Assembly (NCBI GenBank): GCA_013297765.1
Contig: JAAFID010000003.1
Coordinates: forward strand, 1 to 54,593
Length of the DNA: 54,593 nt
Reading direction: 5' to 3'
Source of the DNA: Cytophagales bacterium
GTDB taxonomy: Bacteria; Bacteroidota; Bacteroidia; Cytophagales; Cytophagaceae
In this document: piece after piece, positions 1 through 54,593 of the stretch
How the letters are laid out: the number at the start of each line of letters is the position of its first letter
Numbering within the stretch: the stretch's first letter is position 1
Notes under the pieces: generated by a model
Told to the model about the DNA's origin: nothing
Databases searched by the model: none
The model's input: the letters and a program-made list of their open reading frames with translations, nothing else
Translations under genes and position numbers: made by a program

Positions 1-1
1 T

Positions 2-2611
2 TTGCCTATCGTTTATACTCCTATTATCCCTTGGAGAACACCAGAATTGAAAGAAACAGCGGAGTATAAGGCAATATTGGTGGATCAAGATAGATGTTTA
101 GTTAAAGACTCTGTATTGGCTATTTTTTATCCTGAAATGGATTTGAAATGGAATAAAAATGCTGCTGTTTGTAAAGAATCTTTAAATAATAGTAAAAAGA
201 CAATTAATCTTACCCCAGGATTTGATACGTACACTTGGACTAGGTTGCTTGACAATAAGATTTTCAATAGTGGTTCTAGTTTCACTCCTCCAACTGGGGG
301 AGATTATAAAGTAGAAGTAACCAAAATATTTAATACTAAGAATAAATTTACTTGTTCGGTAAATGATCAAGGCAAGGTGATATTAATTGATAAGTTTTTT
401 AAATTTAAGGATATAGGTGATAGTATTACTTTTTGTAATTTAGGTACTAATTCTTATAAACTTGATTTAGATACTGCAAGAAATGCTCCATACAATGGTA
501 AACAAATAGTTTGGTTTAAAAACGACCTCAATCAAAATATACTAGACTGGTTTCAAAACATCAATTCAGGAGGCGAATTTAAAGCAGTGATTACTGATGT
601 AAATGAATGTATTTTTCAAGATTCTGTATTTGTAAATTATGTAGATAAAATAACGGTAAGTCTTGGTGGCGATACGGTAATAGCTTGTAACAAAGATTTG
701 CCTATTCAAAATTCTTTAACACTTACAGCAAATCCATCGGGCAATTATGATTATACTTGGACTACTGATAATGGGATAGTTATTCCTAAAAACACATTCT
801 CGTTTGAAGTAGTCAAAGCAGGAAGGTACACTCTAGAGGTAGTAGATAAGAAATTTAAGGAATGTAATGGTAAAGCGACTACCTATGCACTTCGTCCATT
901 AGATTCTTTAAATGCTTCTTGGGATGATGGTAGGTTTATTAAATGCGACTATACTGACCTGAAACTATGCGGGCCTGAAAATTTAAGCAGCTACACTTGG
1001 TTTAGAAATGATCAAATACTGCCTAATGAAATAGGCAATTGCTTAAATAAATTTAATGATAGTGCTACCTATAGGTTGGAGATGAAGAAGTTTTATACAT
1101 CCAAACTATTCTGTAAAGGCGATGCACAAGCGAAGGTGATACAGTACAATAAGCAAGAAGTGGGCTTGAATAATGGAGATAGTCCTTTCTGTTTCCCACA
1201 CGACACCACAGCCATCATAAGAGCCAAAAGAGGTTTTGTGAAGTACGAATGGACACCCAATGTTTCTACAGACAGTGTTTTTAGGCCTAAAACCCCTGGA
1301 AAATATTCCTTAAAAGCCTATAACAAAGATGGCTGTATTGGCGAAGGATTTACTAATGTTGAATTCGTACCGCAAATAAAACTAAACATTTCAGGCAAAC
1401 CAGAAGTAGTTTGTTGGTATTCTGATTATGAAATTAGGCCTGGGGGTGGTTTTGGGAAGTACGAATGGTTTGGTACTGATACCAAATTAGGATTGCTTGA
1501 CTCGATTTATAAACCAACTAAAACTGGTAAATATAAAGTTATAGTTACGACCCAAAAAGGCAACTGCAAAGATTCTGCTACCGCAGATGTAGAGTATATC
1601 AATAAATTCAATATTGATATAGGTCCTGCAAAAGAAGTTTGTAATGATGATACCGTTGTTTTTGAAATAGATACTACCTTTGTTAAATACGATTCTTATG
1701 CTTGGTATTATGATACTCAATCTAATTTAGTAGGTAGTAAAAGTATCTATTCGCCGCCTATACCTGTTATTCCCAAAAATAGTTTGTCGGTACAGTTTAA
1801 TGTCATAGGAAGGGCAGAAATAAGAACCTGTTATGCATTCGATGAAAAGCCAGTAATTTATTTTAGAAACGACTCTGTAGTGGGATTGGACACCATTGCT
1901 TGTATTAATAAATTTGTAACATTCAACCCTGGCCCAGGCTTTTATACTTACAAATGGAAGTATTATGAAGATGAACTTGTCCAATATGGGGATAGTACTG
2001 ATAATATTACAATAAACAAGGCAGGAGATTACCGAGTAGATTTGACAAGTAGGTGCGGAGGGTCTTCTTTTCCGTATTATTTAAGGAATTTTGAGGAGAT
2101 TAAACTTGATTTGGGCAATGATAGGTCTTTTTGTGTGAATGAACCTTATTATATACTCAATTTGAGTGATTCTGCTGCAAACAAAGCTTATACTTACACT
2201 TGGAGAGATTTGGAAAATAAAAACCAAATTATTGCAAGCAATGTTAAAAATAGTAGATATGACATAAGAACACAAGTGTTTGTATCGCTGGAAGCCGTAG
2301 ATATAAACAATTGTATTAAAACTGACACGGTTGCTATTGCTACCAACGACGATTGTTTCTTGATTCCCAATTTATTCACGCCTGGCGAGAAAGATAAATA
2401 TAACCGTACTTTTCAGATTAGGGGTATGTATCCTGGAGAATGGGCAGTAGAAATATACAATCGCTGGGGAGATAGAGTGTATATGAATGAAAATTACAAC
2501 AATGAATGGGGCGGGGAAAATGTCAGCGATGGCGTTTATTTCTATTCGTTGCGCAATAAAAAAAGAAATAAAGAGTATAAAGGCTGGGTGCAGGTAGTAA
2601 ATAACAATTGA
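2..2611 (+). CDS. T9SS type B (CHU_C) secreted multi-Ig-like protein, 3' part
   Basis: This is the C-terminal 869 residues of a large secreted protein. The reading frame is already open at the window edge and has no signal peptide there, so the true start lies upstream. The body is a string of roughly 80-100-residue Ig/PKD-like units, each marked by a central aromatic-Trp strand (YTWTR, YTWFRND, YEWTP, YEWFG, YAWYY, YKWKYY, YTWRDL) and each containing paired cysteines. The last ~80 residues (LFTPGEKDKYNRTFQI, then VEIYNRWGDRVY and DGVYFYSL) are the gliding-motility-associated C-terminal domain, the type B sorting signal read by the type IX secretion system. It is therefore probably exported and attached to or released from the cell surface. 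A terminator follows. The surface or adhesin-like role is inferred from architecture only. Confidence 0.9.
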   Translation: MPIVYTPIIPWRTPELKETAEYKAILVDQDRCLVKDSVLAIFYPEMDLKWNKNAAVCKESLNNSKKTINLTPGFDTYTWTRLLDNKIFNSGSSFTPPTGGDYKVEVTKIFNTKNKFTCSVNDQGKVILIDKFFKFKDIGDSITFCNLGTNSYKLDLDTARNAPYNGKQIVWFKNDLNQNILDWFQNINSGGEFKAVITDVNECIFQDSVFVNYVDKITVSLGGDTVIACNKDLPIQNSLTLTANPSGNYDYTWTTDNGIVIPKNTFSFEVVKAGRYTLEVVDKKFKECNGKATTYALRPLDSLNASWDDGRFIKCDYTDLKLCGPENLSSYTWFRNDQILPNEIGNCLNKFNDSATYRLEMKKFYTSKLFCKGDAQAKVIQYNKQEVGLNNGDSPFCFPHDTTAIIRAKRGFVKYEWTPNVSTDSVFRPKTPGKYSLKAYNKDGCIGEGFTNVEFVPQIKLNISGKPEVVCWYSDYEIRPGGGFGKYEWFGTDTKLGLLDSIYKPTKTGKYKVIVTTQKGNCKDSATADVEYINKFNIDIGPAKEVCNDDTVVFEIDTTFVKYDSYAWYYDTQSNLVGSKSIYSPPIPVIPKNSLSVQFNVIGRAEIRTCYAFDEKPVIYFRNDSVVGLDTIACINKFVTFNPGPGFYTYKWKYYEDELVQYGDSTDNITINKAGDYRVDLTSRCGGSSFPYYLRNFEEIKLDLGNDRSFCVNEPYYILNLSDSAANKAYTYTWRDLENKNQIIASNVKNSRYDIRTQVFVSLEAVDINNCIKTDTVAIATNDDCFLIPNLFTPGEKDKYNRTFQIRGMYPGEWAVEIYNRWGDRVYMNENYNNEWGGENVSDGVYFYSLRNKKRNKEYKGWVQVVNNN

Positions 2612-2632
2612 CCTTTCTGTGTTACCAATATT

Positions 2633-2673
2633 GAAAACACTAATTCATTTTTGAGTTGGTGTTTTCTTTTTTT
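2633..2673 (+). terminator. Rho-independent terminator after the T9SS protein gene
   Basis: The arms GAAAACACTAAT and GTTGGTGTTTTC pair, with a G-T pair near the top, and are followed by an eight-T run. It lies 21 bp after the stop codon of the upstream gene and before the RNA methyltransferase gene. Confidence 0.75.
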
Positions 2674-2709
2674 ATAGCCTATTTCAAAAAAATGCAATGA
2701 TTGGAATCG

Positions 2710-3240
2710 ATGAAAAAATTAAAATTAGAAGAATTGAATAGAATTTCGGATTCAGAATTTAAAGAAGCAGTTAAACATCAATTTGTATTGGTGCTAGATA
2801 GCGTGCGAAGCCTTAATAATGTAGGCTCGGTGTTTAGAACTGCTGATGCTTTTCTTGCCGAAAAGATATATTTGTGTGGCATAACTGGTACACCACCACA
2901 CCGAGATATTCATAAAACTGCCCTTGGTGCGACAGATACTGTGGCTTGGGAACATAGAGAAGACATAGCCAGTTTACTGCAAGAATTGAAAGACAATCAT
3001 TACCAGATTATAGCCTTAGAGCAAACAAATCAAAGTGTACTACTGCATCAGTTTAACCCCAATATGGATACTAAATATGCTTTCGTATTGGGCAATGAGG
3101 TAGATGGGGTAAGTGACGAGGCTTTAGCATTGACAGATATATCTATTGAAATACCTCAGTTTGGCACCAAACATTCGTTGAATGTAAGCGTAGCCACAGG
3201 AATATTGGTTTGGGATTATATTTCCAAAATTGAGGTGTAG
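2710..3240 (+). CDS. TrmH/SpoU-family RNA 2'-O-methyltransferase
   Basis: SPOUT-class, SAM-dependent methyltransferase expected to methylate a ribose 2'-OH in tRNA or rRNA. All three family motifs are visible in the 176-residue protein: motif 1 SLNNVGSVFRTADAF with the catalytic-type Asn37 and Arg43, motif 2 FVLGNEVDGVS, and motif 3 IPQFGTKHSLNVSVATGI, which forms the trefoil knot. The short length means the enzyme lacks the N-terminal RNA-binding extension of RlmB-type proteins, as is usual for the small Bacteroidota members. An in-frame TTG nine bases upstream is possible, but the ATG at 2710 gives the conventional MKKLK start. The target nucleotide cannot be read from the sequence. Confidence 0.9.
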   Translation: MKKLKLEELNRISDSEFKEAVKHQFVLVLDSVRSLNNVGSVFRTADAFLAEKIYLCGITGTPPHRDIHKTALGATDTVAWEHREDIASLLQELKDNHYQIIALEQTNQSVLLHQFNPNMDTKYAFVLGNEVDGVSDEALALTDISIEIPQFGTKHSLNVSVATGILVWDYISKIEV

Positions 3241-3328
3241 GCAAAGGAATGATTTGTAATTTGATTGTAGGTTTAAATAGGTAGAAAGATGCTCATTATA
3301 TATCTTTATATTTTATAATATATTAAAA

Positions 3329-5749
3329 ATGGAAATAGAATTATGGATTGGCTTTGGGATAATTATTTTTATCATCTTAAAGCAGTTTAGTTCCTTAAAT
3401 AGTAGAATAGACGACTTGCAAAATAAGTTGTTTTTTCTAACAAGCGAAATAAAGAAACTCACGACTACAGCTATACAACCCAAAGTGGCAGAACCCTTAA
3501 AACCAGAGGTAGTAGTAGTAAAACCAGAAATTTTAGAAGAAGAACCGAGTCCAGTAAACTTTTTTGAGATACCCATTCAAATTGTTTCTGAACCTGAAAT
3601 AAAATCTGAAATAGAAGCTGTAGCCTCCGTTATAGATTTGCCTCATGAAGTAGTTGAAATTAAGGAAGCTAAAATAGAAGCTCAAGCTGAGAAAATTACT
3701 CCCAAACCTGTAACAAAGCCCACTTTTTTTGAGCGAAATCCTGATTTAGAAAAATTTATAGGAGAGAATTTAATCAATAAAATAGGTATTGCTATTCTGG
3801 TTTTGGGAATAGGTTTTTTTGTAAAGTTTGCCATAGACCAAAACTGGATTACGGAAATAGGTCGGGTTGCTATTGGATTAGCATCAGGAGGTATTTTGAT
3901 TGGTATAGCACATTATCTACGTAAGTCATTCACAGCATTCAGCTCGGTGTTGGTGGGCGGGGGCATAGCCGTGTTTTATTTTACTATAGCTCTGGCTTTT
4001 AGAGAATACGGCATATTTTCGCAAACTACGGCATTTGTGATTATGGTGTTTATAACCCTTTTTGCTGTATTGATTTCTATTCTATATAACAGACAAGAAC
4101 TTGCTGTATTGGCTATTTTAGGTGGCTTCATTGCTCCATTTCTACTAACAACAGGTTCTGGCAATTACATAGTTTTGTTTACCTACGTTTGCATTCTTAT
4201 ATCGGGAATGTTGGTGCTGGCTTACTTTAAAAAGTGGCTTATAGTAAATGGTGTGAGCTACGTATTTACGATTGTTATTTATACTACTTGGTTATCTACC
4301 AAAGTATTGGGTGTTGTAAAAGCACCATATTTGGGTGCTTTATCTTTTGCAACCATATTTTATTTTATATTTTTTCTCATGAATATTGCCAACAATATCA
4401 AAGAAAATAAAAAGTTTATTGCCTTTGATATCAGTATTTTACTTAGCAATACATTTCTATATTTTAGTGCTGGTCTTTGGACCTTACATTACATAAATGG
4501 AGGTATTTATCAGGGATTATTTACTGGTCTTATAGCAATTTTTAACCTTACTTTCACTTATATATTGTTTAAGAATACAAAAGTTGATACCAATCTTTTG
4601 TATTTATTAATAGGTATAGTACTGACATTTATAAGTTTGGCAGCACCCATTCAACTAGAAGGAAACTACATTACACTGTTTTGGGCTGTTGAAGCAGTGT
4701 TGTTATTATGGTTGTATCAAAAAACTAGTATTGAAATATTTAAGTATTCCTCTATCATCGTAAATCTTTTAATGCTAATTAGTTTAAGTATAGACTGGCA
4801 TCATACCTATAGCTTGAATACCACAATGGTCGTGCTGTTTAACAAAGGATTTGTAACAGGTGCAGTGGCAGTTGGTACATTAATGCTGTCCATTTTGTTG
4901 CTTAAAAAAGAAGTAAAGCCATTGATGCCAGATATTTCTATAAGTTTTTATGCCAATATTCTTAAAGTAATTGCTGTTGTTTCCTTGTACTTTGTTTTTT
5001 GTTTTGAACTTTATTACCAATTGAATACTAGAATTGGTATTTATGAAATTACCCAATTATATACAGGTATTTACAATTATTCTTTTTTATTATTTTTACT
5101 CCTAGCCCTTGTCAGATTTTTGCCACAATACCGTATTGGATATTTGCCATTGTTAATTGTTGTGCTATATGTAAGTTATCTTTCACACTACCAATACATT
5201 ATAAAAGAAATCAGGAACGAATATTTGTTGAATAATTCTTATTCAATACTTATTTATTTATCTCATTACCTATTGATTATTTTGTTGTTAATTTCTGTTA
5301 GTAGTATTTTTAGGAACTTGGCTAAGCTATATGATAAGAAATCAAAAGTGTTCAATTTTAGTTTATGGGTATTTTGTTATTTATTAATTTATGTAGCAAG
5401 TGTAGAACTGGAAAATATACTTGTAATGTTAAATTATAATTCTGTAAATAATATTGAATCAATTATTCACACCACTTACAAAATTGGTTTCCCCATATTG
5501 TGGGGATTGTGTGCCTTAATCATAATGGTGATAGGTATGAGGAGTAAAATTAAAATGCTGAGAATAATTGCACTGAGCCTATTTGCGATTACTCTTTTGA
5601 AATTATTTATTTTTGATATTGGGGAAATGTCAGAAGGGGGTAAAATAGGGGCGTTTATTTCGCTGGGGATAATTTTACTTTTAATTTCATTTTTGTATCA
5701 AAAATTAAAACAACTTATTATAGAAGATGATAGTACTAAAAAAGATTAA
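3329..5749 (+). CDS. DUF2339 polytopic membrane protein
   Basis: The 806-residue protein begins with one membrane anchor (WIGFGIIIFIILKQF), followed by a short coiled-coil-like stretch and a Pro/Glu/Val/Lys-rich linker (about residues 45-135). The rest is an almost continuous series of hydrophobic helices opening with NLINKIGIAILVLGIGFFVK, the hallmark start of the DUF2339 domain. Family members are very hydrophobic inner-membrane proteins of unknown function. The next gene overlaps this one by 23 bp and encodes a DUF3999-like protein. The two families are known neighbours in other bacteria, which points to a joint envelope function. No catalytic motif was recognised. Confidence 0.85.
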   Translation: MEIELWIGFGIIIFIILKQFSSLNSRIDDLQNKLFFLTSEIKKLTTTAIQPKVAEPLKPEVVVVKPEILEEEPSPVNFFEIPIQIVSEPEIKSEIEAVASVIDLPHEVVEIKEAKIEAQAEKITPKPVTKPTFFERNPDLEKFIGENLINKIGIAILVLGIGFFVKFAIDQNWITEIGRVAIGLASGGILIGIAHYLRKSFTAFSSVLVGGGIAVFYFTIALAFREYGIFSQTTAFVIMVFITLFAVLISILYNRQELAVLAILGGFIAPFLLTTGSGNYIVLFTYVCILISGMLVLAYFKKWLIVNGVSYVFTIVIYTTWLSTKVLGVVKAPYLGALSFATIFYFIFFLMNIANNIKENKKFIAFDISILLSNTFLYFSAGLWTLHYINGGIYQGLFTGLIAIFNLTFTYILFKNTKVDTNLLYLLIGIVLTFISLAAPIQLEGNYITLFWAVEAVLLLWLYQKTSIEIFKYSSIIVNLLMLISLSIDWHHTYSLNTTMVVLFNKGFVTGAVAVGTLMLSILLLKKEVKPLMPDISISFYANILKVIAVVSLYFVFCFELYYQLNTRIGIYEITQLYTGIYNYSFLLFLLLALVRFLPQYRIGYLPLLIVVLYVSYLSHYQYIIKEIRNEYLLNNSYSILIYLSHYLLIILLLISVSSIFRNLAKLYDKKSKVFNFSLWVFCYLLIYVASVELENILVMLNYNSVNNIESIIHTTYKIGFPILWGLCALIIMVIGMRSKIKMLRIIALSLFAITLLKLFIFDIGEMSEGGKIGAFISLGIILLLISFLYQKLKQLIIEDDSTKKD

Positions 5750-6971
5750 ATTATACATTTTCTTGTTTTTGGTTTTAGGTCAATGGGATAGTTACTCGCA
5801 GGGATATGCTAGCAGAGCAAATTTGTCTAAAATTGATAAAGATGGATTTTACAGCATAGTACTAAGTCCCGGCATCACCTCGCAGCTCCAAGATAATAAT
5901 GCAGATGTAAGAATTTTAAATTCTAAGAATATCGAAGTGCCTTATATTATAGCCAATGAGGAGGCAATGTACCATTCCACAGCTTTTGTGGATTATCCTA
6001 TTGTTGAGAAAAAAAAAGTGCCCAATTGCTGTACTTTCATTACCATTGAAAACCATGATAAGAAGTCTATAAACAATCTAAGTGTAGAAGTTAAAAATTC
6101 TGATGCTATTAAGTTTTCTGAATTATTGGGCAGCGATGACGCTAAAGATTGGTATGGAATAAAAAGCACCTATGTATTTACCAATGAATCATCAACATCC
6201 AGTACTAGTAACATTAATGTAGTAAACTTTGCACTAAACAATTATAAATATTTCAAAATCCAATTTTCAGATTCTGCCGAAGCCCCTATTAATATTGTGC
6301 GAGTGGGCTATTTCAACACTAAAGTAGCTCAAGGGAAGTTTATAGAAATATCTCATCCAACTATCGTTCAAAAAGATAGTACTGCGAATCATAAAAGCTA
6401 TGTAAAAATACTTCTTGATGAATCTCACAGAATAGATAGAATAGATTTTGGCATTATTGGTTCTAAATTTTATGCAAGAGATGCAGAGTTGGCATATTTG
6501 ACTGAAAACAAATTGCATAAAAAATATTTTACTCCAATCACCTATTTAAAATTATTGTCCAACAAAGCTAATTCCTTCAACTTACCTAGTACTATCAAAC
6601 AAAAGGAATTGTATTTAATCATAAACAATGACGATAATATTCCACTAAAAATAACATCTGTAAAAGCTTACCAACTAACCCATTATTTAAAAGCATATTT
6701 GACCAAAGAGGAAACTTACAGCATTGTATTTAATAATAAAAATTCAAAGTTGCCGATTTACGATTTACAATATTTTATGGATAGCATACCTGGCATATTG
6801 CCCGATGTGAAGGTTGGTGCTATTTCTTCGATTATCCATTTGGATTCTAATGTGGAGGTGGTAAAATGGTACGAAAACAAAGTTTTTATATGGATAGTAT
6901 TGACCTTGGTAATTGCAGTTATGGCGTATATGGTTTATAGTATGATGCGTCAGATGGAAAAGAGGCAGTAG
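5727..6971 (+). CDS. DUF3999-like exported membrane-anchored protein
   Basis: 414 residues with an N-terminal signal peptide (hydrophobic YIFLFLVLGQW, then cleavage near SYSQG), a long beta-rich periplasmic part, and a single C-terminal transmembrane helix (FIWIVLTLVIAVMAYMVYSM) ending in a basic tail. This layout and its overlap with a DUF2339 gene match the DUF3999 family, in which the soluble domain resembles sugar-binding or Ig-like folds. The start overlaps the upstream gene by 23 bp, so translation is probably coupled. Function is unknown; a partner role to the DUF2339 permease-like protein is inferred from linkage. Confidence 0.7.
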   Translation: MIVLKKIKLYIFLFLVLGQWDSYSQGYASRANLSKIDKDGFYSIVLSPGITSQLQDNNADVRILNSKNIEVPYIIANEEAMYHSTAFVDYPIVEKKKVPNCCTFITIENHDKKSINNLSVEVKNSDAIKFSELLGSDDAKDWYGIKSTYVFTNESSTSSTSNINVVNFALNNYKYFKIQFSDSAEAPINIVRVGYFNTKVAQGKFIEISHPTIVQKDSTANHKSYVKILLDESHRIDRIDFGIIGSKFYARDAELAYLTENKLHKKYFTPITYLKLLSNKANSFNLPSTIKQKELYLIINNDDNIPLKITSVKAYQLTHYLKAYLTKEETYSIVFNNKNSKLPIYDLQYFMDSIPGILPDVKVGAISSIIHLDSNVEVVKWYENKVFIWIVLTLVIAVMAYMVYSMMRQMEKRQ

Positions 6972-6982
6972 GCTAAACCATC

Positions 6983-7642
6983 CTATTTGTCTTTTTTAAG
7001 TTTTATGGTTATTCCAGTTCTGTTATAAAATGCATATTCTTTATAAAATTCGTTGTTGGAAATTCGAGAATGTAGTGGAATTGTAAACATAGTGAAGATA
7101 CCTATACGCCCTATTGGGAAACCAAAATATAGAGGAATTGACAATTGGATAAGGGAATAAAAATTATTTTGATAAAATTTTACTTCTTGTCCATAGACGC
7201 TCGTCTGGATAGGGGTAGGGTTGTAGGTCGATGATTTAATTAAATAGCCCATATTAAAACCTAGCCCAAATTCAAAACACTTATATGTTCTTAATAGCAA
7301 AGGAGTCAATTCTAGGTATTGATTGATTTCGTATACTTTCTTAATTGTTTGAAGCTCTTGCCCAGACTCGTTAATTACAGTAATTTGATTGTCAATTGTA
7401 GAATTGTAATTAGAATAATTTAAAAGTGCTTTTATTTTATATTTTTCTTTAAAAACATAATCAGTAAATAAACCCAAACTTAGACCTAAGAAAGGTTTAT
7501 GGGTAAAGGTTAATCTATTTTCACTGGTTTTTGATTCTAGAATTGAATTGCCTGTTAATGCAATATTGAATCCTAGATTTAGCTGTGCGTCAGATTTTGT
7601 ATAAATAATTGACAATAGGAATACAAAAATTAATTTTTTCAT
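6983..7642 (-). CDS. outer-membrane beta-barrel protein, uncharacterised
   Basis: 219 residues with a signal peptide (MKKLIFVFLLSIIYTKSDAQ) cleaved before LNLGFNIALTG. The mature part alternates short amphipathic strands with aromatic ends (GLSLGLFTDYVF, YKIKALLNYSNYN, FGLGFNMGYL, YFGFPIGRIGIFTMF), as expected of a small PorT-type or OmpW-type barrel. It converges with the DUF3999 gene at an 11-bp spacing and lies 15 bp downstream of a small lipoprotein gene on the same strand, so these two probably form one transcript. Specific function unknown. Confidence 0.75.
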   Translation of the reverse strand: MKKLIFVFLLSIIYTKSDAQLNLGFNIALTGNSILESKTSENRLTFTHKPFLGLSLGLFTDYVFKEKYKIKALLNYSNYNSTIDNQITVINESGQELQTIKKVYEINQYLELTPLLLRTYKCFEFGLGFNMGYLIKSSTYNPTPIQTSVYGQEVKFYQNNFYSLIQLSIPLYFGFPIGRIGIFTMFTIPLHSRISNNEFYKEYAFYNRTGITIKLKKDK

Positions 7643-7657
7643 ATTAAACTATATTAG

Positions 7658-7996
7658 TTATTGTTGAATTAGATAAAAAACCTCTGATTTTCCATTTACT
7701 TCTATCGTACAAAGAATTTTTTGAGGCTTGCTATAAGGCACAGATAAATTAAAGCTGTTTTGACCTGAAATAAGCGATTGAGTTAAATTAATTTCCTTTT
7801 TACCATCAAATTCTCCCTGCAGTTTCAAATTCATTTTTCCAGCAACATTACTCTCTATTGCAATGACTAATATATCCTTAAATGGATTAGGAAAGGCTAC
7901 ATAATTTATTGACTTAGGTTTTGGTTCGGTAGTAGAACAACCATAAAGAAATATTGCTAATAAAATGGAAAGATAAAATGTTGGCTTTAAAGTCAT
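7658..7996 (-). CDS. small lipoprotein built on a T9SS-tail-like domain
   Basis: 112 residues. The lipoprotein signal ends in the lipobox LYGC with Cys20. The mature body (YVAFPNPFKDILVIAIES, then a beta-rich segment with G-K-K and SGQNSF) looks like the type A T9SS C-terminal domain, yet here it makes up nearly the whole protein and the final K-rich strand is replaced by VFYLIQQ. The ATG at 7996 was chosen because the longer reading frame from 8059 would begin inside the terminator hairpin of rhaI and would bury the signal peptide. It is likely co-transcribed with the beta-barrel gene 15 bp downstream. Function unknown. Confidence 0.65.
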   Translation of the reverse strand: MTLKPTFYLSILLAIFLYGCSTTEPKPKSINYVAFPNPFKDILVIAIESNVAGKMNLKLQGEFDGKKEINLTQSLISGQNSFNLSVPYSKPQKILCTIEVNGKSEVFYLIQQ

Positions 7997-8027
7997 ACAA
8001 AATTGATTGATAGGAAAATTAAATGAT

Positions 8028-8072
8028 AAAAAACAAATTCCTTCCATTGCACAAATCAAGAATGGAAGGAAT
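8028..8072 (-). terminator. Rho-independent terminator of the rhamnose isomerase gene
   Basis: A perfect 12-bp stem, ATTCCTTCCATT with AATGGAAGGAAT, with a 12-nt loop. On the minus strand it is followed by TTTG and a six-T run. It lies 14 bp past the rhaI stop codon. Confidence 0.8.
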
Positions 8073-8085
8073 CGGATAAATATAC

Positions 8086-9369
8086 CTATAACCCTGTTGC
8101 CAAGGTTTTTTCGCCTCTTTCTTTTACTAACTGTTGGCGTACTTTATTTTCTCTATAAAATGCTAAGGGGTCAATTGCTACACCTGCTATTTTTCTAGCT
8201 TCGGCAAGCAAAGGACGTACATCTGTACGATAGGCATTTTGCAATATTTCTTGTGCAGTAACCACATCATTATTGGTCTGTGCTAGTTCCAGAGCTTTGC
8301 GGTCGATAATCAAAGCTTGGGCATACGCCAACATGATGGCATCTACCGATTGTAGCAAGTCTTCTAAAGGGTCTTTGATGTTGTGACTCGCATCTATCAT
8401 CCAGCCTAGGTCTGGATTTTTAACTTCGCTGCTCGTCATGCCATCTACCAGTTCATTGAATATCAAAAACAATTGATAGGGTTTGATAGAGCCTACTGTC
8501 AAATCATCGTCGCTGTATTTAGAATCGTTGAAGTGAAAACCTCCCAGCTTGCCTTCCATCATTAGCCTTGAGACAATTTGCTCTATATTGGCATTTGGCA
8601 AGTGGTGACCTAAATCTACCAGGCAACTTGCTTTGGTACCCAATTTCTGTGCAAACAAAAGTGAACTGCCCCAGTCAGAAACTACACTAGAGTAGAATGC
8701 TGGCTCGTAGGCTTTGTGCTCAGTAAAAATTGACCAGTCGCTAGGCAATGCGGCGTAGATTTCTTGTAACGACTCTAGGGTTCTTTCAAATGCTCTTCTG
8801 AAATGCTGCTGTCCGGGAAACGAAGAACCATCGGCTAGCCAAACGGTCAATGATTTTGAACCCACATTTACACCATGTTTTATTACCTCTATATTATGGT
8901 CTATGGCTTGCTTTCTTGTCGCTCTGTCGGTATTGCTTAGTGAGCCAAATTTGTAAGAATGTTTTTGGTCTTTTTGGTCTTGAAAGGTATTGGAGTTTAC
9001 TGCATCGAATTTCAACCCAAAAGAAGCTGCCAATGACTTGATTTTGTTAGCATCTGTTGGAATATCCCACGGGATGTGTAGCGATATAGCACCACTAGAA
9101 CCGTTAAGTGCATGCAGCAAACCTACATCTTCTATTTTTTGCTCAAGGGTACTTGGTTCACCACCACCTGGGAAACGGCCAAATCTAGTACCGCCAGTTC
9201 CCAATGCCCAGCTAGGTATTGCTACTTGAAATGCGGCAATATCGGTCAATATTTTAGATACATTTTTACCTTCTTCAGCTAGAATGGAGGAAAGGTTATC
9301 GTATTTTTTTTGATGTATTTTTAAGGCTTTGTCGTTGTGCTGTTCAATGCTTTTTTTGTCAATAATCAT
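8086..9369 (-). CDS. rhaI: L-rhamnose isomerase-type sugar isomerase
   Basis: 427-residue TIM-barrel aldose-ketose isomerase of the Pseudomonas stutzeri/RhaI type, expected to convert L-rhamnose to L-rhamnulose with divalent metal. Metal-binding segments are visible: FTEHKAYEPAF (Glu), LVDLGHHLPNAN (Asp, His), GGFHFNDSKYSDDDL (His, Asp) and WMIDASHNIKDPLED (Asp). The N-terminal GTGGTRFGRFPGGGEP and HIPWD segments are typical of the subgroup. It lies 32 bp downstream of the DUF1080 gene on the same strand, and divergent from the aldolase/dehydrogenase gene that acts later in the pathway. No rhamnulose kinase gene lies in this window. RhaI-type enzymes accept several sugars, so rhamnose as substrate rests partly on the neighbour. 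Confidence 0.88.
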   Translation of the reverse strand: MIIDKKSIEQHNDKALKIHQKKYDNLSSILAEEGKNVSKILTDIAAFQVAIPSWALGTGGTRFGRFPGGGEPSTLEQKIEDVGLLHALNGSSGAISLHIPWDIPTDANKIKSLAASFGLKFDAVNSNTFQDQKDQKHSYKFGSLSNTDRATRKQAIDHNIEVIKHGVNVGSKSLTVWLADGSSFPGQQHFRRAFERTLESLQEIYAALPSDWSIFTEHKAYEPAFYSSVVSDWGSSLLFAQKLGTKASCLVDLGHHLPNANIEQIVSRLMMEGKLGGFHFNDSKYSDDDLTVGSIKPYQLFLIFNELVDGMTSSEVKNPDLGWMIDASHNIKDPLEDLLQSVDAIMLAYAQALIIDRKALELAQTNNDVVTAQEILQNAYRTDVRPLLAEARKIAGVAIDPLAFYRENKVRQQLVKERGEKTLATGL

Positions 9370-9401
9370 AGGACGTTTTTATATTTTAGGGAATAGTGAA
9401 A

Positions 9402-10130
9402 TTACAATTTTCTTATTTTGATATTTTTGTACCATACTTGGTCGCCATGATCTTGAAGGGCTATGTGACCATTGGCATATTTTCCAAAACCTTTCCAACC
9501 ATTAAATTTGCTATCGGCAACCATCTTGTCCCATTCTGGCGAGCCTTGAACAAATGAAACTACTTTAACACCATTGAGATAAAATTCTACATTGTTCTTT
9601 AATTTTTTTATCAATACTTGGTTGAACTCTACACCTGGTTTTTTCAACTTTTTATTTTTTGCAGTAATCATGTCGTAAAGGCTGCCCGCTTGATGGTTGC
9701 CATCTTTGCCAGCTTTTGCATCTGCGTGTTTTTCATCGTCCAGTACTTGCATTTCTGGACCAGTTTCATAGGTATTGTTGTAATCAGTGCCCTCTACCAC
9801 GCCCCAAAAAATTCCGCTATTTCCACCTTGAGCAATTTTCCACTCTAATTTTAATTCAAAATTTTCAAATTCCTCATTTGTCATTACATCACCAGCTCCA
9901 CCTTTGCTAAGGTGCAATGTACCTTTCTCCACTATCCAAGCTTTACCTACTGTATCTTTTTTGTAGCCTTTCCAGCCAGCCAATGATTTTCCGTCAAATA
10001 GCAATTTCCAACCAGCTTTCTTTTCGGCAACCGAAAGAGTATTGTCTGCACTAGATTTTTGAGCAAAAGTTTTAGTGTTGCAGTAGCTAACGATGGCTAT
10101 GGTAGCCAGTAAAATTGATTTTTTAAACAT
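9402..10130 (-). CDS. DUF1080 / 3-keto-disaccharide hydrolase-like secreted protein
   Basis: 242 residues with a signal peptide (hydrophobic SILLATIAIVSY, cleavage near TFAQK). The remainder is one DUF1080 concanavalin-like lectin/hydrolase domain: GWKLLFDGKSLAGWKG, the ELKLEWKIAQGGNSGIFW strand, PEMQVLDDEKHADAK, and GHIALQDHGDQVWYKNIKIR at the end, all family signatures. Members act on keto-sugars or bind glycans outside the cell or in the periplasm. Its position before rhaI on one transcript suggests it helps release or process the deoxy-sugar; this is inference. A TAATTTTG -7 element lies 45 bp upstream. Confidence 0.88.
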   Translation of the reverse strand: MFKKSILLATIAIVSYCNTKTFAQKSSADNTLSVAEKKAGWKLLFDGKSLAGWKGYKKDTVGKAWIVEKGTLHLSKGGAGDVMTNEEFENFELKLEWKIAQGGNSGIFWGVVEGTDYNNTYETGPEMQVLDDEKHADAKAGKDGNHQAGSLYDMITAKNKKLKKPGVEFNQVLIKKLKNNVEFYLNGVKVVSFVQGSPEWDKMVADSKFNGWKGFGKYANGHIALQDHGDQVWYKNIKIRKL

Positions 10131-10174
10131 AGTTTCTTTTAGTTAATTGGGGTAAAATAATTTTTAGGGTTTTG

Positions 10175-10182
10175 CAAAATTA
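10175..10182 (-). promoter_or_regulatory. -7 element for the DUF1080-rhaI transcript
   Basis: TAATTTTG on the minus strand matches the Bacteroidota -7 consensus TAnnTTTG exactly. No TTG at the usual -33 spacing was seen. It overlaps the palindrome TTTTGCAAAA (10170-10179). Confidence 0.45.
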
Positions 10183-10206
10183 ACCAAGATTAAACGTTAT
10201 GAAAAT

Positions 10207-10234
10207 TTATATTGAAAAATGATTTTTAATATAA
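10207..10234. promoter_or_regulatory. inverted repeat in the divergent rhamnose intergenic region
   Basis: The left arm TTATATTGAAAAA (10207-10219) and right arm TTTTTAATATAA (10223-10234) pair with one bulged G and a 3-nt loop. It sits between the two divergent -7 elements and could be an operator, but the stretch is AT-rich, so chance is a real alternative. Confidence 0.3.
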
Positions 10235-10274
10235 AAAATAGGAGTGGAATAGGTACAAGCAAAGATTAGTTTTT

Positions 10275-10282
10275 TAACTTTG
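10275..10282 (+). promoter_or_regulatory. -7 element of the rhaD promoter
   Basis: TAACTTTG is an exact match to TAnnTTTG, 28 bp before the ATG of the aldolase/dehydrogenase gene. No clear -33 TTG is present at the standard distance, which may mean activator dependence. Confidence 0.5.
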
Positions 10283-10310
10283 GAAATGTTTTAATAAATC
10301 AAAATCAATC

Positions 10311-12449
10311 ATGGAAGTAAGCGAATCACAAAAGCATCAGAAAAAAGCATCATACAAATATGTCAATTATTTATGGGACGAGGAGAAGGCGAAAAGTTTT
10401 GGCAATGATGAAGTAGGTTTATTTATTTATAGGTCTAATTTATTGGGAGCAGATTTAAGATTGACCAACTATGCAGGCGGCAATACCAGTTGCAAAATCA
10501 AAGACAAAGACCCATTGACAGGGCAGTTGGTAGATGTGATGTGGGTAAAAGGTTCTGGTGGCGATATAGGAACATTGAAAAAAAGTGGCTGTGCGGCATT
10601 GTATTTAGAGCGTTTGCACAATCTTAAAAAAATATACAGAGGCTTACAGTTTGAAGACGAAATGGTAGAATTATTCAACCATTGCATCTACGACCTTGGG
10701 TCAAAAGCCCCATCAATTGATACACCATTACATGCTTTTTTACCCTTTGCACATGTAGATCACTTGCACCCTGATGCACTGATAGCTATAGCTGCAGCAA
10801 AAGATGGAGAAAAAATTACCAAAGAATTGTTTGAAGGAAAATTAGCTTGGGTAGGCTGGCAAAAACCAGGCTTTGATTTGGGTTTACAACTAGAAAAAGC
10901 ACTGGCCGAAAATCCGGGAATTACAGGGATTGTACTGGGTGGTCACGGCTTGTTTACATGGGGCGATACTTCTTACGAATCTTATATCAATACATTGAAT
11001 ACCATAGAAAAAGCATCCGAATATTTGGAGGCAAACTATGGTAAAAAAAGAGCAGTATTTGGCGGTGTAAAATTGCAATCATTAGATGCAGATAAACGTA
11101 AAGAGCAAGCTAGTCAATTGTTGCCAACGCTACGTGGATTGGCTTCTTCATACAATAGAATGATTGGTCATTTTACAGACGATGCTCGTGTGCTAGAATT
11201 TATCAATAGCCATGATTTAGCGGTACTAGGACCCAAAGGAACAAGCTGCCCAGATCACTTTTTAAGAACCAAAATTAGTCCACTTATATTGGACATTGCT
11301 CCAGATGCCGATGTTAATTCTCCAGAAGTATTAGAAAAATTAAACAAGCAGTTTGCTACCTACCGTGAGGGCTACAAAGCCTATTACGACAGATGCAAGC
11401 ATGACAATAGCCCTGCCATGCGTGACCCTAATCCTGTGATTATATTATATCCTGGTGTGGGAATGTTTGCCTTCTCAAAAGACAAACAAACTACACGAGT
11501 ATCTAGCGAATTTTACATCAACGCAATCAATGTAATGAAAGGTGCAGAGGCCATCTCTACTTACCAAGGATTGCCAGAGCAAGAAGCATTCAATATTGAA
11601 TATTGGTTGCTAGAAGAAGCCAAATTGCAAAGAATGCCCAAGGAAAAACCATTGTCTAGAAAAATAGCCATTATTACGGGTGCTGGCGGTGGCATAGGCA
11701 AAGCCATTGCTAAGAAGTTAGCAGACGAAGGTGCAGTAGTGGTCTTGACTGACCTTAACCCTCAGTTTTTGGAAGAAGCAAAAGTTGAATTTGAAAAATT
11801 ATATACCAAAGATGGCGTTGCAACCGCTATACTAGATGTTACCAAGGGTGATCAAATAACTGAAGCATTTAAAACAGCAACCCTTGCTTTTGGTGGGGTG
11901 GACATAGTGGTAAACTGTGCAGGTCTTGCCATTTCCAAGCCACTAGACGAAACCACAGAACAAGACTGGGATTTGTTGCAAAATGTATTGGTAAAAGCCC
12001 AATTCCAAATGAGCAAAGCTGGTGTTGCAGTAATGAGAAAGCAAAAATTAGGTGGCGACATCAGCAATATTGCTAGTAAAAACGGATTGGTTTCTGGACC
12101 AAATAATGTTGCGTACGGAACGTCAAAAGCGGCACAAATTCACATGAGTCGCTTGCTCGCAGCAGAATTAGGCAAAGATAAAATTCGTGTAAACGTAGTA
12201 AATCCAGATGCTGTAATAGGCGGAAGCAAAATATGGGAAGGTGCCTGGGCCGAAGGTCGTGCAAAAGCCTACAATATTACGGTGGCAGAATTGCCAGCAT
12301 ATTACGCTTCTCGTACGTTGCTGAACGAAATCATTTCGGCAGAGGATATTGCCAATGGTGTATTTGCTTTTGTTGGTGGACACCTGAGCAAATCTACTGG
12401 TAACATCATGAACGTAGATGGTGGTGTAGCTGCAAGTTTTGTAAGGTAA
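10311..12449 (+). CDS. rhaD: bifunctional rhamnulose-1-phosphate aldolase / lactaldehyde (short-chain) dehydrogenase
   Basis: 712-residue two-domain enzyme. Residues ~20-400 form a class II aldolase domain with metal-binding histidines in HAFLPFAHVDHLHPDAL and in LGGHGLFTWGD. Residues ~445-712 form a Rossmann short-chain dehydrogenase with the TGAGGGIGKAIAKKL nucleotide loop, the NCAGLA motif and the Ser-Tyr-Lys set in NIASKNG and AYGTSKAA. The family splits rhamnulose-1-phosphate into dihydroxyacetone phosphate and L-lactaldehyde and oxidises or reduces the lactaldehyde. The gene diverges from the isomerase locus and has its own -7 box and a strong terminator. The domain assignment is clear; the exact sugar phosphate is inferred from the linked isomerase. 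Confidence 0.9.
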   Translation: MEVSESQKHQKKASYKYVNYLWDEEKAKSFGNDEVGLFIYRSNLLGADLRLTNYAGGNTSCKIKDKDPLTGQLVDVMWVKGSGGDIGTLKKSGCAALYLERLHNLKKIYRGLQFEDEMVELFNHCIYDLGSKAPSIDTPLHAFLPFAHVDHLHPDALIAIAAAKDGEKITKELFEGKLAWVGWQKPGFDLGLQLEKALAENPGITGIVLGGHGLFTWGDTSYESYINTLNTIEKASEYLEANYGKKRAVFGGVKLQSLDADKRKEQASQLLPTLRGLASSYNRMIGHFTDDARVLEFINSHDLAVLGPKGTSCPDHFLRTKISPLILDIAPDADVNSPEVLEKLNKQFATYREGYKAYYDRCKHDNSPAMRDPNPVIILYPGVGMFAFSKDKQTTRVSSEFYINAINVMKGAEAISTYQGLPEQEAFNIEYWLLEEAKLQRMPKEKPLSRKIAIITGAGGGIGKAIAKKLADEGAVVVLTDLNPQFLEEAKVEFEKLYTKDGVATAILDVTKGDQITEAFKTATLAFGGVDIVVNCAGLAISKPLDETTEQDWDLLQNVLVKAQFQMSKAGVAVMRKQKLGGDISNIASKNGLVSGPNNVAYGTSKAAQIHMSRLLAAELGKDKIRVNVVNPDAVIGGSKIWEGAWAEGRAKAYNITVAELPAYYASRTLLNEIISAEDIANGVFAFVGGHLSKSTGNIMNVDGGVAASFVR

Positions 12450-12470
12450 AAAGTTATTTTAATTTCATTT

Positions 12471-12505
12471 AAAAAAGTGCTCAGGTATTCTTGAGCACTT
12501 TTTTT
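12471..12505 (+). terminator. Rho-independent terminator of rhaD
   Basis: The arms GTGCTCAGG and CTTGAGCAC (with one G-T pair) enclose the loop TATT. The stem is flanked by A and T runs and ends in a seven-T tract. Confidence 0.9.
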
Positions 12506-12528
12506 ATGAATTAAGTTTTAAGCTACAG

Positions 12529-12560
12529 TTTGGTATTTCTGCACAAAGTCTTTATCTTAT
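12529..12560 (+). promoter_or_regulatory. possible promoter of the beta-helix gene
   Basis: TTTG (12529-12532), a 20-bp spacer and TATCTTAT (12553-12560) partly match the Bacteroidota -33/-7 consensus, 23 bp before the chosen ATG. The in-frame TTG at 12530 overlaps the -33 box and is therefore an unlikely start. Confidence 0.3.
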
Positions 12561-12583
12561 TAACTCATTATTCCGAAAAAAAC

Positions 12584-14479
12584 ATGAGAAAATCTACCAC
12601 GGTTACTTGCCTAATTTTTTTTACAGCTATTATTTCCTCCATTGCTCAAACCATTACTGTGAGTAGCAATGCAGATACTGGAGCCAATACTTTAAGGGCA
12701 GCAATTGCTACCGCTAAAAATAATGAAACGATAGTTTTTGCAAGTAGCCTAGCCAACCAAACCATTACTTTGGCTTCGACGTTGGAAATTCCCGTTGGGA
12801 AAAATCTTACGGTAGATGGGGCAGCTGCGACGGGCTTAACCCTGAGTGGTAACAATGCAATCAGAATTTTTTTACTGAAATCAAACATGGTAACCCCTAC
12901 AAGCCTTACGCTGAAAAATTTGACTTTAACCAAAGGCTTTACCATAGAAAATGGCGGCGTTTTTAAAGCAGAACATAAAGGAATTTTGATTGCTGAAAAA
13001 TGTGTCTTTACGCTCAACAATGCAAGGCAAGGTGGAAGTGCTATCTACGGGGCTTACGATGGAACTTGTACCATAAAAGATTGCAAATTTGACAACAATA
13101 TTTCTATTGCAGACAATACCGAACGGGGTTCTACAGTAATGATATTTGGTCCGGGTGCTAGTTCTGTGCAGCGTTGCGATTTTACAAACAACAAAGGAAT
13201 CAATGGTGCAGCAATCAATGGGCTAAACTCTGGCTTGCTAATTGAAGATTGTAATTTTATTAAAAATGTTACCAGCGATGCCAAATTTGATACTGGCAAG
13301 GAAAACGATTTCTTGAGAGGGTATGGCGGAGCCATCTACCTAGACAGAGCCACAGCAGGACCACCCAGCACAGCACTCGGTAGCTTTGTGGCGAGAAGGT
13401 GCAAATTTGAAGGTAACATAGGCCAATCAGATGGTGGGGCGATGTATTTATATACTGACGAAACTGATAATGTATTAATAGAAGATTGTTATTTTGACAA
13501 CAACCAAGCGAAAAAACTCACTGCCACCAATGGGGGAGGTGGAGGAGCAATAGAACAAATGAACATTGCCAAAAACAAAGGCTTTGTAGTGAAAAACTGT
13601 ACTTTCTCTAACAATTCAGCAGCAGTCAATGGTGGAGCCATAAGAGCAGATTGGGCAGATACTCAAATTTCAAACTGTACTTTTTACAACAACAAAGCCC
13701 TAGAAACTAAGTTAGATGGTTGGGCAGCGAATGGTGGTGCACTGGTTACTTACTTTATGAAAAAATCTGTAGTTGAACTTACAAACTGTACCTTTGCCAA
13801 TAACTATGCGGGTTGGGTAGGCGGAGCGGTTGCTTCTGATACAACAATTACAAAAATCAAAAATTGTATTTTCTTTCAAAACACTGCTGGCAATGGTACC
13901 AACAACTGGAAAATACAGCAACACTCATCGGATGAATTTGTAGATTTAGGAAACAACATTCAGTTTCCTGCAAAGTTTACCAATAACTTTAATGATTTTA
14001 ATGTGTCAAAAACCGTAAAAATTATTGACCCTAAGCTAGGTGCAATTTCAGACAATGGTGGTATTTCACTCACCATGCCTTTGCTAGCTGGTAGTCCCGC
14101 AATTGATGCAGGAAGCGGTTGCAGTGCACTAGACCAGCGAGGAGCACCGAGAGTAGGCAATTGTGATATTGGTGCTGTTGAATTTGGCAGTGTACTTGCT
14201 GCAGTAGAAGGTTATAACTTAACCGAAAATTCATGGAAAGTATTTCCCAACCCATCTTCAGGTTTTGACTATGTAAATATTGCTAAACCTAATACTGTTT
14301 TTGAAAATCCTTGCTTAGTATCTGTTACAGATATGCATGGCAAAATTTATAACCAAGAGTATACTGAATCGCAAAATGAAATAAAGGTGTTGATAGTAAC
14401 TTTGCCAAATGGTATTTATAATATTTCCGTAACCAACGAGGCAACGTTATTTCAATCCAAGTTGATTAAGTTGAAATAA
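12584..14479 (+). CDS. T9SS type A secreted right-handed beta-helix protein
   Basis: 631 residues. A signal peptide (MRKSTTVTCLIFFTAIISS, cleaved near IAQT) is followed by a parallel beta-helix of the polymorphic-outer-membrane/CSLREA-like type: ANTLRAAIATAKNNETIVFA at the start, then repeated rungs of the form DCKFDNN, RCDFTNNKG, DCNFIKN, DCYFDNNQA, NCTFSNNSA and NCTFYNNKA. The helix ends with SPAIDAGSG and DQRGAPR, typical closing motifs of this fold. The last ~80 residues (WKVFPNPSSGF to FQSKLIKLK) are a type A Por secretion tail. It is expected to be exported and possibly surface-anchored; no catalytic residues could be assigned. The ATG at 12584 gives a proper signal peptide, unlike the upstream TTG. 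Confidence 0.9.
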   Translation: MRKSTTVTCLIFFTAIISSIAQTITVSSNADTGANTLRAAIATAKNNETIVFASSLANQTITLASTLEIPVGKNLTVDGAAATGLTLSGNNAIRIFLLKSNMVTPTSLTLKNLTLTKGFTIENGGVFKAEHKGILIAEKCVFTLNNARQGGSAIYGAYDGTCTIKDCKFDNNISIADNTERGSTVMIFGPGASSVQRCDFTNNKGINGAAINGLNSGLLIEDCNFIKNVTSDAKFDTGKENDFLRGYGGAIYLDRATAGPPSTALGSFVARRCKFEGNIGQSDGGAMYLYTDETDNVLIEDCYFDNNQAKKLTATNGGGGGAIEQMNIAKNKGFVVKNCTFSNNSAAVNGGAIRADWADTQISNCTFYNNKALETKLDGWAANGGALVTYFMKKSVVELTNCTFANNYAGWVGGAVASDTTITKIKNCIFFQNTAGNGTNNWKIQQHSSDEFVDLGNNIQFPAKFTNNFNDFNVSKTVKIIDPKLGAISDNGGISLTMPLLAGSPAIDAGSGCSALDQRGAPRVGNCDIGAVEFGSVLAAVEGYNLTENSWKVFPNPSSGFDYVNIAKPNTVFENPCLVSVTDMHGKIYNQEYTESQNEIKVLIVTLPNGIYNISVTNEATLFQSKLIKLK

Positions 14480-14488
14480 AGAACAACC

Positions 14489-15244
14489 TTACTCAAAATG
14501 CAAAAACAAAGAAACCGTATGCGTACTTAGTCTATCAAGGCTTTTACTGTAAATATTGTTGTCTTTGTTTAGCATATTAAGCAGTCCATGGGAAAATCTA
14601 ATTTCAGGTGAGAACTTAAAGAGAGGGTAATAAATGTCTAATCCAAAGCCATAATCTATAGAAAGGTCAAAATTACTGGCTCGCAGTTCGGTGTCTTTCT
14701 TTTCTTTTTTCTTTGCACCTGCTTCTACAGCAGCCTTCAAGCCACCAATCATGTACATTCTAAAATTGCCTCTACGTTGCGATTTGTATTTGCACATGAG
14801 TGGAATTTCTATAAAAGTAGATTCAGTAGTTTGGGTGGAGGTGAATTTATTTTTAAATATATAATTTACATCTCGTTGGTAAAAGGCAACAGTAGGCAGC
14901 AAACGCAAATCAAAAAATTCGGCGAGTTTTAGGTTTAAAATAAAGCCCAAAGAAAAGCCAGAAGTACGTGTACCTGTGATGGAAACCACCGAATCGGCAG
15001 CATTGGAGAGGTAATAATTAGAAACGGTAGGTTTGAACCTAGTGGAATTTACTGCCAGCGTAAAGCCATAATGCAACCTACGATCATCGTAATAGGGCAA
15101 GTTTTTGCTTGACCATTTGCTGTCTTTTTCCTTGAACGTTGCATCTTGTGCTTTTACCACAAAGCAAGATAGCAATAGGCAGCAGAGGTATATTACTTTT
15201 TGCAAATGTAAAGCGTACTTACGCCAAAAGTTAATTTTTTGCAT
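14489..15244 (-). CDS. porT: PorT-like outer-membrane beta-barrel protein
   Basis: About 250 residues, with a hydrophobic signal (KVIYLCCLLLSCFVVKAQ) followed by RRLHYGFTLAVNSTRFK and repeated amphipathic strands (FSLGFILNLKL, FDLRLLPTVAFYQRDV, TFIEIPLMCKYKS, FSPEIRFSHGLLNML). Size, the YGFTL-N opening strand and a position directly after ubiE fit the PorT/SprT family, which is needed for T9SS function. As written the gene overlaps ubiE by 52 bp. A TTG at 15204 would give a cleaner signal peptide (LQKVIYLCC) and only a 12-bp overlap, so the start is uncertain. The PorT name rests on recall of family features, not on alignment. Confidence 0.75.
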   Translation of the reverse strand: MQKINFWRKYALHLQKVIYLCCLLLSCFVVKAQDATFKEKDSKWSSKNLPYYDDRRLHYGFTLAVNSTRFKPTVSNYYLSNAADSVVSITGTRTSGFSLGFILNLKLAEFFDLRLLPTVAFYQRDVNYIFKNKFTSTQTTESTFIEIPLMCKYKSQRRGNFRMYMIGGLKAAVEAGAKKKEKKDTELRASNFDLSIDYGFGLDIYYPLFKFSPEIRFSHGLLNMLNKDNNIYSKSLDRLSTHTVSLFLHFE

Positions 15245-15921
15245 TGAACAGAATTAAATCCAACTGATTTTAGAATTGAAACAAACTCCTCGCCATAAGG
15301 AAAAACGTTTACAGACTCGGGCAAATAAGAATATGCACGATGATCTTTAGAAACCAATCTTCCAAATAAGGGTAGTATGTTTTTAAAATATATGTTATAA
15401 ATCCAACTAAATGGAAAACTTTCAGGTTTTGAGAACTCAAGCACCATAAGCGTTCCACCACTTTTTAAAACTCGGTGCATGTTTTGCAAACCCATAGTCA
15501 AGTGCTCAAAATTGCGTACCCCAAATGCAACGATGACTGCGTCGAAAAAATTATCTGCAAATTGTAAATTTTCAGAATCGCCAGCAAAAAGCTCTATTTT
15601 ATTTTCCAGCTTAGCCTTCACAATTTTTTTTCTACCTACAGCCAGCATCCCCTCTGATATATCTACACCTATCACCTTATCTGGATTTGCATTTAATGCC
15701 TCAAAAGCAAAATCGGCAGTACCAGTTGCTACATCCAGTATTAGTTTGGGGTTTTCTTTTTTTAGAATCCTAATGGCTTTTTTCCTCCATAGCTTGTCTA
15801 TTCCTAGGCTTAAGAAGTGATTCAAGAAATCGTAGCGTGCCGAAATATTATTAAACATATCTGCCACCTGTTCCTTTTTGTTGGTAGCATCTTGTTGGTA
15901 TGGAAGTACAGTTTTTGACAA
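15193..15921 (-). CDS. ubiE: demethylmenaquinone methyltransferase (UbiE/MenG)
   Basis: 242-residue class I SAM methyltransferase that methylates demethylmenaquinone in the last step of menaquinone synthesis. The family pattern is complete: VADMFNNISARYDFLNHFLS, SAM motif I ILDVATGTADFAFEA, VIGVDISEGML, GDSENLQFADNFFDAV, AFGVRNFEH and GGTLMVLEFSKP. The start is TTG (MSKTVLPYQQ); no in-frame ATG precedes it, and the MSKTVLPY opening is usual for the Bacteroidota enzyme. It is followed with overlap by the porT-like gene and is separated from the peroxiredoxin gene by a strong terminator. Confidence 0.95.
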   Translation of the reverse strand: MSKTVLPYQQDATNKKEQVADMFNNISARYDFLNHFLSLGIDKLWRKKAIRILKKENPKLILDVATGTADFAFEALNANPDKVIGVDISEGMLAVGRKKIVKAKLENKIELFAGDSENLQFADNFFDAVIVAFGVRNFEHLTMGLQNMHRVLKSGGTLMVLEFSKPESFPFSWIYNIYFKNILPLFGRLVSKDHRAYSYLPESVNVFPYGEEFVSILKSVGFNSVQCKKLTFGVSTLYICKK

Positions 15922-15994
15922 CGGTGTAGAAGTTATATTTTACGAAGGTAATAAAAAAGCGTGACAGTAGGGAAGGAGAGAAGCATTGCTTTAG

Positions 15995-16033
15995 CATAAA
16001 AATAGCCAATGCAATCGCTGTTGCATTGGCTAT
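15995..16033 (-). terminator. Rho-independent terminator of the perR-peroxiredoxin operon
   Basis: A perfect 13-bp stem, ATAGCCAATGCAA with TTGCATTGGCTAT, has a 6-nt loop. On the minus strand it leads into ATTTTTATG, 20 bp past the peroxiredoxin stop. Confidence 0.85.
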
Positions 16034-16053
16034 AAATCATCTTTTTTTAACAA

Positions 16054-16683
16054 TTAATGTGCTGCCAAGTATTCTGCCACACCTTCACGAGTTGCACTCA
16101 TGGCTTCTTTACCTTCTACCCAGTTTGCAGGGCATACTTCACCGTGTTCTTCATTGTGAATCAAAGCATCTAAAATTCTTAAAGCTTCGTCGATACTGCG
16201 GCCTAGAGGCAAGTCGTTTACATATTCATGGCGAACTACTCCATTTTTATCAATCAAAAAAGTAGCACGAAATGCAATGGGATTACCCGAAAATATAGTC
16301 ATCCCTTCTTCATTGTATTCAAATTCTCCGCCCAAAATACCGTAGTTTATGGAAATAGTTTTGCTGGTGTCGGCTACCATTGGGTAGGTTACGCCTTCTA
16401 TACCGCCCTTATTTTTTGGGGTAGATAGCCAAGCTAAATGGGAATTTTCGGTATCGGTAGAGCAACCTACTACGGCACAATCTCTTTTTTCAAACTCAGC
16501 CAACTTTGCTTGAAAGGCCAATATTTCTGTAGGGCAAACGAATGTAAAATCTTTAGGATAGAAATAAAACATTACATATTTTTTTCCTAGATATTGGGCA
16601 AGTGAAAAATCTTCTACTATCTCTTCGCCGTTGATAACTGCGGCCGCTACAAATTTTGGTGCTTTTTTTCCTACTAGTGTCAT
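16054..16683 (-). CDS. typical 2-Cys peroxiredoxin (AhpC/Prx1 class)
   Basis: 209 residues, the usual length. It reduces hydrogen peroxide and organic hydroperoxides using thiols supplied by thioredoxin or AhpF. The peroxidatic cysteine is Cys50 in DFTFVCPTEILAF; the resolving cysteine is Cys184 in GEVCPANW, with a YF-type C-terminal helix replaced by VAEYLAAH. GGIEGVTYPMVAD, with the GG loop region, is also typical. The gene lies 26 bp downstream of a PerR-like regulator gene and shares its terminator, so the two form an operon likely induced by peroxide. Cytoplasmic; no signal peptide. Confidence 0.95.
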   Translation of the reverse strand: MTLVGKKAPKFVAAAVINGEEIVEDFSLAQYLGKKYVMFYFYPKDFTFVCPTEILAFQAKLAEFEKRDCAVVGCSTDTENSHLAWLSTPKNKGGIEGVTYPMVADTSKTISINYGILGGEFEYNEEGMTIFSGNPIAFRATFLIDKNGVVRHEYVNDLPLGRSIDEALRILDALIHNEEHGEVCPANWVEGKEAMSATREGVAEYLAAH

Positions 16684-16709
16684 GTTGTTTTTTTGTTTGG
16701 TGTAAAAAT

Positions 16710-17162
16710 TTATTGAATTGAAATTGCTTTTTTTAAGTCCAGCCGTTCGCCATTAATTTGCAGGCGAATGTCAGTAATCTTTAAGTTTTTTATTTTTTTA
16801 TTTTTAAAATATGCTTCTAAAATCTGATCGAGTTCGTGGTCTTCGTAATCTAATATTTCATTGGTATTGGTGCAATAAATATGGTTGTGATTGTCCACAT
16901 TGGCATCGTACCTATAGCTACCCTCGTCTGATTTTACTTTGGCAATAAGGTTTACCGCAACAAGATGGTCAAGTGTTTTATACAGCGTACCTGTAGAAAT
17001 ACTAGGATTTGCTGGGGCAATGGTTTCAAATATTTTTTCTGCGGTAGGGTGGTCGCACATCTGCATCAGTGCCGCATATATCACTATGCGTTGGTGCGTT
17101 GCTTTGAGCCCCGCAGCAATTATTTTTTCTTTAATTTCGCTATGTGATATTTTAATGACCAT
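16710..17162 (-). CDS. perR: PerR-like Fur-family peroxide regulator
   Basis: 150 residues: winged helix (about 8-85, with STGTLYKTLDHLVAVNLI as the recognition region), then a dimerisation domain. The regulatory metal ligands match Bacillus PerR with an offset of one: His38, Asp86, His92, His94 and Asp105; an Asp at the last position favours PerR over Fur. In contrast the structural zinc site is missing: Cys97-x-x-Thr100 replaces the first CxxC and there is no C-terminal CxxC. It heads the operon with the peroxiredoxin, so it probably represses that operon and itself until metal-catalysed oxidation. An inverted repeat lies just upstream of the ATG. Confidence 0.88.
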   Translation of the reverse strand: MVIKISHSEIKEKIIAAGLKATHQRIVIYAALMQMCDHPTAEKIFETIAPANPSISTGTLYKTLDHLVAVNLIAKVKSDEGSYRYDANVDNHNHIYCTNTNEILDYEDHELDQILEAYFKNKKIKNLKITDIRLQINGERLDLKKAISIQ

Positions 17163-17178
17163 ATCCTAATTAGGAATA

Positions 17179-17194
17179 ATTACTATTTAGTAAT
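17179..17194. promoter_or_regulatory. candidate PerR operator
   Basis: ATTACT-ATTT-AGTAAT, a 6-4-6 perfect inverted repeat, starts 17 bp before the perR ATG and directly follows the -7 element, where a bound repressor would block transcription. A perfect 10-bp palindrome, CCTAATTAGG (17165-17174), lies between it and the ATG. AT-rich composition resembles PerR boxes but the spacing differs from the 7-1-7 Fur/PerR pattern. Confidence 0.45.
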
Positions 17195-17200
17195 ATATCT

Positions 17201-17208
17201 CAAATATA
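17201..17208 (-). promoter_or_regulatory. -7 element of the perR-peroxiredoxin promoter
   Basis: TATATTTG on the minus strand, an exact TAnnTTTG match 38 bp before the perR ATG. No clear -33 TTG at 17-23 bp spacing. Confidence 0.5.
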
Positions 17209-17279
17209 TGTTTTCAAGTTTAGAATTAAAAATTAATTTGAAAAAAATTATCTCATTTAATCAACCTTGCTACTGTTAA

Positions 17280-17287
17280 TATATTTG
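17280..17287 (+). promoter_or_regulatory. -7 element upstream of the TMEM175-family gene
   Basis: TATATTTG, exact consensus, 70 bp before the ATG. The probable leader carries the inverted repeat AGATGA / TCATCT (17292-17297 and 17310-17315). Confidence 0.4.
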
Positions 17288-17357
17288 CAATAGATGATGG
17301 ACACATAACTCATCTATCTTTACATCGTAACAGACCTACGCAGCCGAATTTTAGAAT

Positions 17358-17978
17358 ATGAATAATCAACATCACCGAATCACTACCCTTGTAGATGGCG
17401 TATTTGCTATCGTTATGACTCTTTTGGTTTTTGATTTTAAGATTCCGCATCTTTCCGAGGCCAAGGTAGATACGCTGATTACAGCAAAGCTATGGTTGCT
17501 ATGGCCACGTTTTATCAGCTATGTATTGAGTTGTGTGGTGCTAGGTATTTTTTGGATTTACCACCACAATCAATTTCGCTTCATAGTGAAAGTAGATAGA
17601 AACCTTTTATGGATTAATATCTTATTCATCATTGCGGTAGCATTTGTACCATTCTCGGCAGCGTTAATAGGCGAATATGCCAGTCACAAAGCAGCAATAG
17701 TGGTTTATGGTATTAACCTTATTGCTATAGGTCAAGTGCTGTACTTGCATTGGCGATATGCCACTGGTCAATATCGATTGGTACGCAAAGAACTTTCGGA
17801 AGAAATTATCAAGAATGTGAACAATAGAATTATGGGGGCAAATATTTTTTATGGTGTGGCGGTAGTGGTTTCTTTTTTTGCTCCAGCCATTAGTTTACTT
17901 ATTTATATACTAGTGCCACTTTATCATGTGCGACCTACTAAATACAAGCATTTGGCAGGGGAAGAGAAAAATGGATAG
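17358..17978 (+). CDS. TMEM175-family potassium channel-like membrane protein
   Basis: 206 residues with six hydrophobic helices. The first helix, RITTLVDGVFAIVMTLLV, matches the RxxxFSDGvfAIxxTLLV signature of the DUF1211/TMEM175 family, whose bacterial members form tetrameric potassium channels. The second element FWIYHHNQFRFI-KVDRNLLWIN is also typical. The FSD triad that packs the pore helices is here LVD, so only the Asp and the following Gly are kept. The gene diverges from perR and is followed by a 338-bp empty stretch, so it is probably transcribed alone. Channel activity is inferred from family. Confidence 0.8.
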   Translation: MNNQHHRITTLVDGVFAIVMTLLVFDFKIPHLSEAKVDTLITAKLWLLWPRFISYVLSCVVLGIFWIYHHNQFRFIVKVDRNLLWINILFIIAVAFVPFSAALIGEYASHKAAIVVYGINLIAIGQVLYLHWRYATGQYRLVRKELSEEIIKNVNNRIMGANIFYGVAVVVSFFAPAISLLIYILVPLYHVRPTKYKHLAGEEKNG

Positions 17979-18316
17979 TACACATTTTATCTACTCCGCT
18001 CATTTTTTTAGTAACTGTTTGGGGTAATTTTTAGCATGTACTTTTAAACCAATTAGAGGCAAATCATACATGGCTACCGCACCAAGTTGAATTAGTCGAA
18101 AACTCACAACTCGAAACTAAATTTATAACTACCTACACAATGTTCTGCATAAATAAATGATTTTTATAGGTTTGTATAAAAATACCTTATTTTGTAGTGT
18201 TTATTAAACTTTTACTTTCGTTTCGACAAACCTAAGTGAAGGATTTAAGACAAAACCATACAATCTGCAACAAGATATTCAAAGTTTTTGTACTTAGTTT
18301 TTACAAATATCAGCAT
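17979..18316. other. 338-bp intergenic stretch without recognisable genes
   Basis: AT-rich spacer between two converging genes. Neither a clear terminator hairpin nor an open reading frame with signal or domain features could be found, and no tRNA-like fold was seen. Confidence 0.5.
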
Positions 18317-19096
18317 CTATTTTTTAAAAATCTTAAAAGTTTTATTATCTGCATTGATGTAGTAAATGCCAGATGGCTCGGCTTTTACATCAATTTCTTT
18401 GCCTCTACCCTTTAGTTTTGAATTGCCATAAGCGTCTAATATTTCATAATCTGAATCACGGGTTAAAAAGATTTTATCGCTTACTCTTTTTGGGTAAAAA
18501 TCTACAGGTGGCAAAGTAGAATTAAATTCGCCTACTTGAGAATAAAATACTTGTCCATCTCCTTCTACATACTTGATTCTAAATTTGTTGATTCCTGAGT
18601 TGTGATAAACTGGGATTTCATAATTGCACATAATCGCCGATTCTTTGCCCTTTATTTCTTTGATTACCGACCATGAATTATTTACAAAATGCTCTACTAT
18701 CATTTTACCATTAGGTTTTTCGCCCTTTGTAGCCCACGTAAGGTGCTCGCTAGTAACAGTAACTGAGTTAAAGTTGAAACTACTGGTAGATTTCAGTACT
18801 TGTGGATTGAGAATTTTAGGCTTGCAATCTTCTTTATGTACTATTTTGATTGCAATAGGATCGTGCAATTTATGGTGCGAAAGGTCAATTTCATAGGCAC
18901 TAGATAGAATGTTGGAATATACTCTAGTATTATTCACAAAAACTTCTATAGTACAAAAATCTTTATTGCCACCGCCTGAAAATGGATTTTGAACATAAAT
19001 GTTTTTTCCTTGGTAAACACCCGATAGTACAATTTCTGCCGCATGCAACCATGTGCTACAGAATATTGTGAAAAGAATTAAAAACCTATATTTCAT
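18317..19096 (-). CDS. secreted protein with T9SS type A-like tail, unknown function
   Basis: 259 residues with a signal peptide (RFLILFTIFCSTWLHA, cleavage before AEIVL). The body has two beta-rich Ig/fibronectin-like parts: residues ~20-105 (QGKNIYVQNPFSGGG, CTIEVFVNNTRVYSN) and ~106-200 (SVTVTSEHLTWATKGE, INKFRIKYVEGDGQ). The end (SDKIFLTRDSDYEILDAYGN, GIYYINADNKTFKIFKK) resembles the second half of the type A sorting domain, so export by the T9SS is likely. No enzyme motif was recognised. It diverges from the asparagine-synthetase-B-like gene with a 275-bp spacer that holds an AT-rich inverted repeat (19187-19216). Confidence 0.75.
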   Translation of the reverse strand: MKYRFLILFTIFCSTWLHAAEIVLSGVYQGKNIYVQNPFSGGGNKDFCTIEVFVNNTRVYSNILSSAYEIDLSHHKLHDPIAIKIVHKEDCKPKILNPQVLKSTSSFNFNSVTVTSEHLTWATKGEKPNGKMIVEHFVNNSWSVIKEIKGKESAIMCNYEIPVYHNSGINKFRIKYVEGDGQVFYSQVGEFNSTLPPVDFYPKRVSDKIFLTRDSDYEILDAYGNSKLKGRGKEIDVKAEPSGIYYINADNKTFKIFKK

Positions 19097-19328
19097 AAAA
19101 ACTTATTTATATTCAATCTCTAGTGTGGTATAAAATTGAAGATATTTTAAAGTGTGTGTGTAATTATATACAATTAAAACTTGGATAATATCAAAAATCA
19201 ATATTTTTTGAATATTTTACAAGCAGTTGTTACAAATATGATAAAGTTAGTTCAATAGAGTAGCCATAAATCAGGAAATATTTTATAGGTGAAAATAAAA
19301 ATAACGAAATTCATCGTGTGTAGATTGC

Positions 19329-19336
19329 TAAATTTG
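19329..19336 (+). promoter_or_regulatory. -7 element of the 19372 gene
   Basis: TAAATTTG, exact TAnnTTTG, 35 bp before the ATG. No -33 TTG at standard spacing. Confidence 0.45.
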
Positions 19337-19371
19337 CCATTCATTATGCTTTAAACCCATATCGAAAAAGG

Positions 19372-20634
19372 ATGAAAAAAACAGGATTCGTATTCATTTT
19401 TGGCCTATTGCTAGTAAGGTTGAGCATAGCCTCGCACCTGCTGATACCAATGGATAAAACGCAAAAAAATCATTTAAAAAGCTACGGCTTGGCCTACTGG
19501 GTGCTTACCCAAGATGCAGAAGTAAATTGGTTACTTAATTATAGGGGCGGAAGTTTTCTAATTAAATATGATAAAAAAATAGAGACCGAATCTATGATTA
19601 GGGGCATTAGCTACGATGTAATTTCTGATGCGCAAGCCAATTCTATTTTGGACGAAATCAATAATCCTGATGCCAATATGGATGCAGTAAAGCTAGAAAA
19701 AGCCCCCAAAGTTGCCGTGTATTCGCCAAAAACAAAACTGCCTTGGGATGATGCCGTAACCATGGTGCTCAAATATGCTGAAATACCCTACACTGTTGTC
19801 TTCGACGATGAGGTGATGAATGGGGAACTACCCAAATATGATTGGTTACATTTATTTCATGAAGATTTTACAGGGCAATATGGTAAGTTTTACATGTCTT
19901 ATAAGCATGAGGCTTGGTATCAGCAGCAGCAAAAAGACTATGAGGAGTCGGCAAGAAAACATGGGCTAAACAAAGTATCGGAATTAAAGCTAGCGGTGGT
20001 AAAAAAAATCAAGGAATTTTGTGCTGGTGGTGGTTTTTTGTTTGCCATGTGTTCGGCAACCGATACCTACGACATTGCACTAGCTGCTGAGGGAATAGAT
20101 ATATGTGAAACCATGTATGATGGCGACCCCGCAGATCCCAATGCAGGTAGAAAATTAGACTACACCAAATCGCTTGCTTTTACAGATTTTTCTTTGGTGA
20201 TGAATCCCTATGAATATGAGTATTCTAACATAGACAATCAGCCAGCAGATAGGCATGTAGCAGAACCAAATGATTATTTTACACTATTTCAATTTTCTGC
20301 AAAATGGGATCCTATACCTACCATGCTAACGCAAAATCATGAAAATAATGTGAAAGGTTTTATGGGGCAAACTACTGCATTTAAGAAAAAATTAATCAAA
20401 CCCGAAGTGCTGGTGATGGGCGAAAACAGAGAACTAGGCGAGGCAAGATACATACATGGTACACTGGCCAAAGGTACTTGGACATTTTACGGTGGTCACG
20501 ACCCAGAAGACTATCAACACCACGTACACGAAGAGCCAACAGATTTAAATCTTCACCCCAATTCTCCAGGATTTAGATTAATATTAAATAATATCTTATT
20601 TCCAGCCGCAAAGAAAAAGAAACAGAAAACTTAG
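19372..20634 (+). CDS. exported protein of the family labelled 'asparagine synthetase B' in Bacteroidota
   Basis: 420 residues with a signal peptide (MKKTGFVFIFGLLLVRLSIA). It begins SHLLIPMDKTQKNHLKSYGL and contains NWLLNYRGGSFL, KLPWDDAVTMVLKYAEIPY, GGGFLFAMCSATDTYDIAL with Cys227 at a possible nucleophile elbow, and KGTWTFYGGHDPEDYQHH. I recall this family being carried in databases as asparagine synthetase B, but no N-terminal Cys2 glutaminase or ATP-pyrophosphatase SGGxDS motif is present, and the protein is exported. The Gly-Gly-Gly-x-x-x-Ala-x-Cys region resembles class I glutamine-amidotransferase or ThuA-like folds. Function unknown; the usual name is probably wrong. Confidence 0.75.
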   Translation: MKKTGFVFIFGLLLVRLSIASHLLIPMDKTQKNHLKSYGLAYWVLTQDAEVNWLLNYRGGSFLIKYDKKIETESMIRGISYDVISDAQANSILDEINNPDANMDAVKLEKAPKVAVYSPKTKLPWDDAVTMVLKYAEIPYTVVFDDEVMNGELPKYDWLHLFHEDFTGQYGKFYMSYKHEAWYQQQQKDYEESARKHGLNKVSELKLAVVKKIKEFCAGGGFLFAMCSATDTYDIALAAEGIDICETMYDGDPADPNAGRKLDYTKSLAFTDFSLVMNPYEYEYSNIDNQPADRHVAEPNDYFTLFQFSAKWDPIPTMLTQNHENNVKGFMGQTTAFKKKLIKPEVLVMGENRELGEARYIHGTLAKGTWTFYGGHDPEDYQHHVHEEPTDLNLHPNSPGFRLILNNILFPAAKKKKQKT

Positions 20635-20639
20635 CAATT

Positions 20640-20675
20640 TTCAGATTGCTATTATACTTCAGATTGCTATTATAC
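20640..20675. repeat. perfect tandem duplication of an 18-mer
   Basis: TTCAGATTGCTATTATAC occurs twice with no gap directly after the stop of the 19372 gene and just before its terminator. Only two copies; likely a recent slippage event. Confidence 0.9.
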
Positions 20676-20679
20676 TATA

Positions 20680-20733
20680 AAAAAACTTCCACAAATACCA
20701 GTCACTTAATTGACCTCTTTGTGGAAGTTTTTT
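20680..20733. terminator. bidirectional terminator between convergent genes
   Basis: AAAAAACTTCCACAAA and TTTGTGGAAGTTTTTT pair perfectly around a 22-nt loop that has its own GTCA/TGAC stem. The T/A runs on both sides serve the plus-strand gene (end 20634) and tsf (minus, end 20753). Confidence 0.85.
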
Positions 20734-20752
20734 ATATGGCAAAATAAAGTTA

Positions 20753-21595
20753 TTATCCGGCTACAGATACTCTTTTAAATTCTGTAACAGTAAGTCCTTT
20801 GGTGATGCTGTCAAGATATTGAGCAATTGTTTTAGAACCATCTTTTACAAAATCCTGATTTAGCAAAGTATTGTCTTTGTAAAATTTGTTCAATTTACCT
20901 AGTGCAATTTTCTCTAGCATGGCTTCTGGCTTGCCTTCGGCACGTGCTTGTTCTTTACCTATTTCTATTTCTCTTTCGATTGTTTTAGCATCTACACCGT
21001 CTTTGTCCACAGCTATTGGTTTCATGGCGGCTATCTGCATTGAAACGTCCTTGCCAGCCTCTACTACAGCACTACCATTGCCACCTTTTAGGGCTACAAG
21101 TACCCCTAATTTTAAGTTAGAGTGAATGTATGGTACCACGCACTCTCCTTTAATCACAAAGTAGTTGCTGATTTCTACTTTCTCCCCTATTTTTCCTACT
21201 AGGTCAATCACATGCTCTTGAGCAGTTCTGCCATCGGCAAGATTGTGGCTAAGCAACTCGGCTGCTGTAGCAGGTTTTTTTTCTGCTGCCAATTCCAAAA
21301 TTGCATTTCCTAGTTTTTGAAAGTCATCCGTTTTAGCTACGAAATCTGTTTCACAGTTAATAGCAACAAGCACACCTTCTGTTGCTGCTGCATTTACTTT
21401 TATAAATATTGCACCTTCTGAGGCTTCTTTATCAGAGCGAGATGCAGACACTTTTTGACCTTTTTTTCTAAGGATATCAATAGCCGCTTCAAAGTCACCA
21501 TTTGCTTCTGTTAATGCTTTTTTGCAGTCCATCATACCTGCACCAGTCATTGTTCTTAGCTTGTTTACGTCAGAGGCAGAAATTACCATTTCCAT
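20753..21595 (-). CDS. tsf: translation elongation factor Ts
   Basis: 280 residues. EF-Ts is the nucleotide exchange factor of EF-Tu. The N-terminal UBA-like domain has VNKLRTMTGAGMMDCKKALT (residues ~10-30), then EAAIDILRKKGQK, and the core contains GVLVAINCETDFVAK, the strongly conserved EF-Tu contact, plus ALKGGNGSAVVEAGKDVSMQ. Two ATG codons are possible (21595, 21589). Unusually, the neighbour upstream is divergent pdxH rather than rpsB, so tsf is transcribed alone from its own promoter (21635-21666) and ends in the bidirectional terminator. Confidence 0.97.
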   Translation of the reverse strand: MEMVISASDVNKLRTMTGAGMMDCKKALTEANGDFEAAIDILRKKGQKVSASRSDKEASEGAIFIKVNAAATEGVLVAINCETDFVAKTDDFQKLGNAILELAAEKKPATAAELLSHNLADGRTAQEHVIDLVGKIGEKVEISNYFVIKGECVVPYIHSNLKLGVLVALKGGNGSAVVEAGKDVSMQIAAMKPIAVDKDGVDAKTIEREIEIGKEQARAEGKPEAMLEKIALGKLNKFYKDNTLLNQDFVKDGSKTIAQYLDSITKGLTVTEFKRVSVAG

Positions 21596-21634
21596 ATTAT
21601 TTGTTTATTAATGATTTTATGTTTTTTGAAGTTT

Positions 21635-21666
21635 TAAAATTAGCAAGAAACCCACAGTAAACAAAA
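21635..21666 (-). promoter_or_regulatory. tsf promoter
   Basis: On the minus strand TTTTG (21666-21662), a 19-bp spacer and TAATTTTA (21642-21635). This matches the Bacteroidota -33/-7 consensus apart from the last base, about 40 bp before the ATG. Confidence 0.5.
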
Positions 21667-21690
21667 TCCAAATTTGGTTTTAGAAAGTAT

Positions 21691-21698
21691 TAACTTTG
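21691..21698 (+). promoter_or_regulatory. -7 element of the pdxH promoter
   Basis: TAACTTTG, exact consensus, 18 bp before the ATG at 21717. An upstream TTG start at 21696 would lie inside this element, which argues for the ATG. Confidence 0.5.
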
Positions 21699-21716
21699 AA
21701 TTTTAAATTACTTTAC

Positions 21717-22349
21717 ATGAATTTAGCAGCAATTAGAAAAGATTATAAGTTAAAAGAACTTGACATAAATCATTTAGATTTCAATCCTTTTGCTCAATTT
21801 GGTATTTGGTTGCAAGAGGCTATAGATACCGATGTAAACGAACCTACGGCTATGAACCTAGCCACAGTAGATACTGAGGGGCAGCCTACCTCTAGAATAG
21901 TTTTGCTAAAAGGCGTAGAAAAAGAAGCATTTCGTTTTTTTACAAATTATGAAAGTAAAAAAGGAAATGATTTGCTGGCCAACCCCAAGGCAGCCCTAAA
22001 CTTTTTTTGGCCAGAGCTAGAGCGACAAGTACGCATATTGGGTCATGTACAGAAGGTTTCGAACCAAGAGTCAGACGATTACTTTTTTTCTCGTCCTATA
22101 GAAAGCCAGATTGGGGCTCATGCCTCACCTCAAAGTGCCAAAATTGCAAATAGGGAAGTACTGGAAATAAATGTGGCAAATACCATGAAGACCTATCATA
22201 GTGCTATGCTAAGGCCTGAATTTTGGGGAGGGTATGCCGTGCAACCTTTTTATTTCGAATTTTGGCAAGGCAGACCTAGCAGGCTGCACGATAGACTGGT
22301 GTATGAATTGGTAGCTGGTCAATGGGAAATTGCTAGAATAGCTCCTTAA
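21717..22349 (+). CDS. pdxH: pyridoxamine 5'-phosphate oxidase
   Basis: 210-residue FMN enzyme of vitamin B6 salvage and synthesis, oxidising pyridoxine or pyridoxamine 5'-phosphate to pyridoxal 5'-phosphate. Family landmarks: NPFAQFGIWLQEAID, ATVDTEGQPTSRIVLLKG (FMN), FFTNYESKKGNDL, FFWPELERQVRILGHV, SRPIESQIGAHASPQS, and the C-terminal FEFWQGRPSRLHDRLVY substrate motif. Length is normal. The ATG at 21717 was preferred over a TTG at 21696. miaE follows after 21 bp, probably on the same transcript. Confidence 0.96.
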   Translation: MNLAAIRKDYKLKELDINHLDFNPFAQFGIWLQEAIDTDVNEPTAMNLATVDTEGQPTSRIVLLKGVEKEAFRFFTNYESKKGNDLLANPKAALNFFWPELERQVRILGHVQKVSNQESDDYFFSRPIESQIGAHASPQSAKIANREVLEINVANTMKTYHSAMLRPEFWGGYAVQPFYFEFWQGRPSRLHDRLVYELVAGQWEIARIAP

Positions 22350-22370
22350 ATATTTAACAAAAAGATAATT

Positions 22371-22952
22371 ATGCTGGGTTTAAAACTCGCCACAGATCCA
22401 CGTTGGGTGGATATAGCGAACATGTCGATAGGAGAAATATTGATAGACCATGCCTACTGCGAGCAGAAGGCTGCAACTACCTGTATATCGCTTATTATTA
22501 TGTTTCCCGACAGAGAAAAATTAGTAGAAGTGCTGTCTCCAATAGTAAGTGAGGAATGGGGGCACTTTCGTATGGTGCTAAAAGAGATGAATAAACGAGG
22601 CTATAAACTAGGTGCAAAGCGGTCGGATAACTATGTGGTACAATTGATGAAGCTTGAACGCAAAGGAGGAATTATAGAAAGGCAATTGATGGATAGGCTA
22701 CTGATTAGTGCATTAATAGAAGCCAGAAGCTGTGAGCGTTTCAGGCTACTATCAGAGCATATTAGTGATATTGAATTAAGAGACTTTTACAAAGAATTGA
22801 TGATATCAGAGGCTGGGCATTATGTCACTTTTGTAGATTTGGCAAAAGAATACATGCCTGAGGAAGTAGTAAAAGAAAGACTTAACGACATGTTGCTAGA
22901 GGAAGCAAAAATAATAGAAAGCCTTGCTATGCGTGGCGATAGAATGCATTAG
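22371..22952 (+). CDS. miaE: tRNA-(ms2io6A)-hydroxylase MiaE
   Basis: 193-residue non-haem di-iron monooxygenase of the ferritin-like fold that hydroxylates the isopentenyl group of ms2i6A37 in tRNA. Iron ligands are visible as EILIDHAYCEQKAA, SEEWGHFRMV, EARSCERFRLL and SEAGHYVTFV, i.e. two E-x-x-H pairs with additional Glu residues. It follows pdxH by 21 bp and converges with the FAD oxidoreductase gene. Confidence 0.92.
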   Translation: MLGLKLATDPRWVDIANMSIGEILIDHAYCEQKAATTCISLIIMFPDREKLVEVLSPIVSEEWGHFRMVLKEMNKRGYKLGAKRSDNYVVQLMKLERKGGIIERQLMDRLLISALIEARSCERFRLLSEHISDIELRDFYKELMISEAGHYVTFVDLAKEYMPEEVVKERLNDMLLEEAKIIESLAMRGDRMH

Positions 22953-23008
22953 GAAAACTCAACAATAATCCTGATTGCATTGATTATGTTTAAAGAACAT
23001 TCATATTT

Positions 23009-24538
23009 TTACTCCTCATTTGCCAACTGAATTTTATCTATCAAATAACCATGGCCTAAAATTTCGCTGCACGTTTTTATAGCTGCTATGGCAACACCGT
23101 AAACACCATGGGTATGCAGATTTTGCCCTGTCATTAGTAGATTAGGAATTTTAGTTTTTACAGCAACAAAAGATTTTATAGGGTCGTTGCAATCTTTTAA
23201 TATTCCATAAAGAGAACCATCATGTGTACCTATATAATCTCGGTAGGTGAGCGGTGTTGAGGCATAATAACTGTGCAATTGCTCTCTAATATTTGGAAAT
23301 AATTTTTCCATTCTATCCAATAATTTTTCTGCTTTCTCGACCTTAAATTTTTGGTATGCCTCTCCTCTATCGTCCTCTTCGGAAGTGGTGTTGTAAGTAT
23401 TTTCCCATTCCTTCATTTCATCGTAACGCATGTAGGCTATGGCAATACCGTTTTCGGCATATTCAGTAGCCTTTGAGTGTGCACAACAGTAAAAAGCAAA
23501 AGAGTGTGGCCAATTTTCTTGAGTGTAATTTATAGCTCCCCATGCATCATGCCCACTCATGTGATAGATGTTGTGGTCTTTGTATGGGAAAGTATTTTTT
23601 TTAAATACCAAATTGAGTATAAAACAAGAGGCTGTATTTTCAAGGCTTTTGATGCGATTGCGATAAGATTTGCGAATCATGTTAGATGATATCATATCCA
23701 ATGTTGGCGACGGATGTATGGCCGAGATAAAAAGCTTTCCCTCTATCTCTCTGCCATCTTGCAATATAGCTTTTGTCATCTGCTCATCTTCTACCTCAAG
23801 TTTTACTACTTTTGCCCTATTGATTACTTTACTTTTATTGTTTCTAATATTTTTGGTAATCAGTCTTTCCAGTTGCGAACTACCATCTACAAATCTATGC
23901 GAACTAAGTATATAGGTATTAATAACTAATGCGTGCATGTACAAAGGCGATTTATCAGCCTCGCCAGCATATAGCACATTGGGCGTTGCTAGTACTGCCC
24001 GCAAGCGAAGGTCTTGTGTAAGTGTATTGATAAATTGTGCTGCATTGATAGAAAGCATAGGCATATCGCTTATAAAATCTGATGCCCCATGTTCTAGATT
24101 GTAAAGTGGAAATTGTTTTACAATATGCTGAATAGTGTCGACGTATGTGTTTATTGCAAGTGCTTCATTGGGGAAATCGGCTATTAAATTTTTGACAAAT
24201 CTGTCATAGCCTATGGATTGCACATAAAATTTTTCTTCCCCTTCAAAATAGGTTCTATCAAAGCCTTCTTCATTGAGTGGTTGTAGTTTTAGCTTGTGCA
24301 TAAACCCCAAATAGGTAAAAATTTTATGGAGGGCCTGCCCTTTTTCCAACCCACCTACATAGTGCACACCAGTATCGAAAATACAGCGGTCACGCACAAA
24401 TGTTTGCAAGCTACCACCTAGCTGGCGGTTCTTTTCTAGCACACAAACGCTATATCCTTCATTGCTTAGAAAATTGGCACATAGTAGGCCACCCAAACCA
24501 CTACCAACAATTACTACATCATACATTTCAGATTGCAT
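23009..24538 (-). CDS. CrtI/retinol-saturase-like FAD oxidoreductase of the polyene cluster
   Basis: 509 residues. The N-terminal Rossmann motif VVIVGSGLGGLLCANFLS and VCVLEKNRQLGGSLQTF define an FAD enzyme of the phytoene-desaturase/retinol-saturase group; the C-terminal GQNLHTHGVYGVAIAAIKTC closes the FAD site, as in CrtI-like proteins. The start ATG at 24538 overlaps the upstream fusion gene stop by 11 bp (ATGCAATCTGA), so translation is coupled, and it is the last gene of the minus-strand operon. Such enzymes add, remove or isomerise double bonds in polyenes, so it may adjust the aryl-polyene chain; the exact reaction is unknown. The longer frame starting at 24613 only adds an unlikely extension. 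Confidence 0.85.
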   Translation of the reverse strand: MQSEMYDVVIVGSGLGGLLCANFLSNEGYSVCVLEKNRQLGGSLQTFVRDRCIFDTGVHYVGGLEKGQALHKIFTYLGFMHKLKLQPLNEEGFDRTYFEGEEKFYVQSIGYDRFVKNLIADFPNEALAINTYVDTIQHIVKQFPLYNLEHGASDFISDMPMLSINAAQFINTLTQDLRLRAVLATPNVLYAGEADKSPLYMHALVINTYILSSHRFVDGSSQLERLITKNIRNNKSKVINRAKVVKLEVEDEQMTKAILQDGREIEGKLFISAIHPSPTLDMISSNMIRKSYRNRIKSLENTASCFILNLVFKKNTFPYKDHNIYHMSGHDAWGAINYTQENWPHSFAFYCCAHSKATEYAENGIAIAYMRYDEMKEWENTYNTTSEEDDRGEAYQKFKVEKAEKLLDRMEKLFPNIREQLHSYYASTPLTYRDYIGTHDGSLYGILKDCNDPIKSFVAVKTKIPNLLMTGQNLHTHGVYGVAIAAIKTCSEILGHGYLIDKIQLANEE

Positions 24539-27500
24539 CGGTATTCTTTTTTTTAATGTAATAGATAATATTTGAATTGAATTTTGTCTTGTCGATAACA
24601 GTAATATCGACATCTAAACTGGTTAAAAAGTTAATAATTGCTGTTGCTGAAAAAAAATACAATTGCTTATTGTTTGATTTGTTAAAGCCTATTAATTTGA
24701 CAGAAAAAAACTCGGATATCTTAGTACCCCAGTGTCGTGTAGCCATAGCATTATCAGCATCTCGAATGATCAGTACACCACTATTGGATAACGCTGCTAC
24801 ACATTTTCTAAGCAATAGCTGCTGTTGCTCTACCGACATGTAGTGCAATACATCAGTAACGATGATAGCTTCTGCAAGTTCATATTCGTAAACATTGGCG
24901 TCTGATGCTATAAAATTCAAGTGTTTTAAATCTTGATTGGCATGGCTAGCAACTTTAATTTTTGCCTCATCAAAATCCAATGCAGTAATGGTACGTTGAG
25001 CAGACATATAGGCCATCATGGTAGCAAAGTATCCATATCCACAACCTATATCATATATTCTACCTTGCTTTGGTATCAAGGCATGCAGCACTTCATAATT
25101 TTTTTCAAGACCTATTTTAATCTTGGTGTACCACTCTAGTTGTGGTGTTTTGTAAATGAATTTTTGAACTATTTTATTTTTATAAAAAGCCAAATTTTCG
25201 TTTTGATTAACTAGTATTTGATATTCTTGTCTAAATAATTTAAGTATGCTCTTTGCACGTTCTTGATAGGTATTGCCGTAAGCAGCATCTTGTGGGGCAA
25301 TGCGTGAAAGAATTTTGATGGTAAGTACCCCTTGCTGCAATAAATAATCGTGTTTGGGCATACAGTGCCCTGTACCGTGAATAACTACTGGCAATAGGTC
25401 TAATTGTAGTTTTTCGGCAAGAAGAAATGCACCTTTATGAAAACGATTTATCTGCAAATCTTCACTACGAGTACCTTCGGGATATATAGCAATAGAATAT
25501 CCGAGGTTTACAGAGCGTTGCACCATATCAAAACTATTTTCTACACCTTGGGCAACGCTATAAAAACCAGCCATACGAGCAATAGGACCAAGGAAAGGAG
25601 AATTCCAAACCCAATTATTGGTAAATAGTAAAATACGGGGATGTGCGGCCAAAATCAACAATATATCTAAGAAAGATTGATGATTGGCGATAATAATGGC
25701 AGGCTTTGCAAGCGTTTCTTGATGTAAATTTTGATAGTCTTTTTTAATAAAATAAACACCATAGACTAGTATCCGAGCAAAATACATGATTAAATAATGA
25801 TAAATCAATTTGGCCTTGCCTTCTTTGAATCTTAAAATTTTAAAAAGCAGTAGGCCTACCACAGCAAGAAAAATAATTCCCAAGAAAAAAACCGTAAAAG
25901 CAATAAGGGAAGCTATAAAATAAAAGAGCGTAATGGGCTGCAAGCCTTTATTGACCCTATTAGCAATAAGAAAACGAAAAAGCATGGGAATAAAAAAATA
26001 CGAGATAAACAGCACACAACTGATGCCAATAACCGAAATTAAAGCGATAGATTGTAATGCTGGATGCTGTGCAAATATCAACACCCCAACCCCAAGTAAA
26101 GTAGTAATAGCGGCCAGTATAATGGAAATCTTGTACGAAGGTAAATTCTTTGTGCCATCTTTGTATTCGGCCAGCAGTCCATCCATCATAAAAATGCTAA
26201 AATCATCGCCCAGGCCAAATATAAAGGCAGAAATGATGATGTTTACAATATTGAAACGAATATCAAAAATACCCATTAAACCCACTATCCATAACCAACT
26301 AAGCAACATAGGCAAGAATGTAATCAATGCCAATTCTATTCTACCATAAAAAATAAGCAATATGCCAAAAACCAGTAACGAGGAAGTAAATAAGATTTGA
26401 TTAAAATCTTGTTTCACTACTTCTACAAATTTTTTGATTAAATATTGCTTATCCAAAATATATTGTTGGCTATTGTTAGCAAGGGTTTCGTACACCGTGG
26501 TACTTTGAGCGGGCGGTATCTTAAGCCCCGCCATGACCACCACTCTTCCTTGAGTATCTAATGAGATAAAATCTTTTAAAAAATATTGCTGTTTAGCGTA
26601 CAAGGTATCGGTATTTACCAGTTGTAGATCTTTTTCTATCCATTGCAAAAACACATTAAAAGCATCGCTCTTAAAACCATTAGCAGGTGCACCGATGGCA
26701 ATATTTCTTTTTAAAGAGTCTATTTTTTGAGCCGACCAAAACTTTTCCCACTGTGCTTTGCGGTCTTTCAATACTGTATTGCTGGGTAGCAAACTGTGTA
26801 TGCCAAAATATTTATTTACTTTGCCTTGCTGCTGTAGTTGGTCTATCTGTGGCATAGCAGAGGCTGCATGTAACAAAGCTTCATCTAGGTTTCGCCCCTC
26901 ATAAAGCAAATAAATAGTGCGTTCTATGCCGCCAGATGCCTCGGCACTCAAATGTATCTCTGCACTTTTTAATTTTTCTGTAGTAAAATTTAAAGCATTC
27001 AAATCGTCTTCAAATTTGGCACTAGCGTAGGTAAAATAAAATAATACTGAAAGTGCCAAAATAATCAAGTAAGCATATCTATGAAACAATTTTATAGCAG
27101 AGAATAATTTATTCTTAATATTTATAAAAGTGGGAAAAGGCTGCTGCCACGAGGTATCTACAGGGTAGTATTTAATCAAATGAGGTAAAAATACGAGTGT
27201 AAAAATAATTGCCCCAATCAAACTGATCCCAGAAAATAAGCCAAAGTCGAAGAGTATTTTAGATTGTACAAAACCTAAACTTAAAAATGCCGCTACTGTA
27301 GATATATTGCCTACAAGCAATGGTGTGGCCAAATCATTTATTACAACGGTCATCGATTTTGTATGCTTGTAGTGGGTAAATACATGCAGTGCATAATTGA
27401 TAGCAATACCTATAATGACAACACCACCGCCTAGTGCAACAGACGATATTGTTTGCTTATACCCATAAATAACAGCAAGTGCCAGCCCAATGCCAAATAC

Positions 27501-28415
27501 AATAGGCAACAAAATCACCACTGGCAAAGAAATTTTTCTAAAATACCACCATAGTAGCATAAAAATAGAAACAATAGATATGCTAACGGTGACCCATATA
27601 TCTTGCTGTATTTGGGTGGCGTTGGCTACAGCTACCGCACAAGCACCAAAATATTCTACCGATAAATCTGAAAAATTGGCGTTTGAAGTTTGAGCAATTG
27701 TTTTATCAATACCATCTATTAATATTTTGTTAGGTCCAGTTTCATTGGGTGCAAAGCGTGGCGTAATTAATATCAGCAAGGCACTTTTATCTTTTCTAAC
27801 CACGTATCCATCGTACAATTCATATTGATTGTTAATTTGTAAAGCCTGCAATTTTGCCAGTGCCAAGGTGGTAAAATGCAATGGGTCTTCCACTATTTTT
27901 TGTTTCAGCACCATACCCATAGGCGACATGATGGTGGTATAATTTTTTTGAAATGCTGCTTTAATCTGGGCTGGTTGCAGCATAGAATCTATACGAGCGT
28001 AATCTTTGGCCTCTAAAAAATAGGGCAAATAATCGTAGCAATTTTGATACGCTTGCAACATCAAATTGTCGGGTAGCCTATGTCTAATTTCTTTTATGAA
28101 TGGCTTTAGGGTAGCATCATTTTCCAGAATTTGGGTAAAAATAGCCGCATAGGCAGTCAGCTTTTCTGGATTTTTTTCTGCGGTATCTTTCAAGGATATT
28201 CTTACCACCAGTTTTTCCAATACACCAGCTTTCTTCAACACCTGCTGATACTGAATGCCACCCTTGTCGTTTGGCAATATTTTGGTAATGTCTTCATCGG
28301 TTTTTATTTGGGCAGCAAAATAAAAAATCGGAATACACATCAATATCAGCAACACCCAAATCAGTATTGGATGAATGGATAATTTTTGGTATAGAAATAA
28401 GAAAAATTTACTCAT
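24528..28415 (-). CDS. three-domain exporter-acyltransferase-methyltransferase fusion
   Basis: 1295 residues in three parts. Residues ~1-850: an MMPL/RND-type permease with two six-helix bundles (GGGVVIIGIAINYALH near 345; FGLGDDFSIFMMD near 745) and two periplasmic domains. Residues ~875-1075: a PlsC-like acyltransferase with the HX4D motif NHQSFLDILL near 910 and the YPEGTRS motif near 980. Residues ~1095-1295: a class I SAM methyltransferase with YDIGCGYGYFA near 1125. Separate versions of exporter, acyltransferase and methyltransferase occur in aryl-polyene clusters, and here they are one chain. The ATG overlaps the GT2 stop (ATGAGTAA). It probably moves and modifies the acylated polyene at the inner membrane. 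Confidence 0.88.
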   Translation of the reverse strand: MSKFFLFLYQKLSIHPILIWVLLILMCIPIFYFAAQIKTDEDITKILPNDKGGIQYQQVLKKAGVLEKLVVRISLKDTAEKNPEKLTAYAAIFTQILENDATLKPFIKEIRHRLPDNLMLQAYQNCYDYLPYFLEAKDYARIDSMLQPAQIKAAFQKNYTTIMSPMGMVLKQKIVEDPLHFTTLALAKLQALQINNQYELYDGYVVRKDKSALLILITPRFAPNETGPNKILIDGIDKTIAQTSNANFSDLSVEYFGACAVAVANATQIQQDIWVTVSISIVSIFMLLWWYFRKISLPVVILLPIVFGIGLALAVIYGYKQTISSVALGGGVVIIGIAINYALHVFTHYKHTKSMTVVINDLATPLLVGNISTVAAFLSLGFVQSKILFDFGLFSGISLIGAIIFTLVFLPHLIKYYPVDTSWQQPFPTFINIKNKLFSAIKLFHRYAYLIILALSVLFYFTYASAKFEDDLNALNFTTEKLKSAEIHLSAEASGGIERTIYLLYEGRNLDEALLHAASAMPQIDQLQQQGKVNKYFGIHSLLPSNTVLKDRKAQWEKFWSAQKIDSLKRNIAIGAPANGFKSDAFNVFLQWIEKDLQLVNTDTLYAKQQYFLKDFISLDTQGRVVVMAGLKIPPAQSTTVYETLANNSQQYILDKQYLIKKFVEVVKQDFNQILFTSSLLVFGILLIFYGRIELALITFLPMLLSWLWIVGLMGIFDIRFNIVNIIISAFIFGLGDDFSIFMMDGLLAEYKDGTKNLPSYKISIILAAITTLLGVGVLIFAQHPALQSIALISVIGISCVLFISYFFIPMLFRFLIANRVNKGLQPITLFYFIASLIAFTVFFLGIIFLAVVGLLLFKILRFKEGKAKLIYHYLIMYFARILVYGVYFIKKDYQNLHQETLAKPAIIIANHQSFLDILLILAAHPRILLFTNNWVWNSPFLGPIARMAGFYSVAQGVENSFDMVQRSVNLGYSIAIYPEGTRSEDLQINRFHKGAFLLAEKLQLDLLPVVIHGTGHCMPKHDYLLQQGVLTIKILSRIAPQDAAYGNTYQERAKSILKLFRQEYQILVNQNENLAFYKNKIVQKFIYKTPQLEWYTKIKIGLEKNYEVLHALIPKQGRIYDIGCGYGYFATMMAYMSAQRTITALDFDEAKIKVASHANQDLKHLNFIASDANVYEYELAEAIIVTDVLHYMSVEQQQLLLRKCVAALSNSGVLIIRDADNAMATRHWGTKISEFFSVKLIGFNKSNNKQLYFFSATAIINFLTSLDVDITVIDKTKFNSNIIYYIKKKNTDAI

Positions 28416-29610
28416 TGACAGACTCAATTTTTAATTTTGATTTTCTAAAAATAGAAAGTAATACGAAAGCCATCACTCCTGTAATCAATGCCAATACTGT
28501 TGCCAATACAAGGCTGCCCACAGCGTATTGGGTAAAATTATTCTTTACAAATTCCCAATTAATAGCAAGCTGATTTGTAGAATTTTGATTATTCATAATG
28601 ATACCACCCAAGTGGTAACTGACATAAATAATAAAAGGAAACATAGGCGGCATACTGATGTTAGAAGCAAGTACCGCCAATACTTTATTGAGTTTGAGCA
28701 AATGAGAAAGTGCAATGACCGAAATAATTTGATAACCCCACAGTGGCACTATTCCAATGAAAATGCCTAAAGCAATGGCCAATGATTTTTGAAGATTGGT
28801 TTCGTTACCGTCAACTACATTGTCAATAATGAGCTGTTTTAAATTTTTTTTTTGAAGATTTCTAAAAAATCGAATAGGAATATAATAAACCAATGCAAGT
28901 ATTACCAATACGGTATTGAGCAAGGTAATTCTAGTAAAATCTTTGAATGGCCTAAAGTGAGAAATACGTATGGCAGATGGGGCATAGTAAACAGATACAG
29001 GCACTGTCAATACAGGCACTCCACGCCATGCAGCTCGCACTATAATTTCTATCTCCAACTCATATTTTGGAGTGTAAAACGTCATTTTCTGCAAGGATTT
29101 GAGTGGGTAAAGTCTAAAGCCCGACTGGGTATCGGGTATTTTGATACCAGTCTCTACCCAAAACCAAAAGTTGGAAAATTTATTTCCATAGCTGCTCTTG
29201 CCAGGCACACTGGCCTGTTCCATATTTCTTGCACCAATGATAAGGGCATCTGGATGCTCTATCATTTTGTAAATAAATTTTGGAATATCCTCTGCAAAAT
29301 GTTGCCCATCAGAATCTATCGTAATGGCATATTGATAGCCTTTGCTATAAGCCAGTTCAAACCCTCGTCTTAGTGCAGTTCCCTTACCTTGATTAGGGCT
29401 GTAAGCCAAAATTTCTATACCATCTATGGTCGATAATATTTCGCTTGTGTTATCTGTGGCTCCATCGTTTACTACCATCACATTATCGGTGTATTTCCTC
29501 ACCTCCTCAATTACTTTTTTTAAAGTACCGCCATTGTTATATGTAGGTATGAGCACGCAGCAATGATAGGCCTGAAACAATGATTTTATATCAGAAAAGG
29601 AATGATTCAC
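28408..29610 (-). CDS. GT2 glycosyltransferase with DUF2062 membrane domain
   Basis: 400 residues. Residues 15-230 form a GT-A glycosyltransferase of the dolichyl-phosphate-mannose-synthase type: VLIPTYNNGGTLKK, VVNDGATDNT, the metal-binding DSDGQ at 99-103 and TQSGFRLYPL. A membrane helix (~228-245) and a DUF2062 domain (LAIALGIFIGIVPLWGYQII, NISMPPMFPF) follow. Similar glycosyltransferases are regular members of flexirubin and aryl-polyene clusters. Donor sugar and acceptor are not predictable. It is 5 bp downstream of the dehydratase gene and overlaps the fusion gene by 8 bp. Confidence 0.9.
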   Translation of the reverse strand: MNHSFSDIKSLFQAYHCCVLIPTYNNGGTLKKVIEEVRKYTDNVMVVNDGATDNTSEILSTIDGIEILAYSPNQGKGTALRRGFELAYSKGYQYAITIDSDGQHFAEDIPKFIYKMIEHPDALIIGARNMEQASVPGKSSYGNKFSNFWFWVETGIKIPDTQSGFRLYPLKSLQKMTFYTPKYELEIEIIVRAAWRGVPVLTVPVSVYYAPSAIRISHFRPFKDFTRITLLNTVLVILALVYYIPIRFFRNLQKKNLKQLIIDNVVDGNETNLQKSLAIALGIFIGIVPLWGYQIISVIALSHLLKLNKVLAVLASNISMPPMFPFIIYVSYHLGGIIMNNQNSTNQLAINWEFVKNNFTQYAVGSLVLATVLALITGVMAFVLLSIFRKSKLKIESVNE

Positions 29611-29615
29611 AGATG

Positions 29616-29984
29616 TTATTTTTTAATATATGTTCCAGAGAATTTCATGCAGGTAATTGCTCCTTTTGTTAGCACATTATTGACCAACAAAGTCTCATCG
29701 GGCAAGGGTTTTAAGGTAATATCAAAAAACAAATTTTCACCATCGGGTTGCACTAGCGAAAGGTATTTGATATTTGTTGCTTTTTGCAATTGCCATTGAT
29801 TGTGGCTAGTTTTTTCTATCAATTCTTTGATCATTTGCATCATACAAACCCCCGGAAGTACTGGGGTTTGCGGAAAGTGTCCTTTAAAAATATCGCTATT
29901 GGCATTCAATGCCAGCTCTGCTTTAATAGTACCCAATGTGGTATCATATTCAAATTGTATAGTTTGGTATAATGGGATATTCAT
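29616..29984 (-). CDS. FabZ/ApeI-like 3-hydroxyacyl-ACP dehydratase
   Basis: 122-residue single hotdog domain. The FabZ active-site motif is clear: FKGHFPQTPVLPGVCMMQM with the catalytic-type His36, followed by the central helix MIKELIEKT. It should dehydrate 3-hydroxyacyl-ACP intermediates during polyene extension. The 47396 gene supplies a second, different dehydratase, matching the ApeI/ApeP pair of aryl-polyene systems. Located between the lipoprotein and glycosyltransferase genes in the minus-strand operon. Confidence 0.85.
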   Translation of the reverse strand: MNIPLYQTIQFEYDTTLGTIKAELALNANSDIFKGHFPQTPVLPGVCMMQMIKELIEKTSHNQWQLQKATNIKYLSLVQPDGENLFFDITLKPLPDETLLVNNVLTKGAITCMKFSGTYIKK

Positions 29985-30002
29985 GTTCTTAATAATAGAT
30001 AA

Positions 30003-30650
30003 TTACAATGAAGTAAGATGAATTTTAAGTTTGAAATTGAGATGGGTGATGTACACATCTTTCGGTAATACAGCATTAGAGGCATAGGTAAGGTCGAATA
30101 ATGTTTTGGTTTTAAAGCCCTCGCTTAACACCTGAATTTGATTTAAAATCAAATTATTCCTTTTGTAAAAATACCGATAAATCTCTTGCTTGGTTCTCCT
30201 TTCTACTATTTCTCCATCTACCTTATCTTCTTTTCGGCAAAGTGGTAAAGTAGTAAATTTATTGAGCAATGCAAAGGTGCGAATATCTTTTGCAATAGCT
30301 GCTACTACTGTATTATTGCTCATTTGAGGTATGGTGTATATGACCGAATCTTTTTGTGGTGACACTATAAGCTCAAAAAGCTTGGCTCCCATAACAGTTG
30401 TAAATGCTGACCTACAAGTGGTATCATTTATCTGCTTTAATACCAATATTCCTGAAAAAAATTTTCCGTAAAGGGTAACCTCGGTCTTGTATTGATGGGT
30501 CGTGTGTGTGCTGTCAAATAATTTCCAGTAATATTCACTTTTACATTCTACCTGAGTCATTTGTGCTACTTGCATTCGGCCACAACTAGCAAGGCATAGT
30601 ACCAATAATAAGCTATTTAACCACAAATTCTGTGTCGTTGATTGCTGCAT
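30003..30650 (-). CDS. cluster lipoprotein (DUF3261-like)
   Basis: 215 residues with a lipoprotein signal (LNSLLLVLCLASC, Cys23). The remainder is beta-rich without recognised catalytic motif, for example YKTEVTLYGKFFSGILVLKQ and SGFKTKTLFDLTY-like strands; the fold resembles the LolB/DUF3261 group. Aryl-polyene clusters usually contain a LolA-like protein next to such a lipoprotein, which suggests a LolA/LolB-style transfer chain for the pigment lipid. The start overlaps the lolA-like gene end by 38 bp; the ATG at 30650 keeps the lipobox in frame. The DUF3261 name is by context and low certainty. Confidence 0.7.
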   Translation of the reverse strand: MQQSTTQNLWLNSLLLVLCLASCGRMQVAQMTQVECKSEYYWKLFDSTHTTHQYKTEVTLYGKFFSGILVLKQINDTTCRSAFTTVMGAKLFELIVSPQKDSVIYTIPQMSNNTVVAAIAKDIRTFALLNKFTTLPLCRKEDKVDGEIVERRTKQEIYRYFYKRNNLILNQIQVLSEGFKTKTLFDLTYASNAVLPKDVYITHLNFKLKIHLTSL

Positions 30651-31251
30651 TTTGAATACTATTTTTAAAAATCATTTTAGTGTAATCTCCCGATGCTTCC
30701 ATCATTAGAATGGTGTGTACATGCAAAGTTTTTTTATCAATGTATATTTTAATTTTTTGCATCATCTCTTGAATAGCTTTTTCTGTAGGTTTCATTTCTA
30801 GCAAATAAGAAGATTCATTTTCAAAATAGGTCACGTTGTACTTTCTGCTGTGCAGCACATCGCCCTTTAGGGTTGCCACCATCATATCATTTATTTCACG
30901 AAATGTTTTATTGGCATTAGTATCAAATTTATTGATTTTGCTACCGTCTTTGATATACATTTTTCCATTATTCAATACCATCAAATATTGAAAGGGTGCA
31001 GTATATTCCAGCCTTACTTTATTTTCTTTTTTGTATTTGAATTTGCCATTCGATTTAATATCGGCTTCCATCATACTCAAATGTTTTTCTTGTACAAAAT
31101 CGCTATGGATAGAAGTTAATTTTTTGCTGGCTACATCAAATTTATTTGAAAACACATCCACATCTTTTAATGGTTTAAAACCTGCTTCTTGGGCAGCAAC
31201 GTGAATAATAATGCCTAAGAATAGCACTACACTGAGCAAAATAAATTTCAT
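30613..31251 (-). CDS. LolA-like periplasmic carrier of the polyene cluster
   Basis: 212 residues, signal peptide MKFILLSVVLFLGIIIHVAA, then the LolA pattern: KKLTSIHSDFVQEKHLSMM, KSNGKFKYKKENKVRLEYTA (the FxW-like F-x-Y/P strand), QYLMVLNNGKMYIKDGSKI and IYIDKKTLHVHTILMMEASG. LolA-type proteins carry lipids or lipoproteins across the periplasm; the cluster copy presumably carries the aryl-polyene lipid from the RND exporters to the outer membrane. The internal ATG at 31251 is used because the upstream ATG at 31293 would precede the signal peptide and sit in the promoter region. Confidence 0.85.
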   Translation of the reverse strand: MKFILLSVVLFLGIIIHVAAQEAGFKPLKDVDVFSNKFDVASKKLTSIHSDFVQEKHLSMMEADIKSNGKFKYKKENKVRLEYTAPFQYLMVLNNGKMYIKDGSKINKFDTNANKTFREINDMMVATLKGDVLHSRKYNVTYFENESSYLLEMKPTEKAIQEMMQKIKIYIDKKTLHVHTILMMEASGDYTKMIFKNSIQNAAINDTEFVVK

Positions 31252-31274
31252 GATATGGTGTTCAATTGAAAAGA

Positions 31275-31282
31275 CAAATATA
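31275..31282 (-). promoter_or_regulatory. -7 element upstream of the lolA-like gene
   Basis: TATATTTG on the minus strand, exact TAnnTTTG, 23 bp before the ATG at 31251. This suggests that the lolA-to-oxidoreductase genes have their own start of transcription. Confidence 0.45.
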
Positions 31283-31384
31283 GCTATTTGCAATGGGTTA
31301 AAAAGCGAATATTAAAAATGTGCTCGCAGTAGTTACAAGCATTCGGTTTACAAAAAAATACAACAACTTTAAAAAAGTAACTTT

Positions 31385-31606
31385 TTAAAAATGTACTAAC
31401 GAAACTTTTTTGCCGGTTTGTTTTTCACTTATTTGGTAATGGCTAGAATATTTAGAATTAGCAAATGGCCTGTGAATAGTATCTGTGGGCAAAGTTGCAG
31501 TAGTATTGGGTTTTGGCTTAATATTAATAATGGTTAATATCCATAGCGTGACAAAAATGCCCACAACATTTAACAGAGGAATGTATAGCTCAAGATTCTT
31601 TTTCAT
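31385..31606 (-). CDS. small single-helix membrane protein in the exporter operon
   Basis: 73 residues: a short N-terminus, one transmembrane helix (LLNVVGIFVTLWILTIINI), then a Pro/Thr-rich and basic tail. No family recognised. It lies 87 bp after the RND exporter gene and 133 bp before the lolA-like gene on the same strand. The hydrophobic helix followed by a polar tail and the position make it a plausible exporter accessory, but there is no motif to confirm coding. Confidence 0.5.
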   Translation of the reverse strand: MKKNLELYIPLLNVVGIFVTLWILTIINIKPKPNTTATLPTDTIHRPFANSKYSSHYQISEKQTGKKVSLVHF

Positions 31607-31693
31607 AAATAGGGTTTAAAGATGTGCCATTTATTTCTATTTTCCAACCACACATTTCTATTTGTATATACTTTTCGACACCATAACGTAAGT

Positions 31694-33952
31694 CTATTTT
31701 GTTTTATTGCTCTTTTTATAAAATAACATGAGCAAAACTGGAAGTAAAAGCAAATCAGCAACAATGGCTATTAATAGCGTAAGCCCTATCAAAAAGCCAG
31801 TATAGAAAGTACTTTCAAAACTTGAAAGTAGTAAAGTTGCAAAGCCAGAAATCAATATCAGAGAAGTTACTATCATCGCTTTGCCAGTAGAGAGGTAGGT
31901 TCGTTTGATGGCGTATAGGTGTGATTGATGTAGCCGCAATTCCATTTTAAATCTTGATAAAAAATGAATAGAATCATCAACGGCAATACCAAAAGCAATG
32001 CTGAAAATGATAGACGTCGAGGCCTTGAGATGTATGCCACAAGCACCCATAATGCCGCCAATAACCAGCAAGGGAATTAGGTTTGGAATAAGTGCAAGTA
32101 CAATCATCTTGGTTTGGCGAAAGAGCAACCCAATGATGAGGGCGATGCTGACAATGCCCAATATCAAATCTTCAATAAGTGACTGTGCAAGGTAAGAGTT
32201 GTTTTTGTCTATCAATAGTGAACTGCCTGTTAGCTGGTAGTTCCAAAACTGCTTGCTCCCATTGGTTGTGAGGTATATTGCGAGGTCTTTATTTTTATTG
32301 GCAATAGCAAGGCTGCCGTCGTCTTTTATTTTTCCCGAAACTCTCATTTTAGAAAAATCTTTACTACAAAATGCAGCAAACTCTTTGCGTTTAGTGATGA
32401 GTTTTAGTTTTGGAAGCAATGTTTCAAATTCTTCCTTTGAGGGGAATTTATAATACTCATCTAGCCCACCATTGCTGGCTTGCATTAAATATTTAATAAA
32501 AGTATTGGGCGAAATAATATCTCTAACTTTGTATTTATTCGTCAAATAAATTTCTACTTCGTTTAGTTTACTTAGTGCAGCGTAATTCATAACACTGGTG
32601 GAATCTTTGGCGTAAATGGCCATTTCAAAAGGGCGAACACCACCAAAATTATCTTCTAAAAACTGTACACTTTTTTTTAGTGGGTCTTTGTCTGAAATAT
32701 CATCTAGCAATTTTGCATCTATGCTTATTTTAAACGTAAAAAAAATCGCCACCATCACCAGACTAATGGTAGTGCTGAGAATTAAATAGGGATTGCCACA
32801 AATCCATATCAGTAATTTTTGAAGCATTCGGTACCAAAAAACGTTTTCATTTTTTAGTTTGGCAATAGGTGGAGCCGGCAGTAAAACCAAGGCTGCAGGT
32901 AAAAAAGTGAATGCTAAAGCAAAAGCAACGAAAACTCCTATGCCTGTATAAAACCCGAAATCTCGGATGGGAGCAATGGTAGAATTGAGTAACGTCACAA
33001 AGCCTATGGCAGTAGTAACAGCAGTGATAAAAGTAGCCAAACCGACATCATTGAGTGCAAGTGTAAGCGCAGGAATTTTAGCGGTGCCATGCCGCAATTC
33101 TTCCAAATATTTGGAAAGTAAATGCGTCATGTCGGACATGGCAACGACAAATAAAATAGGTGGCAGCAAAGAGGTGAGCAAATCTAAATCTTTGCCTAGA
33201 ATAGACATAATGGCCAGTGTCCAAGCTATTGAAAGTACAACGGTGATTAGCGGCACCACAACACCCCAAACAGTGCGGTATGCAATGAATAAAAACAATC
33301 CAATGAGTATAGTAGAAGCTATGATAAAGATCAAAACCTCTTCTTGCATTTTCTCTACATAAATCTTTGAAGCCTTTATTTTACCTGCGGTATAGACGTT
33401 ATCAAAATGTTGAGCGGCAACTTTTGCATCTACAAAATCTATCAAATCATCGCCTGCTTTTTTTTTGATGTTCTGAGTATTGAAAATAATGATTGCTACC
33501 GCATTTTTGGTTTTAGAAATAAGCCCCGCACTTAAATGAGGATATTTGGCTATTCGTATAGAATCTTGTATTAATTTGTTGCTATCGTGCGTGTGCAAAA
33601 GTGGAATTTCAAAAAAGCCACCTGCGCCTATTACTGGAGTCTTCAAGTAAGTAGGGACAATTATTTTCCTTACCGCTGCATGGCTTCTGATTTGTGTACT
33701 TAGGGTATTTATTTTGTTTAAAAATACGGTATCATAAATCCCTTTTTTATTTTCAATAGCGACAATTAAAAAATCGGTATCGTTTTCAAAGTCTTTTCTA
33801 AACTGAAGTAAGTATTCAAGTTCCCCATCTTTTTGAGGAAAATAACTTTCAAAATCGTAGTTGAATTTTAGTTTGGCAATGTAAAAAGTGCTCGCTATAG
33901 AAATACAAACAATGGCAAGAATTAGTAGTATGCTTTTGCTTTTGAGGGTCAT
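31694..33952 (-). CDS. RND/MMPL-family exporter (HAE-3-like)
   Basis: 752 residues with the duplicated RND plan: a first helix (SILLILAIVCISIASTFYI), a periplasmic domain with FNYDFESYFPQ, helices 2-6 with LLPPILFVVAMSDMTHLLSK, the second helix-plus-loop unit, then FSIAFGIAVDDSIHFLSRF near the end. The acidic residues in helix 4 (MSDMTH) and helix 10 (AVDDSIH) are the usual proton-relay positions. Together with the separate fused exporter this gives two exporters, likely moving aryl-polyene lipids out of the inner membrane. Substrate is inferred from location. Confidence 0.88.
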   Translation of the reverse strand: MTLKSKSILLILAIVCISIASTFYIAKLKFNYDFESYFPQKDGELEYLLQFRKDFENDTDFLIVAIENKKGIYDTVFLNKINTLSTQIRSHAAVRKIIVPTYLKTPVIGAGGFFEIPLLHTHDSNKLIQDSIRIAKYPHLSAGLISKTKNAVAIIIFNTQNIKKKAGDDLIDFVDAKVAAQHFDNVYTAGKIKASKIYVEKMQEEVLIFIIASTILIGLFLFIAYRTVWGVVVPLITVVLSIAWTLAIMSILGKDLDLLTSLLPPILFVVAMSDMTHLLSKYLEELRHGTAKIPALTLALNDVGLATFITAVTTAIGFVTLLNSTIAPIRDFGFYTGIGVFVAFALAFTFLPAALVLLPAPPIAKLKNENVFWYRMLQKLLIWICGNPYLILSTTISLVMVAIFFTFKISIDAKLLDDISDKDPLKKSVQFLEDNFGGVRPFEMAIYAKDSTSVMNYAALSKLNEVEIYLTNKYKVRDIISPNTFIKYLMQASNGGLDEYYKFPSKEEFETLLPKLKLITKRKEFAAFCSKDFSKMRVSGKIKDDGSLAIANKNKDLAIYLTTNGSKQFWNYQLTGSSLLIDKNNSYLAQSLIEDLILGIVSIALIIGLLFRQTKMIVLALIPNLIPLLVIGGIMGACGIHLKASTSIIFSIAFGIAVDDSIHFLSRFKMELRLHQSHLYAIKRTYLSTGKAMIVTSLILISGFATLLLSSFESTFYTGFLIGLTLLIAIVADLLLLPVLLMLFYKKSNKTK

Positions 33953-33994
33953 TGGTTATTACTTTGGAAACGCAATAATAATAGTTGTGGAGCG

Positions 33995-34026
33995 TTTGTG
34001 TTTGTATAAAATTAAAAGTAAATTTA
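33995..34026 (+). promoter_or_regulatory. candidate promoter of the Lys/Cys-rich small protein
   Basis: TTTG (33995-33998), a 20-bp spacer, then TAAATTTA (34019-34026), close to the Bacteroidota -33/-7 consensus; predicted leader of about 90 nt. Confidence 0.35.
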
Positions 34027-34120
34027 ATAGTAAGTACAATTTAAAATTCCGCTGTATTTCTAACCCATTATTGTTGCTGTTTGTTGCGGGAAATGGTGCA
34101 ATAAAATAAAAAATAAACTC

Positions 34121-34339
34121 ATGAAAAAAATCATTTTTGCATTATCATTAATTGCGGCTGTAGCCGTAGCTCCTTCTATCTATGCGGTATCTGTAAAATC
34201 AGAAGCTATTTCAGTATTGGATAAAGGAGAAGGAAAAAAGAAAAAGAAAAAAGATTGCGATGCATCGAAATGTGAGAAAGGTAAAAAATCTTGCTGCTCT
34301 GGTGCTGCTAAAGAAGCCGCTGCTGAACCAGCAAAATAA
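34121..34339 (+). CDS. small exported Lys/Cys-rich protein
   Basis: 72 residues. A signal peptide (KIIFALSLIAAVAVAPSIYA) is followed by a short mature part with the basic run GKKKKKKDC and cysteines in DCDASKCEKGKKSCCSG, then an Ala/Glu-rich tail. The four cysteines within 16 residues could bind metal or form disulphides in the periplasm. A terminator follows directly. No family recognised. Own promoter and terminator support a real monocistronic gene. Confidence 0.7.
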   Translation: MKKIIFALSLIAAVAVAPSIYAVSVKSEAISVLDKGEGKKKKKKDCDASKCEKGKKSCCSGAAKEAAAEPAK

Positions 34340-34362
34340 TTGTTTCTAATTTGAATACATTG

Positions 34363-34396
34363 AAAAAGCCTTAGCTAAAAGTTGGGGCTTTTTTTT
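34363..34396 (+). terminator. Rho-independent terminator after the small Lys/Cys-rich gene
   Basis: The stem AAAAAGCC with GGCTTTTT has a 15-nt loop and ends in an eight-T run, 24 bp after the stop. Confidence 0.75.
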
Positions 34397-34448
34397 GTTT
34401 CTATAGTTCGTTAATTTCAACTTCTTATTTTTATTTACCCATTTTCTT

Positions 34449-35243
34449 ATGCAGCAATACCACGATTTACTTCAGCACATACTACAACACGGCGTACAGA
34501 AGGGAGACCGCACGGGTACTGGCACGTTGAGTGTATTTGGGTATCAAATGCGGTTTGATTTGGCCAAAGGGTTTCCATTGCTCACTACTAAAAAGTTGCA
34601 TACCAAAAGTATCATTCACGAGTTGCTGTGGTTCTTAAAAGGCGATACCAATATTCAGTATCTGAAAGACAATGATGTAAAAATATGGGACGAATGGGCT
34701 GATGAAAATGGCAACCTTGGCCCTGTGTACGGTTATCAGTGGCGTAGCTGGCCTACTCCAGACGGTGGTTCTATAGATCAAATTTCTAATGTTATTAATC
34801 AAATAAAACAGAATCCCAATTCTAGAAGATTGATGGTGAGTGCATGGAATGTGGCCGATGTAGATAAAATGAAGTTGCCTCCATGCCACTCTATGTTTCA
34901 ATTTTATGTGGCAGACGGTAAACTATCTTGTCAATTATACCAGCGTAGTGCAGATGTTTTTTTGGGAGTGCCATTTAATATCGCTTCCTACGCCTTACTT
35001 ACCATGATGGTGGCACAAGTTTGCAACCTTGGTTTGGGCGATTTTGTCCATACCTTTGGCGATACGCATTTGTACCTAAATCATTTGGAGCAAGCACAAT
35101 TGCAATTGACCAGAGAATTTCGTTCACTACCAACCATGAAACTGAATCCAGCCATAGGTTCTATTTTTGATTTTAAGTTTGAAGATTTTACGCTAGAAAA
35201 TTACGACCCACATCCTCATATTAAAGCGGTGGTGGCGGTGTAG
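34449..35243 (+). CDS. thyA: thymidylate synthase
   Basis: 264 residues, the same length as the E. coli enzyme. It methylates dUMP to dTMP using methylene-tetrahydrofolate. Landmarks: [38 protein letters not shown], the catalytic Cys146 in [34 protein letters not shown] and [13 protein letters not shown] housekeeping gene that interrupts the polyene locus on the opposite strand; no dihydrofolate reductase gene follows. Confidence 0.97.
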
Positions 35244-35257
35244 TTATTTAACTTATA

Positions 35258-35274
35258 GAAAGTTTCAAACTTTC
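35258..35274. terminator. possible weak bidirectional terminator
   Basis: GAAAGTTT-C-AAACTTTC, a perfect 8-bp inverted repeat between convergent thyA and the SRPBCC gene. It has no T run and almost no loop, so function is doubtful. Confidence 0.3.
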
Positions 35275-35294
35275 CAAAAGTTGAGAAAACTAAT

Positions 35295-36134
35295 TTATGA
35301 AATTACACTTTCAGTATATTTTTTAAAATTATTCAAAATCATTTGCCAGCCTTGTTGTTGCATTTCCGCAGGATTCTCATTTTCAGGGTCAAATGTGGTG
35401 GAGACAAGCGTTTGGTGTTCGATGGTTTCAAATGAAGTCGTTGCTATTCTCCCATCGGCCATTGTGTATGTTAATTCTTGCGGCATTTCAACTTTGGTAT
35501 AGATAGCTTCAAAATCAAAACCAAAACTTCCATCTTTAGCTTCCATCCTAGCGCTATATTTCCCACCTACCCTCAAATCATTCTCGGCTCTAGGGCACAG
35601 CCAATCGTCAGAAGCAAAGTTCCAATTGGTAATGTGTTCTGGTTGCGTATAGCAAGCCCAAACTTTGGCTATGGGTGCATTAACTGTTGTACTTACTTTA
35701 ATTTTTGTGGACATGGATTCTAAATGATTTTTTAAAAGTTGAAGGGAATGTAATGTTCCATCTTTGTAACCATCGGCCACCGCTTGGGTAGTCACTATTT
35801 GAATCTGCAATAATTTTGTTTTATTGCCATCTAATTTTTCTAGTAAATAGCTTTCTTCAATTAGTCCAGTACTTTGGCTGGGGTATATGCACGTAAGTTC
35901 TTTATGCAATCTTATGGTTTTGATGCTTCCTTGCCATATCATTTCCATGCCTTCCCATTGCATTACTTTTCCAGTTTCATCGTAGCATGTGTAGATAATC
36001 TCACTGCCTTGTTTCCAATCTGTAGCCACAGTTACACGCTTCATCCACTTATGGAACTCGTTAGCATTAGTGAGGGCTAGCCATACTTTTTCTATCGAAG
36101 CGTTTATTTCTATTTCTAAATTGTTCGTTATCAT
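35295..36134 (-). CDS. tandem AHSA1/SRPBCC-domain protein
   Basis: 279 residues comprising two START-like SRPBCC domains. The first (1-138) has the INASIEKVWLALTNANEFHKW opening; the second (139-279) begins with its own Met as MSTKIKVSTTVNAPIAKVWA and has LRVGGKYSARMEAKDG and GWQMILNNFKKY, like a full stand-alone AHSA1 protein. Such domains bind hydrophobic ligands in a cavity. The start overlaps the VOC gene stop by 4 bp (ATGA). Both genes continue the transcript of the aryl-acid ligase. A link with pigment handling is possible but unproven. Confidence 0.85.
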   Translation of the reverse strand: MITNNLEIEINASIEKVWLALTNANEFHKWMKRVTVATDWKQGSEIIYTCYDETGKVMQWEGMEMIWQGSIKTIRLHKELTCIYPSQSTGLIEESYLLEKLDGNKTKLLQIQIVTTQAVADGYKDGTLHSLQLLKNHLESMSTKIKVSTTVNAPIAKVWACYTQPEHITNWNFASDDWLCPRAENDLRVGGKYSARMEAKDGSFGFDFEAIYTKVEMPQELTYTMADGRIATTSFETIEHQTLVSTTFDPENENPAEMQQQGWQMILNNFKKYTESVIS

Positions 36135-36565
36135 TTTCCAGCATCGATTAAGGTTTGAATATCAAATTTCTTCATCTTCATAAAAGCGGTCATCACGTTT
36201 TGTCCTTTGATTGGGTCAGCCATTAATTTTCCTAATATCTTGGGAACTACCTGCCACGATACGCCAAATTTATCTTTACACCATCCACATTGACTTTCAC
36301 TGCCCCCGTTGGTCGTTAAGCTATTCCAATAATAATCTATTTCCTCTTGATTTTCGCACTGGATTACAAATGAAACTGCTTCGTTAAATTTGAAGTGCGG
36401 TCCACCATTTAAACCCATAAATTTTTTGCCATCCAATTCCCAAATGACTACCATGGGATTTTCATCCGTTATTTTAGAATTTTTAAAAATGGAGCAGTAA
36501 AATTCTGCTGCCGCCTTGGCTTGGCCATCAAACCAAAGGCAAGGATATATTTCATTTATCATCAT
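36131..36565 (-). CDS. VOC-superfamily (PhnB/3-dmu-9-mt-like) protein
   Basis: 144 residues of the glyoxalase fold. It starts NEIYPCLWFDGQAKAAAEFY and has NGGPHFKFNEAVSFVIQC and CGWCKDKFGVSWQVVPKIL, the signatures of the 3-dmu-9_3-mt (PF06983) family, widely found next to SRPBCC proteins. The reaction is not known. It lies 15 bp downstream of the ligase gene and overlaps the next gene by 4 bp. Confidence 0.88.
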   Translation of the reverse strand: MMINEIYPCLWFDGQAKAAAEFYCSIFKNSKITDENPMVVIWELDGKKFMGLNGGPHFKFNEAVSFVIQCENQEEIDYYWNSLTTNGGSESQCGWCKDKFGVSWQVVPKILGKLMADPIKGQNVMTAFMKMKKFDIQTLIDAGK

Positions 36566-36580
36566 TACAGTATTTTAAAT

Positions 36581-37876
36581 TTATCTCAAATCTATAAAAT
36601 CAACTGGTTTACGTTGTATTGGGTTGGTTTTTACTTTTTCAATGTCGGCTGCACTCACAAATTTGATACTAGGTGCGACTCTCAATTTTGCTCTAAAGGT
36701 GTCTTTGATTTGCTTTTCCAACTGGGTGGTCACCTCGTGGGCATATACAAAGGCAACCAGTTCATCGGTATCTAAATTATTGGTAGATACCTCTACATAG
36801 TAGTTATAAACCTCTGGTATGCCATTCAATACATCGTTGAGTGCTTGCGGATATAGGGTAGTGCCTTTGTATTTTATCATTTGACTTTTTCTACCAACTA
36901 TAGGGCCTATGCGCCAAGAAAGATTTTGGCTATCATCTATTAATTTATGAATAATGCACAAGTCGCCAGTTTTAAATCTTATCAAAGGCATGCCTTCTGT
37001 ACCTAGGGTAGTAACGGTAAGCTCGCCTACTTCACCATCTGCTACTGGGTTGTTTTCTGCATCTAAACTTTCTATAATGGCAAGTTCTGGAATCAAATGC
37101 CCACCTCTACCTGCTTCACATTCGGTAAATGCAGTTCCTATTTCTGTTGAGGCATAGGTGGAGTGCAGGCTTACTGCTGCCCACTCAGCCTTGATGCGGT
37201 TACCTACTTCATTTAAAGAAAAATCTTGATGGCGTATTGGTTCGCCCACACAAATAATTTTTTGGATACTTGAATTTTTAAAATCAATTTTTTTCTGTTT
37301 GGCAAAGTCTATCAATCGCAATACGAAAGAGGGTACAGCTATCAATACATTTGGTTTGATACGTGCAATGGTATCCCACTGCAATTCAGGATTGCCAGGC
37401 CCTACACGAACTGCTGCTGCACCTATTTGTCGAAGCCCTGAAAAATAAGCTAGGCCAGCCATAAACCTTCTGTCTAGCGTTACAGTTAGCTGCACAATGT
37501 CATTGGCAGTAATGCCTGCGGTAGCCAAAGAACGGTATTCATTATAGGCAAGTCGATCTAGGTCTTTGTCGGTAAGCACAAATGTTACGGGGTCGCCCAG
37601 CGTACCAGAGGTAGTCACATAGTCTATTATTTTACTGCGGCCTACACATACAAAATCTTGATTGTGCAGTTGCAAATCTTCTTTGTCGGTGGTAGGTATT
37701 TTTACCAAATCTGCAATGGTTTTTATACCCTTAATGTCTATATTATGCGTGGCAAATACCTTTTGGTAAAATGGGGAATGGGCGGCTACATAGGCCAATG
37801 TTGCTTGTAGTTCTCGCTCTTGAAAGTGTGATATATTGCTAGCAGCGCCTACTGTATGGTGTAAAAATTGATTCAT
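36581..37876 (-). CDS. PaaK-like aryl-acid:CoA/ACP ligase
   Basis: 431-residue adenylate-forming enzyme resembling phenylacetate-CoA ligase: AAHSPFYQKVF, the phosphate-binding VTTSGTLGDPVTF, STYASTEIGTAFTEC for the aromatic pocket and A5, RFKTGDLCII for A7 and GRKSQMIKYKGTTLYPQAL for A8. The catalytic Lys of A10 is probably in KTNPIQRKPVDF near the C terminus. In the polyene pathway it would activate 4-coumarate, made by the ammonia-lyase, and load it onto an ACP, like ApeH. It shares an operon with AcpS (3-bp gap) and the C45 protein. Confidence 0.85.
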   Translation of the reverse strand: MNQFLHHTVGAASNISHFQERELQATLAYVAAHSPFYQKVFATHNIDIKGIKTIADLVKIPTTDKEDLQLHNQDFVCVGRSKIIDYVTTSGTLGDPVTFVLTDKDLDRLAYNEYRSLATAGITANDIVQLTVTLDRRFMAGLAYFSGLRQIGAAAVRVGPGNPELQWDTIARIKPNVLIAVPSFVLRLIDFAKQKKIDFKNSSIQKIICVGEPIRHQDFSLNEVGNRIKAEWAAVSLHSTYASTEIGTAFTECEAGRGGHLIPELAIIESLDAENNPVADGEVGELTVTTLGTEGMPLIRFKTGDLCIIHKLIDDSQNLSWRIGPIVGRKSQMIKYKGTTLYPQALNDVLNGIPEVYNYYVEVSTNNLDTDELVAFVYAHEVTTQLEKQIKDTFRAKLRVAPSIKFVSAADIEKVKTNPIQRKPVDFIDLR

Positions 37877-37879
37877 GAA

Positions 37880-38266
37880 TTAGATAGTGGATAGTAATAC
37901 AAATGCACTTGCCATGGTGTGGGTATGCGACAATGACAGGTGTGCCACCCATTGCAAAGTGCCTATTTCTTGAGCAATGATGGAATTGGTGTGGTTATCA
38001 AAATTAAAAAAAGGCTTTCCATTGGCATGGCGTGCTACTTCAATTTTCGATAGTTCAATGTTCAGCAACAAACCCTTGCCTATAGCTTTTAGCAGCGATT
38101 CTTTGGCTGCAAAGCGGGCTGCAAAGTGCTGTGCCGAGTGCCGCATAGCTTGGCAATATTTAATTTCATTCGCAGAAAAAACCATTTCCATAAATCCAGT
38201 GTTTTTTTGAAGTTTTTCTTCTATTCTTTTCACTTCCACCAAATCTGTTCCTATGCCTATAATCAT
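37880..38266 (-). CDS. acpS: holo-ACP synthase (AcpS-type phosphopantetheinyl transferase)
   Basis: 128-residue single-domain phosphopantetheinyl transferase that attaches the 4'-phosphopantetheine arm of CoA to ACP serines. Key motifs: IGIGTDLVEVKRIEE with the magnesium-binding Asp8, the FAARFAAKESLLKAIG helix with the second acidic ligand, and LSLSHTHTMASAFV. It is placed between the ligase and C45 genes, gaps 3 and 4 bp, so it probably serves the two cluster ACPs. Whether it is also the only AcpS of the genome cannot be seen here. Confidence 0.92.
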   Translation of the reverse strand: MIIGIGTDLVEVKRIEEKLQKNTGFMEMVFSANEIKYCQAMRHSAQHFAARFAAKESLLKAIGKGLLLNIELSKIEVARHANGKPFFNFDNHTNSIIAQEIGTLQWVAHLSLSHTHTMASAFVLLSTI

Positions 38267-38270
38267 CTGC

Positions 38271-39929
38271 TTATTTTTGATTTATAGTTGCTAGTTTGTT
38301 TTTTAAATTTTGCCTATCGGTTTCTGAGGGCATGTCATATTGTAGGGCTTGTAAATAGTAGCTTTTAGCCCTTATGTAATCTTTATTTGTATTGAAATAA
38401 TCGCCTAATAATTGATAGGTATAAAAGTAGTTTGGATTAAGATTTTTAAATTTTTCCACCTTTTCAGCATTCATTTGAAAATATTTTGATGTCCCATTGA
38501 TATAAGCTAATATTTTTGTTGATTCTACTTTAAAAGTCTCAAATTTTTTGTACTGATCAGAATATAAAAAGCTATCAGGTGCAATGTTTTTAGTACTTGC
38601 AGCTAGCTTGGCAGTCGGGTTGGCAAAAATACTATCCAAATTGTAATAGTTGTATTTCCCCAATTGATATGGTGCAGTAGATACCCATACCTCTTTTTTG
38701 TAGGGATTAAAAATAATAGAATGATGAGCTATCAACTGATTTATAGCTTTGGGATTGCCCATACCTAGAGGCTTTTCATCGATTCCGTTTTGGTTTCTTA
38801 GTAGGTTGGCTATTGTATTTTGATCATGTTTGGGAACAGCATGAAGCAATTGCACTACCCGCTGCTGACGATAGGCCGAGGTGCTATCTTGAATATTTTC
38901 CATATTAGATTTTATCCCTTTCAAACTATCGCTTTGAAAGTGATTGGCACATACTATGCGGTTTTGGGTAGGGTAATATAAAAAAGTTTTGTTGGGCGTT
39001 TTTTCAATAATCGCCATTTTTTTGTCTATTGCCGAAGCTATCATAAAAGATTCGGAAACAAAACTTTGGTATTTTTTTGCAATCATATAGGCCTCTTCAA
39101 TATTTGAGGCATACTGCAATATATCTCTAGCTATAATAGATACTGGTGTACCGCTGTGGTCGGGTATTTCTGATTTATCGGCATTGAGTGTTACTGTAAG
39201 GCCTTTGTCGTTCATGCCAGAAAGTACGCCTATCATACCGCCCCAGGTTACGCTCATAAATGAGTTTCCGTGTGTAGGGTTTACAAATGCTACTATTTTT
39301 TCTTTTGCAAAATCATCGCCAACATAGAAATCAAAATTTCGCCCTACATACATACCACTATCTGTAGCATATTCGCCCCATGCCCCTACAGCAGTGCAAG
39401 CGACGAGGTGCATGTTTTGCAATGCATGGCCTATGTCGTGGGCTGCATGGTAGTTAAGCAGGCGTTGATAAGGTGATGCTATATAGTCAAATTTGGGGGA
39501 GGCAAATTGCGAGATACCATATATTTCCTTTTGATATTCGATAGGTATGTAATCGTTTAGGTTTCTATTGAACCAGCCCACAAATAGCTTCAGTACCCAT
39601 TGGTACACTTTGGAAGGTACTTTAGTGTTCAATTCATTTACAAAATATACTTCTTGTTGCTGACTTAGGGCTTGGGTCAGTATTCCATTGGCATAGCCTA
39701 GTTGGTAGCCGTCGCCTTCCACATACAGTTGCCATATACCTTGCTGCTGTTGGCTTAGCCAGCTATTGCCAAAGTAGGTAACATTGTCAATCTTAGATAA
39801 TGCTAATTTCGGCATGGTTTCTAACTTGCTTACTTTGGGCGAGGAAATTTGAATACTCCACAATAGTATCATCATAAGCAACGCAACGGATGCTATAAAG
39901 AAGGCTGAAATGATGATAAATTTTTTCAA
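38271..39929 (-). CDS. C45-family Ntn acyltransferase/hydrolase with TPR-like tail
   Basis: 552 residues. One N-terminal membrane helix (residues ~4-24) anchors the protein. The central Ntn-hydrolase domain of the acyl-CoA:6-aminopenicillanate acyltransferase (peptidase C45) type has the expected self-cleavage site before Cys178 in NMHLVACTAVGAWGEY, then GMYVGRNFDF and GMIGVLSGMNDKGLTVTLN. The C terminus (~480-550) contains a TPR-like pair (YFYTYQLLGDYFNTNKDYIR, AKSYYLQALQYD). Related genes recur in flexirubin clusters. It may transfer or hydrolyse the polyene acyl group, for instance onto its lipid partner. It heads an operon with acpS and the ligase; a -7 box TACTTTTG is at 40007-40014. Confidence 0.85.
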   Translation of the reverse strand: MKKFIIISAFFIASVALLMMILLWSIQISSPKVSKLETMPKLALSKIDNVTYFGNSWLSQQQQGIWQLYVEGDGYQLGYANGILTQALSQQQEVYFVNELNTKVPSKVYQWVLKLFVGWFNRNLNDYIPIEYQKEIYGISQFASPKFDYIASPYQRLLNYHAAHDIGHALQNMHLVACTAVGAWGEYATDSGMYVGRNFDFYVGDDFAKEKIVAFVNPTHGNSFMSVTWGGMIGVLSGMNDKGLTVTLNADKSEIPDHSGTPVSIIARDILQYASNIEEAYMIAKKYQSFVSESFMIASAIDKKMAIIEKTPNKTFLYYPTQNRIVCANHFQSDSLKGIKSNMENIQDSTSAYRQQRVVQLLHAVPKHDQNTIANLLRNQNGIDEKPLGMGNPKAINQLIAHHSIIFNPYKKEVWVSTAPYQLGKYNYYNLDSIFANPTAKLAASTKNIAPDSFLYSDQYKKFETFKVESTKILAYINGTSKYFQMNAEKVEKFKNLNPNYFYTYQLLGDYFNTNKDYIRAKSYYLQALQYDMPSETDRQNLKNKLATINQK

Positions 39930-40006
39930 TGCTTTATGACTTAAAATAGGTTGCGAAATAGAAATGGAATGCTGCCAAAATCATCTTGAAGCAAACAACG
40001 TTTATG

Positions 40007-40014
40007 CAAAAGTA
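40007..40014 (-). promoter_or_regulatory. -7 element for the C45-acpS-ligase operon
   Basis: TACTTTTG on the minus strand, an exact TAnnTTTG match about 78 bp before the ATG. A TTTG lies 14 bp further up (40032-40029), closer than usual. Confidence 0.4.
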
Positions 40015-40167
40015 AAATAGATTTTGATCAAATCGGTTTTATACATCAATTCATAGCACTATTATCATACAAAATATTACATGTGTATAAAATCTAAAAG
40101 CACAAGCTAATGAAAGTAGATTTTATTACTAATATTACCATTTAGTTTTTTACCTTTTCAATGATTT

Positions 40168-40797
40168 ATGAAAATTTTTAAAATATGCTACTTCTTTTTA
40201 GCTTTTGCTAGCGTTGCTGAAGGCCAAACCCCTACCGATGTATTTGACCTTAAAAAAATAACATGGTTTGGAATCGATTGTTCGCATTTGAAATGTATAG
40301 GAAGTTATGCTGAATGGGGCGATGAACACAAAATAGTATATGAGGGAATGCCTAATTGGAATAAAGCTGTTATAGAAAAGCCTCGAAAATATAACTTAGG
40401 GAAAACATTTAATCATTGTGATGTAGATATTGATTTAAAGATTGTTCAGAAAATTAATTTTGATATCAATCCAGATAGTTTGGTATATGCCTATCTAGAC
40501 CCCCCATTATTAAAGGAAGAAGAAATAATTGTATATATAAAAAAATACATTAGCCAAGATAGACAAGGTTGGGGAGCAGTATTTTTAGCCGAAAATTTTA
40601 ATCGTAGAAGTAATAAAGCAATTGTAGATATTATCATTTTTGATATTTCAACTGGAAAAATTGGATTGATGAGAAGATTAACGACCAAAACAAATGTATA
40701 TAGACTAAAAAACATCCCATTAAAAGCAATTCTAAGCAGTATGGGTAAAATAAAACAAGAATGGAACAATTGGAAGATTGACACCATAAAAAAATGA
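40168..40797 (+). CDS. secreted protein, paralogue 1 of a tandem pair
   Basis: 209 residues with a signal peptide (FKICYFFLAFASVAEG, before QTPTDVF). The mature protein shares the pattern WFGIDCSHLKCIG, EWGDEHKI, PNWNKAV, PRKYNLGKTF and VDIDLKIVQ with the next gene, in the same order and at the same length, so the pair arose by duplication. The second half has two hydrophobic strand-like segments (WGAVFLAENFN, DIIIFDISTGKIG). No family name or catalytic motif is known to me. It sits between the divergent C45 operon and the ammonia-lyase gene. Confidence 0.75.
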   Translation: MKIFKICYFFLAFASVAEGQTPTDVFDLKKITWFGIDCSHLKCIGSYAEWGDEHKIVYEGMPNWNKAVIEKPRKYNLGKTFNHCDVDIDLKIVQKINFDINPDSLVYAYLDPPLLKEEEIIVYIKKYISQDRQGWGAVFLAENFNRRSNKAIVDIIIFDISTGKIGLMRRLTTKTNVYRLKNIPLKAILSSMGKIKQEWNNWKIDTIKK

Positions 40798-40884
40798 CTT
40801 ACGAATAAGGATATCTCATATATTTTAATATCTATTCACTAACTTTAATCTTCTTTTGTTTTTATACCTTTTAAAAATACGATT

Positions 40885-41514
40885 ATGAAATCTATAAAAT
40901 TAGTATTGCTTTTCTTGTTGCTATCTGCTACCCTGCACGCCCAATCGGTAAGAGACGTTTTTTCTAGTCCCTCTCTCATTTGGTATGGAATAGATTTTAG
41001 CAAAGCCAAATTTGTAGGGCCACAAGAAACATGGGGAGAGCACCAAAAGATAAAAGAAACCTATTTTCCTGCTTGGAATAATTTTGTAATGAGTGAACCC
41101 GAGAAATACAATTTAAAAAAGACTTTTAGGAAAGATATGGTGACTATTGACCTAAAGGCTGTAAAAGAACAAAACGATAAAGTAGCAACCGACAACCTTA
41201 TTGTTACTTACGGCGATGTGCCTATGCTTCCAGAGGCTAGTATTGTAAATCATGTGGCTAATTATATTGACCCCGCTCAAAAAAGTTTAGGATTAGTATT
41301 TGTAGTAGAATCGTTCAATAAAATAAAACAAATAGGGTTGTTTCATGTCATTTTTTTTGATGTCGCCACTGGCAATGTACTCATGATAAAAACGATGGAA
41401 GGTGATGCAGGCGGATTTGGTTTGAAAAATTATTGGGCCAAATCTTTCTTTAATGTGTTGCTACAATGCGAAAAAAGTTGGGGCAAATGGAAAAAAGAAG
41501 CAGGAGTTAAATAA
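40885..41514 (+). CDS. secreted protein, paralogue 2 of a tandem pair
   Basis: 209 residues with a signal peptide (KLVLLFLLLSATLHAQ, before SVRDVF). It carries the same motif series as the upstream copy: IWYGIDFSKAKFVG, TWGEHQKI, PAWNNFV, PEKYNLKKTF, VTIDLKAVK and IFFDVATGNVL. Identity by eye is moderate, so the duplication is not recent. It ends 20 bp before the ammonia-lyase start, and is thus likely on the same transcript, tying this unknown family to the pigment pathway or its envelope assembly. Unknown function; probably periplasmic or outer-membrane associated. Confidence 0.8.
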   Translation: MKSIKLVLLFLLLSATLHAQSVRDVFSSPSLIWYGIDFSKAKFVGPQETWGEHQKIKETYFPAWNNFVMSEPEKYNLKKTFRKDMVTIDLKAVKEQNDKVATDNLIVTYGDVPMLPEASIVNHVANYIDPAQKSLGLVFVVESFNKIKQIGLFHVIFFDVATGNVLMIKTMEGDAGGFGLKNYWAKSFFNVLLQCEKSWGKWKKEAGVK

Positions 41515-41534
41515 AAAGCATTTTATCAATATCA

Positions 41535-43064
41535 ATGAAATTAGTTGGCAACACCACACTTACATTAAAAAAATTTGAATCTATTGTTTTTCATCATGAG
41601 CAAATAGAAATAGACCCCGCAGCATTAGAGCGTGTAAATAATAGTTATTATTTTTTACAAAAATTTGCAAATGATAAGGTCATCTACGGCATCAATACGG
41701 GTTTTGGCCCCATGGCTCAATACAAAATAGAGGATAGTGATTTAAAAAATTTACAATACAATTTGATTAGAAGCCATTGCTCAGGTAGTGGCGAGGCATT
41801 GCCCCATCATTTTGTAAGAGGTATATTACTAGCACGGTTAAATACCTTGCTGCTAGCCAAGTCTGGCGTACACCATAGTTGGGTATTGCTATTTAGAGAC
41901 CTCATTAATCATGACATTTGCCCAGTTATATTTCAACATGGCGGCGTAGGGGCTAGTGGCGATTTGGTACAGTTGGCACACGTAGCGTTGTGCCTTATTG
42001 GCGAGGGCGACGTAACCTACAAAGGAGAAACAAAACCTGCCCAAGAAGTATTTGCCCAAGTAGGTTTAAAACCAGTGCAGATACACCTAAGGGAAGGATT
42101 GGCGGTAATGAATGGCACCTCTGCCATGTCGGGCATTGGATTGATAAATATTATTCAAGCCTATCAACTTAACGAATGGATGCAGGCAGCATCGTGCATG
42201 ATTAACGAGGTGGTAGAATCTTATGAAGATCATTTTTCAGCACCTTTGAATGAAGCAAAGCTGCACAAAGGCCAAAGGCATATCGCCGCTAATATGCGCA
42301 CTATATTGAGCGATAGTTTATTGATAAAGAAGCGGGCCGACCACCTCTATCAAAAAACCGAGGTAAAAGTTTTTAAAGAAAAAGTTCAAGAGTATTATTC
42401 CATACGCTGTGTGCCTCAAATATTAGGGCCTATTCACGACACTATTTTATATGCCGAAGGTATTCTCATTGATGAAATTAATTCAGTAAACGACAACCCC
42501 ATTATAGACCTAGAAACAGAAGATGTATATCATGGGGGCAATTTTCATGGCGATTATGTAGCCCTAGAAATGGACAAGTTGAGAATAGCCATGACCAAAA
42601 GCACCATGCTGTGCGAAAGGCAAATTAATTTTTTAATGAATCATAAAATCAATGAAAAATTACCTCCGTTCGTAAATCTAGGTACACTAGGGCTAAACTT
42701 TGGTTTGCAAGGTGTACAGTTTACAGCAACCTCTACCACGGCCGAGTGCCAGACGTTGGCAACGCCTATGTACATTCATAGCATACCCAATAACAATGAC
42801 AATCAAGATGTAGTGAGTATGGGTACCAACTCGGCCTTACTTACCAATAAAGTAATAGAAAATAGTTTTGAAGTATTGGCCATAGAATTTTGGACTATAG
42901 TGCAGGCCATAGATTATCTCAATTTTGCATCATCTCTATCGTCAACTACCAAGCAGTATTATGAAGCAGTAAGAAAGATAGCCCCGAAATTTAAAGACGA
43001 CCAAATCAAATATCCCACATTGAAATTGCTTAAAATCTTTTTCAAAAATTACATCCGCACTTAA
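41535..43064 (+). CDS. tyrosine ammonia-lyase of the flexirubin pathway
   Basis: 509-residue MIO enzyme of the histidine/tyrosine/phenylalanine ammonia-lyase family. The MIO prosthetic group forms from Ala140-Ser141-Gly142 in HGGVGASGDLVQLAH. Catalytic surroundings: VIYGINTGFGPMAQY, NLIRSHCSGSG (substrate-selectivity loop), EINSVNDNPIID, HGGNFHGDYVALEMDK and TSTTAECQTLATP. It matches, in sequence and layout as I recall it, the F. johnsoniae enzyme shown to be a tyrosine ammonia-lyase, including the RSH-SG loop. It makes 4-coumarate, the aryl starter of flexirubin-type polyenes. Cytoplasmic. Confidence 0.92.
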   Translation: MKLVGNTTLTLKKFESIVFHHEQIEIDPAALERVNNSYYFLQKFANDKVIYGINTGFGPMAQYKIEDSDLKNLQYNLIRSHCSGSGEALPHHFVRGILLARLNTLLLAKSGVHHSWVLLFRDLINHDICPVIFQHGGVGASGDLVQLAHVALCLIGEGDVTYKGETKPAQEVFAQVGLKPVQIHLREGLAVMNGTSAMSGIGLINIIQAYQLNEWMQAASCMINEVVESYEDHFSAPLNEAKLHKGQRHIAANMRTILSDSLLIKKRADHLYQKTEVKVFKEKVQEYYSIRCVPQILGPIHDTILYAEGILIDEINSVNDNPIIDLETEDVYHGGNFHGDYVALEMDKLRIAMTKSTMLCERQINFLMNHKINEKLPPFVNLGTLGLNFGLQGVQFTATSTTAECQTLATPMYIHSIPNNNDNQDVVSMGTNSALLTNKVIENSFEVLAIEFWTIVQAIDYLNFASSLSSTTKQYYEAVRKIAPKFKDDQIKYPTLKLLKIFFKNYIRT

Positions 43065-43075
43065 AACAATAACCG

Positions 43076-43126
43076 CAAACTAATGATTTATGAAAAGCCA
43101 TGAATTGTTCCTAAGTCATTAGTTTG
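43076..43126. promoter_or_regulatory. inverted repeat over the polyene operon promoter (candidate operator)
   Basis: Perfect 11-bp arms, CAAACTAATGA (43076-43086) and TCATTAGTTTG (43116-43126), separated by 29 bp. The right arm fills the spacer between the -33 TTG and the -7 box, directly abutting the latter, so a bound dimer could block or loop the promoter. No T tract follows, so it is not a plain terminator of the ammonia-lyase gene. Confidence 0.5.
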
Positions 43127-43134
43127 TAAATTTG
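43105..43134 (+). promoter_or_regulatory. promoter of the aryl-polyene synthesis operon
   Basis: TTG (43105-43107), 19-bp spacer, TAAATTTG (43127-43134): a complete Bacteroidota sigma-A-type promoter, 28 bp before the ketoreductase ATG. Confidence 0.7.
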
Positions 43135-43161
43135 ATTGCAAATAATTATTCCTAAAAATAA

Positions 43162-43890
43162 ATGAAATACGCATTAATCACTGGGGCAGGCAGAGGCATA
43201 GGGAGAGCTGTAGCAGTAAAATTGGCAGAGATGGGCTACAACATCATCATTAATTACAAAAGCAATACAGAAGAAGCCAATAAAACCCTAGCATTGGTAC
43301 AAGAGAAAAATTGCGAGGGAATATTGATGCCCTTCGATGTAGGCAATAGAACACAAGTAGATAGCACACTTGGTGCATGGATAGAGCAAAACCCTGACAA
43401 AACAATTGAAGTATTGGTAAACAATGCCGGAATAAGAAAAGATACTCTATTGATGTGGATGAAGCCTGAGGAATGGGATAGTGTAATAGATGCTAGTTTG
43501 AATGGATTTTACAACGTAACTCGGCTACTCATCAATTCTATGTTACTAAAGCGATATGGCAAAATAGTGAATGTGGCTTCATTATCGGGCTTAAAGGGAA
43601 TGGCAGGGCAAGTCAACTATTCATCGGCAAAGGCAGGATTGATAGGGGCTACAAAGGCTTTGGCACAAGAGGTAGGGCGTAGAGGAATAACGGTAAACGT
43701 AGTGGCTCCAGGATTTATAAAATCAGATATGACCGAGGGCATCAACGAAGCAGATTTTAAAAAAATGATTCCTTTAAACCGTTTTGGTGAGGTAGAGGAA
43801 GTAGCCGAATTGGTTGCATTTTTGGCATCTAGTAAATCTTCGTACATCACTGGCGAAGTAATTTCGATTAATGGGGGCTTATATTCTTAA
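43162..43890 (+). CDS. fabG: 3-oxoacyl-ACP reductase (FabG/ApeQ-like)
   Basis: 242-residue short-chain dehydrogenase. NADPH loop ITGAGRGIGRAVAVKL at residues 6-21, VLVNNAGIRKD, and the catalytic triad Ser140, Tyr153 and Lys157 (VASLSGL, QVNYSSAKAG), aligned with FabG of E. coli. It should reduce the 3-oxo group in every round of polyene extension. First gene of the operon that runs to 53323; the next gene starts 11 bp later. Confidence 0.92.
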   Translation: MKYALITGAGRGIGRAVAVKLAEMGYNIIINYKSNTEEANKTLALVQEKNCEGILMPFDVGNRTQVDSTLGAWIEQNPDKTIEVLVNNAGIRKDTLLMWMKPEEWDSVIDASLNGFYNVTRLLINSMLLKRYGKIVNVASLSGLKGMAGQVNYSSAKAGLIGATKALAQEVGRRGITVNVVAPGFIKSDMTEGINEADFKKMIPLNRFGEVEEVAELVAFLASSKSSYITGEVISINGGLYS

Positions 43891-43901
43891 TCCGTTTGCG
43901 A

Positions 43902-45125
43902 ATGAATAGGGTAGTAATCACAGGCATGGGTATTTATTCCTGCATTGGCAAAAATCTGGAAGAGGTGAGAGATTCACTTTTTCAAGGCAAGTCAGGAATT
44001 ATATTCGATGCCCCTAGAAAAGATTTAGGATTTCGCTCGGCACTTACAGGCATGGTGGATACGCCTGTATTGAAAGGCAAGCTAGACCGTCGCCAGCGAT
44101 TGTGCATGGCCGAAGAGGTCGATTATGCTTACGTTGCTACCGTAGAGGCATTGCAAAATGCTAGGTTAGATGAGCAGTATATGAGCGATCATGAGATAGG
44201 TATTCTTTATGGCAATGATAGTTCGGCAAAAGCGGTGATAGAGGCCACTGATATTTCAAGGGCAAAAAAAGACAATACATTGATAGGTTCTGGTTCTATT
44301 TTTCAGTCGATGAACTCGACTGTAACTATGAATTTATCTACTATTTTTAAATTAAAAGGAATAAATCTTACGGTGAGTGCGGCCTGTGCTAGCTCTTCTC
44401 ATGCTATAGGTTTGGGCTATTTTTTAATTAAGTCGGGCATGCAAGATTGCATCATTTGCGGCGGTGCACAAGAAATCAATAATTTTGTGATGGGTAGTTT
44501 TGATGGCATAGGTGCATTTTCTATTCGAGAACATAGTCCCGCACAATCATCTCGACCATTTGACAAAGATAGAGATGGGCTAGTGCCCAGTGGTGGTGCA
44601 GCAACGGTGATTATTGAAAGCCTGGAATCGGCACAAAGAAGAGGTGCACCTATACTGGCAGAGGTAATTGGCTATGGCTTTTCGTCTAATGGCGAACACA
44701 TCATTCAGCCCAATGTAGAAGGCCCTACTCGCTCGCTGAGCAAAGCCATGAAAGATGCCAACCTGCAAGCTGGCGACATAGACTATATCAATGCCCACGC
44801 TACCTCGACCCCACTAGGCGACTCGTGCGAGGCAAAGGCAATGGACGCAGTTTTTGGGACTCACCAAACGCCCATCAGCTCTACCAAATCAATGACAGGC
44901 CACGAATGTTGGATGGCAGGAGCCAGCGAAATTGTTTATTCTTTATTGATGATGCACAATGATTTTATAGCTCCGAATATTAACTTTGAAACTCCAGATG
45001 AAGATTCGGCAAAATTAAATATCATAGCACAAACCAAACAACAAAAAATAGATACCTTTTTGAGCAATTCATTTGGCTTTGGGGGAACAAACTCAACTTT
45101 AATTGTGACAAAATTTAAGCATTAA
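43902..45125 (+). CDS. 3-oxoacyl-ACP synthase (FabF-like ketosynthase 1)
   Basis: 407 residues with the thiolase fold and complete catalytic triad: Cys162 in VSAACASSSHAIG, His299 in NAHATSTPLGD and His334 in SMTGHECWMAG, nearly the same numbering as FabF. Ends SNSFGFGGTNSTLIV. It condenses malonyl-ACP with the growing aryl-polyenoyl chain. Start: ATG at 43902 gives MNRVVITGMG; an in-frame TTG two codons earlier is less likely. Followed after 4 bp by an ACP gene. Confidence 0.93.
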   Translation: MNRVVITGMGIYSCIGKNLEEVRDSLFQGKSGIIFDAPRKDLGFRSALTGMVDTPVLKGKLDRRQRLCMAEEVDYAYVATVEALQNARLDEQYMSDHEIGILYGNDSSAKAVIEATDISRAKKDNTLIGSGSIFQSMNSTVTMNLSTIFKLKGINLTVSAACASSSHAIGLGYFLIKSGMQDCIICGGAQEINNFVMGSFDGIGAFSIREHSPAQSSRPFDKDRDGLVPSGGAATVIIESLESAQRRGAPILAEVIGYGFSSNGEHIIQPNVEGPTRSLSKAMKDANLQAGDIDYINAHATSTPLGDSCEAKAMDAVFGTHQTPISSTKSMTGHECWMAGASEIVYSLLMMHNDFIAPNINFETPDEDSAKLNIIAQTKQQKIDTFLSNSFGFGGTNSTLIVTKFKH

Positions 45126-45129
45126 TAAC

Positions 45130-45396
45130 ATGATGACAAACGAAGTAATTATAGAGAAAATCAATGGATTCTTGGTCGAGGAATTTGAGGTTGACTATGA
45201 CAAAATTTCTCCGCAAGCCATATTGAAAGATACACTAGGTCTCGACAGCCTAGATTATGTAGATTTAGTAGTAGTAATAGAAAATACTTTTGGCTTTAAA
45301 GTAAAAGGCGAAGATTTTGTGGGCATATCTACCTTTCAAGATTTTTACGACTACATCATCCTCAAAGTAAATGAGAAAAACCAAGTCGTGGCCTAA
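45130..45396 (+). CDS. acyl carrier protein 1
   Basis: 88 residues. The phosphopantetheine attachment site is Ser40 in LGLDSLDYVDLVVVIE; acidic four-helix carrier protein. Its stop codon overlaps the next start (TAATG). One of two ACPs in the operon, as in aryl-polyene systems where each carries a different step. Presumed substrate of the linked AcpS. Confidence 0.93.
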   Translation: MMTNEVIIEKINGFLVEEFEVDYDKISPQAILKDTLGLDSLDYVDLVVVIENTFGFKVKGEDFVGISTFQDFYDYIILKVNEKNQVVA

Positions 45397-46292
45397 TGTC
45401 TAAATGGAACGGTAAATCTCAAGCCAATGTATTAGGTTATCAAATTCTTTATTATATCATGAAATATGCAGGGATAGGCACTGTGTATTTTATTCTACGG
45501 TTTGTTGCTTTATATTTTTTAATATTTTCTCGATATGCCTCCAAATGCCAGTGGTATTATTTTAGAAAAAGATGGAATCAAGGAATATTCAAATCAATAT
45601 TCAGTATGTATCAAAATTATTATCTGTTTGGGCAAACACTGGTAGATAGGGTGTATATGATTTCGGGAATGGGCAAAAAATTTACGTTCCAGTTTGATGG
45701 CGAAGAACACATTACCAATATGCTAACACAGGGTAAAGGTGCTTTCCTCATCAGTGGTCATGCTGGTAATTGGGAAATAGCGGGCTATTTGCTGCATAGA
45801 ATACCAGCAAAAATTAATATTGTAATTTTTGAAGCAGAGCATGAAAGTGTAAAAACTTTTTTAGATGGCGTAAAAGGGAAAACACACGTAAATTTGATAG
45901 CAGTCAATAACGATAGCATTGACCATATTTATAAAATAAATGAAGCCATAGAAAAAAATGAAATTGTGTGTATTCATGCCGATCGATTTGTGGCAGGTAG
46001 CCCTACTACCGATGTTGATTTTTTGGGTGCAAAAGCAGCGTTTCCTACAGGACCATTTATACTTACTACTCGGTTGAATGCCCCACTATCATTTGTATAT
46101 GCTATGAAGGAAGGTAGAAAGCACTACCATTTTTTTGCAAGTGAACCCATCGTGGCAAAAAGCAATTTGGGGAAAGTAGAAAAGCAAGCAGAAGTGCACC
46201 AATTGGTAAAAGATTATGTGCATTCGCTAGAAAATATATTACATGCTTATCCGCAGCAATGGTTTAACTATTATCAATTTTGGAACAAATAA
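45396..46292 (+). CDS. LpxL/HtrB-like membrane acyltransferase
   Basis: 298 residues with an N-terminal membrane helix (~25-45) and the lysophospholipid/lipid A acyltransferase motif SGHAGNWEIAG, giving His122-x4-Glu127 as catalytic pair, then ADRFVAGSPTTDVDFLG. The YFRKRW, YLFGQTLVDR and PQQWFNYYQFW segments are typical of LpxL-type enzymes. It probably transfers an acyl chain or the polyene itself from ACP onto a lipid acceptor at the inner membrane. Coupled to ACP1 by a one-base overlap. Confidence 0.88.
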   Translation: MSKWNGKSQANVLGYQILYYIMKYAGIGTVYFILRFVALYFLIFSRYASKCQWYYFRKRWNQGIFKSIFSMYQNYYLFGQTLVDRVYMISGMGKKFTFQFDGEEHITNMLTQGKGAFLISGHAGNWEIAGYLLHRIPAKINIVIFEAEHESVKTFLDGVKGKTHVNLIAVNNDSIDHIYKINEAIEKNEIVCIHADRFVAGSPTTDVDFLGAKAAFPTGPFILTTRLNAPLSFVYAMKEGRKHYHFFASEPIVAKSNLGKVEKQAEVHQLVKDYVHSLENILHAYPQQWFNYYQFWNK

Positions 46293-46322
46293 ATTCAAAC
46301 AAAATTCAACGAAATATTATCC

Positions 46323-47396
46323 ATGAGATTTTTTAATACCGACAAACTCACCGCTATAGAAGCTAAGCAAGAAGCTCAAAAAATTGCCTTTGCCCCATTT
46401 GTTTTTCAGGCTTCTAAAGCACTTCGTGATTTAGGAATTTTAGAACTAATCGAACTTGCTGGCGATGCGGGAATAACGCTAGACCAAATTTTAGAAAAAC
46501 TAACCCTTACCCGCTATGGAATACGGGTATTGCTAGAGGCTGGCTTGGGTATTGGTTTATTAATAATCAAAGAAGAAAAATATAAACTTACCAAACTGGG
46601 TTATTTTATATTACATGACCCAATGACCAAGGTAAACATGGACTTTGTGCACGATGTGAATTATGAGGGATTTTTCCATTTTCAAGAGTGCATTACTACA
46701 GGAAAACCAGCAGGACTAAAATCTATAGCAACCAATAAAGACACTGTTTACGAGGCCTTGGCAACATTGCCTAGTAAAGTAAAAGAAAGTTGGTTCAATT
46801 TTGACCACTTTTATTCCGATGCTGCATTTCAATATGTGCTGCCACTTGTGTTCAAAGACAAGGTAAAAAAAGTAATGGATGTAGGTGCAAATACTGGAAA
46901 GTGGGCCTTGAAATGTACCGAATACAATCCAGATATAGCAGTTACCATGTGCGACTTGCCAGGGCAGTTGAACGTAGCACTGAAAAATATGGAATCAAAT
47001 GGATTGTCTAATAGAGTTTCTGGCTATGCCATCAATTTGCTAGACCCTAGCACCACACTACCCACAGGCCACGATGTGATATGGATGAGTCAATTCCTAG
47101 ATTGCTTTTCAGAAGAAGAAATAGTGATGATATTGAAAAAAGCTGCCGATGTAATGCAAGAGGGCGATAGACTTTTTATATTAGAAACTTATTGGGACAG
47201 GCAAAAATATGAGAATGCAGCCTTTTGTTTGCAACAGACTTCGCTATATTTTACCTGCATAGCCAACGGCAATAGCCAAATGTACCATGCCGATGTAATG
47301 CATGCCTGTATAGCCAAAGCTGGGTTAAAAATAGTTGAAGAAATAGACCACCTTGGCATTAGTCACACCCTAACACAGTGCATAAAAAATAATTGA
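46323..47396 (+). CDS. SAM-dependent O-methyltransferase-like protein
   Basis: 357 residues. Residues ~1-100 form a winged-helix dimerisation domain (ITLDQILEKLTLTRYGIRVL), followed by a Rossmann methyltransferase with KVMDVGANTGKWALKC (SAM motif I) and TMCDLPGQLNVAL. In the family the catalytic His lies in an LHDW segment after motif IV; here the matching stretch is FLDCFSEEE, so the His is replaced by Asp. Flexirubin rings carry methyl groups, which would suit ring C- or O-methylation; the reaction is not established. The stop overlaps the next start (TGATG). Confidence 0.82.
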   Translation: MRFFNTDKLTAIEAKQEAQKIAFAPFVFQASKALRDLGILELIELAGDAGITLDQILEKLTLTRYGIRVLLEAGLGIGLLIIKEEKYKLTKLGYFILHDPMTKVNMDFVHDVNYEGFFHFQECITTGKPAGLKSIATNKDTVYEALATLPSKVKESWFNFDHFYSDAAFQYVLPLVFKDKVKKVMDVGANTGKWALKCTEYNPDIAVTMCDLPGQLNVALKNMESNGLSNRVSGYAINLLDPSTTLPTGHDVIWMSQFLDCFSEEEIVMILKKAADVMQEGDRLFILETYWDRQKYENAAFCLQQTSLYFTCIANGNSQMYHADVMHACIAKAGLKIVEEIDHLGISHTLTQCIKNN

Positions 47397-47815
47397 TGCT
47401 AGTTTCAAAAGAAGATATACTTACACTCATTCCGCAACGGAAGCCAATAGTGATGATAGATACCCTAGAATCGTGCAACGACAAGGGTGCTACTACCACA
47501 TTTGAAATATTGGAAGACAATATTTTTTGTGTCAATGGGGAATTTACAGAATCAGGATTGGTAGAAAATATAGCCCAAACAGCCGCTGCACATGCAGGCT
47601 ATCTATGTAAATTAAACAATATTCCTGTACCTATTGGCTTTATTGGAGCCATCAAAAATTTAGAGATAAAAAAATTACCGAAGCAAAACAATGTTTTGCA
47701 AACCAGCATTGTAATAGAAAATGAAGTGCTGGGCGTTATGCTCATTCAAGGTTCGGTGATGGTGGGCAATGAACAAATGGCATGTTTGGAAATGAAAATT
47801 GTAATCAAAAAATAA
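47396..47815 (+). CDS. ApeP-like 3-hydroxyacyl-ACP dehydratase
   Basis: 139-residue hotdog protein. LIPQRKPIVMIDTLE at the N terminus, then FTESGLVENIAQTAAAHAGY (Glu57 on the central helix) and PVPIGFIGAIKNLEI are the features of the ApeP/FabA-like dehydratases of aryl-polyene clusters; it works with the FabZ-like partner at 29616. The FabZ His-x-x-x-Pro motif is absent, so this is the other half of the pair rather than a duplicate. Its ATG overlaps the preceding stop. Confidence 0.85.
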   Translation: MLVSKEDILTLIPQRKPIVMIDTLESCNDKGATTTFEILEDNIFCVNGEFTESGLVENIAQTAAAHAGYLCKLNNIPVPIGFIGAIKNLEIKKLPKQNNVLQTSIVIENEVLGVMLIQGSVMVGNEQMACLEMKIVIKK

Positions 47816-48259
47816 TTGCAAAAATTAGAAACTAAAACTACACTTACCGATGCGGTAATCGTGCCTGTAAGGTTTAGCGAGGCAGACTCGCTAAGCATTG
47901 TATGGCATGGCCACTATATCAAATATTTTGAAGATGGTAGAGAATCTTTCGGCAACAAATATGGAATTGGGTATTTGAATGTATATCACCAAGGCATAGT
48001 AACGCCCATAGTAAAAATAGAGTGCGACTATAAACGAATGCTCAAATACGGTGACAAAGTTTTGATAGAAACCACCTATTGGGATACCGATGCTGCAAAA
48101 CTCATTTTTACCTACGACATTAAAAATGCCGAAACCCAAGAATTGGTGGCCACAGGCAAGTCGGTACAAGTGTTTTTAAATACCGAAAGAGAATTGCTGT
48201 TGAATGTGCCAGAATTTATATCCAATTGGAAAAAGAAATACCTGCCTACCCATGCGTAA
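47816..48259 (+). CDS. hotdog acyl-ACP/acyl-CoA thioesterase (4HBT, ApeK-like)
   Basis: 147 residues of the 4-hydroxybenzoyl-CoA thioesterase/YbgC family: VRFSEADSLSIVWHGHYIKYFEDGR with Asp24 as catalytic acid and the HGHY loop. It starts with TTG directly after the previous stop (TAATTG); no ATG is near, and the family N terminus begins as seen here. It would release the finished or stalled polyenoyl chain from ACP. Its end overlaps the ketosynthase 2 start by 8 bp. Confidence 0.85.
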   Translation: MQKLETKTTLTDAVIVPVRFSEADSLSIVWHGHYIKYFEDGRESFGNKYGIGYLNVYHQGIVTPIVKIECDYKRMLKYGDKVLIETTYWDTDAAKLIFTYDIKNAETQELVATGKSVQVFLNTERELLLNVPEFISNWKKKYLPTHA

Positions 48260-49391
48260 AGTTTATTCCATAGCTGACACTATTTTTGCTCCACTAGGCT
48301 TTAGTACACAAGAAAACTGGGCGGCATTGGAGCAAAATATTTCTGGAGTTGCTCCATATCATAGCACTCAAGAGGAATTAAATTATTGCTATGCAGCAGT
48401 AATCAACAATGAAAAGTTGGAAAATAAATTTTCCCTATTACCCCCTTCTATTACCCCAGCTACAAAGCTAGAGAAAATGTTTATCGCCTCCATTGCAGAT
48501 GCCTTGCAGCATACTTCTGTAAACGTTTCTAGCAATCGTACTTTGTTTGTATATGCCACCACCAAGGGCAATATTGATGTATTGGACAGCAGAAACTTTA
48601 TTGGCAGTGGCCGAGTAAAATTATTTGACATGGCCCAGTATGTGACAAAATATTTTGGCAACCCCAACCAACCTTTAGTTATTTCCAATGCTTGTATTTC
48701 TGGTGTGCTTGCTATTGAAGTTGCTAGTAGCCTAGTAAAACGTGGGCTATACGATCATGTAATAGTTACAGGTGGTGATTTGGTTTCCATGTTTACGCTG
48801 TCTGGTTTTCATTCTTTTCAGGCACTAAGCCACGGTGTATGCAAACCATTTGATAAAGATAGAACTGGCATCAATCTAGGCGAGGCAGCCGCCACAATGA
48901 TACTTTCTGCTGAACCACAATTGAGCAGTGATATAGAAATTTTAGCAGGAGCCACTTCCAACGATGCCAATCATATTTCTGGCCCATCTCGCACTGGCGA
49001 TGGGCTAGCCAAAGCTATGGATAGTGCTATCGCTAATGCTTCTATTGATTACAGCGATATTGAATACCTTCTGGCACATGGTACAGCAACCATTTACAAC
49101 GACGAGATGGAAGCCAAAGCCATTGAAAGTAGAAACCTTAGCCACATACCTACCAACAGCATGAAGGCCTATTATGGCCATACGCTAGGGGCTGCAGGCG
49201 TGGTAGAAACCATCATTGCTATGCAGAGCATGAAAAAAGATACTATTTTCAAATCTTTAGGATATGTGCAAAGTGGCGTTAGCACTGAGCTAAATGTGGT
49301 AACCAAAAATACCACCACCACCATTGCTTACGCTATGAAAACAGCATCGGGGTTTGGAGGTTGCAATGCTGCACTAATTTTAAAAAAGTAA
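48252..49391 (+). CDS. 3-oxoacyl-ACP synthase (ketosynthase 2)
   Basis: 379 residues, complete KS triad: Cys148 in SNACISGVLAIE, His276 in LAHGTATIYND, His310 in YYGHTLGAAG. The N-terminal 50 residues are shorter than in FabF and lack VVITG. The start ATG at 48252 overlaps the thioesterase stop (ATGCGTAA); a longer frame from 48204 would duplicate coding of that gene and is rejected. It probably acts with the half-length protein encoded next, one base after its stop. Confidence 0.9.
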   Translation: MRKVYSIADTIFAPLGFSTQENWAALEQNISGVAPYHSTQEELNYCYAAVINNEKLENKFSLLPPSITPATKLEKMFIASIADALQHTSVNVSSNRTLFVYATTKGNIDVLDSRNFIGSGRVKLFDMAQYVTKYFGNPNQPLVISNACISGVLAIEVASSLVKRGLYDHVIVTGGDLVSMFTLSGFHSFQALSHGVCKPFDKDRTGINLGEAAATMILSAEPQLSSDIEILAGATSNDANHISGPSRTGDGLAKAMDSAIANASIDYSDIEYLLAHGTATIYNDEMEAKAIESRNLSHIPTNSMKAYYGHTLGAAGVVETIIAMQSMKKDTIFKSLGYVQSGVSTELNVVTKNTTTTIAYAMKTASGFGGCNAALILKK

Positions 49392-49392
49392 A

Positions 49393-50025
49393 ATGGATTT
49401 ATTTATAAATAGCTATTGCCACATAGGCCAATCTACTATATCTAAGGATGGGCTAGTGCTTCACAACCTAGACGGTATAGGTATAGAAGAAATGCTAAAA
49501 AATGGATACCAATTACTAGACTTAAATTATCCCAAATATTACAAAATGGATTCCTTATCCAAACTTGGTATATTGGCGGCAGAAATATTATTGGCAGAGG
49601 TGAATTGGGAAAAACAATTTACAAAAGATGCTTTTGCCATCATGCTTTCCAATAGTGATTCTTCTTTAGATACCGATATAAAATACCAAAAAACAATTGC
49701 TCAAAAGAATGCCTTCTTCCCTAGTCCTGCAATGTTTGTGTACACCCTTCCAAATATTGTAGCAGGCGAAATTGCAATCAAACATCAATTAAAAGGAGAA
49801 AATTTATTTTATATTTCGCAATCTTTCGATACCCATCAAACACAAATATTGGTAGAAAATATCTTTTCAAAACCACAAACTAGTGCTAGTTTAGTAGGCT
49901 GGGTAAATGTATTGAATGAAAATTACGATGCTTTCTTGATGCTAGTATCGCCTTTACTAACCGAGCAGGCCATCAAATTTGAAGCACAAAATATAGATAC
50001 TTTATATACGCATAATTATGGATGA
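49393..50025 (+). CDS. half-length KS-like protein without active-site cysteine
   Basis: 210 residues that align by pattern with the N-terminal half of a ketosynthase: SKLGILAAEILLAE, AIMLSNSDSSLDTDI, then PAMFVYTLPNIVAGEIAIKH and KGENLFYISQSFD, where the nucleophile elbow Cys should be. The Cys is absent, and the C-terminal half with both His residues is missing. It is not a broken gene: the reading frame is intact, starts one base after ketosynthase 2 and overlaps the ACP2 start by 8 bp. Possibly a chain-length-factor-like or scaffold partner of ketosynthase 2. Aryl-polyene clusters often contain such KS-like short proteins. Confidence 0.75.
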   Translation: MDLFINSYCHIGQSTISKDGLVLHNLDGIGIEEMLKNGYQLLDLNYPKYYKMDSLSKLGILAAEILLAEVNWEKQFTKDAFAIMLSNSDSSLDTDIKYQKTIAQKNAFFPSPAMFVYTLPNIVAGEIAIKHQLKGENLFYISQSFDTHQTQILVENIFSKPQTSASLVGWVNVLNENYDAFLMLVSPLLTEQAIKFEAQNIDTLYTHNYG

Positions 50026-50275
50026 TTTAATACAAGAATTAAAGAAAGAAATAGTAGAGCAGCTAAACCTACAAGATATAGACCCGAGTACCATTAAAGA
50101 CACTGATCCATTATTTATAGACGGTTTGGGTCTCGATTCTATAGATGCACTAGAGTTAATCGTGCTGTTGCAAAAAAAATACGGTATCAAACTAGCGAGT
50201 GCCGAAGATGGTAAAGAAGTATTTTATTCTGTAAAATCAATGGCAACCTACATTACCAAAATGCAGCAGAAATAA
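50018..50275 (+). CDS. acyl carrier protein 2
   Basis: 85 residues with attachment Ser41 in GLGLDSIDALELIV. More like FabF-partner ACPs (DSIDALEL) than ACP1 (DSLDYVDL), which suggests that the two carriers have different jobs. Translation is coupled to the half-KS gene (ATGGATGA). Confidence 0.93.
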   Translation: MDDLIQELKKEIVEQLNLQDIDPSTIKDTDPLFIDGLGLDSIDALELIVLLQKKYGIKLASAEDGKEVFYSVKSMATYITKMQQK

Positions 50276-50317
50276 TTTCCATACAAAATTTCCAACACCA
50301 CCGCCTAATATTACACC

Positions 50318-51523
50318 TTGAAAAAAGTTTTCGTCACAGGTTTGGGAACTATTTCTGCTATTGGCAACAATGTAGCAGAAAGCTACCGGTCGCTACTGGC
50401 CATGCGTTCAGGTATATCGGCCATGCAGCTGCTCGATTCCAATTTAAAATCGACGCTACCAGTAGGTGAAATAAAACTTACCAATACACAGCTACTACAA
50501 CTATTGGGCATAAGCCATAGCCAACGCATATATTCTCGCACAGCACTCTTAGCGATGATAGCCGCCAAAGAAGCATTTCACCACGCACAACTACACCGCC
50601 GCCCATTAGCTAGAACTGGTATGTTTGGTGGCACTAGTGTAGGTGGCATGGATAGAGGCGAGGAATTTTACAAAGATTATTTGGCTAGCCCTTCTTTGGC
50701 TAAGATAGATTATGCCAAAGTACACGACTGTGGCGAAAGCACAGAATGTGTGGCCGATATGCTAGGCATACAAGATTTTGTTACTACCATAAGTACTGCT
50801 TGCTCTTCGGCAGCCAACGCCATTATGCAAGCTACCAAAATGATACAATTGGGATTGCTAGATACAGCCATAGCAGGCGGTGCCGATGCGTTTTCACTAT
50901 TTACCCTCAATGGATTTAACTCGCTAAAAATTCTTTCTGATGAATTTTGCCAACCTTTTGACAGCAACCGAAAAGGGCTAAACCTAGGCGAGGGTGCGGG
51001 CTTCATTGTATTAGAATCAGAAGAAATAGTAGAGAAAAACCACAAAACTCCGTTGGCAGAAATTACAGGCTATGGCAATGCTTGCGATGCCTTTCATCAA
51101 ACAGCCTCTTCGGCCGATGGGCAGGGGGCTTGGCTGGCTATGAATGCTGCAATTGGGCAAAGTGGTATAGCACCAGAACAAATAGGCTATATCAATATGC
51201 ACGGCACAGCTACGCCCAACAACGATTTGTCAGAGGGTACAGCCGTAAAACGAATTTTTACAAATGGCGTTCCTGCATTTAGTTCTACCAAGGCATATAC
51301 CGGGCACACCCTAGCAGCATCGGGCGGCATCGAGGCCGTATTTTGCACTTTGGCATTGCAACATGGGGTGGCTTTTCCCAATCTTAATTTTCAAACACCC
51401 ATAGAAGAGCTAGGGCTAGTGCCAGCGACCGATGTCACTTCTATTCCTAATTTAAAACACGTACTTTCCAATTCGTTTGGTTTTGGGGGAAACAACACAT
51501 CACTTGTATTTTCAAAATGTTAA
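50318..51523 (+). CDS. 3-oxoacyl-ACP synthase (ketosynthase 3)
   Basis: 401 residues. Full KS triad: Cys162 in STACSSAANAIM, His295 in NMHGTATPNND, His330 in AYTGHTLAASG; ends SNSFGFGGNNTSLVF. Starts with TTG (MKKVFVTGLGTISAIG), the position required by the KS N terminus; no ATG is available. It is followed with 7-bp overlap (ATGTTAA) by a KS-like protein without a nucleophile, the arrangement of KS-chain length factor pairs such as ApeO/ApeC. Confidence 0.92.
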   Translation: MKKVFVTGLGTISAIGNNVAESYRSLLAMRSGISAMQLLDSNLKSTLPVGEIKLTNTQLLQLLGISHSQRIYSRTALLAMIAAKEAFHHAQLHRRPLARTGMFGGTSVGGMDRGEEFYKDYLASPSLAKIDYAKVHDCGESTECVADMLGIQDFVTTISTACSSAANAIMQATKMIQLGLLDTAIAGGADAFSLFTLNGFNSLKILSDEFCQPFDSNRKGLNLGEGAGFIVLESEEIVEKNHKTPLAEITGYGNACDAFHQTASSADGQGAWLAMNAAIGQSGIAPEQIGYINMHGTATPNNDLSEGTAVKRIFTNGVPAFSSTKAYTGHTLAASGGIEAVFCTLALQHGVAFPNLNFQTPIEELGLVPATDVTSIPNLKHVLSNSFGFGGNNTSLVFSKC

Positions 51524-52587
51524 ATTCGGCCATTTACATTGTGGGTATTGGTTCTGTATCTGCCCAAGGGTTTGATGAGGCTACTTTGTTGCAAAATTTG
51601 AATCCGCTACAATCTATTTTATCACACATTAAAGAACCCAACTATTCCCAGTACATCGAGGGCAACAACATTAGGCGAATGGGCAAGCTAATGAAAGCCT
51701 CTTTGGTTGCCGCCAAGCGTTGCATAGCAGATGCACAGCTACAGCCTCAAGCCATCATAACAGGAACTGGACTGGGCTGTATGGAAGAAACTGTGAAATT
51801 CTTAAACACCGTAATAGATACAGAAGGTGGCGTACTGTCGCCTACTGCCTTTATACACTCTACACACAATACCATAGGCAGCCAAATAGCTATTGCTGTA
51901 AATTGTACGGGCTATAATTCTACCTACGTTCACCGTGCATTTTCATTCGAGCAAGCACTTTTCGATGCACAATTGCAATTGCTCACCCACGACCCTACAG
52001 CACATCATGTATTGGTGGGCGGTGTAGATGATATGGTGCCAGTAGTTTTTGATGTATTGAAAGAACTTGATTTTTGGAAATCAGCATCTACGCCAATACT
52101 TGACAGCAAATCGAAAGGCAGCTTTGCAGGTGAAGGAATGAATTTTTTAATGCTGTCTAATCAGCAAACAAATCATGCTTACGCAAAGCTTTTGGGAATT
52201 AAAATGTGCTATAAGCCCCAATCTACAAACCAAGTAGCAACATGTTTGACAGATTTTTTATTAGAAAATAAAATATCACCAGTAGATATAGACTTGGTTT
52301 TACTAGGCGATAATGGAGATATGCGATTTACTGAATTTTATAATGCTATCATTACGCTATTCCCAGTTGCAAAGGCTCTGGGGTACTACAAACACTTGTG
52401 CGGAGAATATTTTACAGCCTCTGCCTTTGGTGTAGTATTGGCTTCATTAATATTAAAAAATCAATATGTATCTTCTGCGATTTCTGAAAATTACAATTCG
52501 GCAAAACCTTTAAAAAACATATTGCTATACAACCAGTTTCAAGGCGACCATCATAGTTTTTGTTTGCTGCAACATGTCGAAATATAA
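51517..52587 (+). CDS. chain-length-factor-like KS homologue
   Basis: 356 residues on the ketosynthase pattern: IYIVGIGSVSAQGF, IITGTGLGCMEETVKFL, PTAFIHSTHNTIGSQIA, then STYVHRAFSFEQALFDAQL at the elbow, where the Cys is replaced (Ala). The first His is replaced within LLGDNGDMRF and the second within GEYFTASAFG, so it cannot condense by itself. It probably pairs with ketosynthase 3 to set chain length. Coupled to its neighbours by overlaps of 7 and 14 bp. Confidence 0.85.
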   Translation: MLNSAIYIVGIGSVSAQGFDEATLLQNLNPLQSILSHIKEPNYSQYIEGNNIRRMGKLMKASLVAAKRCIADAQLQPQAIITGTGLGCMEETVKFLNTVIDTEGGVLSPTAFIHSTHNTIGSQIAIAVNCTGYNSTYVHRAFSFEQALFDAQLQLLTHDPTAHHVLVGGVDDMVPVVFDVLKELDFWKSASTPILDSKSKGSFAGEGMNFLMLSNQQTNHAYAKLLGIKMCYKPQSTNQVATCLTDFLLENKISPVDIDLVLLGDNGDMRFTEFYNAIITLFPVAKALGYYKHLCGEYFTASAFGVVLASLILKNQYVSSAISENYNSAKPLKNILLYNQFQGDHHSFCLLQHVEI

Positions 52588-53323
52588 TATTGCCCGCATT
52601 ACTTTTCTACTCGCACTTATAGGGTGTTTGTATCTTCAAAATTTTTCCTTGACCATTGCCGTTACGCTAGTATTTGTAGGGGTATTAAGTGCTGGTGCAT
52701 TCTTCATTAGGTGGAATTTTTATCATACCTCTATGCATTGCTTATCAAATTCATCAGCACTTTTTTTAACTTTCGACGATGGACCCCACCCACAGCTGAC
52801 TTCCTTGGTATTAGATATGCTAAAAAAGCATCAATGCAAAGCCACATTTTTTTGTATTGGAAATAAGATTAAAGGCAACGAGCATCTGCTACAACGCATG
52901 GTGGCCGAGGGGCATACTGTAGGCATACACACTTGGTCACATAGCTATTGGTTCGATTTGTTACCCACCTACAAAATGAAACAAGAAATTGTAGCTACAC
53001 AGTTGGAAATACAGCGTGCTACAGGTTTAGTACCTACGCTGTTTCGCCCACCTTATGGCGTTACCAACCCAATGTTGGCAAGAGCTATGAAATATACACA
53101 CGTTACTTCAATAGGCTGGACTATACGCTCGCTAGACACCGTAATTAAATCATCTGAAAAAATTATAGCCAAAATAACCCCCCAACTGAGCGCAAAAAGA
53201 ATTCTACTCTTGCACGATACACAGCCTTGTGCAGTAGAGATACTTCAATCCGTAATAAATACATGTGCAAGTAGCAATTTATTAATAGGAGATATACAAC
53301 AATATGTAAAGTGTTATAGGTAG
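52574..53323 (+). CDS. membrane-anchored polysaccharide deacetylase (NodB/CE4)
   Basis: 249 residues with two N-terminal hydrophobic helices (~8-22, 25-45) and a NodB homology domain: TFDDGPHP (Asp68, Asp69), the zinc-binding HTWSH (His119, His123), FRPPYG (Arg158) and the final LLLHD. All five CE4 motifs are present, so it is likely an active metal-dependent deacetylase of N- or O-acetyl groups. It overlaps the CLF-like gene by 14 bp and closes the operon, which suggests a role in removing acyl groups from the glycosylated or envelope-bound pigment lipid; the substrate is unknown. Confidence 0.88.
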   Translation: MSKYNIARITFLLALIGCLYLQNFSLTIAVTLVFVGVLSAGAFFIRWNFYHTSMHCLSNSSALFLTFDDGPHPQLTSLVLDMLKKHQCKATFFCIGNKIKGNEHLLQRMVAEGHTVGIHTWSHSYWFDLLPTYKMKQEIVATQLEIQRATGLVPTLFRPPYGVTNPMLARAMKYTHVTSIGWTIRSLDTVIKSSEKIIAKITPQLSAKRILLLHDTQPCAVEILQSVINTCASSNLLIGDIQQYVKCYR

Positions 53324-53487
53324 GTGTATTTATGATAGTATAAGTTGATTATTACTAGGTATATAATATATACAGGTATTCGTCTTTTACATTTCATTTT
53401 CCCACAATACTGGTAGAAGGCAAGGCTACATAATATAAACAACGACTGGGACAAGCTCGTCTTGGCCTTTTCAATTTTTCAGCGTCT

Positions 53488-53509
53488 AGCACCGAAATCC
53501 GTCGGTGCT
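53488..53509. repeat. GC-rich hairpin at the start of the repeat region
   Basis: AGCACCGA and TCGGTGCT form an 8-bp stem with a 6-nt loop. It is followed by GCTGATATATAAAGGACG and GTCCGTCCGC, which share the GCT-ATAAA-GGA core with the two 50-bp units further on. Confidence 0.6.
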
Positions 53510-53650
53510 GATATATAAAGGACGTCCGTCCGCTGTTTGAATTAAATTGCAAAATCAATAACTTGGCGTTTATTTTCAGCTAAAGATGAGCAGCAAATAC
53601 AAATTTAAGAACACTTATCTTTCTTAGTAAACATCATGTATTATCGTAAA

Positions 53651-53762
53651 CATCGGGCGGACGCCCTGCTCATAAAGGAGTACCGACGGACGTCGGCACC
53701 AGCGGGGCGGAAGCCCAGCTAATAAATGGACACCGACAGACGTTGGTTCTAGCGGGACGATA
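53651..53762. repeat. degenerate 50-bp tandem repeat, 2.2 copies
   Basis: Unit 1 (53651-53700), unit 2 (53701-53750) and the start of unit 3 (53751-53762) agree at about 35 of 50 positions. Each unit holds two interrupted palindromes: GGGCGGACGCCC or GGGCGGAAGCCC, and CCGACGGACGTCGG or CCGACAGACGTTGG, with ATAAA between them. Far richer in GC than its surroundings, consistent with a mobile or REP-like element. Confidence 0.7.
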
Positions 53763-53811
53763 CAATTTTGATTGATATTGATTCCTTAGTTGTTTTTTCG
53801 GTTTTAATCAA

Positions 53812-54435
53812 CTAGTCTTTTAACTGGTCGTCAACCATATGGAACAATTCCTCTAGTTTCATCTTGTTTCCTTTTTCTCTTCGATAATGTAGAAGTACAT
53901 ACAAGGCTAAATAGCTAATAAACGGGATAGCTAAGACCATGAAAATATTGTTATTCGAAGCTTTAACATGATAAGTTTCCATTATTGCAACAATTAAAGC
54001 GAAAAGGCCACAACTCAAAAGCAAAATTAGTAGGCTAGTAAATGATGAAATTTTAAGTTTCCTTTTCATTATTTTCAAATCTATTAGACTCTGATCCGTA
54101 CAAAGAAAGTGTTTTTTCCCCGTGTCGTGATTGGCCGCTGCAACCCAACGACCCTTTTTCATCTTCACATTTTCGACCCACACCATAGTCACGGAATGGT
54201 CATTCCGAACGGGAAAAGTAATATTAGCTAATTTGACTGGCTCCTCGCTTCCATTTGCAGTCCTTAAAAAAAATTCTACAATCTCTGTCGAGGAACTACT
54301 TATATTAGGGGAACTAACATAGCCTCCAAATTTTCCAACGTATCCACCACCACCAGATGAGTAAACCTTCGTTTTGGAGTGTTTCTGGAGCCCGATAACC
54401 TCTCCTTTTATTGATTCTACAGTTATGCCATTCAT
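53812..54435 (-). CDS. orphan two-helix membrane protein with GGGGY motif
   Basis: 207 residues. The cytoplasmic N-terminal domain is beta-rich with KVYSSGGGGYVGKFGGYVSS, then IVEFFLRTANGSEEPVKLAN and PVRNDHSVTMVWV; two close transmembrane helices follow (ISSFTSLLILLLSCGLFALI and IFMVLAIPFISYLALYVLL), and an acidic C-terminal tail. The SSGGGGY-GGYV pattern recalls small membrane-associated proteins known mainly from proteobacteria. The ATG at 54435 (MNGITVESIKGEVIG) is preferred to the distal ATG at 54564, because the 43 added residues look non-coding. It is separated from the polyene operon by the repeat region and may have been gained by transfer. Function unknown. Confidence 0.65.
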   Translation of the reverse strand: MNGITVESIKGEVIGLQKHSKTKVYSSGGGGYVGKFGGYVSSPNISSSSTEIVEFFLRTANGSEEPVKLANITFPVRNDHSVTMVWVENVKMKKGRWVAAANHDTGKKHFLCTDQSLIDLKIMKRKLKISSFTSLLILLLSCGLFALIVAIMETYHVKASNNNIFMVLAIPFISYLALYVLLHYRREKGNKMKLEELFHMVDDQLKD

Positions 54436-54593
54436 ATAATTTTGTTTTGATTGAAATTTATTTGGCGAAATCAAGTGATAAATGCAACTTAATCCGATTG
54501 ATTTATTTCTTTTAAAATTACTTAATTTGGTGTTAAATACACCTAAAATGACGTAAGTTTTCAACTTTCGTATCTATCTTTTTCCATAAATCT
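54436..54593. other. window end, presumed upstream region of the orphan membrane protein
   Basis: AT-rich. No exact TAnnTTTG box was found on the minus strand; an in-frame extension to 54564 is judged unlikely. Confidence 0.3.

Follow-up and report, generated by a model that had tools for sequence, protein, structure and literature searches.

A probable flexirubin-cluster exporter fused to acyltransferase and methyltransferase domains in a Cytophagales bacterium, and the loss of these enzymes among its relatives

In the 54,593-nucleotide stretch of DNA analysed here (the window; contig JAAFID010000003.1 of a Cytophagales bacterium), a single gene specifies an MMPL transporter, a PlsC-type acyltransferase and a SAM-dependent methyltransferase. 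The fusion is real; the evidence does not support a general mechanism in which both enzymatic reactions are coupled to export. With slightly better than even confidence, the product is read as the cluster's own inner-membrane RND lipid exporter (the role of ApeM), with an acyltransferase in the role of ApeD and a methyltransferase tethered to its cytoplasmic C-terminus. Judged from homologous sequences, the exporter is the constant part of the protein and each enzyme separately dispensable. Of what is new here, this loss of the enzymes one at a time is the most useful. The route of aryl-polyene and flexirubin pigments to the outer membrane, and their lipid anchor, are an unsolved problem, and a one-chain exporter, acyltransferase and methyltransferase with natural single-enzyme-loss variants lends itself to comparisons that could assign each step.

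The fused gene and its domains

The gene begins with an ATG and runs for 1295 codons with no internal stops, exactly the uninterrupted frame of the original prediction; the chance of such a frame in random sequence at the window's GC content (36.6%) is about 1e-40. A TTG lying 12 bases upstream would give a frame at 24528-28427 (-) of 1299 amino acids. The ATG is the likelier start since that methionine is nearly invariant in homologues. The start overlaps the stop of the upstream glycosyltransferase (GT2-DUF2062) gene by 8 bases, and the stop is overlapped by a few bases of the downstream FAD oxidoreductase gene, which is consistent with an operon-like arrangement.

Pfam searches returned MMPL (3e-11, in two stretches), Acyltransferase (5e-17, residues 903-1016) and Methyltransf_31/25/11 (about 1e-10, residues 1120-1226), in that order, bearing out the three domains first proposed; the motifs NHQSFLD, YPEGTRS and DIGCGYG were all found as originally given. 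The transporter part passes the MMPL profile cut-off and possesses two repeats and a conserved aspartate in TM10. This residue, D742, is kept in 81/81 homologues having a residue at that position. The nearest solved relative by sequence is the hopanoid RND transporter HpnN (5KHN, 6WU0); the HpnN equivalog profile (TIGR03480), which covers the transporter part only, scores 110.8 bits vs a cut-off of 751.85.

The acyltransferase domain contains the HX4D and PEGTR motifs, the two-helix motif and a PlsC fold, its best solved match being PlsC of T. maritima (5KYM). The methyltransferase domain has a GxGxG motif I, an acidic residue after beta2 and a Rossmann fold, as expected for class I SAM enzymes. 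An AlphaFold model of the half of the protein comprising both enzymes (pLDDT 85) matched 5KYM first and SAM methyltransferases thereafter.

Ahead of the acyltransferase is a pair of hydrophobic helices that could be either re-entrant or membrane-spanning; it aligns with the helices at the N-terminus of 5KYM. According to a title cited in PMC9541089, the two-helix motif of PlsC puts the active site in the membrane. The original prediction also placed both enzymes on the cytoplasmic face. RND proteins have their C-terminal end in the cytoplasm and a SAM methyltransferase needs cytoplasmic SAM; for these two reasons we infer that both domains most likely lie on that side, and to that extent the placement fits.

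Table 1. Features of the fused gene and of the surrounding cluster (positions in the window)
Feature	Position	Strand	Basis
FAD oxidoreductase, probably FlxV	23009..24538	-	Pfam, gene order in relatives
Whole fused gene (MMPL, acyltransferase, methyltransferase)	24528..28415	-	ORF reading, Met kept in homologues
Class I SAM methyltransferase domain	24531..25172	-	Pfam, fold match of model
SAM-binding motif I DIGCGYG, residues 1126-1132	25032..25052	-	alignment
PlsC/LPLAT acyltransferase domain with N-terminal two-helix membrane motif	25173..25937	-	Pfam, solved-structure match, model
PEGTR motif, residues 983-987	25467..25481	-	alignment
HX4D catalytic motif, H916-D921	25665..25682	-	alignment
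RND/MMPL transporter part with about 12 TM helices and two large loops in the periplasm	25938..28415	-	Pfam, NCBIfam, topology
D742 in TM10, RND proton-relay-type Asp	26202..26204	-	alignment
GT2 + DUF2062 glycosyltransferase, counterpart of N-terminal part of ApeJ	28408..29610	-	Pfam, E. coli comparison
Dehydratase, ApeI/FabA-like	29616..29984	-	Pfam, E. coli comparison
LolB2	30003..30650	-	NCBIfam flexirubin LolB2, above cut-off
LolA2	30613..31293	-	NCBIfam flexirubin LolA2, above cut-off
FlxY acyl-CoA ligase	36581..37876	-	NCBIfam, above cut-off
C45/AAT-family acyltransferase, probably FlxW (suggested to be the ligase to dialkylresorcinol)	38271..39929	-	profile match
FlxA tyrosine ammonia-lyase	41535..43064	+	NCBIfam, above cut-off
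FlxJ-family methyltransferase (46% identity with ApeB of E. coli)	46323..47396	+	NCBIfam, E. coli comparison

The flexirubin cluster and related systems

The fusion lies within a flexirubin (flx) cluster, as identified by FlxA, FlxY, LolA2 and LolB2, all of which exceed their NCBIfam cut-offs (Table 1). The FlxJ-family methyltransferase scores 523 vs a cut-off of 560. Homologues of DarA and DarB are found on another contig of the same genome (G000:C229:8413-10457); the DarB query was identified by NCBIfam and the DarA query from where it lies, next to DarB. Where relatives have an intact cluster, its order is usually deacetylase, LolA2, LolB2, dehydratase, GT2-DUF2062, fusion, FlxV. In most of them the last three genes are contiguous and the second MMPL gene of the window is absent, so that the fused MMPL domain is the sole RND exporter in their clusters. 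This second gene (31694-33952, - strand; 752 amino acids, HAE3-like) adjoins LolA2. It is unlikely to be the pigment exporter, being missing from the relatives' clusters and giving no match to ApeM.

Inside the cluster, between the flx export genes and FlxY (34449-36565), are a thymidylate synthase, an AHSA1-domain gene and a 3-dmu-9_3-mt-domain gene, and just before FlxA are two adjacent 209-residue proteins (40168-40797 and 40885-41514) with no Pfam or NCBIfam match.

The aryl-polyene (APE) cluster of E. coli CFT073 was used for comparison. It likewise contains a homologous exporter (ApeM, RND) and acyltransferase (ApeD, LPLAT), but as separate genes. For the acyltransferase domain of the fusion the match is to ApeD (E 2e-15); the similarity of the MMPL part to ApeM is weak (2e-9; 20-34% identity over short stretches). 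By homology, the first two domains are the counterparts of ApeM and ApeD, joined. ApeJ is matched in two pieces, its N-terminal half by the glycosyltransferase next to the fusion and its C-terminal half by a separate LpxL-type protein; from the ApeD, ApeM and ApeJ matches it follows that the lineages fuse different pairs of the same steps. No E. coli counterpart was found for the fused methyltransferase, which gave no match to ApeB at E 0.01 and falls outside the ApeB/FlxJ family; it is the separate FlxJ gene that matches ApeB (1.8e-119). The acceptor lipid of E. coli APE is not known (PMC8253772).

In Chitinophaga pinensis, flxP-flxU share with the window a deacetylase, LolA, a glycosyltransferase, a phospholipid/glycerol acyltransferase and a predicted exporter; the 2014 paper suggests that they take part, through mechanisms not yet known, in exporting the pigment (PMC3992019). 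A three-domain fusion is not described in its main text. From gene order, the window fusion is probably the counterpart of FlxU.

Spread of the fusion and decay of its enzymes

Full-length homologues in a single frame of about 1270–1310 amino acids occur across Bacteroidota at 35–45% identity. Within the window's own family and order, a search of relatives gave full-length matches from several genera, at 35-44% identity. Of 393 Bacteroidota genomes drawn, 35 others contained strong homologues, and in 32 of these the homologue spanned both the MMPL and the acyltransferase part. Among 392 genomes drawn from the window's order, some 49 others had a homologue, nearly always full length. The full architecture is present in Mucilaginibacter, Ferruginibacter, Proteiniphilum and an Alistipes bin, and is carried on plasmids in Aureispira (122 kb) and Persicobacter (157 kb). 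A sequencing or assembly artefact can be rejected because the same full-length frame recurs in so many genera, and the survey of architectures across Bacteroidota that had been suggested earlier finds the three domains fused in many genera rather than always separate. In Aureispira anguillae it is the fusion that is plasmid-borne, in Persicobacter psychrovividus a near-complete flx cluster (L100, L101).

The architecture is already known by name. The Aureispira protein is called a 'trifunctional MMPL family transporter/lysophospholipid acyltransferase/class I SAM-dependent methyltransferase' in RefSeq, a product name known from database annotation only, and the window protein carries the same parts in the same order on one chain; the Persicobacter copy is named as 1-acyl-sn-glycerol-3-phosphate acyltransferase only. 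WP_264793640.1 (A. anguillae) shares the three domains and their order with the window protein (38% identity over 99%), and its gene likewise has genes for an FAD oxidoreductase, a C45 enzyme and an AMP-ligase as neighbours. No paper using the trifunctional name turned up in the literature searched, and no biochemistry or experimental function was found for this fused family. The window gene is another member, its function experimentally uncharacterised.

The fate of the active sites was surveyed in 82 aligned proteins; a C-terminal alignment left out two rows from annotated plasmid records. Both sites are intact in 51, the window copy included. The acyltransferase is kept and the SAM motif lost in 25/82, which are the sampled members of two families (f25 and f26, which, from gene order and what is known of flexirubin producers, we take to be Flavobacteriales) together with one f30 genome. 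The converse, a methyltransferase retained beside an acyltransferase lacking HX4D and PEGTR, is seen in three proteins, all from genus g9 of the window's family. One protein has a deleted acyltransferase and a decayed methyltransferase, and two consist of the transporter only.

In a tree of the MMPL part, rooted on an MMPL-only row and unsure at its root and deep placements because of long branches, the acyltransferase-dead set formed one well-supported clade, and methyltransferase loss took about three changes, of which the main one falls on a branch with full support. A domain that has lost its site evolves faster than the transporter. Between g9 species, identity is 22-35% in the acyltransferase and about 70% in the transporter. 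In pairs whose methyltransferase is dead, dN/dS, with dS partly saturated, is about 0.08-0.16 for the methyltransferase vs 0.03-0.07 for the transporter. A Rossmann-like fold is still predicted with confidence for the decayed methyltransferase (pLDDT of the blocks mostly >90), which has methyltransferases among its fold matches. Adjoining the fusion in acyltransferase-dead genomes, inspection by eye revealed no compensating acyltransferase, only a channel-like ORF.

Since the exporter is retained where either enzyme is dead, tethering of the enzymes is not essential for export. A tentative reading, with chances well under even, is that a conserved exporter core has had its enzymes inactivated separately by lineage, often with the chain intact, the pseudoenzyme domains serving in structure, gating or carrier docking; the folded pseudo-methyltransferase of the presumed Flavobacteriales and the pseudo-acyltransferase of one genus of the window's family would be examples.

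Possible roles of the fused enzymes

The preferred reading, an exporter with an ApeD-like acyltransferase at its C-terminus, was adopted because of the flx genes around it, the lack of another MMPL gene in most relatives' intact clusters, the ApeD and ApeM matches, the nearest structures (HpnN and PlsC), the AlphaFold model of the enzyme half, the conservation of D742 and the intact active sites. The acyltransferase would work at the inner leaflet, transferring an acyl group, plausibly the aryl-polyene off its carrier protein, to an acceptor that is a lipid or a glycolipid. Proton-driven extraction of the product by the RND part would follow, for passage to LolA2 and LolB2 and thence to the outer membrane. 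The methyltransferase would be an optional tailoring step.

The substrate of this methyltransferase is probably something other than the pigment ring. Flexirubin of C. pinensis incorporates one methionine-derived methyl, on the aryl ring (PMC3992019). FlxJ and an intact fused methyltransferase occur together in 13 sampled genomes, and from this co-occurrence and the lone methyl on the ring it is argued that the fused enzyme probably acts elsewhere. As the ApeB homologue of the same cluster, FlxJ would be the better candidate for the ring methyl; the fused domain was rejected for this role, lacking the similarity to ApeB that FlxJ has. In five genomes with an intact fused methyltransferase FlxJ is absent, and there a ring role retains some probability.

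That the two enzymes modify a carrier lipid independently of the pigment, the fusion mainly giving co-localisation and equal dosage, we consider unlikely. The PlsC fold with its two-helix membrane motif, the phosphoethanolamine N-methyltransferases among the methyltransferase's sequence matches and the loss of the enzymes independently of the exporter favour it, but the methyltransferase similarity is generic class I, which does not fix a substrate, and the genes around the fusion tie it to pigment. Less probable still is the original prediction that acylation and methylation take place on the pigment itself during hand-over to the exporter. Its premises, a fusion conserved across Bacteroidota and set in a pigment cluster, with every active site intact in the window copy, hold. 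The coupling is not supported: the exporter is kept with a dead methyltransferase (25 acyltransferase-positive proteins), with a dead acyltransferase (three) and with both missing or dead (three), so that modification at hand-over is not obligatory for the family, and FlxJ/ApeB accounts for the single ring methyl. It is very improbable that the acyltransferase joins the aryl-polyene acid to dialkylresorcinol to form flexirubin itself, for although it sits in a flexirubin cluster in a genome with DarA- and DarB-like genes, its status and the DAR genes dissociate both ways (dead in G013 and G016, which have DarA, DarB and the C45 enzyme; intact in G056, G041, G006, G582 and G471, which gave no DarA or DarB match), and FlxW was the ligase proposed in PMC3992019.

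Among the relatives, in genome G018 (L072) an intact fusion is flanked by GT2-DUF2062 and FlxV genes each split into two or three ORFs, by frameshifts or sequencing errors. Two loci (L082, L091) have a KS2-type ketosynthase ORF of 579-596 amino acids and are missing the separate partner gene, the homologue of window 49393-50025, which suggests a further fusion within the flx cluster. Lastly, f25 genomes (L086 11857-13912; L092; L099) carry DarA- and DarB-like genes directly downstream of the fusion, which brings the two halves of flexirubin synthesis together in a single locus.
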